Assembly (NCBI RefSeq): GCF_001984155.1
Contig: NZ_MTQO01000051.1
Coordinates: 496,001-560,000 of the forward strand
Direction: 5' to 3'
Origin: Actinosynnema sp. ALI-1.44
GTDB lineage: Bacteria; Actinomycetota; Actinomycetes; Mycobacteriales; Pseudonocardiaceae
Length of the DNA stretch: 64,000 nt
Part shown: piece after piece, positions 1 to 64,000 of the stretch
Numbering within the stretch: position 1 is the first letter of the stretch
Layout of the letters: every line of letters begins with the position of its first letter
Notes under the pieces: generated by a model
Database searches by the model: none
The model's input: the letters and a program-made list of their open reading frames with translations, nothing else
What the model was told of the DNA's origin: nothing
Position numbers and translations under genes: made by a program

Positions 1-73
1 GGCGTGGGTCGATGAGGCGTTCGAGGTCGGCGAGGGAATCGGCAGCTGAGCGGATCACTCCATAAGAGACAGT

Positions 74-748
74 CTAGTAAGGACGCAAAGGCGGGTCGCG
101 CAGGTAGCCCGTGTGGTGCTCGAAGGCCACGCGCGCAGTTTCCTGATCGGGTTCAACGTCGTCGCAGGTCACCCTGATCCACACCGCGTGCTCGCGTGAA
201 TCACCGCGGAGGAACGGGGTTTCGCCTACGAGGTACAGGGATGCGGGCGGCGCTTGCCGAGATGCTCCAACTGGATGGCCTCTCCGAGTTCGGCCAGTCG
301 CTGGCGCATCGGCTCGGATCCGGCGATTTCCCTGCTGCGGGCGTAGAAGCGTTGTCGCCATGAACCACGGACTGGTGGTTCTTCGAGAGCGATCGTCAAG
401 TCGAACTGAGCCAGGACGTACTCGACGGTGGCGATCTCGATATCGTCCAGACCGCGCCATGGTCCGTCCAGCTGTGCGAGCCGCTCCGCATCGCTGCTCG
501 TGGTGCCAGGCCGGTCCTCGGCGTCGATCTCCGCGCGCTTGACCGAGGTCCGCAGCACCTCGGGATGGATCCCGAGCTGCTCGGTGTACACCGAGGCGAT
601 GCTCGTGACATGGGCGGCTGTTTCCGCTACGGACCGGGCGCCGACTGCGGTCGCGCACCGAGGATAACAGGTTCTCAAACTGAGTACCGGTTCGCTGAAG
701 CGACTCCCGCACGTCCCGGCAGCGCTCCGACGTGATGCAGATGGTCAC
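74..748 (-). pseudogene. Frameshifted relic of a mycothiol-dependent maleylpyruvate isomerase (MDMPI)/DinB-like protein
   Basis: No single frame encodes a whole protein, but three stretches read on the minus strand join into one plausible product of about 220 residues. The N-terminal part (748 to about 670) is in one frame. The middle (about 675 to 235) is in a second frame and carries the typical MDMPI N-terminal pattern SVAETAAHV followed by a VYTEQLG-like helix. The C-terminal part (about 230 to 74) returns to the first frame. Two compensating indels, near 670 and near 235, would explain this. I read it as a decayed gene at the cluster edge; a sequencing error is the alternative. Family members use mycothiol or bind metal through histidines. 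No function in the pathway is implied. Confidence 0.4.
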
Positions 749-992
749 GGTCGAGAATGCTGCAGGAAAATTAATCGATGGAGCACACGTTGCACGGCTG
801 CCCTGGGTTTATCCGATGTTTGGGTCAAGCGGTGGCTTCCTGAGTGTTCACTGGTGTTATCAGGACCAGCTTCGGTGAGGGGTGGTCGTCGTCTCAGTAT
901 GAGGACGTTCAGCCATCCACACCGCTAGCGTTTATAGTACTGCCAGGCCGCGTTCGAACTGACGCGACGTGGAGTGTGATGGAGTGCCTGCC
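749..992. promoter_or_regulatory. Intergenic region upstream of the HxlR regulator
   Basis: This 244-base gap separates the relic from the regulator. Near 930-941 there is a short AT-rich patch (TTTATAGTAC) in otherwise GC-rich DNA, where a promoter or an autoregulatory site could lie. No clear -35/-10 pair or strong inverted repeat is visible. Confidence 0.3.
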
Positions 993-1688
993 ATGACGAC
1001 GAGGCGCAGCTATAACCAGTACTGCGGACTCGCTTCGGCGCTGAACGTGCTGGGCGAACGCTGGACGTTGCTGATCATCCGCGAGTTGCTGATGGGTCCG
1101 AGGCGCTACAGCGAACTGCTGTCCGACCTGCCTGGACTCGGCACCAACCTGCTGTCGGAACGGCTGAAGTTCCTCGTGGAGAACGAGGTGGTTCGCCAAA
1201 CTGACGTGCAGGGCACCGGATTCCGGCTGTCCTATGAGCTCACCGAGACGGGACTGAGGTTGCGGCCTGCCGTGCTCAGCCTGGCCAGGTGGGGAATGGA
1301 GTTCGTCGACGAGGTGGCCGAGACGGATGTCGTTCGCGCGCACTGGGGATTCCTGGCGGTCGAGGCGATGATCGACACCGCCAGAGTGGGCGCGGTGGGC
1401 GAATCGTACGAATTTCGCGTAGAGGGCGAAATTTTCCATATCGACGTCGCCGACGGCAAAGCGAGGGCGGTCAAGGGTCCGGCCAGCAACCCGGCCATGG
1501 TCGCGGTCACCGACGCCACCACGTTCGTGCGCATCGGTTCCGGCAGGCTGACGCCCCTCGCCGCGATGGTGACCGGGAAGCTCAGTCTCGAAGGCGGTAT
1601 CGACGCCGTGCTGCGCTGCTGCGAGCTGCTGGGCCTGGAAGCCGGTCCAGCGCAGACCGCCGCCGCGGGAGTCGCGCACCGGGTCTGA
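993..1688 (+). CDS. HxlR-family transcriptional regulator with C-terminal SCP2-like domain
   Basis: This predicted cytoplasmic DNA-binding regulator has 231 residues. Residues ~8-100 form an HxlR winged helix, with the family signature of a Cys near the N-terminus (NQYCGLASAL), then LGERWTLLIIREL and a GTNLLSERLK recognition helix. The C-terminal ~100 residues resemble the SCP2 sterol-carrier fold that many actinobacterial HxlR proteins carry as a likely ligand pocket. I chose the ATG at 993 because GGAG lies 8 bases upstream; a GTG at 969 is an alternative. It stands alone, 112 bases before the sulfur operon on the same strand. It is a candidate for binding the AT-rich operator-like sites found before most operons in the window (inference). 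Confidence 0.85.
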   Translation: MTTRRSYNQYCGLASALNVLGERWTLLIIRELLMGPRRYSELLSDLPGLGTNLLSERLKFLVENEVVRQTDVQGTGFRLSYELTETGLRLRPAVLSLARWGMEFVDEVAETDVVRAHWGFLAVEAMIDTARVGAVGESYEFRVEGEIFHIDVADGKARAVKGPASNPAMVAVTDATTFVRIGSGRLTPLAAMVTGKLSLEGGIDAVLRCCELLGLEAGPAQTAAAGVAHRV

Positions 1689-1710
1689 GCGCTCGCTGCG
1701 CGTGGTTGCC

Positions 1711-1731
1711 GCTTTAATTTTAAGTGGTAAC
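1711..1731 (+). promoter_or_regulatory. AT-rich operator/promoter element before the sulfur operon
   Basis: An island of low GC (GCTTTAATTTTAAG followed by TGGTAAC) sits 70 bases before the first gene of the sulfur operon. It matches the element at 11710-11730 at 15 of 21 positions without gaps, which is unlikely by chance in DNA of this composition. It may be a pathway-regulator site, a -10 region or both. Confidence 0.5.
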
Positions 1732-1800
1732 CTGAGTCCGGTGGTCGACGATCCAACTCGGGTCGCGACGGGGGAGTCCGCATGCGACGGCAGGAGCGGA

Positions 1801-2595
1801 ATGGTGTCGGGCACAGGCTTCACGGCAGCGAAACTGCGGGATGTGGCTCGCGACTACATCCGGACATCCGGCCTTGACCAGCATGACTTCGACGTCGCGG
1901 AGGGCAGTGGGCTTTTCCTTCTCGACGAAGGTTTCTGTCGTGATGTGGCAGCCGTCTTCGACGCGGCCCCGCTGCTCGACTTCGACACCGAACTCGCCGA
2001 ACAGTACCTTATTTTCAAGTCAGAGAACCTGCGGCAGCTGGCGGCCCTGACCGAGGCGGGGCTGCGCGTGCGACCGTGGCGGCAGCCAGGTCAGCCTTAC
2101 GCGACCTCGCGTGAGCTGCGCGAAAGTGTTTTGCACACTGGCACGTTGTACGTGTACATGACGATGTCGGGGCACGGTCCTGGCGAGGTCACCGGGTTCC
2201 ACCCGTTGCGCGCGCCATCGGGCGTCCGGGCCGACGGCGTCGATTTCACCCACAACGACGTGTTCCGCGCGGTGCACGACGTCTTCGGGCACGTGGCGGA
2301 AGACGTGGACTTCGGTCCGCGCGGCGAGTTCATCGCGACCAAGAGCCATCTGCGGATGTACCCCGACGAAGTGCTGCCAGTGCTGTTCACCGAGCAGATC
2401 GGTCAGATCTGCTGGTTCTTCTTCGGCCCGCACCTGGCCGACAGCACCGGGCGGCTGCCGAGGCCGGGCGAGCCAGGCTACCTCCCACCGGCCAGGCGCC
2501 CGTACCCGCCGCAGAAGGTTTTCCCTTATCCCGTCGGGATTCTCAGCCGGTTCCGGGAACTGGTCGGCCATCAACCTGCAAGGAGTCCGGAATGA
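1801..2595 (+). CDS. Putative non-heme iron hydroxylase with an aromatic-amino-acid-hydroxylase-like metal motif
   Basis: This 264-residue protein has no signal peptide. A central motif VHDVFGHV (His159, His164), followed by FTEQIGQ (Glu198), mirrors the HDxxGH...E facial triad of pterin-dependent aromatic amino acid hydroxylases (phenylalanine hydroxylase: two His four residues apart, Glu ~40 residues later). The rest is only loosely similar, so the substrate is unknown. I chose the ATG at 1801 because AGGAG lies just upstream; an in-frame GTG exists at 1741. It opens a five-gene run, and its stop overlaps the start of the cysteine-desulfurase-like gene, so it should act in the same pathway. 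An oxidative step on a sulfur-bearing or aromatic intermediate is my inference. It could instead be a divergent metalloprotein without hydroxylase activity. Confidence 0.55.
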   Translation: MVSGTGFTAAKLRDVARDYIRTSGLDQHDFDVAEGSGLFLLDEGFCRDVAAVFDAAPLLDFDTELAEQYLIFKSENLRQLAALTEAGLRVRPWRQPGQPYATSRELRESVLHTGTLYVYMTMSGHGPGEVTGFHPLRAPSGVRADGVDFTHNDVFRAVHDVFGHVAEDVDFGPRGEFIATKSHLRMYPDEVLPVLFTEQIGQICWFFFGPHLADSTGRLPRPGEPGYLPPARRPYPPQKVFPYPVGILSRFRELVGHQPARSPE

Positions 2596-3878
2596 CTGAT
2601 GTGGCACCGGCACGGGATCACACCGAGGTGCTGCCCAGGTCGGTCAGGCACGACTTCCCCATCCTGCGGCAGACCTTCAACGGGTACCCGCTGACCTATC
2701 TGGACAACGCGGCGACGACGCAGAAGCCCCAGGCGGTTCTGGACGCCATCACCGACTACTACGCGACGGCCAACAGCAACGTCGGTCGTGGCTACTACCA
2801 GCTGAGCATGCGCTCGACGGATCGCTACGAGCAGGCGCGCGCAGTGGTCCAGCGGGCCGTCAACGCCGAGCACCCCGACGAGATCGTGTTCACCGCCGGC
2901 ACGACAGCCGCGGTGAACCTGCTCGCCGACACGTTCGGCCGCAAGCATGTCGGCTGCGGGGACGAGGTCGTCGTCACCGGCATGGAGCACAACTCGAACA
3001 CGCTGCCGTGGCGAAGGCTGGCCGAGCAGTCCGGCGCGCGGCTCGTCGTCGTTCCGGTGTCCGAGAACGGCTCCGTGGACATCGACACCTTCACGTCGGT
3101 CCTGGGCCCGCGTGTGCGGCTCGTGGCGGTGAGCCACGTTTCGAACGTGCTCGGCACGGTCAACCCGGTCCGGGAGATGATCGCCGAGGCGCATCGCCGG
3201 GACGTTCGCGTGGTCGTGGACGGCGCCCAGGCGATCGCGCACCGCACGGTCGACGTGCGTGATCTCGACGCGGACTTCTACTGCTTCTCCGGGCACAAGG
3301 TGTACGGCCCGCTGGGCGTCGGCGTGCTGTACGGCAAACGGGAAATACTCGCCGAGCTGCCGCCGTACCAGGTGGGCGGCGGAACCGTGAAAGGCGTGAC
3401 CTTCACGGCGCCCGTGTCCTACGTCCCGACGCCCGCCCGGCTGGAAGCGGGCACGCCGCACATGGCGGGCGCTGTCGGGCTCGCGGCCGCGCTGCGGTAC
3501 CTCGACGGGCTCGGCCGTGACGCGGTCAGCGCACATCAGGAAATGCTCGTCCGGCAGGCAGTCGACGCGTTGAACACGCTCGACGGCGTGCGGGTGGTCG
3601 GTGACCCGGCCAGTGCGCCCAACGGGATCGTGTCCTTCGTCGTCGACGGCATCCATCCGTACGACGTCGGCGGTCACCTGGACCAGCACGGCATCGCGGT
3701 GCGCAGCGGTGTGCACTGCGCGTCGACCTTCCTGGACAGCATGGACCTGGTCGGCACGGTCCGGATGTCGTTCGCCGTCTACAACACCTCCGACGAGATC
3801 GAACTGGTCCGGCGCGCCCTGGAGACGCTGCGCCCCGGACCATGGACCAAGGATCGGCCGACCACGCGGTTCCTCTGA
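2592..3878 (+). CDS. Cysteine desulfurase / selenocysteine lyase-like PLP enzyme (SufS/CsdA type, class V)
   Basis: This 428-residue fold-type I PLP enzyme is of normal length for SufS. It shows YLDNAATTQKP near residue 36, a cofactor His in GMEHNSN (133), the Schiff-base lysine in SGHKVYGP (Lys236) and the reactive cysteine in SGVHCAS (Cys376), so desulfurase chemistry looks intact. Known members remove sulfur from cysteine as an enzyme persulfide; related enzymes cleave C-S bonds of cysteine conjugates. Its start overlaps the stop of the hydroxylase-like gene by four bases, and a methyltransferase follows after 19 bases. No SufB/C/D/U partner is present, so Fe-S assembly is unlikely. In this context it is a strong candidate for delivering sulfane sulfur to an enediyne polysulfide trigger (inference). 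Confidence 0.85.
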   Translation: MTDVAPARDHTEVLPRSVRHDFPILRQTFNGYPLTYLDNAATTQKPQAVLDAITDYYATANSNVGRGYYQLSMRSTDRYEQARAVVQRAVNAEHPDEIVFTAGTTAAVNLLADTFGRKHVGCGDEVVVTGMEHNSNTLPWRRLAEQSGARLVVVPVSENGSVDIDTFTSVLGPRVRLVAVSHVSNVLGTVNPVREMIAEAHRRDVRVVVDGAQAIAHRTVDVRDLDADFYCFSGHKVYGPLGVGVLYGKREILAELPPYQVGGGTVKGVTFTAPVSYVPTPARLEAGTPHMAGAVGLAAALRYLDGLGRDAVSAHQEMLVRQAVDALNTLDGVRVVGDPASAPNGIVSFVVDGIHPYDVGGHLDQHGIAVRSGVHCASTFLDSMDLVGTVRMSFAVYNTSDEIELVRRALETLRPGPWTKDRPTTRFL

Positions 3879-3897
3879 TCCGGTAAGGAGTCTCGGC

Positions 3898-4764
3898 ATG
3901 ACCTCGGTGGGCTTCGACCCGGTCGCGTTCAAGAACCAGCAGCGCGGCACGTGGGACGCGATCAGCGCCGGCTGGCAGAGCGAGCAGGCCGCATTTGAGC
4001 GTGGTGCGGCGGCGGCCACAGCGCGGCTGCTGGAACTGGCCGGGATTCGTCAGGGGCACCGGGTGCTCGACGTGGGCACCGGCATCGGCGAACCAGCGTT
4101 GACCGCGGCGGGGTTGACCGGCGCGAGCGGCCAGGTGCTGGGCGTCGACCTGTCGCCGCGGATGATAGAGGCGGCCCGTGCGCGCGGTGCGGGCGTGCCC
4201 GGCCTGGAGTTCCAGGTGGGGGACGTGGACTCGCTCGAGCTGCCCGCTGCCGGGTTCGACGCCGTGCTCAGCAGGTGGGGGCTGATGTTCGCGGTCGACC
4301 GCGTGGCCGCGTTCCGTTCGTTGGGACGGGTTCTGGCGCCCGGTGGCGTCCTGGCAGCGGCGGTGTGGAGCGCGCCCGAGCAGGCGCCGATGATGTCCCT
4401 CGGCTTCCGCGCGTTGGCCGAGCGGCTGGACATGCCACCCCCACCGCCCGGGATGCCGGGGCCGTTCAGCATGTCCGACCCCGAGCAGGTCGCGGGTGAA
4501 CTGGTCGCGGCCGGTTTCACCGAGGTGTCCGTGACCGAGGGGGACTTGAGGTTCCCGTTCCGTTCCGGGGACGAGTACGTGGCCTTCAACAAAGCCGTCA
4601 CGCCACCGTCGATGAAGGCCGCACTGGCGGAGAAGTTCGGCTCGGACGACGACCCGGAGACCTGGGCCGCGGTGCGGTCCGCGACCGAGCCGTACGCCTC
4701 GCCGGACGGCAGCGTGGTGCTCCCGGCCAAGACCCGCTATCTGCGCGCGGTGCGGCCACGATGA
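3898..4764 (+). CDS. Class I SAM-dependent methyltransferase
   Basis: This 288-residue cytosolic methyltransferase has SAM-binding motif I (VLDVGTGIGEP, ~residue 53), an acidic strand-2 end (GVDLS) and a GDVDSLELP motif. The Rossmann core is the ubiE/class-I type. The start is fixed by AAGGAG eight bases upstream. Its stop overlaps the start of the cystathionine-gamma-lyase-like gene (ATGA). Lying between two sulfur-handling PLP enzymes, it may methylate a thiol or persulfide, but O- or N-methylation cannot be excluded from sequence. Confidence 0.75.
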   Translation: MTSVGFDPVAFKNQQRGTWDAISAGWQSEQAAFERGAAAATARLLELAGIRQGHRVLDVGTGIGEPALTAAGLTGASGQVLGVDLSPRMIEAARARGAGVPGLEFQVGDVDSLELPAAGFDAVLSRWGLMFAVDRVAAFRSLGRVLAPGGVLAAAVWSAPEQAPMMSLGFRALAERLDMPPPPPGMPGPFSMSDPEQVAGELVAAGFTEVSVTEGDLRFPFRSGDEYVAFNKAVTPPSMKAALAEKFGSDDDPETWAAVRSATEPYASPDGSVVLPAKTRYLRAVRPR

Positions 4765-5882
4765 GGTTCGACACCAAGCTTGTCCACAGCGGATATGATG
4801 TGACCGCGTCGACCGGCGACGTGGTGCCGCCGATTCACCTGGCGGTCACCTACGACCGGCGGGCTCAGGAACCGGTCGAGTACTTCTACGGCAGGGGTGA
4901 GAATCCGACCAGGCAGGCGCTGGAGACCTGCCTGGCCGCGCTCGAGGACGCGGAGTTCGCCCTGACGTTCGCCAGCGGGCAGGCAGCCGGGGCCGCGGCG
5001 TTGTCCCTGCTCGAACCAGGTGACAGGCTGGTCTGCTCCGACGATGTCTACGGCGGCACGCACATGCTGTTGTCGGAGTACGCCCGCTACGGTGTGAACG
5101 TCGAGTACCTCGATTTGTCCACTCCGGACATCGTGCTGCCCGAAGACGTCCGGATGGTGTGGATCGAAGCGCCGACCAACCCCCTGCTCAAGGTGGCCGA
5201 CATCGCGGCGATCGCCCGCCAGGGGCCCATCGTGCTGGTGGACAACACGTTCGCCAGTCCCGTGCTGCAGCAGCCACTGAGCCTCGGCGCGGACATCACC
5301 CTGTACAGCACGACGAAGTTCATCGCCGGGCACTCCGACGTACTCGGCGGCGCACTGGTGTTCAACGACCCGGCTTGGCAGGCGAGACTGCTCGGATATC
5401 GCACGGCGGTCGGCAGCGTCCCCGGTCCGCTGGACTGCTTCCTGGTTCACCGGGGCCTGAAGACGTTGTCGCTGCGGGTTTTCCGGCAGGTCGCCAACAC
5501 GCGGGCGGTTGTCGAGGCGCTGCGGGACTGCCCGTCGGTCGGGCGTATCCACTATCCGGGGCTCCCCGAGCACCCCGGGCACGCGGTCGCGGCGCGGCAG
5601 ATGTCCGAGCCGGGATCGATCGTGAGCTTCGAGTACCTCGGCGACGTGGCGAAGCTGATGGAACGCGTACGCCTGTTCGCGTGCGCGGTGAGCCTCGGCG
5701 GTGTTCGATCGCTGATCGAGTGTCCCGCCATGATGACCCACCGCCCAGTGCCCCGGCAGACCCGGCTGGCCCTCGGTATCGAGGACAACCTGGTGCGGCT
5801 CTCCCTCGGTATCGAGGATCCGGCGGACCTGGTGGAAGACCTGGTCACGGCAGTCAACGAAGCGGAGCGGCAAGATGGCTGA
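4761..5882 (+). CDS. Cystathionine gamma-synthase/gamma-lyase family PLP enzyme (possibly methionine gamma-lyase type)
   Basis: The 373 residues cover the complete Cys/Met-metabolism PLP fold, somewhat shorter than most members (380-400). Visible are the phosphate-binding YGRGENPT, the Gly-rich ASGQAAGA loop, the PLP-ring aspartate in VDNTFASP and the Schiff-base lysine in YSTTKFIAGHSD (Lys186). Family members make or split C-S bonds of cystathionine, homocysteine or methionine. Calicheamicin biosynthesis uses an enzyme of this family (CalE6), so a role in supplying thiol or methanethiol units for a methyl-polysulfide is a reasonable inference. The start overlaps the methyltransferase stop, and the stop overlaps the homocysteine methyltransferase start by eight bases, so tight translational coupling is expected. 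Confidence 0.8.
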   Translation: MRFDTKLVHSGYDVTASTGDVVPPIHLAVTYDRRAQEPVEYFYGRGENPTRQALETCLAALEDAEFALTFASGQAAGAAALSLLEPGDRLVCSDDVYGGTHMLLSEYARYGVNVEYLDLSTPDIVLPEDVRMVWIEAPTNPLLKVADIAAIARQGPIVLVDNTFASPVLQQPLSLGADITLYSTTKFIAGHSDVLGGALVFNDPAWQARLLGYRTAVGSVPGPLDCFLVHRGLKTLSLRVFRQVANTRAVVEALRDCPSVGRIHYPGLPEHPGHAVAARQMSEPGSIVSFEYLGDVAKLMERVRLFACAVSLGGVRSLIECPAMMTHRPVPRQTRLALGIEDNLVRLSLGIEDPADLVEDLVTAVNEAERQDG

Positions 5883-6780
5883 CTCATCGAACGCACTGGT
5901 CCGGCTGGACGGCGGCCTGGCGACCGAACTCCAGCGCGCGGGCGTGACGCTGCGCGAGCCGTGGTGGACCACGGGTGTGCTGCGTGTGGAGACGGACCGC
6001 CGCCGACTGAGTGACATCCATCAGCGGTACCTCGCGGCAGGCGCGCAGGTGATCACGGCGAACACCTTCCGGACCAACCTCCGGACACTGCGGCAGACCG
6101 ACCTCGACCCGGCCGGACAGGCATGGATGGTGCACGCCGCGATCGGTGTGGCGATGGCCGCCCGCAACCTGGCCGGTACCGGCCGGACACGCATCGTCGC
6201 GTCCGTGGCACCAGTGGAGGACTGCTACCGGCCGGACCTCGTGCCTTCGGACGAGGAACTGCGCGCGGAACACGCGTGGCTCGCGACCGAACTCTCCCGG
6301 TCCGGCGTACAGCACGTGCTGATCGAGACGATGAACACGACTCGCGAGGCACTCATCGCGCTCGAGGAGGCACAGAAGACGGGCATGCGCGCCTGGGTGA
6401 GTTTCGTGTGCGACGACGAGTTCTCCCTGCTGTCGGGCGAATCCCTCGCCGCCGCCGCGACGGCCGTCGAACGCGCCGGGGCGGACGCGGTCCTGGTCAA
6501 CTGCGCCCCGCTCGCCCAGACCGAGGGCAGCATCCGGGTCCTGCGTGACGCGGTGTCGCTTCCCGTTGGTGCGTATCCGAATCTGGAGGACCGCAGCGGA
6601 TCCCCCCGCTGGCAGCACGTGGAACGCGTGTTCCCGGTCGCTGTGGAGCCGCCCGCCTTCGCGGAGACCGCGCACCGCTGGCACACCGAACTCGGCGCCC
6701 GGATCATCGGCGGCTGCTGCGGCTCGACCCCGGACCACATCGCCGCGCTGTCGGCCGCGAACCTGACGAGAGTCGGGTGA
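5875..6780 (+). CDS. Homocysteine S-methyltransferase family protein (MmuM-like)
   Basis: This 301-residue TIM-barrel enzyme keeps the family's zinc ligands: a Cys in VNCAP (Cys210) and the Cys pair in GGCCGSTP (Cys281-282). The N-terminus LDGGLATEL and ITANTFRTN are diagnostic of the pfam02574 family, which transfers methyl groups from S-methylmethionine, SAM or a corrinoid to a thiol. It is the last gene of the sulfur operon and faces the convergent TldE gene 36 bases away. It may recycle homocysteine left by the preceding lyase, or methylate a pathway thiol or hydropersulfide; sequence alone does not decide. Confidence 0.85.
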   Translation: MADSSNALVRLDGGLATELQRAGVTLREPWWTTGVLRVETDRRRLSDIHQRYLAAGAQVITANTFRTNLRTLRQTDLDPAGQAWMVHAAIGVAMAARNLAGTGRTRIVASVAPVEDCYRPDLVPSDEELRAEHAWLATELSRSGVQHVLIETMNTTREALIALEEAQKTGMRAWVSFVCDDEFSLLSGESLAAAATAVERAGADAVLVNCAPLAQTEGSIRVLRDAVSLPVGAYPNLEDRSGSPRWQHVERVFPVAVEPPAFAETAHRWHTELGARIIGGCCGSTPDHIAALSAANLTRVG

Positions 6781-6816
6781 GGGGCCTGGCTGTCGCGATC
6801 GGGGCGTTGGGACAGA

Positions 6817-8124
6817 CTAGGGCACGGCTCCTGCTGGAAGGAGGTGGATGTTCGACACGCGAAGCGGCGGCATCGCGGTCAACACCTCGACATCGCCCCA
6901 CTCGCGGGGCAGCGCGGGCTCGGTCTGTCCCACCTCGGTGATCCTGCCCAACAGCTCGACCGGGCTCTCGTTGAGGCGGAAGTCGTCGACAGCGGCCACG
7001 ACCTCGCCGTCCTCGACGAGGTAGACGCCGTCGCGGGTGGTCCCGGTGAGCAGCAGCCGACGGGGATCGACTTCACGGAGGTACCACAGCGACGTGATCA
7101 CGATGCCGCGCCGGGTCGCGGCGATCATCTCGGACAGCGACCGGTTGCCTGGCCCGGACAGCACGAGGTTGCCGATCTCCGGCGTGACCGGATGGCCGGA
7201 TGTCCGGGCGGTGTGCCGCGTTTGGACGAGCGCCCGCAGGACGCCGTCCGACATCCACTCGGTCGGCGCCAGCGGGAGGCCGGTGTCGAAGACGGACAGC
7301 GTCTCGCCGGACGACCGCGCCACCACGAACGGGGAACAGGACAGCCCAGGGATGGCCGGGTCGCTGCGCAACGTCAACGGAATCGAACTCAGCCGGTCGC
7401 CGAGGGCCAGCGGGGAGTAGCCGTCGAGTGCGGCCCGCATACCCGCCGCGCCGTACAACCGCAGCATCAGATCGGCGACGCAGGAAGGCGCCAGCAGGAC
7501 TTCGTAATCGTCCTCGGGCAACGAGGTCCGGCGACGTGCCCAGCCCAGTCCTCTGTGTACTTGCGAGACCAGGTCCGGCAGCGAATCCGTCGCCCTCGCC
7601 CCCGCCCAGCTGGAGGTTCCGTCAGCATGGGCGACGAGGTCGACGAGGCCCGCCTGCCGAACGTCGCGAAGCCGTGTCCCGGCGGTCGAGCCCACATACG
7701 TGGAGCGCACCGAATGCTCCGCGTAGCCGGACAACTGGCCGCTGGGAGCGGTGAAAGCCTCGGCCAGCTCGGGCAGGAGCGCGTCGAGGACCCGCAGGGA
7801 CGTCTCCGCCGGCGGCGCGTCCCAGTCCGAACTGGCCGAGACGACCAGGGGCGCGGCGTCCTCGGCGGGAGGCACACGGCGCGCGATCCGTTCAGCCGCG
7901 CGAACCAGGTCGCCGGGGTCGGCGATGGCGCCGCTGTGCGAGACGACACCGACAGAGGATCCGGCGATGGCGGCGACGGTCACCCGACGTGACCGGACAG
8001 AGCCGTTCGTCGTCACGCGGTCACGAGCCCACCGGACGTTGAGGGTCGCGATGTCGTCCGCGATCACGACACACGAACCGCTGCTCGCGGCCAGGGCATC
8101 CGCCACGACCGCCTGGACTGTCAC
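6817..8124 (-). CDS. tldE: TldE/PmbA-family metalloprotease-associated subunit
   Basis: This 435-residue protein has the TldD/PmbA fold but no HExxxH motif, which is normal for the TldE partner. TldD and TldE form a heterodimer that degrades unfolded peptides and trims the leader peptide in microcin B17-type maturation. I placed the start at the GTG at 8124, whose GTGA overlaps the TldD stop; a longer reading frame upstream lacks support. The pair is coupled to an upstream DUF885 zinc peptidase. No RiPP precursor or cyclase is visible nearby, so the substrate may be a short peptide or thiol conjugate made by the pathway (inference). Confidence 0.8.
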   Translation of the reverse strand: MTVQAVVADALAASSGSCVVIADDIATLNVRWARDRVTTNGSVRSRRVTVAAIAGSSVGVVSHSGAIADPGDLVRAAERIARRVPPAEDAAPLVVSASSDWDAPPAETSLRVLDALLPELAEAFTAPSGQLSGYAEHSVRSTYVGSTAGTRLRDVRQAGLVDLVAHADGTSSWAGARATDSLPDLVSQVHRGLGWARRRTSLPEDDYEVLLAPSCVADLMLRLYGAAGMRAALDGYSPLALGDRLSSIPLTLRSDPAIPGLSCSPFVVARSSGETLSVFDTGLPLAPTEWMSDGVLRALVQTRHTARTSGHPVTPEIGNLVLSGPGNRSLSEMIAATRRGIVITSLWYLREVDPRRLLLTGTTRDGVYLVEDGEVVAAVDDFRLNESPVELLGRITEVGQTEPALPREWGDVEVLTAMPPLRVSNIHLLPAGAVP

Positions 8125-9572
8125 GACCCACCCCCGGTGTTGATCACCTGGATCTGCCGCACCAGCACGGAAGGAGACCCGTGGCTCACCGCAGCCGCCT
8201 GCACGGGCTGCCCCTTGCCGCACAGGTCGGCACCGAACACCTGGTACGTCCCGGGTCCGCCGGTCCCGTCGAGCGAGCCCCAGAAGGCCGTGGTCACACC
8301 GGTGTAGGCGACGTCACGCAGCGGCTCGGCGAGCTGTCCGTGCCGGATCCGGTGGCAGCGCTGCGCGGTGAACTGGAAGTTCTGCCGCGAGGCGTCGATC
8401 GACCAACTGTCCGCACCCGCGATGTGGATGCCGTCCTCGACCGCGGCGATCAGCTCCGCGGTGTCCGGGCCTCCTGGCGACGGCTGGACGGACACGTTGG
8501 GCATGCGGGAGATCGGGACGTGCAGGCCGGACTCGGCGTAGGAACAGCCGTTGGACCGTTCGGCGCCGAACAGCCGGGCCGTGTGTCGGTCGAACTGGAG
8601 GCCCACCAACACGCCCTGATCGATCAACGGCCACGACTGAGCCGCCACGCCCTCGTCGTCGTACCCGATCGTGGCAAGGGAGTGTTCGGCCGTCCGGTCA
8701 GCCGTGACGGACAGGTGCGCCGACCCGTAGCGCAGTGCGCCCACGTGTTCGGGTGAGACGAACGTGGTGCCCGCGTATGAGGTTTCGTACCCGAGGGCCC
8801 GGTCGAGCTCGGTGGCGTGTCCGATGGTCTCGTGCACGGTGAGCCACAGGTTCGACGGCTCGATCACCAGGTCGTAGCGGCCGGGCTCGACCGGCGTCGC
8901 GCTCGTCTTCGCGGCGAGCTGGGACGGCATCTCTGCCAGTTCGCTGTCCCAGTCCCAGCCCGTGCCTGTCACGTACTCCCAGCCCCGTGCGGTCGGCGGC
9001 CCGCACGACCGCAGCGTGGCGCCGTCGCCGAAGGCGAGCACCTGCGGGTGGATCCGGACCCGCTCCTGGGTGGCCGTGGTCCCGGCGAGATCCGCGTAGA
9101 ACTTGTTCTCCCGCACCAGCACCAGTTTGGCCATCACGTGCGCGACCCGCGGGGCACCGAGCAATCGCCCGCTCCAGTCGGCGAGCAGCGCCACGCGTTC
9201 GTCCTCCGGTACCCCGAACGGGTCGACCGCACACGGCCCCACCCAGCTCACGTCGCCGTACCCGGGTTCCTCCGCAGGTTCCCCGTGACGGCCACCGACC
9301 GCGACCGCCTTGGCGATCGCGACGGCCTGTTCGACAACGGCGACAGCCGACGAGATGGTCACGTCGACGCCAGCCGCGAACCCCCAGGCGCCATCGTGCA
9401 CCACACGCACCGAGAACCCGGTGTCCGTGGCATCCTGAGTGCTCACGACATTGGCGTCACGCAGCAACAGTCCCGCCGTGCGGACTTGGTCCTCCCTGAA
9501 CCACGCGTGGGAACAGCCCAGTTCGTGGGCCCGCTGGAGCGCTGCCGCCGCGACCTGCCACACGCCCGTCAC
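8121..9572 (-). CDS. tldD: TldD-family zinc metalloprotease
   Basis: This 483-residue protein has the full TldD signature HETIGHATE (His247, Glu248, His252), the catalytic zinc site of the TldD/TldE protease. Length is typical. The start overlaps the stop of the DUF885 gene, and the stop overlaps the TldE start, so three peptidase-related genes form one translationally coupled unit. The C-terminal domain keeps the Gly-rich FGADLCGKGQP segment. Cytoplasmic; no signal peptide. In known systems the complex acts on extended peptides, and the presence of a complete pair in an enediyne locus is unexpected. Confidence 0.85.
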   Translation of the reverse strand: MTGVWQVAAAALQRAHELGCSHAWFREDQVRTAGLLLRDANVVSTQDATDTGFSVRVVHDGAWGFAAGVDVTISSAVAVVEQAVAIAKAVAVGGRHGEPAEEPGYGDVSWVGPCAVDPFGVPEDERVALLADWSGRLLGAPRVAHVMAKLVLVRENKFYADLAGTTATQERVRIHPQVLAFGDGATLRSCGPPTARGWEYVTGTGWDWDSELAEMPSQLAAKTSATPVEPGRYDLVIEPSNLWLTVHETIGHATELDRALGYETSYAGTTFVSPEHVGALRYGSAHLSVTADRTAEHSLATIGYDDEGVAAQSWPLIDQGVLVGLQFDRHTARLFGAERSNGCSYAESGLHVPISRMPNVSVQPSPGGPDTAELIAAVEDGIHIAGADSWSIDASRQNFQFTAQRCHRIRHGQLAEPLRDVAYTGVTTAFWGSLDGTGGPGTYQVFGADLCGKGQPVQAAAVSHGSPSVLVRQIQVINTGGGS

Positions 9573-10807
9573 AGTGCGGCGGCGAGGTCGGCGGGCAACA
9601 GCGGTTCACGCAACAGCACGTCGTACCGCTCCGCCGCGCTCTGCCCGGCGGGCCGGGCCGCCATCCACTGGCCGACCAGCTGGGCGCCTTCGATGTACGT
9701 CGTGGTGTATGCCCGCCACAGCGGGTCGGTGAGGAACCGGACCATGTGCCGGGCGCGTTCCTCGGTCAACAACAGCCACCGCCGGAGGTAGTTGATCACG
9801 TCATCGGGATCGGCGCCTTTGTCGTGCAACAGGATCGCCGCGTCCTGGCGGGCGGGGAGCAACCGCACGATCAGGGCGAGCATCTGTTCGACCAGCTCAC
9901 CTTCGACGCGCACACCGTGTTCGGCGAGAATCTCCTCGGTCCAGGCTCCCCAGCCCGACGGCATGACCGCGTAGAGCGCCGCCTCACCCATTCCCTCGGC
10001 GATCAGGCACTGCGGCGTGTTCACCAGCGCGATCGTGTGCTCACGCCAGCCCCGCCCGACGACGAGTTCGGCTTCCTTGACGCAGTGGTCCGTGTGGTGA
10101 CCGGGATAGGACTCGTGGGTGACCTGCACGGGTAGTGCCGCGATGTTGCGGCCTGACGTCGCGTTGAACTCGACGGTGGAGCGCAGGCCGCCGTGATAGT
10201 GGTTGAAGGCGTTCCAAGGCTTGTCGTGGACGATCCGGTAGGTCAGGTGTTCCCGCTCTGGCAGGCCGAACAACGGCGTGACCAGTGCACGCAGCCGCTC
10301 GGACACGGCGAGCACGCACCGTTCCAGACTTTCCGGCGGGACGTGGTTGCGCTCCATGAACTGCCCCACGCGGTCCAGCAAGCTGCCGGAGCCGGGCACC
10401 AACTCGGCGATGGAGTCGTGCACGTCCGCGTACCGCTGCGGGTCACCGACCTCAATGGACACCTGGAAGTACGCTTCGATCTCGGTGTGGAACGGGATCT
10501 CCACCCCGGCCATCCGCCGCGCGGCGCACTCCAGCGCGGTCAGCTGCGCGGCGAGAAAACGCTGCCGTGGCTCGACGAGCCCGCTGTCCGGCAGGTGCTC
10601 GATCAGTCCGCGCGCCTGCGCGGCCAGGTCGAGAGGGTTCGGCTTCGGCTCCTGGTCGACCTGACGCGCCAGCTCGGCGTCGCCGAACCAGCAGTCCACG
10701 AAGCCGTCGGCCAGCCTGCCGAGGCGAAGGCCCAGCCGCAGGTAGTCGGTGACCAGCTGTTCGCCCGTCGCGGTGCCCGGTGCCGCCGGGTGGGACTGCT
10801 GCCGCAC
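9569..10807 (-). CDS. DUF885-family zinc carboxypeptidase-like protein
   Basis: This 412-residue protein carries the gluzincin motif THESYPGHH (His231, Glu232, His237), followed ~30 residues later by a Glu-containing AEGMGEA helix. This matches DUF885 peptidases (related to M32/M2-type alpha-helical metallopeptidases). There is no signal peptide, so it should be cytoplasmic. It is the first gene of the DUF885-TldD-TldE unit and is preceded by the AT-rich inverted repeat at 10860. It is shorter than typical secreted DUF885 proteins (~550 residues). Its substrate is unknown. Confidence 0.7.
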   Translation of the reverse strand: MRQQSHPAAPGTATGEQLVTDYLRLGLRLGRLADGFVDCWFGDAELARQVDQEPKPNPLDLAAQARGLIEHLPDSGLVEPRQRFLAAQLTALECAARRMAGVEIPFHTEIEAYFQVSIEVGDPQRYADVHDSIAELVPGSGSLLDRVGQFMERNHVPPESLERCVLAVSERLRALVTPLFGLPEREHLTYRIVHDKPWNAFNHYHGGLRSTVEFNATSGRNIAALPVQVTHESYPGHHTDHCVKEAELVVGRGWREHTIALVNTPQCLIAEGMGEAALYAVMPSGWGAWTEEILAEHGVRVEGELVEQMLALIVRLLPARQDAAILLHDKGADPDDVINYLRRWLLLTEERARHMVRFLTDPLWRAYTTTYIEGAQLVGQWMAARPAGQSAAERYDVLLREPLLPADLAAAL

Positions 10808-10859
10808 AGGTGATCCCTCCGTGTCTCGACGACCTTCGGATCCCCTAGAACGATATCAG

Positions 10860-10874
10860 ATTTTAAAGTAAAAT
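10860..10874. promoter_or_regulatory. AT-rich inverted repeat (ATTTTA-AAG-TAAAAT) before the peptidase operon
   Basis: A perfect 6-base inverted repeat with a 3-base spacer sits 53 bases upstream of the DUF885 start. It shares the TTTAC/GTAAA core with the sites at 17064 and 41227. It is probably an operator for a pathway regulator and may include the -10 region. Confidence 0.55.
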
Positions 10875-10915
10875 GGGTGGCGTGAGGTCCACTAGCCGGC
10901 GGCCACACACCAGGC

Positions 10916-10946
10916 GGCCCCGCCCGGAACTGCCTCGGGCGGGGCC
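10916..10946 (-). terminator. GC-rich hairpin terminator after the DUF899 gene
   Basis: A perfect 11-base-pair stem (GGCCCCGCCCG / CGGGCGGGGCC) with a 9-base loop lies 8 bases beyond the stop of the DUF899 gene and before the next minus-strand operon. No T-run follows, as is common in actinomycetes. Confidence 0.65.
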
Positions 10947-10954
10947 GTGTGCCG

Positions 10955-11659
10955 TCATCCGCGCAGGCGCCCCGCATAGTCGTTCTCGGCGTACCACTCG
11001 CCGCGGCCGGAGGGCAGCAGGTCCAGCACGTTCCACACGGGAGACAACTGGTCGATGCCGCGTTGCGCGTCGTCGATGAAGTTGGCGGGCAGGGTATAGA
11101 AATGCCGGACCTGCTCGCCGTCCCGGACGAACACGCTGGCCATCGGCCGCTGCGAGCCGTCCGGCTGCTCGGCGTTGAGGTCCGCGTTGAAACTGGTGCC
11201 GTGGGCGGACAGGATGCGCAGCCCGTCCCAGCCGCGCCTGCGGGCCCATTCCCGCAGCTTCGGCAGCGGTGCCTTGCCGACCACCGCGAACGCCGTGTTC
11301 TGGGCGAGATGCCTGGACACACCGTGGAACCCGTCCACCCACATCGAGCACATCGGACACGCCGCGTCGTCGTCCGGGTGAAACATCAGGTGGTACACGA
11401 AGAGCGTGTCGTGCGTGCCGAACAGCTCGGCCAGCGCGGTCTGCCGGACGGGCTCGGCGAGGCCGAGATCCACCGGGCCCTCGGTCAGCCGGTAGTCCGC
11501 GAGCACCATGCCGGGCGGCATCGCGCGGCGGGCGGCCGCGACCTGTTCTATCTGGTCGCGCAGGACCCGTTCGGCCCTGGCGAGTTCGATCCGCGCGGCG
11601 ATGTACTCGTCGCTCGCGCCTGCCGGCCACATCGGGGGCACGTTCTCCACGTCGGTCAT
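10955..11659 (-). CDS. DUF899 family thioredoxin-like protein
   Basis: This 234-residue protein matches DUF899, a thioredoxin-fold family. It contains the redox-type motif CPMCSMW at about residue 102, followed by WVDGFHG and a late FYTLP segment typical of the family. No signal peptide. It is transcribed alone between its own terminator and a divergent AT-rich promoter region shared with the solute-binding-protein homologue. A thiol/disulfide or sulfane-sulfur redox role would suit the adjacent sulfur operon (inference); no enzymatic activity is firmly established for the family. Confidence 0.75.
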   Translation of the reverse strand: MTDVENVPPMWPAGASDEYIAARIELARAERVLRDQIEQVAAARRAMPPGMVLADYRLTEGPVDLGLAEPVRQTALAELFGTHDTLFVYHLMFHPDDDAACPMCSMWVDGFHGVSRHLAQNTAFAVVGKAPLPKLREWARRRGWDGLRILSAHGTSFNADLNAEQPDGSQRPMASVFVRDGEQVRHFYTLPANFIDDAQRGIDQLSPVWNVLDLLPSGRGEWYAENDYAGRLRG

Positions 11660-11709
11660 GGTCGCGCTGTCTCCAGGTTCTCCCGTGCTGTTCGAGGCGC
11701 GGCTACTCT

Positions 11710-11730
11710 ACTTCAATATAAGATGGTAAC
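11710..11730. promoter_or_regulatory. AT-rich operator-like element in a divergent promoter
   Basis: ACTTCAATATAAG followed by ATGGTAAC lies between the divergent DUF899 and solute-binding-protein genes. It is the best match (15/21) to the element before the sulfur operon. It could serve both directions. Confidence 0.5.
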
Positions 11731-11790
11731 GTCGGTGGCCTGATCGAGCGGAACTCTCCGGTCACCACTTCGCCCGGGAGGCACTGGACC

Positions 11791-13482
11791 ATGGTGCGAA
11801 CAGAGCCGCGACACGGCGGCACGCTCCGATACTTCGGCCCTGGCAGTATGGATCACGTCGACCCGGCCAGCGCCTACTACGCGTTGTCGCACCAGATAAT
11901 CCGGCTGTACGCGCGTCAGCTGTTCAACTACCCGACCGCGGTGGACATGTCGGCGCTGACCCCGGTGCCGGACGTGGCGGCTGAAGTGCCCACAGTGGAC
12001 AAGGGCGGGATCAGCGCGGACCTGTGCACCTACACGATCGGCCTGCGCGAGGGCGTCTACTGGGACACCACCCCGCCGCGGCCGGTGACCGCGGCGGACT
12101 TCGTGCGCGGCTTCAAGCGGATGTGCAATCCGGTGGCCGGCGCGGGCGCGATCGCCTACTACACCAGCACCATCAAGGGCATGTCGGAGTTCGCGGCGGG
12201 GTATCGCGACGTCCCCGGCGACGCGGCGGCACTGGCCGCGTACCAGAACACCCACGAGATCTCCGGCCTGCGCGCCCTGGACGACCGGACGCTGCGGATC
12301 GACCTGGTGCGCCCGGCCAACGACCTGCTCAACATCCTGTCGATGACCTTCGCGTCGGCGGCGCCGGTCGAGTACGACCAGTACGTCCCCGACAGCGCGG
12401 AGTTCTGTGCCAACATCCGCTCGAACGGTCCCTACAGGCTGACGTCGTACGAGCACGGCCGGACGCTCACAATGGAGCGCAATCCCGCGTGGCGACAGGA
12501 AGGCGACCCGCTGCGCCACCAGTACGTCGATGCCATCGAGGTCAAGATGGAACGCGTGACCCAGGATCGGGTGCGGCGCGCGATGGACACCGGCGAGGCG
12601 GACCTGTCGTGGGCGTCACCGGTGATCGTGAAGGACGGCAGCCGCGCCCCGGACGCCGACCGTCATCTCGGGTACGCGTTGAACCCGTACATCGTGTTCA
12701 ACCTGCGCAGCCCCAACGAGCGGGGCGCGGTCGGCAATGTGCTGGTCCGGCGCGCCATCGCCTACGCGGTGAACAAGGCCGCGGTGGTGAAACTGTTCGA
12801 CGCGCTGGACGCGGGCACCCAGACGCAGCCCGCCCACACGGCGATTCCACCGGGCAACTTCGGATACCGGGACTACAACCTGTACCCGACTCCAGGGGAT
12901 CGCGGCGATCCGGCGCGGTGCCGTGAACTGCTCGCGGAGGCCGGGTACCCGGACGGGTTGACGTTGACGGCGCTGTACCGCAACGTGGACGTCCACCCGG
13001 AGGTCGCCAAGTCCTACACCCACGACCTCGCGGCCGGTGGGATCACGGTGAACCTCGTACCGGTGAGCCAGTCCGACTACTACCGGCTGCTGCAGGATCC
13101 CGAACGGGCTGTGCGGGGCGAGTGGGACTTCACCGCGGCCGCGTGGACCCCGGACTGGTTCGGCAACAACGGGCGCGCGTACATCCAGCCGATGTTCCAG
13201 TCGAACTTCGCTCCGGGCACCGCCAACTACGGCGACTACAGCAACTCCGAGGTCGACCGGTTGATCCAGGAAGCACTGGCCGCCCAGGACACCGAGCACG
13301 CCAAGGAACTGTGGCACCGGATCGACCGGATGGTCCTGCAGGACGTGGCCATCGTGCCCATCCTGGTCCACGAGCCGACGATCCCGCACATGACCAGCAA
13401 GCGGGTCAGGAACGCCATTCCGATGCCGCACATCGACCGCTGGTTCGACGCGACCAACCTGTGGCTGGACCCGCCGGACTAG
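11791..13482 (+). CDS. ABC-type oligopeptide solute-binding protein homologue (family 5) lacking a signal peptide
   Basis: The 563 residues match the whole length of OppA/DppA-type (SBP_bac_5) ligand-binding proteins: GGTLRYFGPGS at the start, VTAADFVRGFKR and FVRRAIAYAVNK-like segments, and C-terminal IVPILVHEP. The N-terminus MVRTEPRHGG is hydrophilic. Reading upstream in frame to the stop at 11719 gives no hydrophobic or lipobox segment, so the protein should remain in the cytoplasm. No permease or ATPase gene accompanies it. It may bind or sequester a pathway intermediate or the product, or carry out chemistry on this scaffold (inference). It is monocistronic and ends in a bidirectional terminator. 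Confidence 0.85.
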   Translation: MVRTEPRHGGTLRYFGPGSMDHVDPASAYYALSHQIIRLYARQLFNYPTAVDMSALTPVPDVAAEVPTVDKGGISADLCTYTIGLREGVYWDTTPPRPVTAADFVRGFKRMCNPVAGAGAIAYYTSTIKGMSEFAAGYRDVPGDAAALAAYQNTHEISGLRALDDRTLRIDLVRPANDLLNILSMTFASAAPVEYDQYVPDSAEFCANIRSNGPYRLTSYEHGRTLTMERNPAWRQEGDPLRHQYVDAIEVKMERVTQDRVRRAMDTGEADLSWASPVIVKDGSRAPDADRHLGYALNPYIVFNLRSPNERGAVGNVLVRRAIAYAVNKAAVVKLFDALDAGTQTQPAHTAIPPGNFGYRDYNLYPTPGDRGDPARCRELLAEAGYPDGLTLTALYRNVDVHPEVAKSYTHDLAAGGITVNLVPVSQSDYYRLLQDPERAVRGEWDFTAAAWTPDWFGNNGRAYIQPMFQSNFAPGTANYGDYSNSEVDRLIQEALAAQDTEHAKELWHRIDRMVLQDVAIVPILVHEPTIPHMTSKRVRNAIPMPHIDRWFDATNLWLDPPD

Positions 13483-13489
13483 GTCGTGT

Positions 13490-13550
13490 GGCGCGGGGCA
13501 CTGGCTTGGGTCCCACCTCCGGGAGGCTGGTGGGCGTGCAGCCCCGCGCC
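13490..13550. terminator. Large nested hairpin between convergent genes
   Basis: GGCGCGGGGC at 13490-13499 pairs perfectly with GCCCCGCGCC at 13541-13550, enclosing a smaller stem CCCACC/GGTGGG (13512-13517 with 13529-13534). It lies just after the solute-binding-protein stop and probably ends that transcript. Confidence 0.6.
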
Positions 13551-13602
13551 ATGACGCCCACACCGTCACCAGCACCGACAAGCCGGATCCCAGCAAGCTG
13601 GC

Positions 13603-13640
13603 CCCCGCGTTCCGGCCGTGTCGACGGACGGAACGCGGGG
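13603..13640. terminator. Perfect 12-base-pair hairpin between convergent genes
   Basis: CCCCGCGTTCCG pairs perfectly with CGGAACGCGGGG around a 14-base loop, 14 bases beyond the stop of the KASIII-like gene. It likely terminates the minus-strand operon; with the neighbouring hairpin it insulates the two transcripts. Confidence 0.65.
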
Positions 13641-13653
13641 AGTTTGTGCCAGG

Positions 13654-14661
13654 TCAGTTGCGCCAGCGGATGGCGGCGGCACCGGCGAAGTCACCGGCGT
13701 GGGCGAAGCCCGCGAGCATCAGCAGTGAGTCGTCCGCGACGCGACCGGCCCGCAGTTCGCGGTCGAGGGTGATCGGGACTCCAGCCGCGAAGATGTTGCC
13801 GCACTCGTCGAAAGTGTCCGGATAGGACTCCTTCGCCAGCCCCAGCGCGTCCCGCCAGCGGCGCAGGAACACCCGGTTGGGCTGGTTGGTCACGAACGTG
13901 TCGATGTCCTTTGTCTGGACGCCGATCCGCTCGCACACCGCACCGACCGCGTCGGGCACGAGCTTCGTCCCGCGTGCGATCACCTCGGCCACCTTGTGCT
14001 CGGTGAAGCCGATGTGCATCTGCTCCTCGCCGGGCTCCCAGTACTTGCGGCCGTTGTCCAGTTCGAGGGTCATGTCCCCGGCGTAACCGGGGATGTGCCG
14101 GGCTTCGACGTCCAGGATCGGCGAGTGGCTCGACGTGGTCAGCAGACCCGCTCCCGCCCCGTCGCCGGGGATCGCCGCCTGGGCCATCGTGCGGACCACG
14201 CTCTGGTCGAACATCTGCCCGGCGGTGTTGGCCACCGCGCAGACCAGGGCCGACCTGGCATCCGTGGTGAGCAGGAAGTGCCTGGCCAGCTTGATCATGT
14301 GCAGGAACGAGGCACAGCCGCCGTTGTGCAGGTCGTACACCCATTCCGGCCGCATGCCGAGCCGTCTGGCGACGTCTCCGCCGCAGCCGAACAGCGGCGA
14401 GTCCGGCAGTTGGACATGCGTGATCAGCACGTCCACCTCGCGCAGCGTCTTCATGCCGTGGCGCTGCGCCAAGCTCTCCACCGTACGCTCGATCATGTCC
14501 ACAGCTGACTCGTCCGGCGCCACGTGGTGACGGAACGCGGGCGCGGAGAACATGACGCTGCCTGCGAGCTTGTCGGAGGCCGCCAGGTCAGCGTAGTACT
14601 GGGCGGGAACGCGTTTCTCCGGCAGATATCCCGCGACATCCACCAGGCTGACGCTCCTCAC
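13654..14661 (-). CDS. KASIII-like enzyme (FabH/acyltransferase family) with altered catalytic triad
   Basis: The 335 residues match the ketosynthase III fold. The nucleophile is present in HNGGCAS (Cys116). The usual PHQAN motif reads TNQPN, so the catalytic His is replaced by Asn259; the downstream Asn is probably kept in DECGNIFAAG. Loss of the His points away from decarboxylative condensation and toward acyl transfer, as in KASIII-type acyltransferases of other natural-product pathways. The start is a GTG that overlaps the stop of the SRPBCC gene. It is the last gene of a three-gene operon with a ThDP enzyme, which could make or modify the acyl group it transfers (inference). Confidence 0.75.
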   Translation of the reverse strand: MRSVSLVDVAGYLPEKRVPAQYYADLAASDKLAGSVMFSAPAFRHHVAPDESAVDMIERTVESLAQRHGMKTLREVDVLITHVQLPDSPLFGCGGDVARRLGMRPEWVYDLHNGGCASFLHMIKLARHFLLTTDARSALVCAVANTAGQMFDQSVVRTMAQAAIPGDGAGAGLLTTSSHSPILDVEARHIPGYAGDMTLELDNGRKYWEPGEEQMHIGFTEHKVAEVIARGTKLVPDAVGAVCERIGVQTKDIDTFVTNQPNRVFLRRWRDALGLAKESYPDTFDECGNIFAAGVPITLDRELRAGRVADDSLLMLAGFAHAGDFAGAAAIRWRN

Positions 14662-15293
14662 AACGCCGCCTTGGTCCGTACCGGTGCCACCGGCAGGCCG
14701 TTGGCATGGCGGTACTCGCAGATCAGCTTCAGGTTGTTCAGCTCGATCCGGTGACCGGCAGCGAACAGACCCCAGAAGTCACCGACCCACGGCCTGTCTT
14801 TCGGCGCGGTGGCCGCGTTCGGGTTGTCCGCGTAGAACGGGTGCCTGCAGTTGGTCCACTGCACCACGCATCCCGGCTTGTTCAGCACGGTCCGCGCGTC
14901 GATCACGCGCATCAGGTAGATCATCCAGAGGTGCTCGCCCTGATCCCACGCGCAGTGGTAGTCCACAGTCATCGCGTCCGGGTTCGCCTCCGTCCGCGTG
15001 TAGATCAAGGTGTCCGGGACGAGCAGGTCCTTGGACACGTACACGCCGGGCGAGTCGGTCTCTGTGAAGTCGCGCAGTGTCATCGTCCACTCGTCGAGGG
15101 ACCTGGTGTCGGCGATGTAGTCGTACACGTCACGCGCCGGGGCGTCGAAGTGGTCGATGACGTGGCAGTACCGGCCGTAGATCTCGTCGTGCGTGTACTG
15201 GGACCGGGTCATGGACTCGACCTTCGCCAGCGCGACGTCGATCGGCGTGGTGTCGATACGGATCAGTCCCGGAATGTCAGCCAGCGTGGACAC
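14658..15293 (-). CDS. SRPBCC (START/Bet v1-like) family protein
   Basis: This 211-residue protein has a central region (YCHVIDHFDAPARDVYDYIADTRSLDEW) that reads like the start of a polyketide cyclase/SRPBCC domain. Tryptophan- and tyrosine-rich strands and a long C-terminal helix could form a hydrophobic pocket. The GTG start at 15293 is preceded by GAGGAG at 7 bases and overlaps the ThDP gene by 17 bases; the stop overlaps the KASIII start. Its partner genes suggest a ligand-binding or cyclisation role, but no catalytic residue pattern is clear. It is unrelated in detail to the AHSA1-type protein at 55.3 kb. Confidence 0.6.
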   Translation of the reverse strand: MSTLADIPGLIRIDTTPIDVALAKVESMTRSQYTHDEIYGRYCHVIDHFDAPARDVYDYIADTRSLDEWTMTLRDFTETDSPGVYVSKDLLVPDTLIYTRTEANPDAMTVDYHCAWDQGEHLWMIYLMRVIDARTVLNKPGCVVQWTNCRHPFYADNPNAATAPKDRPWVGDFWGLFAAGHRIELNNLKLICEYRHANGLPVAPVRTKAAL

Positions 15294-16974
15294 AGTGGTT
15301 CTCCTCGGCCAGGAACGGAACGAACGGGGGGATCTCGTCGGGGTCACAGTCGACAGCCACGAAAGCGGGGCCGGACGTCGCATTGGACTCGAACAGCGCC
15401 GTGGCCAGGTCGTCCACTGTGCGTGGCGCGTACGCGTTGAGAGAGGGGAACATCGCGGCGACACCAGCGGCCAGATCGGACTTGCGGAACCGGTTGTAGC
15501 TGTACTCACCGCCGTAGTACAGCTGTTCGCGCGTCACGCACATGGCGTGCGCGTTGTTGTTCATGATCACGAAGGTGACGGGCAGGTCGTACTCGACCGC
15601 CGTGTGGATTTCCAGACCGTGCATGTAGAAAGCACCGTCACCGGCGAGCACGTACGTACGCGCGGCGCCGCCGAACGTCGCCCCGATGCCCGCGCCGAAC
15701 GTGTAACCCATCCCGCCCATCCCCAGCGCCACAACGAACCGGCCATGCTTCGGCGCCAGGATGTTGTGGATGACGGCGGCACAGGCGTTGCCCGCGTCCA
15801 CGAACACGCTGGCGTTGTCGGGTACCGCCGCGTTGATCGCGGTGACGACCTCGGCGTAGCCGAGGCCGCTGCCGCGTTTGGGCGGCACACGCAGCGGCTC
15901 CGGCGCACGGTGGACACTCGGTCTCGTCGTGGCCGCCGGTGCGAGCCTGTCTCCGAGCGCGGCCAGCGTGGACGCCAGCGCACCTGGCACGAGCGTGCCG
16001 TCCACAAAGGGCTGTTCGTTGTCCAGGCAGATGACCGGGATCTCCGTGAGGATCTGCTCGAGACCGGTGCGCGCGACCATCGGCAGGCGGGTGCCCACCA
16101 GCAGGCACGCCGAGGCGGTCCGCAGGTGCTCGGCGACCGCCGGGTGGCCCATGATGCCTGCCACGCCGAGGAACCGCGCGTGGTGGTTGTCGAACACGTC
16201 CCTGGCGTCCGGTGCCACCGCGACCTTCGCGTCCAGCCGTTCGGCGAGCCTCGCCAGTCCGGGACGCGCGTTCGCACGCGCGACACCGTCACCCGCGATG
16301 ATCACCACCGGCCCGCTCGCCCTGGCCCGCTCGATCTGGTCGGCAACATCAGTCACGTCGGGGACCGCGGTCACACCGTCGCATGCGGACGAGGCCGCCA
16401 CCGGACTGGTCATCGGCGCCTGCTGGATGTCCTTGGGCAGCAGCAGAACCGCTGGACCGTGCGGCGCCGACAACGCGGCCGAGATGGCCTCCGACAGGAG
16501 CGCGGGCAACTCGTCCACATCCTTGACGAGCGCGCAGTACCGTGACACGGCGGAAAAAACGTGCGCGCCGTCCAGTGATCCGGTCAGGCCGCTGGAGTCC
16601 TGGAAGACGCCCTGTCCGGTCAGCGAGGTGGGCGGCTGCCCGGCGAGGGCCAGCACGGGCACGCGCGACATGAAAGCCTCACCGAGCCCGGCCAGGAGGT
16701 TCAGCGCGCCGCCGCCGGACGTCGCCGCCACGACACCGAGCTGATTGGTGGTGCGAGCGAACCCGTCGGCCATGGTGGCCGCGGAGAACTCGTGTTTGGC
16801 CAGGACGCCGGTGATCGAGCCGTGCCGCTGCACGGCGTCGTACAGGTCTTCGATGTTCGCGCCGCCGACACCGAACAGGTGGCTGACACCGAGTGACGCG
16901 AGCCTGTCGACGATGTGGTCGACGGCTCGGTACTGGTCGAGTAACCGATGACTGGTCGGACTGGGCATTCGCAT
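15277..16974 (-). CDS. Thiamine-diphosphate-dependent enzyme (acetolactate synthase/pyruvate decarboxylase superfamily)
   Basis: The 565 residues contain all three ThDP-enzyme domains: an N-terminal PYR domain with catalytic Glu62 in AKHEFSAA, a central domain, and a C-terminal PP domain with the cofactor motif GDGAFYMHGLE...NNNA. I chose the ATG at 16974 with GAGCGAGG upstream; further ATGs upstream are possible. Superfamily members form C-C bonds from 2-ketoacids. In natural-product sugar pathways such enzymes (YerE) attach two-carbon branches to ketosugars. Linked here to a KASIII-like acyltransferase and an SRPBCC protein, it may build a branched sugar or acyl unit (inference). It is the first gene of the operon and diverges from the propeller gene across a palindromic operator. 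Confidence 0.8.
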   Translation of the reverse strand: MRMPSPTSHRLLDQYRAVDHIVDRLASLGVSHLFGVGGANIEDLYDAVQRHGSITGVLAKHEFSAATMADGFARTTNQLGVVAATSGGGALNLLAGLGEAFMSRVPVLALAGQPPTSLTGQGVFQDSSGLTGSLDGAHVFSAVSRYCALVKDVDELPALLSEAISAALSAPHGPAVLLLPKDIQQAPMTSPVAASSACDGVTAVPDVTDVADQIERARASGPVVIIAGDGVARANARPGLARLAERLDAKVAVAPDARDVFDNHHARFLGVAGIMGHPAVAEHLRTASACLLVGTRLPMVARTGLEQILTEIPVICLDNEQPFVDGTLVPGALASTLAALGDRLAPAATTRPSVHRAPEPLRVPPKRGSGLGYAEVVTAINAAVPDNASVFVDAGNACAAVIHNILAPKHGRFVVALGMGGMGYTFGAGIGATFGGAARTYVLAGDGAFYMHGLEIHTAVEYDLPVTFVIMNNNAHAMCVTREQLYYGGEYSYNRFRKSDLAAGVAAMFPSLNAYAPRTVDDLATALFESNATSGPAFVAVDCDPDEIPPFVPFLAEENHCVHAG

Positions 16975-17063
16975 CAACGATGCCTCGCTCTCGTATTTCG
17001 ACCGGCCGGTCACCGCAGTGACCTGGCCTGGAAGCCCCGCAGCTCAGAGCAAGCGCCGCTACT

Positions 17064-17079
17064 TTTTACTAAAGTAAAA
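17064..17079. promoter_or_regulatory. Palindromic operator TTTTACT-AA-AGTAAAA in a divergent promoter
   Basis: A perfect 7-base inverted repeat with a 2-base spacer lies between the ThDP operon and the propeller gene. Its core TTTACTAAAGTAA matches the site at 41227-41239 (reverse strand) at 12 of 13 bases. The symmetric form suggests a dimeric winged-helix regulator. Confidence 0.65.
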
Positions 17080-17175
17080 TACATGGTGTCAACCCCTACC
17101 CAGCGATGTTGGCTTGACTCGCTATCTGCTTTGCAAGCAAGATGGCAGGACGTCGATTCGCGAAGGGGCTACCCG

Positions 17176-17826
17176 ATGCCTGCTGGCAAGATCGAGACAG
17201 CGCCGATCGTCACCACCCTCCCCGGACCCGCGGGCTACATGTGCGGGCTCACCTTCGACGGAACCCTGTTGTGGCACTCGGACCAGGACGCGGAACGCGT
17301 GTTCGCCATCGACCCCGCGGACGGGTCCGTGGTCAACGAGTTCGGCTGCACCATGGTCCGCGCCGACCTCGCCCACAACGGCCGGCTGCTGTGCCAGGTG
17401 GGCGGACGGCCGAAACGCGTGGTCCTGATCGACCCGGCGACCGGCGCCGTCGTCGGCGAGAAACCGGTCCTGCCGTCAAGCGGCCGGCTGACCGGCCTGG
17501 AGAGCTCGGCAGCCGGTTTCTGGATGATCCTGCGCGGCCCGACCACAGTGGAGCTGCGGGATCCGCAGACGATGGAGGTCATCAAGGCGTTCCCCGCGCT
17601 CGGCGAGTCACCGTCCGGTCTGACCTACGCCGATGGCGTCATCGTCTACGGCGACTACGACGACGCTGTCCTGCACGCCATGGACTCGTCCACCGGCGCC
17701 CACCTCGGCACTGTCGCCGTTCCCGGCCGTCCGACCGGCATCACGTGGGACGGAAGACACCTGTGGTACTGCGACTTCGCGGCCCGCAGCTTCCGGGCGA
17801 CGGAGCTGGGGTCGGTCCTGGCCTGA
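17176..17826 (+). CDS. Small beta-propeller (glutamine-cyclotransferase/NHL-like) protein
   Basis: This 216-residue, single-domain protein has repeated strand-turn-strand blades: LTFDGTLLWHSDQD, VVLIDPATGAVV, GVIVYGDYDD, ITWDGRHLWYCDF. It lacks a signal peptide. I chose the ATG at 17176 because GAAGGGG lies 7 bases upstream; an ATG at 17083, just inside the operator region, is a weaker alternative. Such cytoplasmic propellers occur in several natural-product clusters with no agreed function. Binding or cyclisation are both possible. It converges on the glycosyltransferase gene with only 20 bases between stops. Confidence 0.6.
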   Translation: MPAGKIETAPIVTTLPGPAGYMCGLTFDGTLLWHSDQDAERVFAIDPADGSVVNEFGCTMVRADLAHNGRLLCQVGGRPKRVVLIDPATGAVVGEKPVLPSSGRLTGLESSAAGFWMILRGPTTVELRDPQTMEVIKAFPALGESPSGLTYADGVIVYGDYDDAVLHAMDSSTGAHLGTVAVPGRPTGITWDGRHLWYCDFAARSFRATELGSVLA

Positions 17827-17846
17827 CCGGATCCCGTCGCCACGCA

Positions 17847-19136
17847 TCAGGGCACCGGGTTCGCTGCGTGCGCGACGAGGTCGGGGACCAGGTCGTACGG
17901 AGTGGGGGTCTTGAGCAGCTCCGCACGGGCCTCGGTGGCCTGCTCGGCGAAGGACGGTTCGGTCAGCACCCGTTCGAGCTGACGGCGGACCAGGTCGGGG
18001 GAGAGGTTGTCCGGCGTGATGGACACGCCGACGCCCCGCCGTACCAGCGCTTCCGCCTTCGCGGTCTCGTCCCACAGGGTGCCCGGCACGATCAGCTGCG
18101 GAACGCCGTGCAGCAACGCCGTGCTCAGCGTCCCGGTCCCGCCGTGGTGGATGATCGCCGAACAGCTCGGCAGCAACTCGTTGAGCGGCACGAAGTCGCA
18201 GACCCTGACGTTGTCCGGCAGGTCGGGAACCTCGGCCAGCTGCTTCGTGTCGAGTGTCGCGATCACCTCGACGTCGAGTTCCGCCATGGCCTTGAGCAGC
18301 TCCGGGACGGTCACCGCGGGCTCGGACATGTCCGACACGGACGTGCTGCTGTCCACCGGCATCCGGCCGGTCAGCCCCAGGGTGAGGCACACCCTTGGCT
18401 TCGTCGGCGCTGCCATCAGCCAGCTGGGCACGCTTGTGGTGCCGTGGAAGGGGACCTGCCGCATCGCGAGGTACCTGATGCCCACGGCGGGACGCATCCA
18501 CGACGGCAACGGATCGATCGTGGCCTGCCCGCAGACCATGGTCTCGTCGAACGTGCCGCCGTGCGCGGCCACCTTGCGGGTCAGCCACTCGGCCATCGGG
18601 TCGTCCGGCGCGGCGTGTGTGCGGGCCAGGTCCAGGAACACGTCCCGCATCCGGCCGAGGACGTCCACTCCGGACAGCAGACGGATCTGCGGGATACCGA
18701 GCACACTCGCCACCACGGGCGCCGAGTAGCACATCGAGTCCCAGATGACCAGGTCCGGCCGCCAGTCCTCGGCCACCGCCAGGAGGCCGGCGATCAGCCC
18801 GTCGTCGGAGAACGCGTCGAACGCCAGTGGCGCCGAGACGTGCACCCGGAACACGTTTCGAACGTAGTCCCAGGTCAGCACCTCCGGACGGGACTCGGCC
18901 ATCCGGTAGCCCGAGCCGTACACGGTCTGCTCGAACGGCACGTCCTCGTGCCGGGCGGCGAGCTCCAGCGGCTCGCCGACCGCCACGGAGGTCAGCCCGG
19001 CCTGCTGGATGACCGGGGTGATGTCGGGATGGCCCGCCACCCGGACCTCGTGTCCCGCCGACCGCAGAGCCCACGCGAGCGGAGCCAGGTTGTACACATG
19101 CGACGGCACGGCGAAGGTCTTGAACAACACGCGCAT
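17847..19136 (-). CDS. Activator-dependent-type glycosyltransferase (GT1, EryCIII/DesVII subfamily)
   Basis: This 429-residue GT-B enzyme has an N-terminal MRVLFKTFAVPSHVYNLAPLAWAL pattern and central features like macrolide aminosugar transferases that need a P450-like helper (EryCII/DesVIII). The C-terminal donor-binding motif is HHGGTGTLSTAL. It would transfer a TDP-deoxysugar to the aglycone or sugar chain. No helper gene is present in the window. It is the last gene of the operon that also encodes the 2,3-dehydratase, aminotransferase and reductase/N-methyltransferase fusion, so its donor is probably the aminodeoxysugar made by those enzymes. Confidence 0.85.
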   Translation of the reverse strand: MRVLFKTFAVPSHVYNLAPLAWALRSAGHEVRVAGHPDITPVIQQAGLTSVAVGEPLELAARHEDVPFEQTVYGSGYRMAESRPEVLTWDYVRNVFRVHVSAPLAFDAFSDDGLIAGLLAVAEDWRPDLVIWDSMCYSAPVVASVLGIPQIRLLSGVDVLGRMRDVFLDLARTHAAPDDPMAEWLTRKVAAHGGTFDETMVCGQATIDPLPSWMRPAVGIRYLAMRQVPFHGTTSVPSWLMAAPTKPRVCLTLGLTGRMPVDSSTSVSDMSEPAVTVPELLKAMAELDVEVIATLDTKQLAEVPDLPDNVRVCDFVPLNELLPSCSAIIHHGGTGTLSTALLHGVPQLIVPGTLWDETAKAEALVRRGVGVSITPDNLSPDLVRRQLERVLTEPSFAEQATEARAELLKTPTPYDLVPDLVAHAANPVP

Positions 19137-19148
19137 GTTATGTCCCCC

Positions 19149-20639
19149 TTAGGATCGGACGCCGACAAAGACCCCACGGCCGGCTGGGTCGCCCGGCAGG
19201 TACTCCACGTCGCATCCCGCCGCTCGGAAGGCCTGTTCGTACTCCTCGCGCGTGAACAGGGTGATCCGGTGGCAGTCGGCGAAGTGTTGGATTCCCTTGC
19301 CCGGCTCGGCGACGATGTAGTGCACCTCGATCCGGGTGGCCGTGCCCGCCCGCACCGAGTGCGACACCCGGGCGATGGTCATGCCGTTGTCGGTGACCAC
19401 GTCGGATCCCACGTAACCGGGCAGGAACGTCTCCGGGAACCACCACGGGTCGATCGCGATGACACCGCCCGGCGTGAGGTGCTCGGCGAAGGACCGCAGC
19501 GTCTGCGCCAGTTCGTAGGTCGTGTCCAGGTGGCCGATGGAGCTGAACATGCACGTGACGGCGTCGAACCGGCGTGCCAGCCGGAACTGGCGCATGTCGC
19601 CGTGGTGCACCGTGATGCCCGGGATCCGCCTGGCGGCGGCGCTGATCATCTCCCGCGACAGTTCAAGGCCTTCGACGTGCCGGAACGCCTTGTCGAAGTG
19701 GTGCAGGTGGCCACCATACCCGCATGCGACGTCGAGCAGCGACGACGCGTCCGGTTTTCGGTCCAGTACCAGTTTGGTGATCGTGTTCGACTCGGCCTCG
19801 TAGTCCTTGCCGCGGCCGCGGTAGAACGCCTCGTAGGTTTCGGCGCGGTCGTAGATGTCGCGTTGCTTCTCGTCGGCTGCCGCGGTTCCCGGTGGCATGG
19901 GGTCCTTTCCTATGTAGCGGTCCAGCAGGGCCGACAGGTAGTCCGGCCCGAAGCCGAAATCCGTCACCTCCGGTACTAGTTCGCGGAGTCGTGCCGTCGA
20001 AACGGTCGTCTCGGTCCGCGGCACGTCGACCATGTGCCATTCGGCGACGCGGCCGAGCCGCTGTTCGATGCCGCACACGACCGTCTCCATGCGCTGCGGG
20101 ATGCCGGAGGCGATGTTGACGACCGTGTTGCGGACGCCGTCGGCGAGCAGGCGGTCCAGTGCGGTCACCATGTGCCGCACGTCGACCATGTCGCGGTACG
20201 TGTCGCGGTGGACCGTGACACGGCCGGACAACACTCCCTTGACCAGCAGCGGGATCGTCTGGTGCGGAGGTTGCCCGTCCCCGATCAGGTGGGTCAGCCG
20301 CAGGATCAGCCAGTCCGCGCCGGACGACCGGACCGCGGCCTCCAACGCGAGCTTGTGCCTGCCGTAGACCGATGTGGGGTACACCGGGCCGTCCTCGGTG
20401 CCCGGCGAGCCGTCGGCCCCGTAGATGGCGTGCGAGGACGTCGAGAAGAACACCACGGTCCGGCGTTCGGCCCGGCATCGCCGCAGCACCTGGTAGACCA
20501 GTTCGGCCTCCCGGTCGAACGCGGCCACGTCCTCGATTGCCGTGGTCGACACGCCCGCCGCGACAACCGTGACATCCGGGTGCCTGTCCGCGAGCGGCGC
20601 CAGGTGGCGGGCTGTGAACCCCCGGCCGACGATCTCCAT
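19149..20639 (-). CDS. Fusion: NDP-sugar ketoreductase/epimerase (extended SDR) + N-methyltransferase (TylM1/DesVI-like)
   Basis: This 496-residue single frame holds two enzymes. Residues ~1-265 are an extended short-chain dehydrogenase: IVGRGFTARHL nucleotide loop, FFSTSSHAIYG and YGRHK active site, and LRLTHLIGDG substrate region, typical of NDP-hexose 4-ketoreductases. After a linker, residues ~285-496 are a SAM methyltransferase (DVACGYGGH near 302, DPWWFPETF) like the sugar N,N-dimethyltransferases TylM1 and DesVI. No stop or frameshift separates them. It overlaps neither neighbour but lies 10 bases from both, between aminotransferase and glycosyltransferase. The fusion would couple 4-keto reduction and amino-group methylation of one sugar. 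It resembles the two stand-alone N-methyltransferases at 30.3-31.8 kb. Confidence 0.85.
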   Translation of the reverse strand: MEIVGRGFTARHLAPLADRHPDVTVVAAGVSTTAIEDVAAFDREAELVYQVLRRCRAERRTVVFFSTSSHAIYGADGSPGTEDGPVYPTSVYGRHKLALEAAVRSSGADWLILRLTHLIGDGQPPHQTIPLLVKGVLSGRVTVHRDTYRDMVDVRHMVTALDRLLADGVRNTVVNIASGIPQRMETVVCGIEQRLGRVAEWHMVDVPRTETTVSTARLRELVPEVTDFGFGPDYLSALLDRYIGKDPMPPGTAAADEKQRDIYDRAETYEAFYRGRGKDYEAESNTITKLVLDRKPDASSLLDVACGYGGHLHHFDKAFRHVEGLELSREMISAAARRIPGITVHHGDMRQFRLARRFDAVTCMFSSIGHLDTTYELAQTLRSFAEHLTPGGVIAIDPWWFPETFLPGYVGSDVVTDNGMTIARVSHSVRAGTATRIEVHYIVAEPGKGIQHFADCHRITLFTREEYEQAFRAAGCDVEYLPGDPAGRGVFVGVRS

Positions 20640-20648
20640 CCGCGCTCC

Positions 20649-21758
20649 TCAGAGTCCGGCCAGGACTTCGCGCACCGCGTTGATCACCTTGTCCTGCACA
20701 CCGGGGGACAGGGACGGGTACATCGGCAGCGAGAAGATCTGGTCCGCCATGGCCTCGGTGACCGGCAGCGAGTCGTGTGGATAGCCCAGGTGTGCGAACC
20801 CGGACATGGTGTGCACCGGCCAGCGGTAGCTCACGTTCAGTTCGATGTCGTACTCCCGCAGGCGGTTGAGGATCTCGTCGCGCCACGGGTGGCGCACCAC
20901 GTACAGGTAGTACACGTGGTCGTTGCCCGGCGCGATCTCCGGCAGCACCAGGCCGGTGTCGCCGAGGCCGTCGGCGTAGCGGCGGGCGACCGCGCGCCGT
21001 GCCGCGATGTACCGGTCCATCCTGGTCAGCTTGCGGCGCAGGATCTCTGCCTGGACCTCGTCCAACCTGCTGTTGTGCCCGGGCGTGGCGACCACGTGGT
21101 AACGCTCCCGCATACCGTAGTACCGCAACCGCCGCAGGTCGGCTGCCACGTTGTCGTCGGATGTGATCACGGCACCGCCGTCGCCGTACGCACCGAGAAC
21201 CTTGGTGGGGTAGAACGAGAACGCGGCGGCCGAGCCCATCGTCCCGGCGAGTTCGCCGTGGTGGCGCGCGCCGTGCGACTGCGCGCAGTCTTCCAGAATG
21301 GGCAGTCCGTGCTCCGCCGCGATCCCGCGCAACGAGGCCATGTCGACACACTGCCCATAGAGGTGGACGGGTAACAGGCAGCGGGTCCGGTCCGTGATTG
21401 CGTCCGCCACCTGGCTGGTGTCCATCAGGTACGTGTCCTCGTGGATGTCGACGAACACCGGCCTCGCGCCGATCTGGTCGATGGCCACGACCGTCGGCGC
21501 CGCGGTGTTGGACACTGTGATCACCTCGTCGCCGCGGCCGATCCCCAGGGCCCGGAGCGCGAGCACGATGGCGTTCGTTCCATTGTCGCAACTGACGCAA
21601 TGGCGCGCGCCGTGGTACCACGCGTACTCTTCCTCGAACTGTCGGACGCACTCGCCGAGCACCAGGCGGCCCGACCGGAAGACCTGGTCGACTGCTTCGA
21701 GGATGTCGTCTCGCTCCGCCTCGTACTCCTGGCGGTAATCCCACACCAGTGTAGTCAT
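20649..21758 (-). CDS. DegT/DnrJ/EryC1-family sugar aminotransferase
   Basis: The 369 residues cover the complete fold-type I sugar aminotransferase. The Schiff-base lysine is Lys186 in [15 protein letters not shown], and the DCAQSHGA and PVHLYGQ motifs are present. Family members (TylB, DesV) convert a 3-keto NDP-deoxysugar to the amine using glutamate and PLP. GGAG precedes the ATG by 6 bases. The gene follows the 2,3-dehydratase and precedes the reductase/N-methyltransferase fusion, which fits a 2,3-dideoxy- or 2-deoxy-3-aminosugar route. Confidence 0.9.
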
Positions 21759-21791
21759 GCAGCGCTCCGTCCCGCAGTCGGTGAATGGATG

Positions 21792-23234
21792 TCAGCGGCC
21801 GGGCGGCGGCGTGTGCAGGCTGCGCAGGCAGGCCAGCAGGCTGCGCGCCTGGACGTTCACGTAATGGCTGTGCCGCAGCAGATCCGCCAGCTGGTGCGGC
21901 GTCATCCAGCGGTAGTTCGGGTACTGGTCCTCCACGGCGGTGCCGAGATCCGTCTCCACGATGAGATAGCGGTTGCGGGCGTGGTAGAACCGGCCGCCTT
22001 CCTCCGACTGGACAGCGTCGAACCGGATCCGGTCCCCAGGGGCGTTGAGGACGTGGTCGAGTAGTGGCGGTCGAGCGCTCTCCGGCAGGTGCGCCAGGGT
22101 CGCCGGCGTGCACTGCAGGGTCGGCGCGAGCTCCGCGACGTCGACGTATCCGGGCTCGGCGCGCGCGTGCACGAGGACGTGCAGCACGCCGTCGATCCGG
22201 TGTACGAGAAACGCGACGACGCCCATGGCACGTGGTCGCAGAATCGGTTGTGACCACTGGCTCACCTCGCGCCCGACGGTCTCCACCCGCACCCCGATGA
22301 CGTCGAAGAACCAGTCGCGCACATGGCGGACCCGGTCACCGTCGTTGTACCAGTGGGTGAGCAGGTCGAGCGGTACGCGGTCGGTGTGGATGTCCATGGC
22401 CGTGCGCACGTCGGTGATCCACTTCAGGATGTCGTCCATGTGGTGTCTGCTGCCGTGGCGTGCGTCGGTGGATCTGGCCAGCGCGGTGTGGAACTCGTCC
22501 ACGCCCGGTCCGGCCGGGTCGACCTCGGTGAAGGGCAGGCAGGACAACACGGTCCGAGTGTCCATGTTGACCATGTCGGAAACGCTGAGCAGCCGGTGTA
22601 CCTGGGCGAGGCTCAGCCAGCGGAACCCGTCGAGCACTTCGACGTCGTCGCTGGTCTCCGCCACCATGTTGCGGTTGCGCTTGCGGAAGAACCACGTGCC
22701 CTGTTCGGACTGCCGGACGTCGGTCACCAGCCGGTGGACCGGCGAGTCCTGGAAGTACTCCAGGTAGGGCACGGCACGGCCGCCATGTACCCGGGTGTAG
22801 TTGCTGCGGGTGGCCTGCACTGTGGGGGACAGCTGCAGCCCGTTGACGTTGCCCGGCTCGTTCTTGGCCTGCATCAGCACGTGCGGTACGCCGTCGAACT
22901 CCTTGGCCAGGATGCCGAGCGTGCCGATCTCCGGCTGGTCGATGATGGGCTGCTCCCAGCAGGGTACGGGCGCGCCGGGCAGGTCCACTCTCAGCCCGTG
23001 GATGGTGAAGAACTTGCCACTGCGATGGCGGATGTCACCGGTGTCCGGATCGGCGTACCAGTTGGGCAGACCGGTCAGCGGCGCGATGCTGACCGCCATC
23101 CGGGAACGTCGCGCGACGTCGGTGAGCCACGACTCGACCGGTTCCGCGGTGGTCCGCACCGATCGCGCGGACGAGGCGAATCGCGCTCCCGCGTCGCTGG
23201 GAAGCGCCGGGTGCGTTGTGGACGCATCGGACAT
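21792..23234 (-). CDS. NDP-4-keto-6-deoxyhexose 2,3-dehydratase
   Basis: The 480 residues show the internal duplication that defines this family: two halves with matching WYxDxxTGxI/GV, GxLxxLV/AKExDGV and AKxEPGNVNxxQLSPTVQATxSNY-type segments (first copy ~residues 50-240, second ~280-470). The enzyme removes the C2 hydroxyl in 2-deoxysugar synthesis (like TylX3/Gra Orf27). GGGGG precedes the ATG by 7 bases. It leads the aminosugar genes, 56 bases after the secreted propeller gene, and may be cotranscribed with it. Confidence 0.9.
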   Translation of the reverse strand: MSDASTTHPALPSDAGARFASSARSVRTTAEPVESWLTDVARRSRMAVSIAPLTGLPNWYADPDTGDIRHRSGKFFTIHGLRVDLPGAPVPCWEQPIIDQPEIGTLGILAKEFDGVPHVLMQAKNEPGNVNGLQLSPTVQATRSNYTRVHGGRAVPYLEYFQDSPVHRLVTDVRQSEQGTWFFRKRNRNMVAETSDDVEVLDGFRWLSLAQVHRLLSVSDMVNMDTRTVLSCLPFTEVDPAGPGVDEFHTALARSTDARHGSRHHMDDILKWITDVRTAMDIHTDRVPLDLLTHWYNDGDRVRHVRDWFFDVIGVRVETVGREVSQWSQPILRPRAMGVVAFLVHRIDGVLHVLVHARAEPGYVDVAELAPTLQCTPATLAHLPESARPPLLDHVLNAPGDRIRFDAVQSEEGGRFYHARNRYLIVETDLGTAVEDQYPNYRWMTPHQLADLLRHSHYVNVQARSLLACLRSLHTPPPGR

Positions 23235-23290
23235 TCGCGTGCCCCCTGATCACCGCGATACCTTCGAATCCTGTCGTTGTCGATGTGGAG

Positions 23291-25036
23291 TCACCGCACG
23301 TCGGCGTCCGCGACCGCGAACAGGACGCCGTGCGGCTTCGCGCCGCCCTTGGCGCCGTGCGGCCAGCGGGCACGGTCGAAGTCGACGCACGGTGTCCGCG
23401 AGTGCTGGTCGCCGAACGACCGGTCGAGCGACAGCGTGCCCCGGTGGGACACGTCGATCATGCACACCCGGTGGTCACCGTCGGCGCCTACGGCCGACAC
23501 GAAGTAGTTCGCCGTCGCGAGCCGACGCACCTGGCTGGTCTCGTGGTACTTGCCGTCGGAACCGAGCCGGAAGTTGTCCAGCGCGCCCCAGTGCGGGCCG
23601 CCGCTCGTGGTGTCCCTGATCGGCAGCGCGTCAACCAGCTTCGGGCAGTCCGGTTCGCGGCCGCCCCTGGTGACCTCGCCGATCTCGTCGATGGTGCAGC
23701 GGGCGTTGCCGCCGGCTGCCAGCAACTGCTGGATGTCCAGCACGTAGACCATGCCGGTCTCGCGTTCGCGGGGCGAGCGCGGTCCGCCCTGCAGCACGAT
23801 GTGGAACAGGAACCGGTCGTCCGGGCTGACCTGCAGCCAGCTGCCGCCGTCCGATTCGGACGTCGGGGTGTTCACGGGGAACAGCTTGCGGAACGCGGCC
23901 GCGTCGTCGAACACCTGCCGCCACCGCGGGTTCGCGGCCGTGATGTCCGGTGTGTAGTAGACGGCGCCGCCGCCCATGGTTCCGGCGAACGCGCCTTTGT
24001 TCCGGCGCTGGTTGGTGACGGTCACCTCCATCACCGCTCGTGGCTCTTCCCAGCGGGCATCGGGTTCCTGGCGCGGCCCGTCGGGCAACCGCGAGGTGGA
24101 CACCAGTTTCGCGTCGCTGCGGTTGCTGATGTCGAAGGTGCGGACGGTGTCGCGGCCGATGTACGGGTCAGTCGGCGGGTGGGGAATCAGGTTGCGCACC
24201 TCGGCGAAGTCGCTGGTGATCGCGCGGCCGAGGTCCTCACGGACCTGGATGCCATGCGGGTTCGCGCAGGTGGCCCGCGGTAGTGCCGGGATGTTCGGGC
24301 AGACCTTGGGATCCTCGGACTCCCTGCTGGCCGCGGGCATCTCGGCGAGCACCTTGCCGTCCGGACCGATGTGGACGATCTCGCCGGGTGAACCGGCGAA
24401 ACCGTTGCCGTCGCGCACCTCTCCGTTGGTGTAACGGCAGGGGCCGGTGACGTCCGGGCCGCCCATGTAGCTGGCGTACGCCGTGCCGTCCTTGAGCACC
24501 CAGTAGGCGTCCGGCGCGGATCCGCAGGGGGTGTCGGCGGGCAGCGTCACCCCGGCGAGCTTCACCTCGGGCAGCTTCGACACGTCGAACACGTAGGTGG
24601 TGTCCGACAACAGGCCGCCCGCGTAGACGCGCTGTCCTTTGTGCCACATGTACTGCATGTGGTGCGGCTCGTTGCCGAACGCGGAGTCGATGGTGACCGT
24701 GTTGACGACCTTGCCGTAGTGCCGCGAGTGCGGTGTGGCGTCGACGACCGCGAGGAAGTCCGGATCCGGCTTGGCTTCCTGCGCTGGGGCGGCGTCTCCG
24801 GCCCACACCAGCAGCCATTCCCGCTTCGGTCCCCGACTGTCCGTTCTCGACTCGGGAGTGAGGTGGTTGGTGACGGCGTAGCTCTTGCCGTCCGAACCGA
24901 CGAGGCTCGAGCTGACCGTGACGATGCCCGGCTCGGCCGTGGCCGTGAACTCGGTGCCGGCCGAGACCACACCGGCGAGCAGGACGACTGCGAGGGGCAC
25001 GGCGGCTGTGCGATGGCGCTTCACGGGAATGGGCAT
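23291..25036 (-). CDS. Secreted beta-propeller protein, distantly like selenium-binding protein/methanethiol oxidase (SBP56)
   Basis: This 581-residue protein has a signal peptide (basic start, hydrophobic AVPLAVVLLAGVVSA, cleavage near residue 32). The body shows propeller features with SBP56-like signposts: EPHHMQYMW, CANPHGIQVRED followed by TSDF, GPHWGALDNF and KPHGVLFAV near the end. SBP56 proteins bind copper or selenium, and the bacterial ones oxidise methanethiol. The resemblance is at motif level only. A close paralogue (clearly alignable throughout) lies at the right edge of the window. It has its own AT-rich promoter element. A role outside the membrane with a sulfur-containing product or by-product is inference. 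Confidence 0.55.
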   Translation of the reverse strand: MPIPVKRHRTAAVPLAVVLLAGVVSAGTEFTATAEPGIVTVSSSLVGSDGKSYAVTNHLTPESRTDSRGPKREWLLVWAGDAAPAQEAKPDPDFLAVVDATPHSRHYGKVVNTVTIDSAFGNEPHHMQYMWHKGQRVYAGGLLSDTTYVFDVSKLPEVKLAGVTLPADTPCGSAPDAYWVLKDGTAYASYMGGPDVTGPCRYTNGEVRDGNGFAGSPGEIVHIGPDGKVLAEMPAASRESEDPKVCPNIPALPRATCANPHGIQVREDLGRAITSDFAEVRNLIPHPPTDPYIGRDTVRTFDISNRSDAKLVSTSRLPDGPRQEPDARWEEPRAVMEVTVTNQRRNKGAFAGTMGGGAVYYTPDITAANPRWRQVFDDAAAFRKLFPVNTPTSESDGGSWLQVSPDDRFLFHIVLQGGPRSPRERETGMVYVLDIQQLLAAGGNARCTIDEIGEVTRGGREPDCPKLVDALPIRDTTSGGPHWGALDNFRLGSDGKYHETSQVRRLATANYFVSAVGADGDHRVCMIDVSHRGTLSLDRSFGDQHSRTPCVDFDRARWPHGAKGGAKPHGVLFAVADADVR

Positions 25037-25072
25037 GGAGTCGTCTCCGAACTTCCAGCTTCGCGTCTGATC

Positions 25073-25090
25073 ACTTCACTTATATATAGT
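25073..25090. promoter_or_regulatory. AT-rich promoter/operator element before the secreted propeller gene
   Basis: ACTTCACTTATATATAGT lies 37 bases upstream of the gene start in a GC-rich setting. The TATATA run and the ACTTCA start link it loosely to the elements at 11710 and 28958. Confidence 0.45.
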
Positions 25091-25128
25091 CGCGCCCGGG
25101 AAGTCAACGGCGTCCCGTTTGTCCGGTG

Positions 25129-26265
25129 CTATCCGGCCAGGCCGGTCAGCGTCGGCACCACGTCCGCGGGGGAGGGCAGGCTCTCGATCTCGGTCCTGAT
25201 CTCCGCGGCTGTGTCGCGCAACTGCCGGTCGGTCAGCAACTGGTGCAGCAGCGCGGCGTTCAGCTGGTCCTGGGCCGTCACCAGACCCGCGCCGCGTTTG
25301 CGTACGGCGGCGGCAGCGGTGACGCCGTGGTCCATGGTGTCCACCACCAGCAACTGGGGCGTTCCCGCGTCCATCGCGGTCATCGTCGTGCCACCGCCGC
25401 CGTGGTGCACGATCCCGGAACACGTCCGCAGCAAGGCGTCGAGCGGAGTCCACCCGGTCACCACCCGCACGTTGGGCGGGACGTCCCCGAGCGTCGACGG
25501 ATCGGCGTCGCCAAGCAGGATCACGAACTCGGCGTCGACCTCCGGTGCCAGTGCGACCACGCGCTCGACCGGCGCGATGCCCTGGAACTGCGGGCCGGTC
25601 GTCCCCAGTGTCACCGCGATCCGGGGCCGCGGCCCCGGCACCGAGAGGTCATCGTCCAGCACCGCACCGCCGTTGTACGGGAGCTCTCGCATGAACGGTC
25701 CCTCGGGTGGGGCCCCCGCGAGCATGCTCGGCGGCACGTTCTCCAGCGCCAGCACCGGGTCGGGCAGTGCGTCGAGCCCATAGCGGTCCAGGTCCCCCAG
25801 GTGTTCGGCGGTCGCCGCGTGCATCCGGTTGGTTCGGAACGTGCCCAGGTTGCGTTGGACCGCCGGTACTCCGCAGGCCGCCGCGGCGATCAGGCCGAAG
25901 GTCGCGATGTGCTCGTGCACCACGATGTCCGGCTGCCACTCCTTGGCCACTGCCACGGTCCGCGCGACCAGGGGACGGTTGATCTCCGCGAACACCGGCG
26001 CCCACAGTGTCAGGTCCTGTTGCAGCGGCACCTGGGTGAACGTCTCCATCACCACCGGCCGTTCCTGGAAGGCCTTTCCGAGCACCTCCATCGCCTGGTA
26101 GCCCGGTGCCGCGTCCACGACGGGCAGGCCCGCGTCGCGGATTTTCGCGGTGTGCTCGGCGAACGCGAACAGCACCTCGTGCCCGGCGGCCCGCATCGCC
26201 CACGCCAGCGGCACGAGCGGGAAAGCGTGCCCGATCCCGGGGGTGGAGGTGAACAACACCCGCAT
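25129..26265 (-). CDS. Glycosyltransferase (GT1 family, calicheamicin CalG-like)
   Basis: This 378-residue GT-B enzyme begins MRVLFTSTPGIGHAFPLVPLAWA and has a donor site HHGGGGTTMTAMDAGTPQL. The ATG overlaps the stop of the preceding glycosyltransferase gene. It is compact (no helper-dependent N-terminal extension) and resembles the enediyne and aureolic-type transferases. Acceptor and sugar cannot be read from sequence. It ends 93 bases before the secreted propeller gene. Confidence 0.85.
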   Translation of the reverse strand: MRVLFTSTPGIGHAFPLVPLAWAMRAAGHEVLFAFAEHTAKIRDAGLPVVDAAPGYQAMEVLGKAFQERPVVMETFTQVPLQQDLTLWAPVFAEINRPLVARTVAVAKEWQPDIVVHEHIATFGLIAAAACGVPAVQRNLGTFRTNRMHAATAEHLGDLDRYGLDALPDPVLALENVPPSMLAGAPPEGPFMRELPYNGGAVLDDDLSVPGPRPRIAVTLGTTGPQFQGIAPVERVVALAPEVDAEFVILLGDADPSTLGDVPPNVRVVTGWTPLDALLRTCSGIVHHGGGGTTMTAMDAGTPQLLVVDTMDHGVTAAAAVRKRGAGLVTAQDQLNAALLHQLLTDRQLRDTAAEIRTEIESLPSPADVVPTLTGLAG

Positions 26266-27449
26266 CAGCGTGCCTCCAGTGCTTCGGAAATCCGCGTCAC
26301 CGTCGCCGCGGGTGACGGCAGGCTCGCGTTCTCCGCGCGAACCTCCGTGGCCGCCTGGCGCAGCTGTGCGTCGGTCAGCAGCCGTTCCAGCATCTCTGCC
26401 TGCACGGTGTCCTCGGTGGTCACCAGGCCGATGCCGCGTTTGAGCACTGCACTGGCGGTCGACTCGTTGCCCTGCCCGGTCGGCGGGTGCACGAGGAGCT
26501 GCGGTATCCCGGCGTCGACCGCGATCATCGTGGTGCCGCCGCCGGGATGGACCACACCGGAACACGTGCGCAGCAACGAATCCAGCGGCGTCCACCCGAT
26601 CGGCCGGACGTTCGGCGGCAGCGTGCCCAGTGGCTCGGGGTCCACGTCGCCGAGTGCGAGCACGAAGTCGGCGTCCACTTTGCTCGCCTCACTGATCAGC
26701 CGGTCGAGCGGCCCCAGACCCCAGTACCCCGCGAGCATCTCGCCGCTCTCCGTGGTGGCCGCCTCGGCGGAGAACGTCGGTTTGACGGTGCCCATGGTGA
26801 TCGCGATGCACGGCCGTTCGCCGCGTTGCGGGACGCGGTCCAGCACGATGCCACCGTTGTACGGCACCTCCCGCATGAACCAGCCTTCCGGCTTGTCGAA
26901 CGGCAGCATGCTGGGTGTCACGTGCTCGATCGTCGCCAACGGCTCGGGCAGGCGCGGCACGCCGTAGCGCTCACACATGTCCGGCAGGTGGTCGGCGGTG
27001 GCCTGGTGCATGGTGCCCGTCCGCACGATGCCCAGGTTGCGCTGGACCGCGGGAACCCCGTGCGCCGCGGCGGCCATCAGCGCGAACGTGGCCATCTGTT
27101 CGTAGACCACCAGATCCGGCTGCCAAGTCCGCACCAGGTCCATCGTGCGGTCCATCAGCGGACGGTTGGTGGCCGCGAACATCGCGGCCCACTCGGCCGG
27201 GTCGTCCCGCAACGGGTCGGCCCATCGCTCCGCGATCTCCGGGTTGTCCTCCAACGCTTTCTCGAGCACCGAGATCGTGTCGTAGCCCGGTGCCACGTCC
27301 ACCACGGGCAGCCCGGTCGCCACGGCCTTGTCGGTGTGCTCGGCGACCGCGATCACCACCTCGTGCCCGGCCGCCCGGTAGGCCCAGGCGAGCGAGACGA
27401 TGGGTAGCAGGTGCCCCAGAGCCGGAATACTCGCGAACAGTACGCGCAT
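26265..27449 (-). CDS. Glycosyltransferase (GT1 family, calicheamicin CalG-like)
   Basis: The 394 residues begin MRVLFASIPALGHLLPIVSLAWA. The donor-binding region reads HPGGGTTMIAVDAGIPQL, with HP in place of the usual HHGG start. AGGAAGGGA precedes the ATG at 27449. Long stretches are nearly identical in pattern to the glycosyltransferase at 55.9 kb (GYDxxxVLEKALEDNP, AVQRNLGIVRTG, PEGWFMRE), so the two are recent paralogues. They may add similar sugars or act in sequence. Confidence 0.85.
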   Translation of the reverse strand: MRVLFASIPALGHLLPIVSLAWAYRAAGHEVVIAVAEHTDKAVATGLPVVDVAPGYDTISVLEKALEDNPEIAERWADPLRDDPAEWAAMFAATNRPLMDRTMDLVRTWQPDLVVYEQMATFALMAAAAHGVPAVQRNLGIVRTGTMHQATADHLPDMCERYGVPRLPEPLATIEHVTPSMLPFDKPEGWFMREVPYNGGIVLDRVPQRGERPCIAITMGTVKPTFSAEAATTESGEMLAGYWGLGPLDRLISEASKVDADFVLALGDVDPEPLGTLPPNVRPIGWTPLDSLLRTCSGVVHPGGGTTMIAVDAGIPQLLVHPPTGQGNESTASAVLKRGIGLVTTEDTVQAEMLERLLTDAQLRQAATEVRAENASLPSPAATVTRISEALEAR

Positions 27450-27490
27450 GACGCAGATTCCCTTCCTGCCGGTATCGTCACCGCCGTGTG

Positions 27491-28843
27491 TCACCGGCCG
27501 ATGCCGCGGTAGTGGAAGCCGAGCTCACGCAGGCTCCGCACGACGGGGGCCGGGTAGTAGACCCGGCCGTCGAAGACCAGGCACGGCATCCGCGCCCGGG
27601 TCCGCAGCCAGGCGAAGTCGATGTCGTGGAACTGCCGGTGCCCGGCGAGGATCGCCACGGCGTCCGCGCCGTCGACCGCGTCGGCGAGACTGGCTCGCGG
27701 CGCCAGCCGGAACTCGGTGGCGACCTTGGCCGGATCGGCGAGCGGGTCGAACAACGCCACTTCGGTCCCGGCGCCGCGCAGGCTGTCCACCACGCCCCTG
27801 ACCGGGGTTCCGCGGATGTCACCGGTGTCGTTCTTGAACGCCACGCCGAGCACCGCGACCTTGGCCGACGCCGGATCCTTGCCGAGTTTGACCAGCTCGT
27901 CCCGGATGAGCTGACCGGTGTACGCGGGCATCTCGTCGTTGACCCGCCGTGCTGTCTCGATCGTGCGCATGTCCAGACCGCTGTCCTTGGCCGCGCGCCA
28001 CGCCATCCACGGGTCCTTGGTCAGGCATGACCCGCCCACGCCGACACTGGGCAGCAGGATGTTGACGTGCCGCTGGCCCTTGGGCAGCTCGTTGGCGGCG
28101 GCCAGGATGTCCAGCACGTCCACGTCGTAGCCCGCGCACAGCTGGGCGAGTTCGTTGGCGATCGCCACGTTCCCGTCGATCCACCAGTTCGTGGCCAGCT
28201 TGACCAGCTCGGCGGTGTCCGCGGTCGGCACGTGCCGGACCGGGACGCCCAGTGCGCGAGTCCAGAAACCGGCGGCCGCGGCCGAGCTGTCCGGCCCGCA
28301 CCCGCCGACGACCACGGGCAGTTCGGCCAGCTGTGCCATCGCCTCGCCCTCGGCCAGCCGTTCCGGGCAGAACGCCAGCCCGTAGTCCACTTCGTGGGTC
28401 AGGCCGCTGTCGTCCAGCAGTGGAGCCACGAAGGTCCGGGTCGTGCCGGGGGACACCGTGCTCTTGAGGATCACCAGGTGGCCTGGGCGCAGGTGCGGTG
28501 CCAGCCTGCGGCACGCCTCCTCGAGCTGGCCGGTGACCAGCGCGCCGTACTCGTCGACCGGTGTGCCGACGGTGATCAGGACGACGTCCGCGTCCCGAAC
28601 GGCCGCGTAGTCGCTGGTGCACGTCAACAGCGTGGTACCGGCCAGGTCCGCGAGCGCTTCGGCCAGTCCGGGCTCCGGGATGTCCCTCGTGCCGCGACGG
28701 ACCTGGTCGATCACTGCCCGGTCGCTGTCGACCGCCACGACCGGCATGCCCCGACGCGCCAGCGTCACGCCAAGGCAGGTGCCGACGTAGCCGAAGCCGA
28801 TGACAGCCACCCTCATGGAGTCCGTACCGGGAAGGAATCGCAC
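27491..28843 (-). CDS. UDP-glucose/NDP-sugar 6-dehydrogenase
   Basis: The 450 residues cover the UDP-glucose/UDP-ManNAc dehydrogenase fold: N-terminal NAD site VIGFGYVGTCLG, central ATNWWIDGNVAIANELA helix and the catalytic cysteine in GGSCLTKDPW (Cys273). It oxidises C6 of an NDP-hexose to the uronic acid in two NAD-dependent steps. I chose the GTG at 28843 (GGAAAGG six bases upstream); the ATG at 28816 would also work. Together with the decarboxylase-like gene at 33.9 kb it would open a pentose branch, as CalS8 and CalS9 do in calicheamicin. It is the first gene of the operon with two glycosyltransferases. Confidence 0.85.
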   Translation of the reverse strand: MRFLPGTDSMRVAVIGFGYVGTCLGVTLARRGMPVVAVDSDRAVIDQVRRGTRDIPEPGLAEALADLAGTTLLTCTSDYAAVRDADVVLITVGTPVDEYGALVTGQLEEACRRLAPHLRPGHLVILKSTVSPGTTRTFVAPLLDDSGLTHEVDYGLAFCPERLAEGEAMAQLAELPVVVGGCGPDSSAAAAGFWTRALGVPVRHVPTADTAELVKLATNWWIDGNVAIANELAQLCAGYDVDVLDILAAANELPKGQRHVNILLPSVGVGGSCLTKDPWMAWRAAKDSGLDMRTIETARRVNDEMPAYTGQLIRDELVKLGKDPASAKVAVLGVAFKNDTGDIRGTPVRGVVDSLRGAGTEVALFDPLADPAKVATEFRLAPRASLADAVDGADAVAILAGHRQFHDIDFAWLRTRARMPCLVFDGRVYYPAPVVRSLRELGFHYRGIGR

Positions 28844-28957
28844 GACAGCCTTTCCTTTCCGCGCCAGCCCGTCGCGCCGCATGGCGCCGGTGCCGTGGTG
28901 GACCGCACGAGAGGGTGGCGCGTTCACCGCCGCCCGTCCTGCGGGCCAACGAGCGGT

Positions 28958-28980
28958 CGTTAAATGTTTCTTTATGAAGT
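28958..28980 (-). promoter_or_regulatory. AT-rich operator-like element upstream of the 6-dehydrogenase operon
   Basis: On the minus strand this reads ACTTCATAAAG, seven bases, then TAACG, which resembles the elements at 1711, 11710 and 29090 with different internal spacing. It lies 115 bases upstream of the dehydrogenase start in a divergent intergenic region. Confidence 0.4.
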
Positions 28981-29089
28981 GTGGTCGCAGGTCGGGGGTG
29001 TCGTCGGGCCCCCAGGCCGTCATTACCTCCTTATCTTGCTCCTATCGGGTCGACAGGGCAAGCTGTGGTTGGCCGGGTTAGCGTGATCA

Positions 29090-29108
29090 CGTTATAACTT
29101 ATTAAAGT
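29090..29108. promoter_or_regulatory. AT-rich element with GTTATAAC palindrome before the aminotransferase operon
   Basis: The plus strand contains the perfect palindrome GTTATAAC (29091-29098) followed by TTATTAAAGT. The minus strand reads ACTTTAATAAG, three bases, TAACG, matching the other operator-like elements. It ends 27 bases before the aminotransferase GTG, so it may overlap the -10 region. Confidence 0.5.
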
Positions 29109-29134
29109 TTCATCCTCGCGATGAGGGGGTCGGA

Positions 29135-30298
29135 GTGATCAACATCTTCCAGCCGTCGCTCGGCGATGCCGAGCTTGCCGCTGTCGCGGAGGTCTTCCGC
29201 AGCAACTGGCTCGGCCGGGGCGCGCGCACCCAGGAGTTCGAGACCAGGTTCGCCAACCACCTCGGCGTCGGCGGTGAGCACGTCACTTCGGCCAATTCGT
29301 GCACCGAGGCGACCTTTCTCGCTGTCGAACTGGCGGGGGTGGGACCGGGGGACGAGGTCGTGTTGCCCGCGGTCAGCTTTGTCGGCGCAGCCAACGCGGT
29401 CGCGTCCGCCGGAGCGCGACCGGTGTTCTGCGACGTGGACCCGCGGACGCTCAACGTCCGCGTCACCGATCTGGAGAAGGCGCTCACCCCGCGGACAAAG
29501 GCGGTGCTCCTGCTGCACTACGGGGGCTACCCCGGCGAGGTCGAACAGATCGCCGAGGTGTGCGAGGACCGGGGCGTCCTGCTGATCGAGGACGCCGCGT
29601 GCGCCGTGGCGTCCAGTGTGGACGGGCGCGCGTGCGGGACCTTCGGTGACATGGGGGTGTGGAGCTTCGACCACGGCAAGGTCGTGGTCACCGTGGACGG
29701 CGGGATGTTCTACGCCAAGGACCCGGACATGGTCGCTGCGGCGGCCAAGCGACTCTACTTCGGCCTCGAGCAGTTCAGCGGCTTCTCCCAGGCGCAGCGC
29801 ACCGACGCGCGCTGGTGGGACTTCGAGGTCTCCTCGTTCTCCCGGCGGTCGATCACCAACGACGTGCTTGCCGCGATCGGCTGCGTGCAGATGGACCGGC
29901 TGCCCGGCTTCCTGCGCAGACGACAGGAGATCGTCACCCGCTACCACAAGGACCTCGCCGACCTGCCCGGCGTGCTGCTGCCACCCCCGCTGCCGCCGGG
30001 CCACGTGAGCTCGAACTACCTGTACTGGCTCCAGATCGACGGCGGCATCCGGGACGTCGTGGCCAAGGACCTTTACGAGAACGGGATCTACACGACCTTC
30101 CGCTATCCGCTGCTGCACCGCGTGGCGGCCTACGGCGCCGGTGACGTGCGGCTGCCGAACGCCGAGCGCGCGGCGGAGATGACCCTGTGCCTGCCGTTGC
30201 ACCAGGCGCTGACCGACGAGGACGTGGACCACACGATCTCGGTGCTGCACGACGCCGTCACCAGTCGCCTGGCCGGTGCCAGGAAGGCGCAGTCGTGA
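29135..30298 (+). CDS. DegT/DnrJ-family sugar aminotransferase
   Basis: The 387 residues carry the Schiff-base lysine Lys182 in SFDHGKVVVTVDGG and the LHYGGYP and EDAACAVAS motifs. The pattern around the lysine (DHGK) differs from the 3-aminotransferase at 20.6 kb and is nearer the 4-aminotransferase/GDP-perosamine-synthase branch, so it probably aminates a different sugar or position. The start is a GTG with GGAG just upstream. Its stop overlaps the first N-methyltransferase start (GTGA), so amination and N-methylation are coupled. Confidence 0.85.
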   Translation: MINIFQPSLGDAELAAVAEVFRSNWLGRGARTQEFETRFANHLGVGGEHVTSANSCTEATFLAVELAGVGPGDEVVLPAVSFVGAANAVASAGARPVFCDVDPRTLNVRVTDLEKALTPRTKAVLLLHYGGYPGEVEQIAEVCEDRGVLLIEDAACAVASSVDGRACGTFGDMGVWSFDHGKVVVTVDGGMFYAKDPDMVAAAAKRLYFGLEQFSGFSQAQRTDARWWDFEVSSFSRRSITNDVLAAIGCVQMDRLPGFLRRRQEIVTRYHKDLADLPGVLLPPPLPPGHVSSNYLYWLQIDGGIRDVVAKDLYENGIYTTFRYPLLHRVAAYGAGDVRLPNAERAAEMTLCLPLHQALTDEDVDHTISVLHDAVTSRLAGARKAQS

Positions 30299-31053
30299 CC
30301 GCCGACACGAGCACTGACCTGACCGTACACGAGAACGTCTACGGTCGGCAGCTCAGCGAGGTCTACGACCAGCTCTACCGCGGCCGGGGCAAGGACTTCG
30401 CCGATGAGGCGGCCAAGCTCGCCCGCGTTGTCAAGGAGCGGGACCCAGGGGCGGACTCCCTGCTGGACGTGGCCTGTGGAACCGCGGAGCACCTGCGGTA
30501 CCTGCGACGCGAGTTCACCGACACGGCCGGACTCGAGCTCTCCCCGCAGATGCGGGCGATCGCCACCGCCAAGCTGCCCGGCGTGCCCATCCACGACGGC
30601 GACATGCGGGACTTCGACGTGGGGCGGACGTTCGACGCGGTCTGCTGCCTGTACAGCACGATCGGCTACATGTCCACAGTGGAGGAGCTTGGCTCGTCGA
30701 TCGCGGCGATGACCCGGCACGTGCCGCGCGGCGGAGTGGTGGTCGTCGAACCCTGGTGGTTCCCCGAGCGGTTTCTCGACGGATACGTCGGCGAGGCCGT
30801 GGTCCGCGAAGGCGACCGGACGGTGGTGCGGGTGTCGCACTCGGTCCGGATCGACCAGGTCGTCCGCCAGGAGGCGCATTTCGTCGTGGCCGACCCGATG
30901 GGCATCCGGCATTTCGTGAACGTGCAGGTGCTGACCCTGTTCACGGAGGAGGAGTACCGCGCCGCGTTCGACCGCGCCGGGTGCGCCGTCGACTTCGTGA
31001 CCGGTGACCGGTGCTGGTCGGAGCGAGGCCTGTTCGTCGGAGTCCGGAGGTGA
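30295..31053 (+). CDS. Sugar N-methyltransferase (TylM1/DesVI-like), copy 1
   Basis: This 252-residue SAM methyltransferase has SAM motif DVACGTAEH, aminosugar-family motifs HDGDMRDFD and EPWWFPERF, and a C-terminal RGLFVGVRR end. Known homologues methylate amino groups of TDP-3- or 4-amino sugars. It starts at a GTG inside the aminotransferase stop and ends inside the start of a second, clearly related methyltransferase, so the three genes form one translational unit. Confidence 0.85.
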   Translation: MTADTSTDLTVHENVYGRQLSEVYDQLYRGRGKDFADEAAKLARVVKERDPGADSLLDVACGTAEHLRYLRREFTDTAGLELSPQMRAIATAKLPGVPIHDGDMRDFDVGRTFDAVCCLYSTIGYMSTVEELGSSIAAMTRHVPRGGVVVVEPWWFPERFLDGYVGEAVVREGDRTVVRVSHSVRIDQVVRQEAHFVVADPMGIRHFVNVQVLTLFTEEEYRAAFDRAGCAVDFVTGDRCWSERGLFVGVRR

Positions 31054-31769
31054 GCCTCTCGTACGGCTCCGGCTTCGCGGAGATCTACGAGGTGGTGTAC
31101 CGCGGTCGGGGCAAGGACTGGGCGGACGAGGCCAGGACTGTCGCCGAGATGGCCACGGCCCGGTTTCCGGCGGCGGCGACACTGCTGGACGTCGCCTGTG
31201 GTACCGGGGCCCACCTGGAGACCTTCCGCGACCTGTTCGACCACGTCGAAGGCGTGGACCGCGCCCCGGCGATGCGGGCGGTCGCCGAGGCGCGGCTGCC
31301 CGGCGTCCCCATCCACGACGGCGACATGCGGGACTTCGACCTCGGGCGGACGTTCGACGTCGTTTGCTGCATGTTCAACTCGATCGGCTACGTCGGTGGC
31401 CTGCCCAGCCTGCGCGCCGCCCTGTGCAGCATGGCGCGGCACCTGGTCCCTGGCGGTGTTCTGGTGGTCGAGCCGTGGTACTTCCCGGAAACCTTCGTCG
31501 ACGGTCATGTCGCGGGGGATCTGGTCAACCAGGACGGACTGACGGTGGCCCGGGTGTCACACACCGTCCGGCACGATCGCACGACCACACTCGAGGTCCG
31601 GTTCCTGATCGGCGACCGCCACGGGATCCGTGACCTGAAACAGGTTTCCGTGCTCACGCTGTTCACCAAGGACGAGTACCTGACGGCGTTCGCGCAGGCA
31701 GGCTGCCCGGCGGCGTACATCGAAGGCGGGCTGGCCAACCGCGGCATGTTCGTCGGAGTCCGTCAGTAA
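31050..31769 (+). CDS. Sugar N-methyltransferase (TylM1/DesVI-like), copy 2
   Basis: The 239 residues are a tandem paralogue of the preceding gene, sharing YRGRGKD, DVACGTGAH, HDGDMRDFD, EPWYFPETF and GMFVGVRQ. The start is a GTG overlapping the previous stop. The gene ends convergently, overlapping the last codons of the 3,5-epimerase gene by seven bases. Two separate enzymes next to one aminotransferase could mean stepwise mono- then further alkylation, or two different amino sugars. Confidence 0.85.
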   Translation: MSLSYGSGFAEIYEVVYRGRGKDWADEARTVAEMATARFPAAATLLDVACGTGAHLETFRDLFDHVEGVDRAPAMRAVAEARLPGVPIHDGDMRDFDLGRTFDVVCCMFNSIGYVGGLPSLRAALCSMARHLVPGGVLVVEPWYFPETFVDGHVAGDLVNQDGLTVARVSHTVRHDRTTTLEVRFLIGDRHGIRDLKQVSVLTLFTKDEYLTAFAQAGCPAAYIEGGLANRGMFVGVRQ

Positions 31770-32389
31770 GGGTGCCCACCCGCCGCGTACCTGGAAAGTC
31801 CTTCGTCGAGCCGTAGACACGCCTCGTACAACGGCAACCGGCCCGTGTCCCGCAACTCCGTCAGTGTGGGCGCGGCCCTGTCCCGTTCGGACAGGAGCAT
31901 GCCCGGCCGGTCCGGGACGGGCAGCCCGAGCATCGGATCGAACACCGACACCGCCAGTTCGTAGCCGGTGTCGTATTTCTGGGAGAACAGGTACGAGATC
32001 ACCGAATCCTCTTCCAGCGCCACGAAGGCGTGCCCGGTGCCGACGGGAGCGTAGACCGCGCGGCCGTTTCGGGCAGTCAGGTCGACGGTGTCCCAGCTGC
32101 CGAACGTGGGTGACCCCAGGCGGAGGTCCACGACGATGTCCAGGACTTTCCCGTGCGTGCAGTGCACGTACTTGGCGTTGCCCGGCGGGGTGGCCGTGAA
32201 GTGAACGCCGCGGATCACGTCTCGCCGCGACATGCTGTGCGTGATCTGCGCGATCGGGAACAGACCGCGCCCGGTCGCCGCGGCGAACGTGGACTCGTCG
32301 AACGGCGACACCACGAATCCGCGGTCGTCGGGGAAGCACTGCGACGTGAACTCGAACGCCCCGCGCACGGCCAGTTCGCGATACCTCAT
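31763..32389 (-). CDS. dTDP-4-dehydrorhamnose 3,5-epimerase-like (RmlC family)
   Basis: This 208-residue cupin has the RmlC catalytic His63 (IRGVHF) and a Tyr in the SQKYD segment (Tyr139). RmlC enzymes epimerise C3 and/or C5 of NDP-4-keto-6-deoxysugars, and natural-product relatives often act on one centre only. The first aromatic-base segment is normal, so activity is likely. Its ATG overlaps the stop of the small membrane protein upstream. Confidence 0.85.
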   Translation of the reverse strand: MRYRELAVRGAFEFTSQCFPDDRGFVVSPFDESTFAAATGRGLFPIAQITHSMSRRDVIRGVHFTATPPGNAKYVHCTHGKVLDIVVDLRLGSPTFGSWDTVDLTARNGRAVYAPVGTGHAFVALEEDSVISYLFSQKYDTGYELAVSVFDPMLGLPVPDRPGMLLSERDRAAPTLTELRDTGRLPLYEACLRLDEGLSRYAAGGHPY

Positions 32390-32946
32390 GCGTGGCGCAC
32401 CGTGCAGGAGCAGACCGCGGTGTGCGGCTCGTCGGCCGGTGGTTTGCGGTGATACCACATGGCGACGACCATCGGCACGAAAACCAGTGCGTTGTAGAAC
32501 ATGTGCAGTTCGACTCGGGGGATCACCAGCTGCAACAGTGTCGTGGGCACCGAACTGTCCAGCAGCCTCGTTCCGGTTCCAGCCTGGACCAGCAACAGCA
32601 GGTGCTCGAAGTGGTGCCAGACCTGGATCCACATGGCCGCGGTCCACCACCGGCGCGATGTGCCGGTGAAGCCGGGGCGCAGCACGATCAGGCCGACCAG
32701 CATCACGATGGCGAAGCCGTAGTGCAACGCCTCGGTCCTGGTCAGCCACGGATACCACATCCCGAGGACGCCACCGGCGTCGGCGCGCTTCCAGTCCAGG
32801 AAGTACACCTGGACGACCTGCGCGATGTGCTCGACCCAGTGCAGCGTCACGATCAGCATGAACAGGGCGAGTGCGAGCTGATGCCACCGGGCGTTCATGG
32901 CCTCGCGCGCCGTCTGCCACCGGCCTAACCGGACCTGGGTGCTCAT
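32386..32946 (-). CDS. Small multi-pass membrane protein with paired His-x-x-Glu-His motifs
   Basis: This 186-residue protein has about four hydrophobic helices. Two of them carry histidine-glutamate clusters, LHWVEH (near residue 35) and HHFEHLLLL (near 105), and further His residues lie in later helices. Such patterns can bind heme or metal within a membrane, but I do not recognise the family. GGAGGT lies four bases before the ATG at 32946. The gene leads a two-gene unit with the 3,5-epimerase and diverges from a methyltransferase across two inverted repeats. Membrane-bound oxidation or electron transfer is one possibility (inference). Confidence 0.6.
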   Translation of the reverse strand: MSTQVRLGRWQTAREAMNARWHQLALALFMLIVTLHWVEHIAQVVQVYFLDWKRADAGGVLGMWYPWLTRTEALHYGFAIVMLVGLIVLRPGFTGTSRRWWTAAMWIQVWHHFEHLLLLVQAGTGTRLLDSSVPTTLLQLVIPRVELHMFYNALVFVPMVVAMWYHRKPPADEPHTAVCSCTVRHA

Positions 32947-32955
32947 CATCACCTC

Positions 32956-32972
32956 CAAGATTGAAAATCTTG
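32956..32972. promoter_or_regulatory. Inverted repeat CAAGATT-GAA-AATCTTG at the membrane-protein start
   Basis: A perfect 7-base inverted repeat with 3-base spacer touches the ribosome-binding site of the membrane-protein gene. It can act as an operator, or as an RNA hairpin hiding the ribosome-binding site. Its sequence is unlike the AT-rich elements elsewhere in the window. Confidence 0.55.
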
Positions 32973-33058
32973 TAGCTTCGATGCTAGCTCTTGGTCCCGG
33001 TGCTTGAGAACACCCGCAGCACTGGAGGATGATCCTGATTGCGTGGTAGTCATAGGTA

Positions 33059-33079
33059 GCTACAGTTTTGTACTGTAGC
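33059..33079. promoter_or_regulatory. Inverted repeat GCTACAGT-TTTGT-ACTGTAGC before the methyltransferase
   Basis: A perfect 8-base inverted repeat around 5 bases lies 28 bases before the methyltransferase ATG in a divergent intergenic region. The ACAGT...ACTGT symmetry resembles a TetR/GntR-type or other dimeric operator. No regulator gene of those families is present in the window. Confidence 0.6.
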
Positions 33080-33106
33080 CATCCGGTGAGAGGCGATGGG
33101 GTCATC

Positions 33107-33931
33107 ATGAGCAAGCAGCTCAGCAACGTCACGTCCGACAGCGTTGGCGACTTCTACGACGACGTGGCCGGTCTGGTCGAGATCTTCGGCGGGAACCTCC
33201 ACAACGGCTACTGGTACGACGACGCGGACACCACCCCGTGGCTGGAGGCCACCAACAGGCTCGCCGACATCGTCACCGGCAAGCTCGAAGCCCGCCCGGG
33301 GCAGCACGTGCTGGACGTCGGCTGTGGTGTCGGTGTCCCCGCGGTGCGCCTCGCCCAGCGGACCGACGCACGCGTCACCGGCATCACGGTCAGCGGCTGG
33401 CAGGTCAAGGAGGCGACCGCGCGTGCGAACTCGTCCGGTCTGCGTGGCCAGGTTCGGTTCGAGTACGGAAACGCCGAGTCGTTGCCCTACCCGGCGGACG
33501 AGTTCGACGCGGTGCTGGCGTTCGACTCGTTGCCGCACGCGGCGGATCGCGGCCTGTGGCTGCGGGAGATCGCACGGGTGCTGCGGCCCGGCGGCCGGTA
33601 CGTGATCACCGAGTTCACTGCGGACGCGCCACTGACCGCGGACGACATCGAGGTGCTCAAGTTCGGCGAGATGTCCGCGCCGCTGCCGGTCTCCGGAGTG
33701 CTCGACACGGTCACCGCGGCGGGGCTCGTCGTGGACGAGTTCGTCAGCTGCGGCGACAAGATCAGGCGGACGTTCACCGAGTACTTCGCGCACGTGGCCC
33801 GGCGCCGGGAGGCGCTGGCGGACGCGCACGGCGCCGAGAAGGTGGCGATGTACGAGAACGGCATGCGACCGCTGTTCGACATCTGCCGCACCAAGATGGG
33901 GTACGTCATCGTGGCGGGCCACAGGCCCTAG
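33107..33931 (+). CDS. SAM-dependent sugar O-methyltransferase (RebM-like)
   Basis: The 274 residues have the SAM motif VLDVGCGVGVPAVRLA, then VTGITVSGWQVKEA and EIARVLRPGGRYVITEF, the layout of RebM-type 4-O-methyltransferases that act on glycosylated natural products. C-methyltransferases of similar build exist, so the acceptor is uncertain. I chose the ATG at 33107. It is monocistronic, overlapping convergently the stop of the decarboxylase gene by four bases, with its own palindromic control region. Confidence 0.8.
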   Translation: MSKQLSNVTSDSVGDFYDDVAGLVEIFGGNLHNGYWYDDADTTPWLEATNRLADIVTGKLEARPGQHVLDVGCGVGVPAVRLAQRTDARVTGITVSGWQVKEATARANSSGLRGQVRFEYGNAESLPYPADEFDAVLAFDSLPHAADRGLWLREIARVLRPGGRYVITEFTADAPLTADDIEVLKFGEMSAPLPVSGVLDTVTAAGLVVDEFVSCGDKIRRTFTEYFAHVARRREALADAHGAEKVAMYENGMRPLFDICRTKMGYVIVAGHRP

Positions 33932-34884
33932 GACGTCAGCGCCAGCCACCACCGTGCCCCCCGCGCCCATTCGATCGTGGTGGCGAGGCCTTCGGCCACC
34001 TCGGTCGTGGCCCGCCACCCCAGCACCGCCTTGGCCTTGCTGACATCCGGTACACGCCGCTCGATGTCCTCGTAGCGCTCGCCGAGTGTGTGCGCGGTGT
34101 CGACCGACGACACCGTTCCGCCGATCAGGTGCGTCGCGAGCCGCGCGATCTCGCCGATGCTGGTCTCCTGGTCGCTGCCGATGTTGAAGACCTGGCCGTC
34201 GGCTTCGGAGTTGTCGGCGAGGCACACGGTCGCCTCGATGGCGTCGGCGACGTAGGTGAAACACCGCGTCTGCCTGCCACCGTCGTAGACCAGCGCGGGT
34301 TTTCCGGTCAGCAGCCGGTGGATCGTCCGGCTGACGACGTACGCCGGCCGCTGGCGTGGCCCGTAGACGTTGAAGTACCGCACAGTCGACGCCCGCACGC
34401 CGTGCTGCCGGGCGAACCCGTACGTCATGTGCTCGACCACTGCCTTGCTTGACGAATAGGTCCAGCGGTCGGCGGTGGTGGAGCCCAGGACGCGGTCGGC
34501 GTCCTCGGCCCAGGGGATCGCCGGGTTGCGGCCGTACACCTCGCTGGTGCTCGCCATCACGACCTTGGCGCCCGTCGCGTGCACCGCGCGCAGGACGTTG
34601 CGTGATCCCAGCACGTTCACCTCGATCACGTCCAGCGGCCGGGCGAGGTAGCGGTCCACACCGACCATGGCCGACAGGTGGTAGACGGTGTCGGCGCTGT
34701 CGACCACTTCGGACACTCGCCGCTCGTCGAGGATGTCCGCCCGGACGTGTTCGGCGATCCCCTCGATGCCGGGCGGCAGGGGCGCCGGGTCGTAGACCAC
34801 CACTCGGTGTCCGTCCCGGACGAGGCGTTCCACCAGGTGGCTGCCGATGAACCCGCATCCTCCGGTCACGACGGTGTGCGACAT
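33928..34884 (-). CDS. NAD-dependent NDP-sugar decarboxylase/epimerase (extended SDR, CalS9-like)
   Basis: The 318 residues carry the NAD motif TGGCGFIGSHL, the STSEVYG segment and the YSSSK active site (Tyr143, Lys147). The pattern fits UDP-glucuronate decarboxylases and nucleotide-sugar epimerases. With a 6-dehydrogenase in the same locus I favour decarboxylation of an NDP-uronic acid to a 4-ketopentose or xylose, as proposed for the ethylaminopentose of calicheamicin. It is the last gene of the six-gene operon that starts at 41.1 kb. Confidence 0.8.
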   Translation of the reverse strand: MSHTVVTGGCGFIGSHLVERLVRDGHRVVVYDPAPLPPGIEGIAEHVRADILDERRVSEVVDSADTVYHLSAMVGVDRYLARPLDVIEVNVLGSRNVLRAVHATGAKVVMASTSEVYGRNPAIPWAEDADRVLGSTTADRWTYSSSKAVVEHMTYGFARQHGVRASTVRYFNVYGPRQRPAYVVSRTIHRLLTGKPALVYDGGRQTRCFTYVADAIEATVCLADNSEADGQVFNIGSDQETSIGEIARLATHLIGGTVSSVDTAHTLGERYEDIERRVPDVSKAKAVLGWRATTEVAEGLATTIEWARGARWWLALTS

Positions 34885-34914
34885 TCGTGCTCCCTTGTGC
34901 TCACGCGGGCCCGG

Positions 34915-35907
34915 TCAGCTCATCCACGCCCCCGGTGCGGGGCCGCCCGCGCCGATCGGGGGGAACATGATGTCCAATATCGACAGCTCGTCCTCGGTGA
35001 GGGTGATGTGCAGCGCGTTGATCGCGCCGTCGAGCTGCTCGGTGGTGCGGGGCCCGATGACCAGGCCGGTCACACCGGGGCGCGACAACGTCCACGCCAT
35101 GCCCAGTTCGGCGGGGTGGCGCTCGCGTTCGGCGCAGAACCGCTCGTAGGCGGCGATCGTCTCGCGATGGTGGTGCAACGCGGCGGCGGCCCGGCCCTGT
35201 GCGGATTTGACGGCGGTTCCCTCGGTGAGCTTGCGCAGCACGCCGCCCAGCAGGCCACCGTGCAAAGGCGACCAGACCAGTACGCCGATCCCGTACGCCT
35301 GTGCGGCCGGAATGACCTCCAACTCGGTTTCCCGGGTGACGAGGTTCAGCACGCACTGCTCGGCGGCCAGGCCGAACCCGTCGCGGCGAATCGCGGCCTC
35401 CTGCGTCGCGGCGAGGTCCCACCCGGCGAAGTTCGACGAGCCCACATACCGGACTTTGCCCTGGCTCACCAGCTTGTCCATGGCCTGCCAGATCTCGTCG
35501 CGCGGTACCGCGCGATCCACGGTGTGCATCTGGTACAGGTCGATCCAGTCCGTGCCGAGCCTGCGCAGGGACGCGTCGCACGCGGCGACGATGTGCCGGG
35601 CGGACAAGCCCCGGTCCGTCGGGTCGTCGCTCATCGGATTGCCGACCTTGGTGGCGAGCAGCACCTCCGAGCGGCGGCCGACGAGCCACCGGCCGAGCAT
35701 CTCCTCGGTGTATCCCTTGTGGACACGCCAGCCGTAGATGTTCGCCGTGTCCAGGAAGTTGATGCCCTGGGCCAGCGCGTGATCCATCAGCCGGTGCGCG
35801 GCGTCCTCCTCGACGCGGCCGCCGAAGCTCACGGTCCCCAGGCAGAGCCGGGGGATCTTGAGGCCGGTACGGCCAAGCGGTGTGTAGAACCCGTGGTCGT
35901 CGGCCAT
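34915..35907 (-). CDS. Aldo/keto reductase, probable NDP-hexose 3-ketoreductase
   Basis: This 330-residue (beta/alpha)8 reductase has the complete AKR tetrad: Asp53 and Tyr58 (FLDTANIYGW), Lys87 (LLATKVGN) and His128 (YQMHTVD). Natural-product homologues reduce the 3-keto group formed by 2,3-dehydratases using NADPH. GGGAGG lies 7 bases before the ATG at 35907. It follows HypF after 31 bases. It most likely acts with the 2,3-dehydratase at 21.8 kb. Confidence 0.85.
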   Translation of the reverse strand: MADDHGFYTPLGRTGLKIPRLCLGTVSFGGRVEEDAAHRLMDHALAQGINFLDTANIYGWRVHKGYTEEMLGRWLVGRRSEVLLATKVGNPMSDDPTDRGLSARHIVAACDASLRRLGTDWIDLYQMHTVDRAVPRDEIWQAMDKLVSQGKVRYVGSSNFAGWDLAATQEAAIRRDGFGLAAEQCVLNLVTRETELEVIPAAQAYGIGVLVWSPLHGGLLGGVLRKLTEGTAVKSAQGRAAAALHHHRETIAAYERFCAERERHPAELGMAWTLSRPGVTGLVIGPRTTEQLDGAINALHITLTEDELSILDIMFPPIGAGGPAPGAWMS

Positions 35908-35938
35908 GGGCTCACCTCCCTTCGAGAGAGTCGGCTCG

Positions 35939-38275
35939 TCACGCAGGACGCACGTCCGCGGTTCTTGACTGCGAAGCCTCTTGTCCTGCGCGCAGATGCG
36001 CCGCGGCGACCATCGCCTGTCCCGCGGAGACACCGCCGTCCGTCGGTGGGATCCGGCTGTGGTGCAGCACTCGGAATCCCTCGGCGGTCAGCAGCTCTGT
36101 GGCGCTTACGGCCAGATACCGGTTGAGGAACACCCCTCCGCTGCAGACCACGGTCGCGAGTCCGGTGTCCCGGCGCATCCGGCAGCACACCTCCACGACG
36201 GCGGTGGCGAGGCTCTCGTGGAACCGCCTGCTCAGCTCCTGTGCGGGCACCTCGGTGACCTGTCCGGCGATGGCCCGGATCCACGGCCTGGTGTCCACCA
36301 CGTGCTTGCCGTCCACCAGCGTCACCCGGACCGGCCACGGACCGGCCGGGTCGTGCCGTCCACCGAGCAGTTCTTCCAGGAGGATCGCGGCTTCCGCCTC
36401 GTAGCTGATCCGCGTGCAGACGCCGAGCAGCGCCGACACACCGTCGAACATGCGGCCCGCGCTCGACGTCACCGGCGCGTTGACGCCCTTGGCGCACATC
36501 GTGAGCAGCAGGTCCCGTTCCTCAGTCGGCCGGCCGGTGAGCACAGCGTGGTCGAGATCCCGCGCCTGCTCGCCGAAAGCCTCGAACAGCAGGGCAAGGG
36601 CGACCCGGTCGGTCTCCAGCACGGCCCGGTCACCGCCGGGCAGCCGGAACGGCCGCAGATGGCCAAGCCGGGAGAACCGCCGGTAGTCCCCGGCCAGGAA
36701 CTCGCCGCCCCAGATCGTGCCGTCGGTGCCGAGACCGGTGCCGTCGAAGATCACGCCGAGCACGGGTTCGTCGAGGTTGTTGTCGAGCATGCACGAGGCC
36801 ATGTGCGCGTGGTGGTGCTGGACGCCGATCCGCGGCAGGTCGAGGCAGCCGGCGTACCTGGTGCTGTAGAAGTCGGGATGCAGGTCGTGCGCGACCACGG
36901 CGGGTGTCATGTCGAACATGTGCCGCAGGTGCTCGACGCTTTCGACGAGGAAACGCCGGTTGCCCTCGGACTTCAGGTCACCGATGTGCTGCCCGAGGAT
37001 CAGCCGGTCGCCCGAGGCGAGGCACGCGGTGTTCTTCAACTCCGGTCCGACCGCCAGTACGGCGGGCATCGGGAACGGGGGAGTGATCGGCCGCGGAACA
37101 TGCCCACGGGCACGGCGGATGACCTGCTGCCGCGGGCCGGTGGCCAGCGGCAGCACCCGGGCGATCGAGTCGTCCACCCTGGCGTGGATCTCCCTGTTGT
37201 GTTCAAGGAAGGCGTCGCAGATGGTGCCGAGGTCACGCCGAGCCTGGTCGGCCGTGGTGGCCATGGGTTCGCCGGGCGCGTTGCCGCTCGTCGCCACCAG
37301 GACCGGGAACCCCGCCGAGAGCAGCAGGTGCTGCATCGGGGTCGACGGCAGCATCGCGCCGAGGGTGCCGAGCCCCGGCGCGACCTGTTCGGCGAGGCCG
37401 CTCGGTCGCAGCCTGGTCAGCAGGACGATCGGCCGTGCGGCGGACCGGAGCAGCTCCGCCTCGGCGGCCGAGACGTGGGCGTGTTGGCGTAGGGTCCCGA
37501 CGTCGTCGGCGAGCACCGCGAACGGCTTGCCGCCCCGCTCCTTGCGGGCCCGCAGCCGTCCGACGGCCGCGTTGTCGGCGGCATTGACCATCAGCTGGTA
37601 GCCACCGTGTGCCTTCACGGCGATCGTGGCGCCCGCGCGGAGCAGTTCGGCCGCGGCGGGCAGGCAGTCGCCTTCGGCCAGCAGCTGTCCGTCCGTGGCG
37701 ACGAGCCGAACTCGTGGCCCGCACACCGGACAGGCGTTGGGCTGTGCGTGGAACCGCCGGTCGGTGACCGTGTCGTATTCGGACTGGCACTGCGGACACA
37801 TCCGGAAGTCGGCCATCGTGGTCGACTCCCGGTCGTACGGGATGTCGCGGATGATGCTGAACCGGGGGCCGCAGTCGGTGCAGTTGATCAACGGGTACCG
37901 GTAGCGGCGGTCGTCCGGGGTGAGCAGTTCCGCACGGCACGGGTCGCACACGTGTGTGTCCGCGGGAACCAGGGCCCGCCGGGGCCCGGTCGAGTCGCTG
38001 CGCTCGATCCGGAAGCCGCTGACCGGCTGGGTGATCTCCTCGTCGACGTACTCACACGTCTCGATGACAGCCAACGGAGGCGGGTGTTCCCGAAGCGCGC
38101 GGGTGAAGCCCTCGACAGCGGCCATCCGGCCTTCGACGCACACCACGGCTCCGCCGGTGCCGTTCTTCGTCCAGCCACCGAGCCCGTGCTCCCCGGCGAC
38201 CCGGACGACGAACGGCCGGAACCCCACCCCCTGCACGATGCCCCGCACCGTGAGGGTCCTGCGTACGGAGGTCAT
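35939..38275 (-). CDS. hypF: Carbamoyltransferase HypF (full length)
   Basis: The 778 residues contain every HypF domain in order: acylphosphatase (VRGIVQGVGFRPF, residues 10-22), two zinc fingers (CDPC...CTDCGPR and CPQC...CPVCGPR, ~110-190), YrdC-like domain (KAHGGYQLM, KPFAVL, ATSGN, ~200-390) and a Kae1-like C-terminal domain with HDLHPDF, QHHHAHMASC and DGTGLGTDGTIWGGE. HypF turns carbamoyl phosphate and ATP into carbamoyl-adenylate and loads the carbamoyl group on the C-terminal cysteine of HypE. Its ATG overlaps the HypE stop. No hydrogenase subunits or HypA/B/C/D are in the window. The TobZ-type O-carbamoyltransferases of antibiotic pathways lack the acylphosphatase and zinc parts, so this is a genuine HypF. 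Confidence 0.95.
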   Translation of the reverse strand: MTSVRRTLTVRGIVQGVGFRPFVVRVAGEHGLGGWTKNGTGGAVVCVEGRMAAVEGFTRALREHPPPLAVIETCEYVDEEITQPVSGFRIERSDSTGPRRALVPADTHVCDPCRAELLTPDDRRYRYPLINCTDCGPRFSIIRDIPYDRESTTMADFRMCPQCQSEYDTVTDRRFHAQPNACPVCGPRVRLVATDGQLLAEGDCLPAAAELLRAGATIAVKAHGGYQLMVNAADNAAVGRLRARKERGGKPFAVLADDVGTLRQHAHVSAAEAELLRSAARPIVLLTRLRPSGLAEQVAPGLGTLGAMLPSTPMQHLLLSAGFPVLVATSGNAPGEPMATTADQARRDLGTICDAFLEHNREIHARVDDSIARVLPLATGPRQQVIRRARGHVPRPITPPFPMPAVLAVGPELKNTACLASGDRLILGQHIGDLKSEGNRRFLVESVEHLRHMFDMTPAVVAHDLHPDFYSTRYAGCLDLPRIGVQHHHAHMASCMLDNNLDEPVLGVIFDGTGLGTDGTIWGGEFLAGDYRRFSRLGHLRPFRLPGGDRAVLETDRVALALLFEAFGEQARDLDHAVLTGRPTEERDLLLTMCAKGVNAPVTSSAGRMFDGVSALLGVCTRISYEAEAAILLEELLGGRHDPAGPWPVRVTLVDGKHVVDTRPWIRAIAGQVTEVPAQELSRRFHESLATAVVEVCCRMRRDTGLATVVCSGGVFLNRYLAVSATELLTAEGFRVLHHSRIPPTDGGVSAGQAMVAAAHLRAGQEASQSRTADVRPA

Positions 38276-39288
38276 CAGCACAGCCTGGGGAGTTGAGCGC
38301 CGTACAACAGGTCGACGGGGCTCGTTCTCCCGTTCGCGTCACGCATCCGGACGTGCCCGCCGCCCGCGGACACCGTGCCGACCACGGCAGTGTGCGCTGT
38401 CTCCGGATGTCCGCGCAGCACCTCGACGGCAGTGGACACACTCGCCTCGTCGGCGACGACGCACAACACTCCTTCGTTGGCCAGGTAGATCACGTCGACC
38501 CCCAGCATCTCGGCGGCCATCTTGGTCTCGTGCCGCACTGGCAACGCCTCCGCGTCGACGCACAGATCCACAGTGGACGCGGAGGCGAGTTCGTTGAGCA
38601 CGGTTCCGAGGCCACCACGGGTCACGTCACGCACGCAGTGCACACCGTTACCACACGCGGCCAGGACGTCCGCCACGACGTGGTTGAGCGGCGCGCAGTC
38701 GCTGAGAACCCGTTTCTCGAACCCGAGGCCTTCCCGCAGCGACAGCAAGTGCACACTGTGGTCGCCGAGATGACCGGTGACGATGACGCGGTCGCCCGGC
38801 TTGAGCGACCGCGAGTTGAGGTCCGGTGTGCCCGGCTCGAACACGCCGACTCCGGTGGTGTTGAGGTAGATCCCGTCGGCCTGGCCCCTGTGCACCACCT
38901 TCGTGTCACCGGCCACTATGGACACACCGGCGGCCCTGGCGGTGTCCCGGACGCTGGTCAGGATCCGGACGAGGTCGGCGATGGGGAAGCCCTCCTCGAT
39001 GATCATCGCGAGGGTCAGGTACATCGGCCTGGCACCGGACACCGCGAGGTCGTTCACGGTTCCGGCGACCGCGACCTTGCCGATGTCGCCGTTGCCGAAG
39101 AACACCGGGTCCACCACGAACGAGTCCGTGGTCACCGCGATCCGCCCGGTCGTGACCGGGACGGTGGCGCTGTCCTCCATCTGCCCGACGTACACCGCGC
39201 CGAGCGTCGTGGCCACCACACCGGTGATCAGCTCGTGGCTCAGCCCGCCGCCCGCGCCGTGGTCAAGGGTGATCTTGTCGCCGGTCAT
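38275..39288 (-). CDS. hypE: HypE (carbamoyl dehydratase, thiocyanate-forming)
   Basis: The 337 residues cover the AIR-synthase-like ATPase fold with LDHGAGGGLSHELI at the N-terminus, VVAGDTKVV, and the diagnostic C-terminal tail ending PRLC with cysteine as the last residue (Cys337). HypF carbamoylates this Cys, and HypE dehydrates it with ATP to a protein thiocyanate, the source of cyanide ligands in [NiFe] hydrogenases. AAGGAG sits 5 bases before the ATG at 39288. With both partners intact and overlapping, the pair should be able to form enzyme-bound thiocyanate. The acceptor here is unknown. Confidence 0.95.
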   Translation of the reverse strand: MTGDKITLDHGAGGGLSHELITGVVATTLGAVYVGQMEDSATVPVTTGRIAVTTDSFVVDPVFFGNGDIGKVAVAGTVNDLAVSGARPMYLTLAMIIEEGFPIADLVRILTSVRDTARAAGVSIVAGDTKVVHRGQADGIYLNTTGVGVFEPGTPDLNSRSLKPGDRVIVTGHLGDHSVHLLSLREGLGFEKRVLSDCAPLNHVVADVLAACGNGVHCVRDVTRGGLGTVLNELASASTVDLCVDAEALPVRHETKMAAEMLGVDVIYLANEGVLCVVADEASVSTAVEVLRGHPETAHTAVVGTVSAGGGHVRMRDANGRTSPVDLLYGAQLPRLC

Positions 39289-39308
39289 CCCGTCTCCTTC
39301 AGGCCTGT

Positions 39309-39893
39309 TCACGAGGCTGGCGCGGGCATGACCTCGGCGAGGGTGCCGTCCTTGACCCGCCGGACCACGTCGCTCATCGGCAGCACGGCCCCGCAGTACG
39401 AGCCGATCCAGTCCAGCGCTCGCTGGGTGTCCGCCGGACGTTCGGAGATCACACCCTCCTGGGGTACGCAGACGTTGTAGCCCCGGAAGTACGCGTCCGC
39501 GGCCGTGGTCTGCACACAGATCTGCGTGTGCATGCCCACCACGATCACGTCCTGCACGCCGGCGTCCCGCAGGATCCGGTCGAGGTCGGTCTCGAAGAAC
39601 CCGCTTGCCTGGTGCTTGCACACGGTGACGTCCACGTCGGCCACGATGTCCGTGAGCACGGCACGACCAGGCGAGTCCGCGGTCGCGGGCAGCCAGCCGT
39701 CGTACCGCTCGGCCCTCGGATCCTCCGGGCGGTTGATCAGCTGCAGGTGTACGACGAGGACATCGAGCGACCGCAGGGTGTCCAGGAACTCCGCGAGCCG
39801 CGGCACCACCGAGTACACCACGTCGCGACGTTCCTCGCTCTTGTTGACCAAGTCGTACTGCAGGTCGTTGGTGAGTACCGCAACCTTCGGCAT
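39309..39893 (-). CDS. Isochorismatase-like cysteine hydrolase
   Basis: The 194 residues carry the family triad Asp10 (LTNDLQYD), Lys93 (VCKHQASGF) and Cys126 (GMHTQICVQTTAADA), so a thiol-dependent amidohydrolase such as nicotinamidase, ureidoacrylate or N-carbamoylsarcosine hydrolase is more likely than an isochorismatase, where the Cys is often absent. AAGGA precedes the ATG. It lies 20 bases upstream of HypE in the same operon. Hydrolysis of a carbamoyl, nitrile-derived or amide group would fit those neighbours (inference). Confidence 0.8.
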   Translation of the reverse strand: MPKVAVLTNDLQYDLVNKSEERRDVVYSVVPRLAEFLDTLRSLDVLVVHLQLINRPEDPRAERYDGWLPATADSPGRAVLTDIVADVDVTVCKHQASGFFETDLDRILRDAGVQDVIVVGMHTQICVQTTAADAYFRGYNVCVPQEGVISERPADTQRALDWIGSYCGAVLPMSDVVRRVKDGTLAEVMPAPAS

Positions 39894-39903
39894 AGCAACG
39901 TCC

Positions 39904-41136
39904 TTACCGTCCGGCCGGTACATGTCGGACGACGCGCACCTCCGGAACATAGAGGATCCAACTGCCGCCGGCCTCGAGGAACGCCTGTTCCTTGGCGATG
40001 ATCTCGTCGGCGTGGTTCCACGCGAACAACAGGGCGTAGTCGGGGTACGGGTCGCGGAACGCGTCCGGTGGGCGGACCGGGATGTGCGTCCCCGGCACCA
40101 GCCTGTGCTGTTTGGACGGAGTCGAGTCGCAGACGTACGGGACCAGGTCGGGACCGATGCCGCAGTAGTTGGTGACTGTGGTGACCTTCCCCGGCGCGCC
40201 GTAGCCGACCACCGTCCGGCCGTCCTGCTTCAGCTGCTCGAGCAGCCCGACGAGATCGTGCCGGATCCGTTCGACCGCGCTGCGGAACCGCCGGTAGGTG
40301 TCGGGCTTGGTGAGCTCCTCCTCCTGGGCGAGCAGGCTTCGCACGTTGGCCGTCCGGGCACGCTGCCCGGGTAGGGCAAGGGTGTAGCGCATGGAGCCGC
40401 CGTGCAGCGGCGTCGGCTCGGCGTCGATGAGTTCGAAGCCGAACCGCCGGGCCATGGACTGGACCGAGCGGACGGTGAAGAAGTAGAAGTGCTCGTCGTA
40501 CAGCTGGTCGAAGGCCATGCCGTTGATCACGGTACCCAGGTACGGCTCCTCGAACACGAAGATGCCGCCGGGCTTGAGCAGCGCGGCGACTCCGCGCATG
40601 AGCGAGTCCGCGTAGGGGATGTGGCAGATCGTGTTGGCTGCGAAGATCACGTCGGCCGGGCCGTGCGTCGAGCGGATGCGGACCGCGGTCTCCTCTTCGA
40701 AGAACTCCCGGAGTACGTCGATTCCCTTGGCCGCGGCCAGTTCGGCCACACCGCCCGCGGGCTCGACGCCGAGGTGCCGCACGCCCGCCTTGGCGATCCT
40801 GGCCAGCATCACACCGTCGTTGCAGCCGATCTCGACAACGAAGGCGTCCTTTGTAGATAGTTCGCGGGCGAGGAAGTTGGTTGCCACACTGGTGAAGTGA
40901 TCACGATGGGTGGCTGATCCGGAGGCTCGGTACGGATAGCCGTCGTGGTACTTGAGATCTCTGGGGACCTCCTCGAGAAGCTGCATCATCGAGCAGTCCC
41001 GGCAGGCGCCCATCGCGAGGCGGTAGAAGAACTCGTCCGTCGTCTGGTCAGGGCGGGGGAAGCTGTTGGCGAGTGGCTGCCGTCCCAGGTCGAGCAGCTC
41101 GTCGACCAAGCCTCCGCACAACCGGCAACCGAGCAT
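39904..41136 (-). CDS. NDP-hexose C-methyltransferase (TylCIII/CloU-type)
   Basis: The 410 residues have the three-domain layout of sugar C-3/C-5 methyltransferases: N-terminal zinc site (CRLCGG near residue 4, CRDC near 51), central SAM domain (VVEIGCNDGVML) and C-terminal domain with VGYGAPGKVTTVTNYCGI and FAWNHADEI. It methylates an NDP-4-ketosugar carbon, giving a branched sugar. The ATG at 41136 has no ribosome-binding site, but a -35/-10 pair ends six bases before it, so the gene is probably translated from a leaderless mRNA. First gene of the C-methyltransferase/hydrolase/HypE/HypF/AKR/decarboxylase operon. Confidence 0.85.
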   Translation of the reverse strand: MLGCRLCGGLVDELLDLGRQPLANSFPRPDQTTDEFFYRLAMGACRDCSMMQLLEEVPRDLKYHDGYPYRASGSATHRDHFTSVATNFLARELSTKDAFVVEIGCNDGVMLARIAKAGVRHLGVEPAGGVAELAAAKGIDVLREFFEEETAVRIRSTHGPADVIFAANTICHIPYADSLMRGVAALLKPGGIFVFEEPYLGTVINGMAFDQLYDEHFYFFTVRSVQSMARRFGFELIDAEPTPLHGGSMRYTLALPGQRARTANVRSLLAQEEELTKPDTYRRFRSAVERIRHDLVGLLEQLKQDGRTVVGYGAPGKVTTVTNYCGIGPDLVPYVCDSTPSKQHRLVPGTHIPVRPPDAFRDPYPDYALLFAWNHADEIIAKEQAFLEAGGSWILYVPEVRVVRHVPAGR

Positions 41137-41142
41137 GAAATT

Positions 41143-41172
41143 AACATAGTCAACTGGTCGCCTAGATGGCAA
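41143..41172 (-). promoter_or_regulatory. Predicted leaderless promoter of the C-methyltransferase-HypEF operon
   Basis: On the minus strand TTGCCA (41167-41172) and TATGTT (41143-41148) are separated by 18 bases, and TATGTT is followed by six bases and then the ATG. Transcription would begin at or next to the start codon, which explains the missing ribosome-binding site. Confidence 0.5.
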
Positions 41173-41204
41173 GATGTCAGCAAAGATGCAGCTAGCCGTT
41201 ACTC

Positions 41205-41240
41205 TTACGCGTAACACCGTAAGTCGTTAGTTTAGTAAAC
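41205..41240. promoter_or_regulatory. Operator cluster in the divergent region before the enediyne cassette
   Basis: Two symmetric sequences lie here: the perfect palindrome TTACGCGTAA (41205-41214) and GTTTA-G-TAAAC (41230-41240). The minus strand of the second reads TTTACTAAACTAA (41227-41239), matching the operator at 17065-17077 at 12 of 13 bases. It sits between the HypEF operon and the enediyne cassette and could control both. Confidence 0.6.
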
Positions 41241-41805
41241 GATAGTTATGTCCGAGGGTGGATCCCGGGTGTCTCGGTCGGCGCGGGGGCTGCCGCGCGC
41301 CCGTGGAGTGGCCGCCGTGGGCGGGGGAGCCTGTTGGCTCGGATCCCGGCGTCGACCGTCGGCTGCGGCGCCGATGTTGTCAACAGCCGTCCGGGCTGGT
41401 ACCAAGCTTGGTAGTCGGATCTACGGTGAAGGTCAGTCTGGGGCTGGCGGCACTCTGGCTGTTGAACAAACGTCCGTCGGAATGTTCGCGCGCCGTCCAG
41501 GCAGGTTGTCGCGGCGATCTTGTCGTGTCAAGCTATAAGAGTCTAAAGTTGATCGACCGACTGGCATAAGTGCAGGACTTGACCGGCCGGGCTCGCTTGG
41601 AGCAAGTTCGGAGATCTTCTCTGGCGCGGTATCGGTACAGGTGTAACCCTGCGTAGTGGTGTTAGTGTATATGTGCGAACGTCCCAGGTCGGCCTTGTCT
41701 CCGGTCGATGGATCCTGGTAGCCATAAGGAGCTCGAGTAGCTATCGAAGGTTGAACCGAAAGCCTTCGCTCGAGTGTCAGCATTTGTCAGTTGGGGGAAA
41801 GCCGC
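41241..41805 (+). promoter_or_regulatory. 565-base gap upstream of the enediyne cassette
   Basis: I see no convincing gene here; short open frames lack family features and ribosome-binding sites. AT-rich spots such as AAGCTATAAG near 41531 may be promoter elements. A stem-loop occupies 41732-41774. The length suggests a long leader or additional regulator sites for the PKS operon. Confidence 0.4.
41732..41774 (+). promoter_or_regulatory. Leader stem-loop just before the enediyne cassette
   Basis: CGAAGG (41745-41750) pairs with CCTTCG (41763-41768) around a 12-base loop, and flanking CTCGAG copies (41732-41737 and 41769-41774) can pair outside a 7-base bulge. It ends about 30 bases before the E3 start codon and could affect translation or transcript stability. 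Confidence 0.4.
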
Positions 41806-42753
41806 ATGGCATGGACTCCTGTCTCCAGAACAACTGAGAAGCGGTCACTGCTGCGGTTGCCGCTCAGCATGGCTGATTTCGAAAAACGCGGTTTTAGGAC
41901 CGACCGGCCGGACGGCAGAGCCGTGCTGGAGCTGCACGCACGCAGCTTTCTCGCCGGTTTCAACCATGCGACAGCCTCGTGGCGTGACCCGCACGAGGCT
42001 CTTGCGACCGTTCCCGACGAAGAACGCGGCTTCGCCTACGAGGGTGCGGGGATGTTCGCCGGGATACTGGATCTCGCGACCGCCGGACGCGCCCGTGCGC
42101 TGGACCGTCTGCTGGCCGGACCCGGTGCCGCCTACACGCATCTCGTCCACGTGGGCGCCGGATGGTTCTTCACCGTGGCAAGGGTTTCCGCTGTGCCGAA
42201 GCTTCCGTCCACACCGTTGTTGCGCTGGCTGGCACTGGACGGATCGGGGTTCGGTGAGGTCTACTTCGGTGGTTTGCCCGCGCTGTACCGGCGTGCCCGC
42301 CGGAAGCCGTCACCCAGATGGGAAGCAAGGATGGCTGGGTGCGGGCGGGCGTTGTGGTTCGTCGAGTCCGCTGACGCCGAGGGCGTCGCCACCGTCATCC
42401 GGAAGGCGGCGCAGCCTGCCCAGCCCCATCTGTGGGCGGGGGTGGGGCTCGCTTTGGCGTACGCGGGTGCCACCGACGACGCCGGGCGCGACCGGCTGGT
42501 GGACGCGGCGGGTCCACATCGCGCACATCTGTCGCAGGGCGTCGTTTTCGCGGTGGGCGCGCGGTTCCGGTCGGGGATCGTGCCCGCGCACACCGAACGC
42601 GCCTGCGCCCAACTGCTGGATGTCGACGTCGCACAGGCTGCGGCGTGGACCGACGACACGTCGACGGACCTGGGCGGCACCAGCGACGTCGGATCGTATC
42701 TGCGTTGGAAAGCAAGGCTGCGCGCGCTGATCGCGCGGCAAAGCCGCACCTGA
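41806..42753 (+). CDS. E3: Enediyne cassette protein E3 (UnbL-like, DUF1702)
   Basis: The 315 residues match DUF1702, the E3/UnbL family found next to enediyne PKS genes. Characteristic stretches are FLAGFNHA near residue 45, FAYEGAGMFAGILD, VGAGWFFTVAR, FVESADAEGVA and FAVGARFR. Function is unknown, although the family is required for or conserved in enediyne core maturation. GGGGGAAA lies 5 bases before the ATG at 41806. It is the first gene of the E3-E4-E5-E-E10 run. Confidence 0.9.
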   Translation: MAWTPVSRTTEKRSLLRLPLSMADFEKRGFRTDRPDGRAVLELHARSFLAGFNHATASWRDPHEALATVPDEERGFAYEGAGMFAGILDLATAGRARALDRLLAGPGAAYTHLVHVGAGWFFTVARVSAVPKLPSTPLLRWLALDGSGFGEVYFGGLPALYRRARRKPSPRWEARMAGCGRALWFVESADAEGVATVIRKAAQPAQPHLWAGVGLALAYAGATDDAGRDRLVDAAGPHRAHLSQGVVFAVGARFRSGIVPAHTERACAQLLDVDVAQAAAWTDDTSTDLGGTSDVGSYLRWKARLRALIARQSRT

Positions 42754-42785
42754 GGAGTGCAAGCCCTTCGTCTGTTTGGGGGATC

Positions 42786-44681
42786 ATGGTGCCCAAGATC
42801 ATGCGGAAAACCGTCACGCTTGCCGTAATCCTGGTCGTTGTCACGACTGTCGGCCTGTTCGTGGTTCGCCCCAGTCTCGGTGGCGACGAGGCCACCAAGC
42901 TGGCCGGTCGGTACGGATTCGCGGCGCAGGCGTTGAACGAAGCCCCGGCGGGCGCCCGCCGCGAACGCGCCGTCGCCCCTGATCTGCACCACATCCGCGG
43001 CTGGATCTCGTCCGTCGGTGCTGCGGTGGCCATGGCGGACCTGCGCGGTCTCGGCCGTCCCACCGACGCCTGCCTGGTCGACCCGAGGGACGACTCGGTG
43101 ACCCTGCGCAGTGTCCCCGGCTCCGGCGCTCCGGCGTACCCGCTGGTCCAGCTCATCCCCAGTGGACTGCCGTACGACCACACGATGGCACCGATGGGCT
43201 GTGTCCCCGCCGACCTCGACGAGGACGGCGACGTCGACTTCGTCGTGCACTACTGGGGCCGGACACCCATCCTCTACCTCAACACCGGTGGCATCGCGAC
43301 ACCCGACGGCGCGAAGTTCCGGCCGACCGAACTGGTCGAGCCGGTGGCGGTGTGGAACACCGGAACCCTCAACGTCGGCGACATCGACGGCGACGGGCAC
43401 CTGGATCTCCTGGTGGGCAACTACTTCCCGGACGGAGCCCGCGTGCTGGACCCCGCCGCGGCGGGCGACGGCCGGATGCGGATGCAGGACTCCATGGCGC
43501 TGGGCCGCAACGGTGGTGTCAACCGGATCCTGCTGACCAAGCCCACCGGCACCCCCGACACCGAGCCGGTGATCTCCGACGCGAGCACCGCGCTCAGCGC
43601 GACGGCCAGCTCGTCGTGGACGCTCGCCACCGGGCTGCAGGACCTGACCGGGGACGGCCTGCCCGAGATCTACCAGGCCAACGACTTCGGCGCGGACCAG
43701 CTGATGGTGAACAGGTCGACGCCGGGCAACGTCCGGCTGACCGAGGTGACCGGATCGCGCGGCATGCTCACGCCCAAGTCGCAGGTGCTGGGACACGACT
43801 CGTTCAAGGGTATGGGAGTGGCGTTCACCCACCAGGGCGGCAACGCGTTGCCGACCATCGTGGTCAGCAACATCACAACACCGTTCGCCCTGCACGAAAG
43901 CAACTTCGCGTTCGTGCCGACCGGCAACGGCACGGATCTGCTCGACGGCAAGCTGCCCTACGAGGACCGCTCGGAGGCGCTCGGCCTGGCCAGGGCGGGC
44001 TGGTGCTGGGACGTGCGGGCCGGTGACTTCGACAACGACGGCACCGACGAGATCATGCAGGCCAACGGGTTCCTCAAGGGCAAGGTCGATCGCTGGCCGA
44101 CGCTGCAGGAACTCGCGATGGGCAACGACGAACTGCTGCGCTTCCCCGCCGCGTGGCCGAAGTTCGAGCCGGACGACGACCTGTCGGGCAAGGAGCCGAA
44201 CCGGTTCTGGGCAAAGGGTTCCTCGGGGAAGTTCTTCGACATCGCCGACGCGGTCGGAACCTCCTACCCGGACAACACGCGCGCGCTCGCGTTCGGTGAC
44301 TTCGACGGCGACGGCAAGCTGGACGCGTTGGTGGCCAACCAGTGGGAGGACTCGCAGACCCTGCGCAACACCGCTCCGGCGGGGCCGTCCGCGGTGCTGA
44401 CACTGGTCAAGCCGGGACGTGCCGGCGGTCAGGTCGCGGCGATCGGTGCGAAGGTCGAGTTGCGGCACCCGCGGGCGCCGCAGCGGACCCAGCTCTATCC
44501 GGCCAATGGGCACACCGGCGTTTCCGCGCCGCAGACGCACCTGGCGTTGCCGGGCGGCACGCCCGCCGAGGCGGTCGTGACGTGGCGCGACGGCGAGGTC
44601 TTGCACAGCGCGACGATCCAGGTTGAGCCCGGCAGGCGAACAGTACTGCTCCAGCGTGATGGAACGGCGGTAGCTCGATGA
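42786..44681 (+). CDS. E4: Enediyne cassette protein E4 (UnbV-like, FG-GAP/ASPIC-UnbV)
   Basis: This 631-residue protein has an N-terminal membrane anchor (VTLAVILVVVTTVGLFV, residues ~9-25), then repeated calcium-binding-like FG-GAP/VCBS blades (DLDEDGDVDF, DIDGDGHLDL, DFDNDGTDEI, DFDGDGKLDA) and a C-terminal ASPIC/UnbV domain (IGAKVELRHP ... LHSATIQVEPG). The propeller would lie outside the membrane. The start may be the ATG at 42786 or the GTG three bases later; GGGGG precedes both. It overlaps E5 by four bases. Exact role unknown, conserved in enediyne clusters. Confidence 0.9.
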   Translation: MVPKIMRKTVTLAVILVVVTTVGLFVVRPSLGGDEATKLAGRYGFAAQALNEAPAGARRERAVAPDLHHIRGWISSVGAAVAMADLRGLGRPTDACLVDPRDDSVTLRSVPGSGAPAYPLVQLIPSGLPYDHTMAPMGCVPADLDEDGDVDFVVHYWGRTPILYLNTGGIATPDGAKFRPTELVEPVAVWNTGTLNVGDIDGDGHLDLLVGNYFPDGARVLDPAAAGDGRMRMQDSMALGRNGGVNRILLTKPTGTPDTEPVISDASTALSATASSSWTLATGLQDLTGDGLPEIYQANDFGADQLMVNRSTPGNVRLTEVTGSRGMLTPKSQVLGHDSFKGMGVAFTHQGGNALPTIVVSNITTPFALHESNFAFVPTGNGTDLLDGKLPYEDRSEALGLARAGWCWDVRAGDFDNDGTDEIMQANGFLKGKVDRWPTLQELAMGNDELLRFPAAWPKFEPDDDLSGKEPNRFWAKGSSGKFFDIADAVGTSYPDNTRALAFGDFDGDGKLDALVANQWEDSQTLRNTAPAGPSAVLTLVKPGRAGGQVAAIGAKVELRHPRAPQRTQLYPANGHTGVSAPQTHLALPGGTPAEAVVTWRDGEVLHSATIQVEPGRRTVLLQRDGTAVAR

Positions 44682-45670
44682 CGGCGACAGTGCCCCCAGC
44701 GGCAACAGACGCAACGAAGACGACGGTCGCCGAGTCGGCCGAGTCCGTCAAGCAGGTCTCCGCCCCGCCGCTTGCCCCGCAGGCGCGCAGGGTCCGGGCG
44801 CTGGCCAGGTTCGCGACCACGATCACGATCTTCAACATCGTCGGGCACGCGCTGCTCGGCTTCGAGCAGGCGCCGATCACCCCGATCGTCGCCGCGCTGG
44901 TGAGCTACGCCAGCATCATCCTGTTCGAGATGCTGGACGCGTGGGCGCACGATCGGACGCCGGAGTACGCCGGCGGCTGGAAGAACATGGTGGTCTTCCT
45001 GCTGCCCGCGCACATCACCGGCCTCGCGTGCGGCATGTTGTTGTGGGGTAACGCGTCGTTGTGGCCGTATGTGCTGGCTATCGTGATCGCGAACGGGTCG
45101 AAGTACGCGTTCCGTCTTCGTGTGCGCGGGCGGCTGCGGCACGTGTTGAACCCGTCCAACTTCGGCATCGTCGTGGTCCTGCTGGTGTTCCCGTGGGTCG
45201 GCATCGCCCCGCCGTACCACTTCACCAGCTTCACCATCGGCGGGCTGGACTGGTTGCTGCCCCTGGGCATCCTGATGTTCGGCACGATGCTGAACCTCAA
45301 GCTGACCGGCAAGATGCCGTTGATCCTCGCCTGGCTCGGCGGGTTCGCGGCGCAGGCGGTGCTCCGGTGGGCGATCTTCGACCACGCGCTGATCGGCGCC
45401 TTGCTGCCGATGACCGGCCTGGCGTTCATCCTGTTCACCAACTACATGATCACCGACCCGGCGACGAGCCCGATGGTCCCGCGCAACCAGGTCGTCTTCG
45501 GGCTGACGTGTGCGGCCGTCTACGGCGTGCTGGTGCTGTCGGGTGTGGTGTTCGGTCTGTTCTTCGCGCTGGTGATCACCTGTGGTCTGCGTGGTGTCGT
45601 GCTCTACGTGGCGCCTCGGCTGCCGAGGTCCGCGCCCGCGCCCGCGCCTGTGCCACGGAGCAGTACATGA
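44678..45670 (+). CDS. E5: Enediyne cassette protein E5 (UnbU-like membrane protein, RnfD/NqrB-related)
   Basis: This 330-residue protein has a soluble N-terminal ~45 residues and then about eight to nine transmembrane helices. The segments LNPSNFGIVVVLLV and NYMITDPATSP recall flavin-binding subunits RnfD/NqrB, to which UnbU is distantly related. A membrane redox or transport role is possible; none is proven. Both ends overlap neighbouring genes (ATGA with E4 and with the PKS), so production is coupled to the PKS. Confidence 0.9.
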   Translation: MTATVPPAATDATKTTVAESAESVKQVSAPPLAPQARRVRALARFATTITIFNIVGHALLGFEQAPITPIVAALVSYASIILFEMLDAWAHDRTPEYAGGWKNMVVFLLPAHITGLACGMLLWGNASLWPYVLAIVIANGSKYAFRLRVRGRLRHVLNPSNFGIVVVLLVFPWVGIAPPYHFTSFTIGGLDWLLPLGILMFGTMLNLKLTGKMPLILAWLGGFAAQAVLRWAIFDHALIGALLPMTGLAFILFTNYMITDPATSPMVPRNQVVFGLTCAAVYGVLVLSGVVFGLFFALVITCGLRGVVLYVAPRLPRSAPAPAPVPRSST

Positions 45671-48600
45671 GTGACCGGATCGCGATCGTCGGGATGAGCT
45701 GCCGGTATCCCGACGCCGTGAACACCGGTGAGCTGTGGCAGACGGTCCTCGGGCGGCGCCGTGCCTTTCGGCGGCTGCCCGAGCAGCGTCTGTCCTCGGC
45801 GTACCTGGGTTCGGCCGACGAGACCGAGCGCACGTACGTCCGCAGCGCCGGAGTGTTGCGGGACTACCGGTTCGACCGGGAACGGTTCGGCGTGCCCGGT
45901 CCGCTGTACCGCGCCGCCGACCAGACGCACTGGCTGGCGCTGGAAACGGCGGCCGACGCGCTGGCAGACGCGGGCTACCCGGAGGCACGCGGGCTGGACC
46001 GGGACCGGGTCGGCGTGATCCTGGGAAACACGCTCACCGGGGAGTTCACGCGGGCCGCGCAGGTGCGGTACCGCTGGCCGTTCCTGCACCGGGCCGCGAG
46101 CGCCGCACTGAGCACCGCCGGGGTGGGGAGCGACCAGGCCGAGCGGACACTGGCCGAGTTGGAGGCGCTGGTCAAACAGCCGTTCCCAGTGCCAGGCGAC
46201 GAATCTCTGGCCGGTGCGCTCGCCAACACCATCGCGGGCCGGATCTGCAACTACTTCGACCTCGGCGGTACCGGGTACACGGTGGACGGTGCGTGCTCGT
46301 CGAGCTTGCTCGCGGTGCTGCACGCCTGCCGTGCCCTGGTCTCCGGCGAGTTGGACTTCGTGCTGGCCGGTGGGGTCGACCTGAGTCTCGACCCGTTCGA
46401 GCTGGTCGGGTTCTCCAGGCTGGGTGCGCTGGCGGACGGTGAGATGCGGATCTACGACGCCAGCCCGACCGGCTTCCTGCCAGGCGAGGGTGCCGGGGTC
46501 GTGGCGCTGGTGCGTGCCGAGGACGCCGAGGCGGCGGGACTGCGCGCGTACGCGACCGTCATCGGCTGGGGGACGTCGTCGGACGGCGCCGGTGGGCTGA
46601 CCCGCCCCAAGGAGGCCGGGCAGGCCAGGGCACTGCGGCGGGCCTACCGGATCGCGCAGGTCGACCCGGTCTCGGTCGGGCTCGTCGAAGGGCACGGCAC
46701 TGGTACCGCGGTGGGCGACGCCGTCGAACTGCATGCCCTGGTCGGGATCCGCGGAGCCGGTGCGCCGCGCGCCGCACTCGGGTCCGTCAAGGCCAACATC
46801 GGCCACACCAAGGCGGCGGCCGGTGTCGCCGGGCTGATCAAGGCGACGCTCGCCCTGCACCATCGGGTCCTTCCGCCGACCACAGGCTGCGAGGACCCGC
46901 ACGAGTTGCTGCGCCTCCCGGAAACCCCGCTGCGAGTGCTGGACGAACCGGAGCCGTGGACCGCGGCGGTCCGGCGCGCGTCGGTGTCCTCGATGGGTTT
47001 CGGCGGAATCAACGCGCACGTCGTGCTGGAAGGCAGCCCCGGTAGGAGCGGGACCATCCCGGCGGGCGTTCGAGCGTGGAGCAAGCCGCTGCCCCCGGCC
47101 GAGATCGTCCTGCTGTCGGCGCCGTCCCAGGCGGAACTGGCCGTCCGGCTGGAAGCGATCAGCGCGCGGGCCGGCCAGCTCAGCAACGCGGAACTGCACG
47201 ATTTCGCCGCCACCGAACACCGCCGGTACCGCAATCAGGTGTTCCGGTGCGCACTGGTCGCCGGGAGCCCGGAGGACCTGGCGGCGCAGGCCAGGAACGC
47301 GTGCGAACGGCTGTCCGGTTGGGACGGCCGCCTCGTGGTGCGAGAAGGCGGATACGTCCTCGCCAGCGGACCACCCGCCAAAGTGGGGCTGCTGTTCCCC
47401 GGCCAGGCGTCCCCGGTTCGCACGAGGCTCGACTGGTGGGCCCGTGACCTGGACGTACCGGATCTGCCCGACGGCGACGTGCGCGACGGGGACACGGACA
47501 CCGCTGTCGCGCAGCCTGTGATCGTTCGGCAGTCACTGGCCGCCATCGCGTGGCTCGACACCGTCGGCTGTCGTGCCGTCGGAGCGGCCGGCCACAGCCT
47601 TGGCGAGATCAGCGCCCTGGTGTGGGCCGGTGCCCTGACCCCGGAGGACGGCCTGACGCTGGCGGCCACGCGCGGCCGGTTGATGGCCGACTACGGCGTG
47701 CCCGGCACCGCGATGGCCAGCCTCGGCGTCGGCACGGACCGGTTGTCGGAGTTGCTGGCCGGACTGGAGGTCTCGGTATCCGGGGTGAACGCGGCGGACC
47801 GGACCACCGTCGCCGGGGCGCGGGACGACGTCGCCGCCGTCGTGGAAAGGGCGGGACGCAGGGGGATCTCGGCGACCATGTTGCAGGTGTCGCACGGTTT
47901 CCACAGCGCGGCCATGCGCCCCGTTCGAGCTCCGCTGCACGCCGCGGTGCGGTCGCTGGAGTACGGCCCACTGCGGCGTCCGGTGTTCTCCACCGTCACC
48001 GGCAAGTCGTTGCCTGACCGCCCGGACCTGCCGAACCTGCTGGTCGAGCAGCTGACCGAGCCGGTCTGGTTCACCGACGCGCTGCAAGGCCTGGTCGCGT
48101 CCTGTGACCTGCTGGTGGAGGCAGGCAGCGGGACCAGCCTCACGTCGCTCGTCGGTCCGGATGTGGTTGCCGTGTCGATGGACTGCGGTGTCCCGGCCCG
48201 GCACGCGCTCGCGACGGCGGCGATCGCCGCCGTCGGGGCGGGAAACCTGGAGCCTTGGTTCGCCGGGCGGGCGCACCGGACGCTGGACATCGACGCGCCG
48301 ATGACGTTCCTGGCCAACCCGTGCGAGGTGATCACCGCCCCGCCGACCACGCCGACCGCCACACGCCAGGAAACCGCGCCCGAGCCGGAGATCAGTGCAC
48401 AGGGCGGGTCGATCGACGTCGTGCGCCGGTATCTGAGCACCACGCTGGAGCTGCCGGTGAGCTCGATCGAGCCGCACCGGACGCTGCTGGGTGACCTGCA
48501 CCTGAACTCGTTGCAGGTGCTGCAGACCGTCGCCGCGGTGGCCAAGGTGCTTGGCGTCGAGCCACCCGGGATGCCCGAGACGCTGGCCGACACGACCGTG

Positions 48601-50997
48601 CGGGACGTGGCGGAACTGCTCGCCTCGCAACCGGAAAGCCGTGACTCGGACGGCATCGTCGGCGTACGGCCGTGGGTGCGGTCGTTCGAACACCACTGGG
48701 TACCGTTCACGCCGGAACCCGCCGACCGCGCCCTGAACTGGATCGTGGACGCCCCTGCCGGGCACTGGCTGACCGAGGCAGCCACGGCGGGAAACACCGC
48801 CGGGATCGTGTTCTGGCTGAGCGCCGACGCCCAAGTCCCCGACGTGGCAAGAATCCTGCGGCGGATCGGCCGGGAACGGCCGGAGCGGATCGTCGTCGTG
48901 CACGAAGGCCATCCGGCGGCGGCCGCGATCGCTCGCAGTTGCGTCGCCGAGCATCCGGGCTGTGCGGCCACGGTCGTCCAGGTGCCCCGCGGTGGCCGGG
49001 TAGGACTGGAGGTCGCCGGGCAGTCGGGCTATCGCGAGCTGCGTGTGAACGCCGACGGCACTGTGGAACACGCCGTGACGCGGGCGTCCCGGGCCCGCCA
49101 GACCGGCCCGCTGCCGGTCGGCCCCGGCGACGTGTGCCTGGTGACCGGCGGACTGTCCGGCATCACTGCCTTGTGCGCCAAGGAACTCGCCGCGCGGACC
49201 GGATGCACCGTGGTGGTGCTCGGGCGGTCCGAGCGGCAGGCACCCGACGGCACCCACTACGTCCGGTGTGACCTGACCGAGCGCGACGACGTGCGCCAGG
49301 CCGTGAAGGCCGCGCGGGAGTTCGGTCCGGTCCGGGCTGTGCTGCACGGCGCCGGGATCAACGAACCCCGTGCGCTGGCCGAGGTCACCGCGGAGTCACT
49401 GGCGCGGACGCTCGCGCCGAAGGTGCGCGGCGCCGACCTGCTGGTGTCCGAAGTGGAGCAGGAGATCCGGCTGCTTGTCGGCTTCGGCTCGATCATCGGC
49501 AGGCGCGGGCTGACCGGCCAGTCCGAGTACTGCGTGGCCAACGACTGGCTGCGGCACTCGCTGTCGGACTGGGCGCGGTCGCATCCGGCGTGCCTGACCC
49601 GGGTGCTCGAGTGGTCCGTGTGGGACGAGATCGGCATGGCGCCGCGGATGGGCGTCGTCGAGGTGCTGCGGTCCCAGGGCATCGTGCCGATCGAGCCCGC
49701 GCTCGGGGCGAGTGCGATGATCGACGCCCTCGCCGCACCGGACGCGCCGGGCACGCTGCTCCTCTCAGCTCGCGTGCCCAGCAGCCCGACGCTCACGATC
49801 GACGGGCCGGACCACTCGCCGATGCGGTTCACCGAGGAGGTCGTCGCCCACGTTCCGGGCGTGGAGGCGGTGACCGACTCGGAGCTCTCGCTGGGCACGG
49901 ACCCGTACCTCGACGAACACCGCGTCGACGGCGTCCCCGTGCTGCCCGCGGTGGTCGGCCTGGAAGCCATGGCGCAGACGGCACGCTCGGCTGGGTGGGA
50001 TGACGGGTGGTGCTTCGCGGATGTGCGGCTGCGGTCGCCGGTGCTGGTCGGCGAGCGCGCGAACCGGACGATGCGGGTCGCGGCGCTGACCACCGGCGCC
50101 GGTGTCGATGTGGTGGTCCGGGACGACTCCGACGGCTACGCCGGTGACCGGTTCACCGCGACGTTGCGGACCGTTGCGGCCCAGCCGCCCGACGTCGCGG
50201 TGACGCCGCCCGCGCGGCGCGAAACCGGACCGAGTCCGTACTACGGGCCGCTTTTCTTCCACAGTGGACGATTCCGTCGGCTCGTCGACTACGAACAGCT
50301 GACCGCGTTCCGGTTGACCGCGTGGATCACGGCTTCGCCCGGCTCGTGGTTCTCCGAGTTCCACGACGGCAGGCTGCTGCTCGGTGACCCGGGCGCGCAC
50401 GACGCCACCATTCACATCCTGCAGGCGTGTGTGCCGCACCGGCGGGTCCTCCCGGTGGAGGTCGGCGAACTCACGGTCTGGCGTGAGCCCTGCGGGCTGA
50501 TCCAGGTACGCGCCGAGGAACGCGAGCACACCGCCGACGACTACGTCTTCGACGTGCACACAGTGGACTCCACCGGGCGGGCGGTCAGCCGGTGGCTCGG
50601 CCTGCGGCTGCGCGCTGTCGGGTCGATCCGGTGGCCGGGGCGGCTGCCGGAGCCCCTCGCCGGGCCGATGATCTCCCGGCGGCTGATCGAGGCGGGGATC
50701 GAAGGCGGAGCAGAATTGTCCACCCTGGACCATACCAATGGCGCACATCCGCTGTTGGACCTGCGTGACGCGGAACTCGCCGCGGTCGTGGCCCGGCAGG
50801 CCGGGGAGAACCACGAGATCAGCGCCGACCGGGTCCGCCGGGCCAGGACGGCGTTGGCCCACCAAGGGGCGCTGGACCTGGCCGAGGTCGTGGACGCCGA
50901 GCTGGTGCTGTTGCGGTCCGGCGACACGGTCGTGGCGACCGGCGCGGTCGGGTCCGTCGTCGTCGCAACGACCATTTCGGACAGTGGAAGGACATGA
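45667..50997 (+). CDS. pksE: Enediyne iterative type I polyketide synthase (KS-AT-ACP-KR-DH) with eroded phosphopantetheinyl transferase domain
   Basis: The 1776 residues carry: KS with Cys210 (DGACSSS), His343 (EGHGTGT) and His380 (NIGHTKAA); AT with Ser644 (GHSLGE) and GFHS; ACP with Ser948 (DLHLNSLQ); KR with TGG near 1160, Ser1275 and Tyr1288 (SEYCVAND); DH with His1418 (DEHRVDGVPVLP) and Asp1579. This order is diagnostic of enediyne PKSs, which make a linear polyene from acetate/malonate units. Family members usually end in a self-acting PPTase and exceed 1900 residues. Here the tail after ~1650 is short, a VARQAGE-like remnant aligns with the family, and the WxxxE-CLRK region reads RRARTALAHQ, so the catalytic Glu and Lys appear lost. 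The ATG overlaps the E5 stop. Confidence 0.95.
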   Translation: MSDRIAIVGMSCRYPDAVNTGELWQTVLGRRRAFRRLPEQRLSSAYLGSADETERTYVRSAGVLRDYRFDRERFGVPGPLYRAADQTHWLALETAADALADAGYPEARGLDRDRVGVILGNTLTGEFTRAAQVRYRWPFLHRAASAALSTAGVGSDQAERTLAELEALVKQPFPVPGDESLAGALANTIAGRICNYFDLGGTGYTVDGACSSSLLAVLHACRALVSGELDFVLAGGVDLSLDPFELVGFSRLGALADGEMRIYDASPTGFLPGEGAGVVALVRAEDAEAAGLRAYATVIGWGTSSDGAGGLTRPKEAGQARALRRAYRIAQVDPVSVGLVEGHGTGTAVGDAVELHALVGIRGAGAPRAALGSVKANIGHTKAAAGVAGLIKATLALHHRVLPPTTGCEDPHELLRLPETPLRVLDEPEPWTAAVRRASVSSMGFGGINAHVVLEGSPGRSGTIPAGVRAWSKPLPPAEIVLLSAPSQAELAVRLEAISARAGQLSNAELHDFAATEHRRYRNQVFRCALVAGSPEDLAAQARNACERLSGWDGRLVVREGGYVLASGPPAKVGLLFPGQASPVRTRLDWWARDLDVPDLPDGDVRDGDTDTAVAQPVIVRQSLAAIAWLDTVGCRAVGAAGHSLGEISALVWAGALTPEDGLTLAATRGRLMADYGVPGTAMASLGVGTDRLSELLAGLEVSVSGVNAADRTTVAGARDDVAAVVERAGRRGISATMLQVSHGFHSAAMRPVRAPLHAAVRSLEYGPLRRPVFSTVTGKSLPDRPDLPNLLVEQLTEPVWFTDALQGLVASCDLLVEAGSGTSLTSLVGPDVVAVSMDCGVPARHALATAAIAAVGAGNLEPWFAGRAHRTLDIDAPMTFLANPCEVITAPPTTPTATRQETAPEPEISAQGGSIDVVRRYLSTTLELPVSSIEPHRTLLGDLHLNSLQVLQTVAAVAKVLGVEPPGMPETLADTTVRDVAELLASQPESRDSDGIVGVRPWVRSFEHHWVPFTPEPADRALNWIVDAPAGHWLTEAATAGNTAGIVFWLSADAQVPDVARILRRIGRERPERIVVVHEGHPAAAAIARSCVAEHPGCAATVVQVPRGGRVGLEVAGQSGYRELRVNADGTVEHAVTRASRARQTGPLPVGPGDVCLVTGGLSGITALCAKELAARTGCTVVVLGRSERQAPDGTHYVRCDLTERDDVRQAVKAAREFGPVRAVLHGAGINEPRALAEVTAESLARTLAPKVRGADLLVSEVEQEIRLLVGFGSIIGRRGLTGQSEYCVANDWLRHSLSDWARSHPACLTRVLEWSVWDEIGMAPRMGVVEVLRSQGIVPIEPALGASAMIDALAAPDAPGTLLLSARVPSSPTLTIDGPDHSPMRFTEEVVAHVPGVEAVTDSELSLGTDPYLDEHRVDGVPVLPAVVGLEAMAQTARSAGWDDGWCFADVRLRSPVLVGERANRTMRVAALTTGAGVDVVVRDDSDGYAGDRFTATLRTVAAQPPDVAVTPPARRETGPSPYYGPLFFHSGRFRRLVDYEQLTAFRLTAWITASPGSWFSEFHDGRLLLGDPGAHDATIHILQACVPHRRVLPVEVGELTVWREPCGLIQVRAEEREHTADDYVFDVHTVDSTGRAVSRWLGLRLRAVGSIRWPGRLPEPLAGPMISRRLIEAGIEGGAELSTLDHTNGAHPLLDLRDAELAAVVARQAGENHEISADRVRRARTALAHQGALDLAEVVDAELVLLRSGDTVVATGAVGSVVVATTISDSGRT

Positions 50998-50998
50998 T

Positions 50999-51409
50999 GT
51001 GCGGGCGTACCACCACACCCACCGAGTCACCTTCGACGAGACGAACCTGGTCGGGAACGTCTACTTCGCGCACTACCTGCGCTGGCAGGGACACTGCCGC
51101 GAGAGTTTCCTCGCCGAGCAGGCGCCAGGGGTGCTCAAGGCGTTGCAGTCCGGTGAGCTCGCGATGGCCACAGTGCACTGCGACATGGACTACTACGCGG
51201 AGTGCTACGCACTCGACGAGATCGACATCGAGATGACGTTGCGTGCCCGGCACACCAACCGGGTGGTGATGGATTTCGATTTCCGGCGGGCGGGCCAGCG
51301 GGTGGCCCGCGGCAGTCAGACAGTGGCGTGCCTGCGCAGGACCGAGAACGGCGTCGAGCCGGTGGCGATCCCCGAGGAGATGGCGCGGGCGCTTGTCCCG
51401 TTCGAATGA
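50999..51409 (+). CDS. E10: Enediyne thioesterase E10 (hotdog fold)
   Basis: This 136-residue hotdog thioesterase has the E10 signature FDETNLVGNVYFAHYLRWQG and CDMDYYAE. E10 proteins (CalE7, SgcE10, DynE7) release the polyene from the PKS. I chose the GTG at 50999, which overlaps the PKS stop and has GGAAGGA 6-7 bases upstream. It completes the minimal set for polyene formation. Length is slightly below the usual 145-155 residues. Confidence 0.95.
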   Translation: MRAYHHTHRVTFDETNLVGNVYFAHYLRWQGHCRESFLAEQAPGVLKALQSGELAMATVHCDMDYYAECYALDEIDIEMTLRARHTNRVVMDFDFRRAGQRVARGSQTVACLRRTENGVEPVAIPEEMARALVPFE

Positions 51410-51421
51410 AAGCGAGGTCCG

Positions 51422-51751
51422 GTGCGACCCCAGAAACCCTACGGGCAGTTGTGCCCGCTCGCGGCCGGGCTGGACGTGCTCGGCGACGAGGTGACGCTGC
51501 TGCTGATCCGTGAACTGCTGGTGGCCGACGCGGACTTCGCGGAGCTGTGTCGATCGGTCGCCGACGACGCCATCTCGGACGGCGAGTTGCTGCCGCGGCT
51601 CGACACGCTGGTGGGACGCGGGATTCTCGATGAGGACTCCGGCCGCTACCACATCACGGAGTTCGGGGAAGGACTCCGTGTGCCCATCCAGGAGCTCTCC
51701 TGGTGGGGGTCGGCGTTGTCCCTGCCGTCCAGCAGAGTCCACCCGGCATAG
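51422..51751 (+). CDS. Small HxlR-family regulator
   Basis: The 109 residues are a bare winged helix: CPLAAGLDVLGDEVTLLLIRELL has the HxlR layout, and DGELLPRLDTLVGRGIL the recognition helix region. The tryptophan of the usual GxxWTLLILREL is absent (GDEVTLL). The GTG start is 13 bases after the E10 stop, so it is probably the last gene of the enediyne operon. It may control that operon or the convergent MFS pump, one base away. Confidence 0.7.
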   Translation: MRPQKPYGQLCPLAAGLDVLGDEVTLLLIRELLVADADFAELCRSVADDAISDGELLPRLDTLVGRGILDEDSGRYHITEFGEGLRVPIQELSWWGSALSLPSSRVHPA

Positions 51752-51752
51752 A

Positions 51753-53327
51753 TCAGGCCGTCGTACGTGGTATCGGCGGCTGGGCGGTGTCGGTTCGATC
51801 CGGCACGGCCCTCCTGGCGCGCGGAACCGCGATCAGCAGGACCACGCAGGCGGACACCGTCAAACAGGCCACCAGCAGACCGACCTGGAGCCCGTCGAGA
51901 AACGCCGAGTGCGCCGCGGATCGGACCGCTGTGCCGAACTCAGGGGACACCGCGGGTACCCGCCCTTCGGCCAGTTGTCCGACCGCGCCGGACAACTGCG
52001 CGCCCACGCCCGCTGGGACGCCCTGATCCGCCAGGTGGTCCGGAAGGGAGCCGCGGACACCGGCGGCGATGATCGTGCCGATGCCCGAAACACCGATCGC
52101 GTTGCCGACGAGCAATGCGGTCTGGCCGAGACCGGACGCCACTCCCGCCATCTTCTCGGGAGTGTTGCCGACGATCACCTCCATCGCTGTGGGCGTCACG
52201 AAACTCGTGCCAAGCCCGGTCGCCACGAGCAACGGCCAGATCACGAAACCGGGTGTGGTTCCGTCGAGTTGGGACAGACCGCCGAGGCCCGCGCCGACCA
52301 GCACCAGTCCGGTCAGCAGCGGGGTTCGGGAACCGAACCTCTGGTTGAGCAGTCCGCCGAGCGGGGAGCCGACCACGAACGCCGCGGTGACCGGCAGCAG
52401 GTACAACCCCGCCGCCAGTGGCGAGTGGTCCCTGATGTTCTGCAGGTACAGGATGACGTAATACCACGACCCGAACGCCAACCCGCCGACGAGCAGCGTC
52501 AGCAGCACGGCGGCGATGATCGGTCGGGTCCGGAACAGGTGTGGTGGGAGAAGGGGCGCCCTGGCCGCGCGCTCCCGCAGGACGAACAAGGTGCCGAAGC
52601 CGATGGCGACCGCGTAGCTGGCGAGAGTCACGGGACTGGTCCAGCCCCGGTACGGTCCCTGGCTCAGGCCGACGAGCAGACCCAGCAGGGTCAGCGCCAG
52701 CAGCAGCACCGCGGACAGGTCCATCGGGCGGACCGTGTCGTCATGGATCCGATTCCGCCGGATCGTGAGCAGGCCGAGGACCAGGGCGAGCGCGCCGAGC
52801 GGCACGTTGATCAGGAAGACCCACCGCCACCCGGCGTGGTTGAGCACCAGACCACCCACGACCGGCCCGAGAACGCCGCCGACCACGAACGCGCCCATGA
52901 ACACGCTGATCGCGAGCTTCAGCTGGTCGGCGGGGAACGTCCCGCGCAGAATGCCCAGTGCGCTCGGCAGCAGCATCGCTCCGAAGGCACCCTGCAGGAG
53001 CCGGAAGGCGATCAACGAGATCATCCCGCCGGACAGGGCGACGAGCAAGGAAGCCGTGACGAACCCGACCAGGCCGATGAAGAAGACGCGGCGGTGACCG
53101 AACCGGTCACCGAGGTTGCCTGCCGCGATCAGCAGGACCGCCTGCGCGATCAGGTAGGCGTTGACCACCCACTGCAGGGTGTCCAGTCCGGTGTGCAGGT
53201 CGGCGGCGATGGACGGGTTCGCCACCGTGGCGATCGAGGCGTCCATGGCCTCCATCAGCACCCCGGTCGACACCACGCCGAGGACTATCCACGGGCTGCC
53301 CGACCGTGTGGGCACGTGCTGATCCAT
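51753..53327 (-). CDS. DHA2-family MFS multidrug exporter (EmrB/QacA type, 14 TMS)
   Basis: The 524 residues have about 14 hydrophobic helices and the motifs LDTLQWVVNAYLIAQA, GNLGDRFGHRRVF (motif A) and PVVGGLVLNHAGWRWVFLINVPLG (motif C region), typical of proton-driven drug exporters. Likely role: export of the enediyne or protection from it. It is convergent with the enediyne operon and precedes a membrane protein gene 13 bases away on the same strand in the same direction. Confidence 0.9.
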   Translation of the reverse strand: MDQHVPTRSGSPWIVLGVVSTGVLMEAMDASIATVANPSIAADLHTGLDTLQWVVNAYLIAQAVLLIAAGNLGDRFGHRRVFFIGLVGFVTASLLVALSGGMISLIAFRLLQGAFGAMLLPSALGILRGTFPADQLKLAISVFMGAFVVGGVLGPVVGGLVLNHAGWRWVFLINVPLGALALVLGLLTIRRNRIHDDTVRPMDLSAVLLLALTLLGLLVGLSQGPYRGWTSPVTLASYAVAIGFGTLFVLRERAARAPLLPPHLFRTRPIIAAVLLTLLVGGLAFGSWYYVILYLQNIRDHSPLAAGLYLLPVTAAFVVGSPLGGLLNQRFGSRTPLLTGLVLVGAGLGGLSQLDGTTPGFVIWPLLVATGLGTSFVTPTAMEVIVGNTPEKMAGVASGLGQTALLVGNAIGVSGIGTIIAAGVRGSLPDHLADQGVPAGVGAQLSGAVGQLAEGRVPAVSPEFGTAVRSAAHSAFLDGLQVGLLVACLTVSACVVLLIAVPRARRAVPDRTDTAQPPIPRTTA

Positions 53328-53339
53328 CTCCGACTCCCG

Positions 53340-54998
53340 TCAGCGTTCGCCGAGTGGCCCGGTGACAGCGGTGACCGCGCCACCGGGGAGCCATCCCGTC
53401 GCGTCGCGGTGATGGTCCTGGGTGAGCAGGGTGTTGATGGTGGACGCGGCGTACAACCGGGGCTTGTCCGCCGCGGGCTGCCGGTTACCCGCCCACGCCC
53501 GGTATCCCGCGGCGGTCGGTGGTTCTCCGGGGAAACGGGTGCGCAGCTGGGTGACGTACTGCTGGGGCAGTTCGTCGGTGGGGTTGAAGTCGAGGGGGAG
53601 AAGCTGCCCGGCCGGGATGCTCAGCAACGGTGCGGTGAGCAGCCAGGGCGCGAGGTACGCGCCCTCCGAGGGCAGTTCGCCGCGTGCGACCCGGTGCAGT
53701 GCCGCCGAGGCGGACTCCCAGCCGGACACGACGAAGACCGGACCCGTGGGCTGGTCGGGGGTGGCCACCTTGAGCCCTCGTCGTCCCGCTTCCGCGCGCA
53801 CCGCGCGCTCGGCCGAGACCGACCGCGGCGAGGCATCGGTGACCAGGGTGATCGCTGGTACCTGGCGGCGAGCCAGGAAGTCCGTCATCCCGAGCAGAGC
53901 CCGCTTGTCCTGGTCGGACAGATCGTCGGCCGGGCACCGAGCCTGAGCCGGATTCCCGGCCAGTGCCGCTCCGACCAGTGCGCTCATGCACTCGGGGCCG
54001 TCAGTACCGGCCAACTCGGGGCGGGCCGAGGTGTCGTAACCCGTGTCGATCGGCATCGTGCCGGACATCTGTCCCCATTGGACAGTCAGCTCGCTGCGGC
54101 CTTCGGGCAACTGGATCAGGCCCCACCCGCCTTGGGTGCCGGGGCGCTTGGCGACCTGCACGGAACCCTTCTGGCCCGCGTCGACGGTGACGTCCGGGAC
54201 AGTCGTGTGCACGAGGTTCCACCCAGGACGATGCGGCGCCACGACAATTCCCACGCCCGTGTCACCGATGGCGAGCTTGGCCCACGCCGGAACGCCAGGG
54301 GACGCCGGGTAGGGCTTGCCGATGACCGTCGCATGGGCGAGTGCCGCCAGCACGACGAGGGAAAGCACGGCGGGCTGGCCGCGCAGCAGGAGCGTGCCCG
54401 TGCGCGGCCGGTGCTCGCACACGGTGAACCAAGCCAACCCCGCCAGGCCCACGATCACGCCGCCGTGCAGCGCGCTCGACAGCTCATCCGGCTCCTGCCC
54501 GCCGAACCACGCCGACGCCAGTAGCACCATGGCACCGACGGCCGCCAGGGACAGCAGCCACGGCGCGGTCTTGCGGGTCCGTCCACTCAGGTGGCTGAGG
54601 CGGTCATCCCGGGTGACGACCAGCAGGACCGGCGCGCACAGGGAAACCAGGACCACGATGACCGCCACCTGTGGCGCCAGCGACCGGCCGCCGAGCATCA
54701 GCTCCAGCAGTACCCCGAGCGCGGCCAGTGCGGCGACGCCCACCCGGGTCACCAGGCCCGCTGGCGGCAGAAAGGGGCGTACCAAGGCGAAACCGGTGAC
54801 GGCCGTGATCGAGCCGAGCAGCATCATGCGCAGCACAACGGGGTCTTCGAGTGCGCGCGGACCGTCGATACCGTGGTCGTGCCCTTGGGCGTACGCGGGC
54901 ACGGCGGCGAGCAGAACCAGCGCTCCCGTCACGAGGACCGCGGTGGCGCGGGCCGCACCCCGTCCGCTCGGACGGCGCCGGTCAGCGGCGGCCGGCAT
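53340..54998 (-). CDS. Polytopic membrane protein with large C-terminal extracytoplasmic domain
   Basis: The 552 residues begin with a hydrophobic signal-like segment (ARATAVLVTGALVLLAAVPAYA), a His-rich stretch QGHDHG, then about seven to eight transmembrane helices up to residue ~250 and a ~300-residue soluble part (LAWAKLAIGDTG onward) without recognised motif. The N-terminus recalls copper-resistance CopC/D-like proteins only in outline. I chose the ATG at 54998; the frame continues to a GTG at 55124. It probably shares a transcript with the MFS pump. A transport or resistance role is suggested by position only. Confidence 0.55.
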   Translation of the reverse strand: MPAAADRRRPSGRGAARATAVLVTGALVLLAAVPAYAQGHDHGIDGPRALEDPVVLRMMLLGSITAVTGFALVRPFLPPAGLVTRVGVAALAALGVLLELMLGGRSLAPQVAVIVVLVSLCAPVLLVVTRDDRLSHLSGRTRKTAPWLLSLAAVGAMVLLASAWFGGQEPDELSSALHGGVIVGLAGLAWFTVCEHRPRTGTLLLRGQPAVLSLVVLAALAHATVIGKPYPASPGVPAWAKLAIGDTGVGIVVAPHRPGWNLVHTTVPDVTVDAGQKGSVQVAKRPGTQGGWGLIQLPEGRSELTVQWGQMSGTMPIDTGYDTSARPELAGTDGPECMSALVGAALAGNPAQARCPADDLSDQDKRALLGMTDFLARRQVPAITLVTDASPRSVSAERAVRAEAGRRGLKVATPDQPTGPVFVVSGWESASAALHRVARGELPSEGAYLAPWLLTAPLLSIPAGQLLPLDFNPTDELPQQYVTQLRTRFPGEPPTAAGYRAWAGNRQPAADKPRLYAASTINTLLTQDHHRDATGWLPGGAVTAVTGPLGER

Positions 54999-55101
54999 CG
55001 GCGACTGTGAACAGCGCACGGCAGCCGTGGACAGCGGCGCGGTGCGGGCCATTCGATGTGGTGGGCCGGATCGGCATTGTGCGAAGGGCGAGCGTGGACA
55101 T
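54982..55101 (-). CDS. Possible 39-residue leader peptide
   Basis: A strong ribosome-binding site (GGGGGAAG) immediately precedes an ATG at 55101, opening a 39-codon frame whose stop overlaps the preferred start of the membrane protein, which itself lacks a ribosome-binding site. This is the layout of translational coupling. No homology is visible. A frameshift splitting the true N-terminus of the membrane protein is the alternative. Confidence 0.25.
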   Translation of the reverse strand: MSTLALRTMPIRPTTSNGPHRAAVHGCRALFTVADAGRR

Positions 55102-55302
55102 ACTTCCCCCTGCGTCGCGGACACCGGATGGCCGGCCAGTGACTGTTTCGAAGCCCCGGCTGTCGCGATCGAGGGCTCTGAGACAGGCCCTGGGCCCTCC
55201 CGTCACTACCAGATTACGTAGCGACATCTCCGGACGTCAAGGTTGCGCCGATCGTGGACCGTGCCCGCCTCGCGGGCACGGCGTCCGTCCACGAGCCTGG
55301 GG

Positions 55303-55746
55303 TCAGTCGAGCTTCTCGGCGATGCCCTTCAGCGTGTCCAGGCCACCGGTCCAGCCTTGCTCCGAGATCTCGGCGTGCTGTTGCTTCTCCTCGTCCGTAC
55401 CGTTCAGCTCGGGAAAGCCGCTTTCGGTGAACCGCAGGTGAGTGCCGTTCGCGGTGGCGGACAGCGTGAAGTCGACCAGTGTCTCGTTGCGGGGGCCCGG
55501 CTGCTCGCCCGGGGTGGCCGACATGCGGAAGGTGAAGCGCTTCGCGGGCTCGACCGTCTCGATCACGGAGTGGTACTCGCCATGCTCCTCCCAGCGGAAG
55601 ACCATGGCCCCGCCCGGCCGCAGATCCACTTCGGCGCCGCCGAAGGCCCACCAGACGCGAATGTGCTCCGTTTCGGTGAGCGCGGCCCAGACGTTCTCCG
55701 GCGTCGCGGCGATGTCGATGTCCAGCTCGATCTGGTGCGGAACCAT
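55303..55746 (-). CDS. AHSA1/SRPBCC protein, possible CalC-like self-resistance protein
   Basis: The 147 residues match the AHSA1 (START/Bet v1) fold: PHQIELDIDIAATPENVWAAL start, VWWAFGGAEVDLRPGG, HSVIETVEPAKRFTF and a C-terminal GWTGGLDTLKGIAEKL helix. The calicheamicin self-sacrifice protein CalC has the same fold and a similar C-terminal GWP...L pattern, and is cleaved by the activated drug. Fold-level likeness and the position among exporters make a protective role plausible, but AHSA1 proteins are common and many have other roles. Transcribed divergently from a glycosyltransferase gene. Confidence 0.7.
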   Translation of the reverse strand: MVPHQIELDIDIAATPENVWAALTETEHIRVWWAFGGAEVDLRPGGAMVFRWEEHGEYHSVIETVEPAKRFTFRMSATPGEQPGPRNETLVDFTLSATANGTHLRFTESGFPELNGTDEEKQQHAEISEQGWTGGLDTLKGIAEKLD

Positions 55747-55913
55747 GAGAATTCAACCTTCCTCGATCGGTGTGAGCGTACAGATTGGCATACGTCACTA
55801 GCTTCTCTTGAAGCGGCTCGGTGCGCACGGCGAAACAGCTGTGTCAGGACGTTGCATTAACTATCCGAACCAGTAGCATGATTCTCAGGTTGCCGACGGA
55901 AGGACTGCCTGTC

Positions 55914-57065
55914 GTGCGAGTGCTGTTCTCCTTCATCCCCGGAATAAGCCACCTGTTTCCCCTGGTGCCGCTTGCGTGGGCGTTCCGTGCCGCGGGGCAC
56001 GAGGTGCTCGTGGCTTTCGGCGAGCACACCGAGATCGCCGCACGCACGGGCCTGCACATCGTCGATGTCGCCCCGGGCTACGACGGCATGGCCGTGCTGG
56101 AGAAAGCCCTGGAGGACAACCCGAAGCTCGCGGAGGAGTGGTGGGCCTCCACGCTCACCGACGACCCGACGCCATGGGCGGTGTTCTTCGCGGCGCTGAA
56201 CCGTCCGCTCGTGGCGGGCACCATGGACCTGGTGGATCGGTGGCGACCGGATCTGGTCGTGTACGAGCAGTCGGCCACTGTCGGCCTGATGGCCGCGGCG
56301 CGCTGCGGTGTCCCGGCCGTCCAACGCAATCTGGGGATCGTACGGACCGGCGGCCTGCACGAGGCCGTCGCGCGGTGCCTGCCGGATCTCTGCGACACGT
56401 ACGGGATCGACTCGGTGCGCCAACCCGCGGTCACTGTGGAGCACCTGCCGCCGAGCATGCTGCCGCAAGAGCCCGAAGGCTGGTTCATGCGGGAGATCCC
56501 GTTCAACGGCGGCGCGATACTGGGGGAGCGGCTGCCCGCCCCGGCGGACGGTCCCCGGATCGCCATCACCATGGGATCGGTCCGGCCAGGCGGGTTCTAC
56601 GGCTACTACGGCATCGAGCAGCTCACGCGGCTGGTCGGCGAAGCGGGCAAGGTGAACGCGGAGTTCCTGCTGGCACTCGGCGATGTCGACCTCGCCCCGC
56701 TCGGCGAGCTGCCCCCGAACGTGCGGCCGATCGGCTGGACCCCGCTGGACGCGCTGCTGCGGACGTGCACCGCGGTGGTCCACCACGGTGGGCCGGGCAC
56801 CACGATGACCGCGATCGAGGCGGGGATCCCGCAACTGCTGGCGCTGGATCCCCTCGACCAGGGCAACGAGACCACCGGCCCCGCCGTGGCCAAACGGGGC
56901 ATCGGCATCGTGACGACCCAGGAGGAAGTGGACGCCTCGATGCTGGAGCGACTGCTCACCGACCAGGACCTGCGGATCGCCACCCGTGAGGTGCGCGCCG
57001 AGGTGGCGGAGCTGCCTTCGCCCGCGGACGTGGTGCCCCGCCTGATCGCGCTCACGACCGGCTAG
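55914..57065 (+). CDS. Glycosyltransferase (GT1 family, CalG-like)
   Basis: The 383 residues begin VRVLFSFIPGISHLFPLVPLAWAF; the donor site is HHGGPGTTMTAIEAGIPQL. GGAAGGA precedes the GTG at 55914; an upstream frame start is less likely. It is the closest relative in the window of the enzyme at 26.3 kb (shared VLEKALEDNP, NLGIVRTG, EGWFMREIPFNGG). It stands alone on the plus strand among minus-strand export genes, 22 bases from the convergent ABC permease stop. Confidence 0.85.
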   Translation: MRVLFSFIPGISHLFPLVPLAWAFRAAGHEVLVAFGEHTEIAARTGLHIVDVAPGYDGMAVLEKALEDNPKLAEEWWASTLTDDPTPWAVFFAALNRPLVAGTMDLVDRWRPDLVVYEQSATVGLMAAARCGVPAVQRNLGIVRTGGLHEAVARCLPDLCDTYGIDSVRQPAVTVEHLPPSMLPQEPEGWFMREIPFNGGAILGERLPAPADGPRIAITMGSVRPGGFYGYYGIEQLTRLVGEAGKVNAEFLLALGDVDLAPLGELPPNVRPIGWTPLDALLRTCTAVVHHGGPGTTMTAIEAGIPQLLALDPLDQGNETTGPAVAKRGIGIVTTQEEVDASMLERLLTDQDLRIATREVRAEVAELPSPADVVPRLIALTTG

Positions 57066-57088
57066 AAGTCCTGGCCGGTGCGGGGAGA

Positions 57089-57931
57089 TCATTGCCTGGT
57101 GCGGTACTTCCGCAGAGCGAGCGGCGCGAAGACGGCGGTGACGAGCACACAGCCGACGAGGACCCACAGCAGTTGGCTCCCTGTCACGGTGTCCGACATC
57201 AGGCCGCGGACCGCGGTCACCACCTGGGTCAGCGGGTTGACCGTGACGAAGGCCTCGAGCCAGCCGGGCATGGTGTCCGGGTTCACGAAGATGTTGCTGA
57301 GGAACGAGAGCGGCATCAGGATCATCATGCTGATGTTCAGCATCGCCTCGGGTGCGCGCAGACCCAGTCCCAGCGAGATCCACAGCCAGGTCAGGCTGTA
57401 GACGAACACGATCATGACCACGAATGACAGCAGGACACCCACCACTCCGCCGGCCGGCCGGAACCCGAGCGCCAGCCCGAGACCGATCACCACGACCGAG
57501 GCGACCAGGTAGCGCACGATGTCACCGGCCATCGCGCCGATGATCGTTCCCGGCTGCCAGATCGGCATCGAGCGGAACCGGTCCGACACGCCCTTCGCGA
57601 GGTCCGTGCTCAGGTTCAACCCCGTGGTCACGGTCATGAACGTGAGCGTCATGACCAGGATCCCCGGGGTCAGCTGCTGGATGTAGGCCGTGGGTGAACC
57701 GGCCAGCGCGCCGCCGAGCAGGTAGGTGAACATCAGGGTCAGGATGATCGGCAGCCCGATGGCGTCGAACAGCTGGTCCGGGCCGTGTTTGAGCTTGAGC
57801 AGCGCTCGCTGGCAGAACACCCATGTCGTGGTGCCGGCACCAGCCTGGGCCGGGCGGGAGCGGATGAGCACCGCGCGGGTGGCTTCGTCGGGCGTGGTAG
57901 CGGTGATCGACTGATTCGACTGCGCGGTCAT
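57089..57931 (-). CDS. ABC-2 type permease (DrrB-like)
   Basis: The 280 residues have six hydrophobic helices and the ABC-2 signature region (DRFRSMPIWQPGTIIGAMAGDIVRYL), typical of daunorubicin-resistance permease DrrB. I chose the ATG at 57931; a GTG at 57973 is possible. It follows the ATPase gene by 148 bases in the same direction. It probably forms the membrane part of an exporter for the enediyne. Confidence 0.85.
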   Translation of the reverse strand: MTAQSNQSITATTPDEATRAVLIRSRPAQAGAGTTTWVFCQRALLKLKHGPDQLFDAIGLPIILTLMFTYLLGGALAGSPTAYIQQLTPGILVMTLTFMTVTTGLNLSTDLAKGVSDRFRSMPIWQPGTIIGAMAGDIVRYLVASVVVIGLGLALGFRPAGGVVGVLLSFVVMIVFVYSLTWLWISLGLGLRAPEAMLNISMMILMPLSFLSNIFVNPDTMPGWLEAFVTVNPLTQVVTAVRGLMSDTVTGSQLLWVLVGCVLVTAVFAPLALRKYRTRQ

Positions 57932-58079
57932 GACTGGCTGTTCCGCCTCCCCGGGATTTTTACCCTTGGTCACCTTGGGTTGGCACCGTTCAGTTCAGTG
58001 CGTACTGGTGGTTGGCTTGCGTCACGTTCCCCTGAGGTGCGGTTGGGTGCCACGTGGCCTGTGTTGGGTCTTGGGGGTG

Positions 58080-59096
58080 TCATGCGACGTCTTCCTTGTC
58101 GGGGTCGCTGCCGTTGGTGCTGCCGTCGTCCGGGCGGTGGCCGGTGATCGCCAGGAACACCTCGTCCAGGCTCGGCTGGCCGAACGAGAACTCGTTGACT
58201 TCGATACCGGCGGACGCCAACTCGGCCAGGGCCTGCCGGACCCGTTCCTGGGCGGCCTGTGCCGAGAGTTCGGTGGGGACCCGGGCGGACAGCGCGACCG
58301 GATCGGACCGCACGCCCGCGGGGTCCTCCAGGAACCTGCCCAGCACCCGCTCGGCGTCGGCGCGTTGGTCGGCCGAGGCAAGGCGCAGGTGCAGTGTGCC
58401 CGAGCCCACCGAGGTCTTCAGCTCACCCGGCGTCCCCTCGGCGATGACCTTGCCGTGCTCGATGACCGCGATCCGGTCGGCGAGCTGGTCCGCTTCCTCG
58501 AGGTACTGGGTGGTCAACAGGACGGTGGTGCCGACCTCGACAAGGGCCCGGACGATCTCCCACACCTGGTTGCGGCTTCGGGGGTCCAGCGACGCGGTCG
58601 GCTCGTCCAGGAACAGCAGCTCCGGTGAGACCACGATGCTGGCGGCGATGTCCAGCCGCCGTCGCATACCTCCGGAGAACGTCTTGACCTGGCGCGCGGC
58701 CGCGTCCGCCAGTCCGAAGCCGTCGAGCAGCTCGTCCGCCCGTTCCTGCGCCGCGGTGCGGGAGAAACCCTGGAGCCGGGACAACAGGTACAGGTTCTCG
58801 CGTGCGGTCAGGTCCTCGTCCACCGACGCCAACTGTCCGGTGAGGCTGACCTTGGTACGGATCGCGCCCGCCTCGCGCACCAGATCGTGGCCGAATATCC
58901 GCGCTGATCCGGAATCCGGTTGCAACAAGGTCGTGAGCAACCGGATGGTCGTTGTCTTCCCTGCTCCGTTCGGACCGAGCACACCGTAGACGGAACCGGT
59001 CCGCACGGACAGGTCGACGCCGTCCACGGCCCTGGTCTCGCCGAAGGTCTTCACCAGACCGGAAGCCTCGATGGCGAGCTCGGGTTCGGTGGTCAC
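58080..59096 (-). CDS. ABC transporter ATPase (DrrA-like)
   Basis: The 338 residues contain Walker [10 protein letters not shown] (near residue 40), signature [11 protein letters not shown], Walker [13 protein letters not shown] and the DrrA-type C-terminal extension (~240-338) that contacts the permease. The GTG start has GGGGAG six bases upstream. Daunorubicin-type drug exporter ATPase, first gene of the exporter operon, with a recognisable promoter upstream. Confidence 0.9.
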
Positions 59097-59170
59097 TGCT
59101 TGCTCCCCACGTGCGGTGCCGCGGCCCCGCGGGACGTCGAAAAAGCCAACTCATCGCAAATCGGACACCG

Positions 59171-59200
59171 AGATTAGTGTGAAATCACCTACCTTGTCAA
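59171..59200 (-). promoter_or_regulatory. Promoter of the ABC exporter operon, overlapping a direct repeat
   Basis: On the minus strand TTGACA (59195-59200) and TAATCT (59171-59176) are 18 bases apart, a near-consensus vegetative promoter about 70 bases before the ATPase start. The -35 box is flanked by two copies of GTAGGTRAT, a likely regulator site for drug-responsive control. Confidence 0.6.
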
Positions 59201-59289
59201 TTACCTACGGTCATCGACCGTGACGTGCCGAAACAGCGTCCCCTTCGGTGGTTTTCGGCGGCGTTTGCCACTGTGTGGTTGGTTTCCCG

Positions 59290-60891
59290 CTAGGCCGGAC
59301 GGATCGAAAGCGCGTGTCGGAAGACGTCGAGCGGATCCCATCTGCCCTTGATTCTCTGCAGTCGAGGGTAGTTCTCTTTGTAGTAAAGCCTGTACCAGGC
59401 CACGTTCGACGTGTTCCACGCGGGGTCGGCGAGGTCGGTGTCCGGGATGTTGATGTAGGCGCCGTCGCTGGCCCCGCCGGGAACCGGGACCCCGCCGGTG
59501 TCGGCGTAGACGTCCCGGTAGAACTCGCGGATCCAGGTCAGGTGCCGGTCATCCTCGGCGGGGTCGTCCCAGCCCGCCATGAACACCAGCGACAGGATCG
59601 AGTCGCGGTGCGAGGTCGCCGTCGCGGTCGTGCCCACCGCGTTGATCCGGCCGCCGTAGGCGTTGAACCCGATGGCGCCGTGCGGATGGGTGTAGTCGGT
59701 GCGGGTCAGGTAGTGGTGGATTGTCCTGATCTGCTTGAGGGTCAGGCGTTTGCGCTGATAGGCGGACTTCACCTTCATCCGCCAGCCCTTGCCGTCCTCG
59801 CCGATTCCCTGGTGCGTGGCCGCCGACCACCGCAGCCGGTAACGCTGTGTCGTGCTGGGAGCGCCGATGCCCGCGGTGACGGCGGCGAGGTGGTCGGTCA
59901 GGCGCTGGTCCGCGCCCGGCTCGTCGATCACCTCACCGCTGAGCCCCAGCGATCCGAACGGCTTGCGGAACAAGGTGAGTTCGCTGTAGACACCGAGATC
60001 GGGCGAGTTCGGCGCGCTGTGCGCCTCGAACCAGGATCCGTGGTTGGTCAGCAGCCGGGTGAGAGTGTGCTCGTCGATGTCGTCCCAGTTCCAGTCCAGA
60101 CTGAAGTGCAGCATGGACGTGGGTGCCAGCGGCAGCAGACCGGTCGGGTCGTCCCCGGTCGCTTCGGGGGAGCGCAGCCAGTACCGGGTCACGATGCCGA
60201 AGTTGCCGCCGCCGCCACCGGTGTGCGCCCACCACAGGTCATGGTTCTTGTCATCCGGGTCACGGCTCGCGTAGACCGCGTGCGCCTTCCCGGACCGGTC
60301 GACCACCACGACTTCGACCGCGTAGAGGTGGTCGACCGCGAGCCCGTGCGCCCGCCCGAGCGCCCCGTAGCCGCCGCCGAGGATGTGCCCGCCCACGCCC
60401 ACCAGCGGATGCCAGCCCGCCGGCACCGTCACGTCCCAGCCGAGGTGCAGCATCCGGTACAGCTCGCCAAGGGTGGCCCCTGGTTCGACCGCGAACGCCC
60501 GCCGTCGCGGGTCGTAGTAGATCCGGGTCATGCCGGACAGGTCGATGATGGCGCGCACGGACGGGTTGTCCACGAAGTCCTCGTAGCAGTGGCCGCCGCT
60601 GCGGGTGGCGATCCGGCGTCCCTGGTGCACCGCCTCGGTGACCACGTCGACGACCTGTTCGGTCGAGCCGACGACGTAGACGACGTCAGGGGTGCCGGCA
60701 AACCGGCCGTTGCCCCGGTGGACCAGGTCGTCGTAGCGGGGATCCTCCTGGGTGATCCGGGTGATGTGCAGTGGTGGCGGCCATTCCGCCCTGGCCGGAG
60801 CCACGTCGGCCGCGGCGGGCTTGGTGAGCACGGAGGTGGCGGCGGTCGCCGCGGCGGAAGCCAGCAGCGTCCGTCTGGTGTGCTCGGTCAT
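59290..60891 (-). CDS. Secreted FAD-linked oxidoreductase (berberine-bridge-enzyme family)
   Basis: The 533 residues begin with a twin-arginine-type signal (TRRTLLASAAATAATS), then the PCMH FAD domain with the flavin-attaching His101 in SGGHCYED, GGHILGGGYG, and the C-terminal BBE segment ending near YPRLQRIKGRWDP. In two-bond members the second anchor is a Cys before the VGVGGH loop; here that stretch reads AGWHPLVGVGG, so a single covalent bond is likely. Homologues such as AknOx oxidise sugars of finished antibiotics outside the cell. The ATG overlaps the esterase stop, so both are cotranslated. Confidence 0.85.
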   Translation of the reverse strand: MTEHTRRTLLASAAATAATSVLTKPAAADVAPARAEWPPPLHITRITQEDPRYDDLVHRGNGRFAGTPDVVYVVGSTEQVVDVVTEAVHQGRRIATRSGGHCYEDFVDNPSVRAIIDLSGMTRIYYDPRRRAFAVEPGATLGELYRMLHLGWDVTVPAGWHPLVGVGGHILGGGYGALGRAHGLAVDHLYAVEVVVVDRSGKAHAVYASRDPDDKNHDLWWAHTGGGGGNFGIVTRYWLRSPEATGDDPTGLLPLAPTSMLHFSLDWNWDDIDEHTLTRLLTNHGSWFEAHSAPNSPDLGVYSELTLFRKPFGSLGLSGEVIDEPGADQRLTDHLAAVTAGIGAPSTTQRYRLRWSAATHQGIGEDGKGWRMKVKSAYQRKRLTLKQIRTIHHYLTRTDYTHPHGAIGFNAYGGRINAVGTTATATSHRDSILSLVFMAGWDDPAEDDRHLTWIREFYRDVYADTGGVPVPGGASDGAYINIPDTDLADPAWNTSNVAWYRLYYKENYPRLQRIKGRWDPLDVFRHALSIRPA

Positions 60892-62531
60892 CGGACGCCT
60901 CGCTCCTGGCCGGTCCCGGCGGCCAGCCTCTCCCAGAACGCACAGTTGTGGCGGCTGCCGAGGTCGGCCGGACGCACGCCGCCGTACGTGTCGGTGGCCA
61001 GCGACAGCACTTGTTCGCGGTGGTTGCGGAACCTCGGCCAGTGCGGCAGCTCCGGCCCGTTGGGGTCACCGGTGGCCGCGAAGTTCGCCCAGTAGCGGAT
61101 CATCATCGCGCCGAGCTCGCGCTGCGGCGAGTTGAGTGCGGGCACGAACTCGCCGGAGTCCATGATGTACGCGACTTCGGACGCGTGGTAGGCCCCTGAG
61201 GGGAAGTTGGGCGGGTACGGAGTCCACGGTGGAGTGGCGCGTTCGGCGAACTCGAAACCGTAGACCGCGGTCCGCCGCGCGAACAGCCGGTCGCCGTTGA
61301 GCGCCTGGCAGCTCCACACCCGGTCACCGATCACGTCCGCCCAGGCAAGGCCGGGATGGCTGTACGAGTTGACCGGATAGCGCGCCGCGACCCGCGTGGC
61401 GTCCTCGCCGAACGCCTCGTCGAGCAGTTCGGCGTACTTCTGCGCGGTGATCTGCTCCGGCCAGAGCAGCGCCGAGAAGTGTCGTCCCTCGTCGCGGACG
61501 GTGCCCGCCAGCACAGGCACCGGGTGCAGCAGGCCACGGCGCTGCGCGGCGGCCGGGCTGATCGGCAGGATCTGGTTGCCGTACGTCGGGCCGGGCAGTT
61601 CGGCCGCCACCTCGTCGTACAGTAGATCCTTTGTGGACACTTGGCGCAGGCAGTCGACGGCGGTGCCGGGGTCGGTGCAGCCGCGCTTGGCGGCCAGGCG
61701 CGCGCCGACCGCCTCGGTGTCGGCGCGCGAGGCCCAGATGGATCCGGCGCCAAGACCGGGAACCAGCGCGTTGGCCGGGTAGTCGAGCATGCACGGCGCG
61801 CTCTGCAGGATCGCCCGGTGGAACAGTCCGGCCGCCGACGGGGACGCGAGCTGGGCGCAGACACTGAGCCCACCCGCCGAGCCGCCGAAGGCCGTCACGT
61901 TGCCCGGGTCGCCACCGAAAGCCCGCGCGTTGCGCTGGACCCAGCGCAACGCGGCCTGCTGGTCCTCGATGCCGTAGCCGCCGGAGCCCGCCAGGCCCGG
62001 ATAGCCGAAGTAGGCCATCGTGCCGAGCCGGTAGTTGAGCGTGACGACGATGACGTCACCCCCGACCGCCAGCCGGTGCACGTCGTAGTTGCTGCCCGAA
62101 CCCGCGATGAAACCACCGCCGTGGAACCAGACCATGACCGGTTTGAGCTTCCTGCCCGGCCGGTTCCGCGGTGTGGTGACGTTGAGGTACAAGCAGTCCT
62201 CGTTGACCACCACGGGGTGGCCGAACCCCGGATCCTGTGCGCACCGCTCGCCGGGTTTGGTCGCGTCCTTGACGCCGGTCCACGGCGTGACCGGCTGCGG
62301 CGACCGCCAGCGGAGCTTGCCGACCGGCGGCGCGGCGTACGGGATGCCCTGGAAGCGTCGGTGTGTGTCAGTGACCTCGCCGCGGACCAGACCGGTATCG
62401 GTCCGGACCACCGCGCCGCCGCTGGAAGTGTCACCGGCCTGCCCGGCCTGCGCCGGGACGACCAGCCCCATCGTGATGACGAGCGCGGACAGGACGACGC
62501 CTGCACGCCCGCCGGACCTTGTCATGGTCAC
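60888..62531 (-). CDS. Secreted type B carboxylesterase
   Basis: The 547 residues have a signal peptide (GVVLSALVITMGLVVPAQA), the oxyanion region WFHGGGF, nucleophile elbow FGGSAGG (Ser218), an acidic residue in TVRDEGRHF and His in GAYHASEV, matching the carboxylesterase type B family. The GTG at 62531 has GGGAG nine bases upstream. It may remove or exchange acyl groups of the product outside the cell, next to a secreted oxidoreductase. A housekeeping role cannot be excluded. Confidence 0.85.
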   Translation of the reverse strand: MTMTRSGGRAGVVLSALVITMGLVVPAQAGQAGDTSSGGAVVRTDTGLVRGEVTDTHRRFQGIPYAAPPVGKLRWRSPQPVTPWTGVKDATKPGERCAQDPGFGHPVVVNEDCLYLNVTTPRNRPGRKLKPVMVWFHGGGFIAGSGSNYDVHRLAVGGDVIVVTLNYRLGTMAYFGYPGLAGSGGYGIEDQQAALRWVQRNARAFGGDPGNVTAFGGSAGGLSVCAQLASPSAAGLFHRAILQSAPCMLDYPANALVPGLGAGSIWASRADTEAVGARLAAKRGCTDPGTAVDCLRQVSTKDLLYDEVAAELPGPTYGNQILPISPAAAQRRGLLHPVPVLAGTVRDEGRHFSALLWPEQITAQKYAELLDEAFGEDATRVAARYPVNSYSHPGLAWADVIGDRVWSCQALNGDRLFARRTAVYGFEFAERATPPWTPYPPNFPSGAYHASEVAYIMDSGEFVPALNSPQRELGAMMIRYWANFAATGDPNGPELPHWPRFRNHREQVLSLATDTYGGVRPADLGSRHNCAFWERLAAGTGQERGVR

Positions 62532-62674
62532 AGCAGTTCACTCCCTAGCAGGAGAACGGCGGGTCTCGCTCCGGCCAGTCGCTCCGGAGCGAAACCCACG
62601 GCGGGTTGAGCGAGATCTCCAGGTCGTGCCCTGAAGTCCGGCGGTGTTGTCGCGGACAGGGCCTTGAACACGCT

Positions 62675-64000
62675 CTAGCGAACGTCTTTGTCCGCGACCG
62701 CGAACAGCACGCCGTGCGGTCTGGCGTACGAGGTGGCGCCATGCGGCCAGCGGTTGCGGTTGAAGTTGACGCACGTGCCGTCATGACGGCCGTCGGAGAA
62801 CGACGTGTCCAGGGACAGCCGCCCGTGGTGTCCGATGTCGACCATGCACACCTTGTGGTTGCCGTCCTGGCTGGCCGCCGCGACGAAGTAGTTCGCGACC
62901 ACCAGGCGCTTCGGCTGTGTGGTCTCGTGGTAGTAGCCGTCCCAGCCGAGCCGGAAGTTGTCCAGCGCGCCCCAGTGCGGACCGCCGCCGCCGTCGTTGG
63001 TGGTGTCCCGGATCGGCAGGATGCCGAGGACGGCGGGGCAGTCGGGCTCCGCGCCGCCCTGGGTGACCTCTTCGATGGTGTCGATGCTGCACCGGGTGTC
63101 CTTGCCCGCGGCCACCAGCTTCTGGATGTCCAGGACGTACACCATGCCGGTGAGCGCTTCACCCGGTGAGAACAGCCCGCCTGCCCGGACGGTGTGGTAG
63201 AGGTACCGGTCGTCGGGACTGGTCTGCAGCCACGAACCCCCGTCCGCGCCCGCGGTCGGCGTGTTGGTCGGGAAGATCTTCTTGAAGGCGGTCGTGTCGT
63301 CGAAGACCTCACGCCACACCGGGTTCGGGTCGGTGATGTCGGGCGTGTAGTAGATCACTCCACCGCCCATTGTGGACACGAAGGCGCCCTTGTGCTCCGG
63401 CCGGTTGGTCACCGTCGTTTCCATGGCGCCGTAGGGTTCGTCGACGAGGGGCAGCGGTTCCTGGCGCGGACCGTTCGGCAGCCGGGACAGCGAGACCAGC
63501 GACGGGTTGTTGCGCTGGGAGATGTCGAAGATCCGGACCGTGTCGCGGGAGAACAGGTAGTCGTCGGGATCACCGGTCGGTGGCCCCGGCGGCCCGAGGA
63601 TCTCGCGGACCTCGAGGAAGTCGGCGGTGACCATCCGGTTCAGATCCTCACGCACCTGTATGCCGTGCGGGTTGGCGCAGGTCTTGACCGCCATCGCGGG
63701 GTTGTTCTTGCACGTGGCGCCTTCCGAAGTCGGTCGCGCCACCGGGATCTCAGCGAGTGTCCGCCCGTCCGGTCCGAACCGGACGATCTCGCCGGGGGAG
63801 CCGCCGAACCCGTTGCCGACACGGACTTCGCCGTTGGTGTACGTGCACGGACCGGACACACTCGGTCCGCCCATGTAGGTGCCGTACGCGGTTCCGTCCT
63901 TGAGGACCCAGTACGCGTCCGGAACCGACCCGCACGGCGTCTGGCTGGGTGGCGCCACTCCGGCGAGGCTCAGCCGCGGGAGCTTGGTCGCGTCGAACAC
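62675..64000 (-). CDS. Secreted SBP56-like beta-propeller, second copy (cut by the window edge)
   Basis: The 441 C-terminal residues are present; the N-terminus lies beyond the right edge. It aligns end to end with the propeller at 23.3-25.0 kb, sharing CGSxPDAYWVLKDGTAY, CANPHGIQVRED, MGGGVIYYTPDI, GPHWGALDNFRLG and RPHGVLFAVADKDVR. By family resemblance it is distantly like selenium-binding protein/methanethiol oxidase. Two copies in one enediyne locus suggest a role tied to the product, perhaps with sulfur or metal. It lies 143 bases from the esterase gene in the same orientation. Confidence 0.6.
   Translation of the reverse strand: MFDATKLPRLSLAGVAPPSQTPCGSVPDAYWVLKDGTAYGTYMGGPSVSGPCTYTNGEVRVGNGFGGSPGEIVRFGPDGRTLAEIPVARPTSEGATCKNNPAMAVKTCANPHGIQVREDLNRMVTADFLEVREILGPPGPPTGDPDDYLFSRDTVRIFDISQRNNPSLVSLSRLPNGPRQEPLPLVDEPYGAMETTVTNRPEHKGAFVSTMGGGVIYYTPDITDPNPVWREVFDDTTAFKKIFPTNTPTAGADGGSWLQTSPDDRYLYHTVRAGGLFSPGEALTGMVYVLDIQKLVAAGKDTRCSIDTIEEVTQGGAEPDCPAVLGILPIRDTTNDGGGGPHWGALDNFRLGWDGYYHETTQPKRLVVANYFVAAASQDGNHKVCMVDIGHHGRLSLDTSFSDGRHDGTCVNFNRNRWPHGATSYARPHGVLFAVADKDVR

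Follow-up and report, generated by a model that had tools for sequence, protein, structure and literature searches.

In the literature examined, HypE and HypF figure as the enzymes that supply [NiFe]-hydrogenases with their cyanide ligands, save for a passing mention in the accessible part of one paper (PMC7794033), and the terminal motif of HypE is stated as PR(I/V)C (PMC4506123, in the portion available). The passing mention concerns a decRiPPter candidate reported in 2020, in which hypE and hypF lie with an ATP-grasp ligase gene and no other hyp genes and which is said there to have 'adopted a novel function'; among the open-access matches listed, this partly accessible account is the only one that ties HypEF to a natural product. 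The O-carbamoyltransferases TobZ and Asm21, as far as the available text of PMC6022934 describes them, share with HypF the carbamoyl adenylate route and the YrdC- and Kae1-like domains, but they have these domains in reversed order, lack the acylphosphatase and zinc-finger parts and act on hydroxyl substrates; they would presumably need no HypE.

The window analysed here is the whole stretch of 64,000 nucleotides from Actinosynnema sp. ALI-1.44. As a sequence-only reading had proposed, it holds an intact, overlapping pair of HypE and HypF genes (Table 1), with a C-methyltransferase and an isochorismatase-family hydrolase encoded upstream and an aldo-keto reductase (AKR) and an NDP-sugar SDR downstream. 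These six genes form a tight operon in the order C-methyltransferase, isochorismatase-like cysteine hydrolase (IHL), HypE, HypF, AKR and SDR, in which neighbours overlap or stand 10 to 31 bp apart, and an enediyne PKS gene lies nearby. The iterative KS-AT-ACP-KR-DH PKS and its DUF1702 and FG-GAP/UnbV companions, which we take to be typical of enediyne PKS genes, mark the window as containing an enediyne cluster; comparable sets occur at other loci. A search of the region for repeats returned nothing usable. We refer below to IHL, HypE and HypF together as the cassette; among the open-access matches listed none described it, and a subscription paper could exist.

Table 1. Genes of the window considered in the text (positions counted from its first nucleotide).
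Feature	Position	Strand	Evidence and remarks
C-methyltransferase, taken by us to be of the 'NovU-type' (sugar)	39904..41136	-	Methyltransf_13/14: PF08484 185 bits, PF08421 66 bits; leads the operon; start codon assigned by choice, ORF opens at 41217
IHL, isochorismatase-like cysteine hydrolase	39309..39893	-	D10, K93, C126 and further invariant C167; residues numbered from the M at 39893 (assigned start)
HypE, carbamoyl dehydratase family	38275..39288	-	TIGR02124; C-terminal ...LPRLC
HypF, four-domain S-carbamoyltransferase	35939..38281	-	acylphosphatase, zinc fingers, YrdC, Kae1-like; start 38281 (GTG) or 38275 (ATG), overlapping HypE
AKR, aldo-keto reductase (sugar reductase)	34915..35907	-	PF00248 221 bits; cassette operon; start assigned by choice
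NDP-sugar SDR, 4,6-dehydratase/UDP-glucuronate decarboxylase type	33928..34884	-	PF01370 183 bits; NCBIfam matches all below cut-off; cassette operon
DegT-type sugar aminotransferase	29135..30298	+	PF01041 281 bits; NCBIfam matches below cut-offs; outside the cassette operon
UDP-glucose dehydrogenase family	27491..29023	-	PF03721/PF00984/PF03720
DUF1702 protein, companion of enediyne PKS genes	41791..42753	+	PF08012 228 bits
Iterative enediyne-type PKS, order KS-AT-ACP-KR-DH	45061..50997	+	

HypF scores 726 bits against TIGR00143 (cut-off 466) and HypE 404 bits against TIGR02124 (cut-off 252). The four domains expected of HypF were all recovered by domain search, as an acylphosphatase (residues 10-92), two zinc-finger stretches (the best at 161-194), YrdC (212-390) and both Kae1-like parts (406-755), and the protein matches structure 3vth_A with 596 bits; it does not have the TobZ-type arrangement, in which a Kae1-like domain is followed by a YrdC-like one with no acylphosphatase or zinc finger. 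HypE retains the C-terminal cysteine that had been pointed out and aligns over its length with the solved HypEs 3vti_C, 2z1t_A and 2i6r_A. All 54 cassette HypFs compared share the eight zinc-finger cysteines and the HHHAH motif, and Arg22 and Asn40 are kept in 52/52 and 53/53 aligned cassette HypFs, respectively; we assume that these residues have catalytic roles. In HypE, residues such as D51, D124, K126, R216, R220 and the terminal Cys are more than 97% conserved in the cassette and hydrogenase-type groups alike.

The lack of hyp and hydrogenase partners seen in the window holds genome-wide (11.7 Mb in 54 contigs, computed completeness 100) for HypA, HypD and the [NiFe]-hydrogenase large subunit, each with no matches; the control of the HypD search was positive in 4 of 14 named genomes, including E. 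coli. Nor did these searches bring up a hydrogenase operon that has no hypEF of its own and for which the present pair might have served as the housekeeping copy. Its only other full-length hypEF pair, on contig C28, again lies downstream of an IHL gene and so makes up a second IHL-HypE-HypF set, whose aminotransferase scores high enough to pass the cut-off of TIGR00709, a diaminobutyrate transaminase family.

A species scan found such cassettes at 49 loci. The order IHL, HypE, HypF was collinear in 54 of the 60 stretches examined, with hosts ranging from Actinomycetota to Proteobacteria, Sorangium and Cohnella, a comparison of strand and order only (gap figures are distorted by over-long marker ORFs). 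The IHL is divergent at L019 and L114 and several kb from HypF at L014, and L054 has an IHL without HypEF. Of the plasmid records, ten match IHL, and these coincide with the ten that score best for HypE. The loci are varied and mostly biosynthetic-looking, with NRPS, ATP-grasp, amino-sugar and small enterobacterial operons as settings as well as small plasmid operons; among 47 stretches, the context was NRPS in 13 and ATP-grasp-like in 11, and the cassette's own gene run included a class III aminotransferase in 13, an SHMT-like PLP enzyme in seven and a DegT aminotransferase in three. Judging from the accessible part of PMC7794033, the decRiPPter candidate is probably a member of the ATP-grasp group. 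The Escherichia cassette (L053) had no megablast match in ecoli_genomes. The sequence-only reading had treated HypE and HypF as the unit; their link to biosynthesis stands, but the unit comprises three genes, the cysteine hydrolase among them.

The cassette HypEs form one clade (support 0.935; 54 compared, with the broken HypEs of L033, L047 and L055 omitted). All 54 end in PRLC, whereas 50 of 50 hydrogenase-type HypEs end in PRIC, 30 of the latter being best-scoring places picked by score and not by the HypD adjacency of each; a loop that is FFPGG in the hydrogenase type is mostly FFGNG in the cassette. Inside cassette-bearing genomes, from which the other 20 come, the HypD-adjacent HypE ends in PRIC at all 20 loci returned, and in a class sample of 86 HypE places 83 end in PRIC, none of these with an IHL, while the one that ends in PRLC is also the only one with an IHL. 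Ending in PRLC, the window HypE falls outside the PR(I/V)C terminal motif of hydrogenase maturation. The earlier suggestion that HypEF serves biosynthesis rather than a hydrogenase is thus well supported by the missing HypA, HypD and large subunit, by the PRLC clade and by the recurrence of the cassette, which is almost certainly independent of hydrogenase. HypD exceeds its cut-off elsewhere in 22 of 51 cassette genomes, so that cross-talk is possible there.

The third member, IHL, scores 100 bits against PF00857 (cut-off 27) and has the superfamily fold with its Asp, Lys and Cys, which presumably act as a triad; D10, K93 and C126 are invariant among the 26 IHLs compared. No named subfamily (RutB, biuret hydrolase, nicotinamidase) could be assigned, since the four NCBIfam models matched all scored far below cut-off. 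Biuret, triuret and N-carbamoylsarcosine hydrolases belong to this fold family, and nicotinamidases, maleamate amidases and isochorismatases are also structural neighbours at tied Z, so that no substrate is fixed by the comparison. We consider IHL to be probably the receiving partner of the group carried by HypE. The divergent or distant IHLs of L019, L114 and L014 and the IHL without HypEF of L054 indicate that it need not be a physical partner, and it could alternatively be a downstream hydrolase.

The sequence-only reading had placed the pair in an enediyne sugar operon and proposed a scan of other enediyne clusters for adjacent hypEF. At none of 27 other DUF1702 loci was the cassette found within 20 kb, so we reject the idea that it is common to enediyne loci in general, and its NRPS, ATP-grasp, amino-sugar and enterobacterial settings likewise speak against such specificity. 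A PKSE relative is present at 20 of these 27 loci (one matching at only 31%), and the seven without one may not be enediyne loci; relatives of the window PKS with at least 40% identity occur at 19, and four of the stretches extend less than 10 kb on one side (contig ends). Another genome of the same family (G260) has a related cluster with the cassette and the sugar genes (identities to the window of 65% for the AKR, 64% for UDP-glucose dehydrogenase and 62% for the SDR) and no relative of the PKS. The cassette thus goes with the sugar side of the cluster, where UDP-glucose dehydrogenase and the SDR suggest, from their sequences, a UDP-pentose branch, and the DegT-type aminotransferase could make an amino sugar as acceptor. 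That the acceptor is a sugar of the window cluster is a tentative proposal.

We favour, with some reserve, a reading in which IHL, HypE and HypF constitute a self-contained cassette, separate from hydrogenase maturation, that supplies specialised metabolism with an activated one-carbon-nitrogen unit. HypF would convert carbamoyl phosphate to carbamoyl adenylate and then carbamoylate the C-terminal Cys of HypE, and HypE would carry out an ATP-dependent dehydration to HypE-S-CN; we infer these steps from the intact, conserved enzymes and from the chemistry established for hydrogenase HypEF, and by that analogy the HypE thiocyanate is likely to form. IHL would stand in for the iron-sulfur HypC-HypD scaffold, taking the group onto its Cys and passing it to a small-molecule nucleophile, predicted to be most often an amine, to yield an N-cyano, guanidino or 2-aminooxazoline-like group, or a ureido group after hydrolysis. 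In the window the candidate acceptor is an amino sugar of the enediyne; for an amine as acceptor the chances seem to us a little short of even. The NRPS and ATP-grasp-like contexts alone give no pointer to an amine, and the window aminotransferase lies outside the cassette's own run. HDO-like genes were seen by eye near some cassettes and none were seen in the window, and different cassettes may thus serve different acceptors. We know of no product or acceptor for any cassette; the product group may be among nitrile, carbamate, thiocyanate and cyanamide. A nitrile-bearing enediyne product, cyanosporaside, exists. A parallel with paulomycin, which has an isothiocyanate, was dropped: PMC4425429 names, in the part available, ThiF and cysteine desulfurase genes, and the words 'hydrogenase' and 'carbamoyl' are absent from the paper.

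HypE might instead act as an S-carbamoyl carrier only, without dehydration, with IHL transferring the carbamoyl moiety onto an amine or a hydroxyl, which would give a urea or carbamate. In its favour, biuret, triuret and N-carbamoylsarcosine amidohydrolases are among the enzymes that IHL resembles, and carbamates and ureas are commoner than cyanamides in natural products. The full-length alignment of HypE with solved HypEs and its conserved residues argue against a mere carrier, as does the existence of simpler carbamoyltransferases (PMC6022934, available part), which would need no HypE, and we regard this alternative as unlikely. Less probable still is that the cassette is an independent passenger making a separate small metabolite unrelated to the enediyne. 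Its occurrence in very different loci, including small plasmid operons, and its absence from all 27 DUF1702 loci would agree with this; its mid-operon position, closely spaced between the sugar C-methyltransferase and the reductase and SDR genes, and its retention with the same UDP-sugar genes in the G260 cluster would not.

That HypEF releases thiocyanate or cyanide to serve sulfur chemistry, be it trisulfide assembly, the handling of sulfane sulfur or self-protection, is improbable to a greater degree. The window also encodes a SufS-like cysteine desulfurase, a cystathionine gamma-lyase/synthase-type enzyme and a TldD/PmbA pair, but these lie ~26 to 36 kb from the cassette, and sulfur genes are absent from the labelled recurrent neighbour clusters of cassettes, in which part of the neighbours is identified; the sulfane-sulfur role raised earlier finds little support. 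Housekeeping genes of [NiFe]-hydrogenase maturation located here by chance would account for two proteins above curated family cut-offs, but hardly for a genome in which no HypA, HypD or large subunit was found, or for a PRLC clade apart from the hydrogenase-type one, and we give this explanation almost no weight.

More broadly, the self-contained cassette we favour suggests that bacteria reuse HypEF chemistry to place a carbon-nitrogen unit on natural products. A bolder version, about which we are more doubtful, is a general cyanyl-transfer module in which the HypF-HypE thiocyanate is passed by IHL, in place of HypCD, to amines such as amino sugars, diaminobutyrate and sugar phosphates to form cyanamides, cyclic isoureas or guanidines; C-N triple bonds would then be made in a way that differs from the oxime, amide-dehydration and diiron routes. 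If the favoured proposal is right, HypEF chemistry would be a reusable tool for nitrogen-rich natural products, and transfer of the HypE thiocyanate to acceptors besides iron would become a question that can be addressed with soluble proteins. An IHL gene adjoining a PRLC HypE provides a handle for genome mining, flagging clusters whose products should bear an unusual C1-N group.

Like the decRiPPter candidate, the locus carries hypE and hypF but no further hyp genes, and its setting is predicted to be biosynthetic; the accessible part of that account includes no IHL, PRLC clade, wide spread or enediyne (PMC7794033). IHL shares its fold and conserved Asp, Lys and Cys with N-carbamoylsarcosine amidase and the triuret and biuret hydrolases, but differs in scoring below the cut-off of each NCBIfam model matched, in its extra invariant Cys167 and in its genetic tie to HypEF. 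The window HypE and HypF differ from the [NiFe]-hydrogenase pair (e.g. PDB 3vti) in their linkage to IHL, in their PRLC and mostly FFGNG motifs, in their separate clade and in a genome without HypA, HypD or large-subunit matches, but resemble it in protein families, domains and conserved residues and presumably share its conversion of carbamoyl phosphate to thiocyanate.

A HypE-HypF pair within a sugar operon, as the sequence-only reading had described it, is correct and beyond chance. Matches to Pfam and NCBIfam support the gene assignments; window HypE aligns with 3vti_C (256 bits), 2z1t_A and 2i6r_A, and window HypF with 3vth_A (596 bits). From the methyltransferase to the SDR, successive genes are separated by 10 bp, 20 bp, an overlap, 31 bp and 30 bp. 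The TGA of HypE overlaps the HypF start; this junction and that of HypE with the gene of the isochorismatase-like cysteine hydrolase (IHL) were read directly, and the start codons of the methyltransferase, IHL and AKR genes are our choice.

Genes of the operon around the HypE-HypF pair (window positions)
Gene	Position	Strand	Assigned by
C-methyltransferase	41136-39904	minus	Pfam/NCBIfam
IHL	39893-39309	minus	Pfam/NCBIfam
HypE	39288-38275	minus	Pfam/NCBIfam
HypF	38281-35939	minus	Pfam/NCBIfam
Aldo-keto reductase (AKR)	35907-34915	minus	Pfam/NCBIfam
NDP-sugar SDR	34884-33928	minus	Pfam/NCBIfam

The window genome, an 11.7 Mb assembly with completeness 100 and contamination 4, gave no match in genome-wide searches for HypA, HypD and the [NiFe]-hydrogenase large subunit. 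Two hypF and two hypE genes exceed the family cut-offs, namely the window set and a second IHL-HypE-HypF set on another contig, C28, where the order continues into a class III aminotransferase that passes the diaminobutyrate transaminase family TIGR00709 (515.6 bits, cut-off 401.6) and falls below the cut-offs of narrower models. The two IHLs share 44% identity, and the C28 cassette apparently marks a separate small-molecule locus. On the opposite strand nearby (C28 138000-157500, L006) are an LmbE-like deacetylase gene and an ornithine-carbamoyltransferase-like gene.

HypD was also sought in 51 cassette genomes, comprising 47 of 49 loci from the peptide scan described below (L054 and L057 left out) and four more. 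It was above cut-off in 22, a weak match in one and absent from 28; therefore the cassette is independent of HypD. On plasmid pBPHY02 of Paraburkholderia phymatum (L115), a cassette whose HypE ends in PRLC lies near [NiFe]-hydrogenase structural genes, an annotation trap; the record holds a second HypE match.

When 104 HypEs are placed in one tree, the cassette proteins (n=54, without the broken HypEs of L033, L047 and L055) stand apart from hydrogenase-type proteins (n=50) with support of 0.935, archaeal and deep-branching HypEs being outside the sample. All 54 cassette HypEs end in PRLC and all 50 hydrogenase-type HypEs in PRIC; one loop is mostly FFGNG in the former (G 94%, N 96%) and FFPGG in the latter (P 98%, G 100%). 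Both groups share D51, D124, K126, R216, R220 and the terminal Cys. The hydrogenase-type set combines the 30 best-scoring HypEs from a class sample, chosen on score rather than on adjacency to HypD, with 20 HypEs adjoining HypD in cassette-bearing genomes, PRIC in 20/20. A less selective check took 86 of the 91 HypE places in the class sample, leaving out three partial matches and both HypEs of the window genome itself: 83 have PRIC, none with an IHL in stretches of ~4 kb, one has PRLC and is the sole one with an IHL, and two have neither end.

The cassette marker is rare in the window's family, with an IHL match in 8 of 297 genomes, the window genome included (E 1e-20). A scan of 84,980 genomes (one per species) with two conserved IHL peptides returned 49 loci, a lower bound because the patterns are exact peptides. 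Together with five plasmid loci, C28, the window and four further stretches from its family (L070, L073, L076 and L077), these make 60 stretches. In 54 of them the three genes share a strand and run IHL, HypE, HypF; this count takes in L033 and L055, whose frames appear broken, and L116, where a transporter gene separates HypE from HypF. The IHL is divergent in two (L019, L114), and four are incomplete: the L014 genes are spread over several kb, L047 is truncated, L054 has just an IHL and L057 lies at a contig end. All ten plasmid records that match the IHL are also the ten best for HypE, and the coordinates adjoin. Among the hosts are Streptomyces, Saccharothrix, Amycolatopsis, Nocardia, Nonomuraea, Sorangium, Cohnella, Photobacterium, Psychromonas, Paraburkholderia, Rhizobium and several Enterobacterales.

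Neighbours in the same uninterrupted run were counted in 47 stretches (51 minus L014, L047, L054 and L057), with labels based on one or few Pfam-scanned members per similarity cluster: class III aminotransferase and NRPS (13/47 each), ATP-grasp-like (11/47), SHMT-like PLP enzyme (7/47), HAD phosphatase (6/47) and DegT aminotransferase (3/47). The ATP-grasp label comes from a longer cluster member and reading by eye, because the 422 and 424 aa members have no Pfam match. Five settings recur. One has a class III aminotransferase, often accompanied by genes for an ATP-grasp-like protein, an M20 peptidase and an exporter, as well as by a small protein resembling, by eye, a heme-oxygenase-like diiron oxidase (HDO); another combines NRPS, SHMT-like and glutamine-amidotransferase-like genes; a third has ATP-grasp ligases. 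The fourth resembles an amino-sugar operon: it has SDR, DegT aminotransferase, NUDIX, inositol-phosphatase-like and exporter genes, and its SDR and aminotransferase group with the window's in similarity clusters. In the fifth, found in enterobacteria including a Salmonella plasmid, a LysR gene is divergent from IHL-HypE-HypF-HAD phosphatase-MFS. That plasmid, p28NP1 (L117, 4047-11101), carries a compact operon of this type, similar to those at Citrobacter and Escherichia loci, which looks like a route to a small exported metabolite from few genes.

The HypEs of Streptomyces clavuligerus and S. sulfonofaciens are 67-68% identical to window HypE, and their cassettes additionally have arginase-family and DUF3865 proteins (labelled from annotation in the former, by eye in the latter). 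The S. clavuligerus plasmid locus (L114, 14086-21323), which also has an ATP-grasp gene, is a practical place for a product hunt in a well-studied species.

Besides the operon, the window holds an enediyne-type PKS, a DUF1702 gene and UnbV-like genes, further sugar genes (UDP-glucose dehydrogenase, two DegT aminotransferases and a 2,3-dehydratase) and several glycosyltransferases and methyltransferases. The pair had been placed in an enediyne sugar operon; sugar genes do adjoin it, but the setting is broader, and the cassette recurs outside enediyne loci. A related cluster in another genome of the family (G260) has IHL, HypE and HypF at 65-71% identity, UDP-glucose dehydrogenase (64%), SDR (62%) and AKR (65%), and relatives of window glycosyltransferase, methyltransferase, transporter and SBP56-like genes; its 140 kb region contains no relative of the window PKS or UnbV-like gene. 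A search of 394 genomes at E 1e-30 gave 27 DUF1702 loci besides the window's; a PKSE relative is present at 20 of these and IHL, HypE or HypF at none within up to 20 kb. The cassette therefore tracks the sugar side of this cluster, not its enediyne core.

A B12-binding radical SAM gene lies ~1.2 kb past HypF in G260 (L070:7142-9109). Window 23291-25036 and 62675-64000 encode two mutually related proteins, the former with a faint SBP56 match, and a 61% relative is directly upstream of the G260 IHL gene. Acetolactate-synthase-like TPP enzyme and KAS III-like genes (15277-17013 and 13654-14661) might fit a two-carbon-branched, acylated sugar. Window 2592-9572 encodes a SufS-like cysteine desulfurase, a cystathionine gamma-lyase/synthase-type enzyme, a homocysteine S-methyltransferase and TldD/PmbA proteins; these sulfur and protease genes may serve a sulfur group or self-protection.

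The chemistry of HypEF is already known, and one paper (PMC7794033) has remarked on hypE/hypF in an ATP-grasp cluster. What appears to be undescribed in the open-access literature searched is the IHL-HypE-HypF cassette with a HypE clade of its own.
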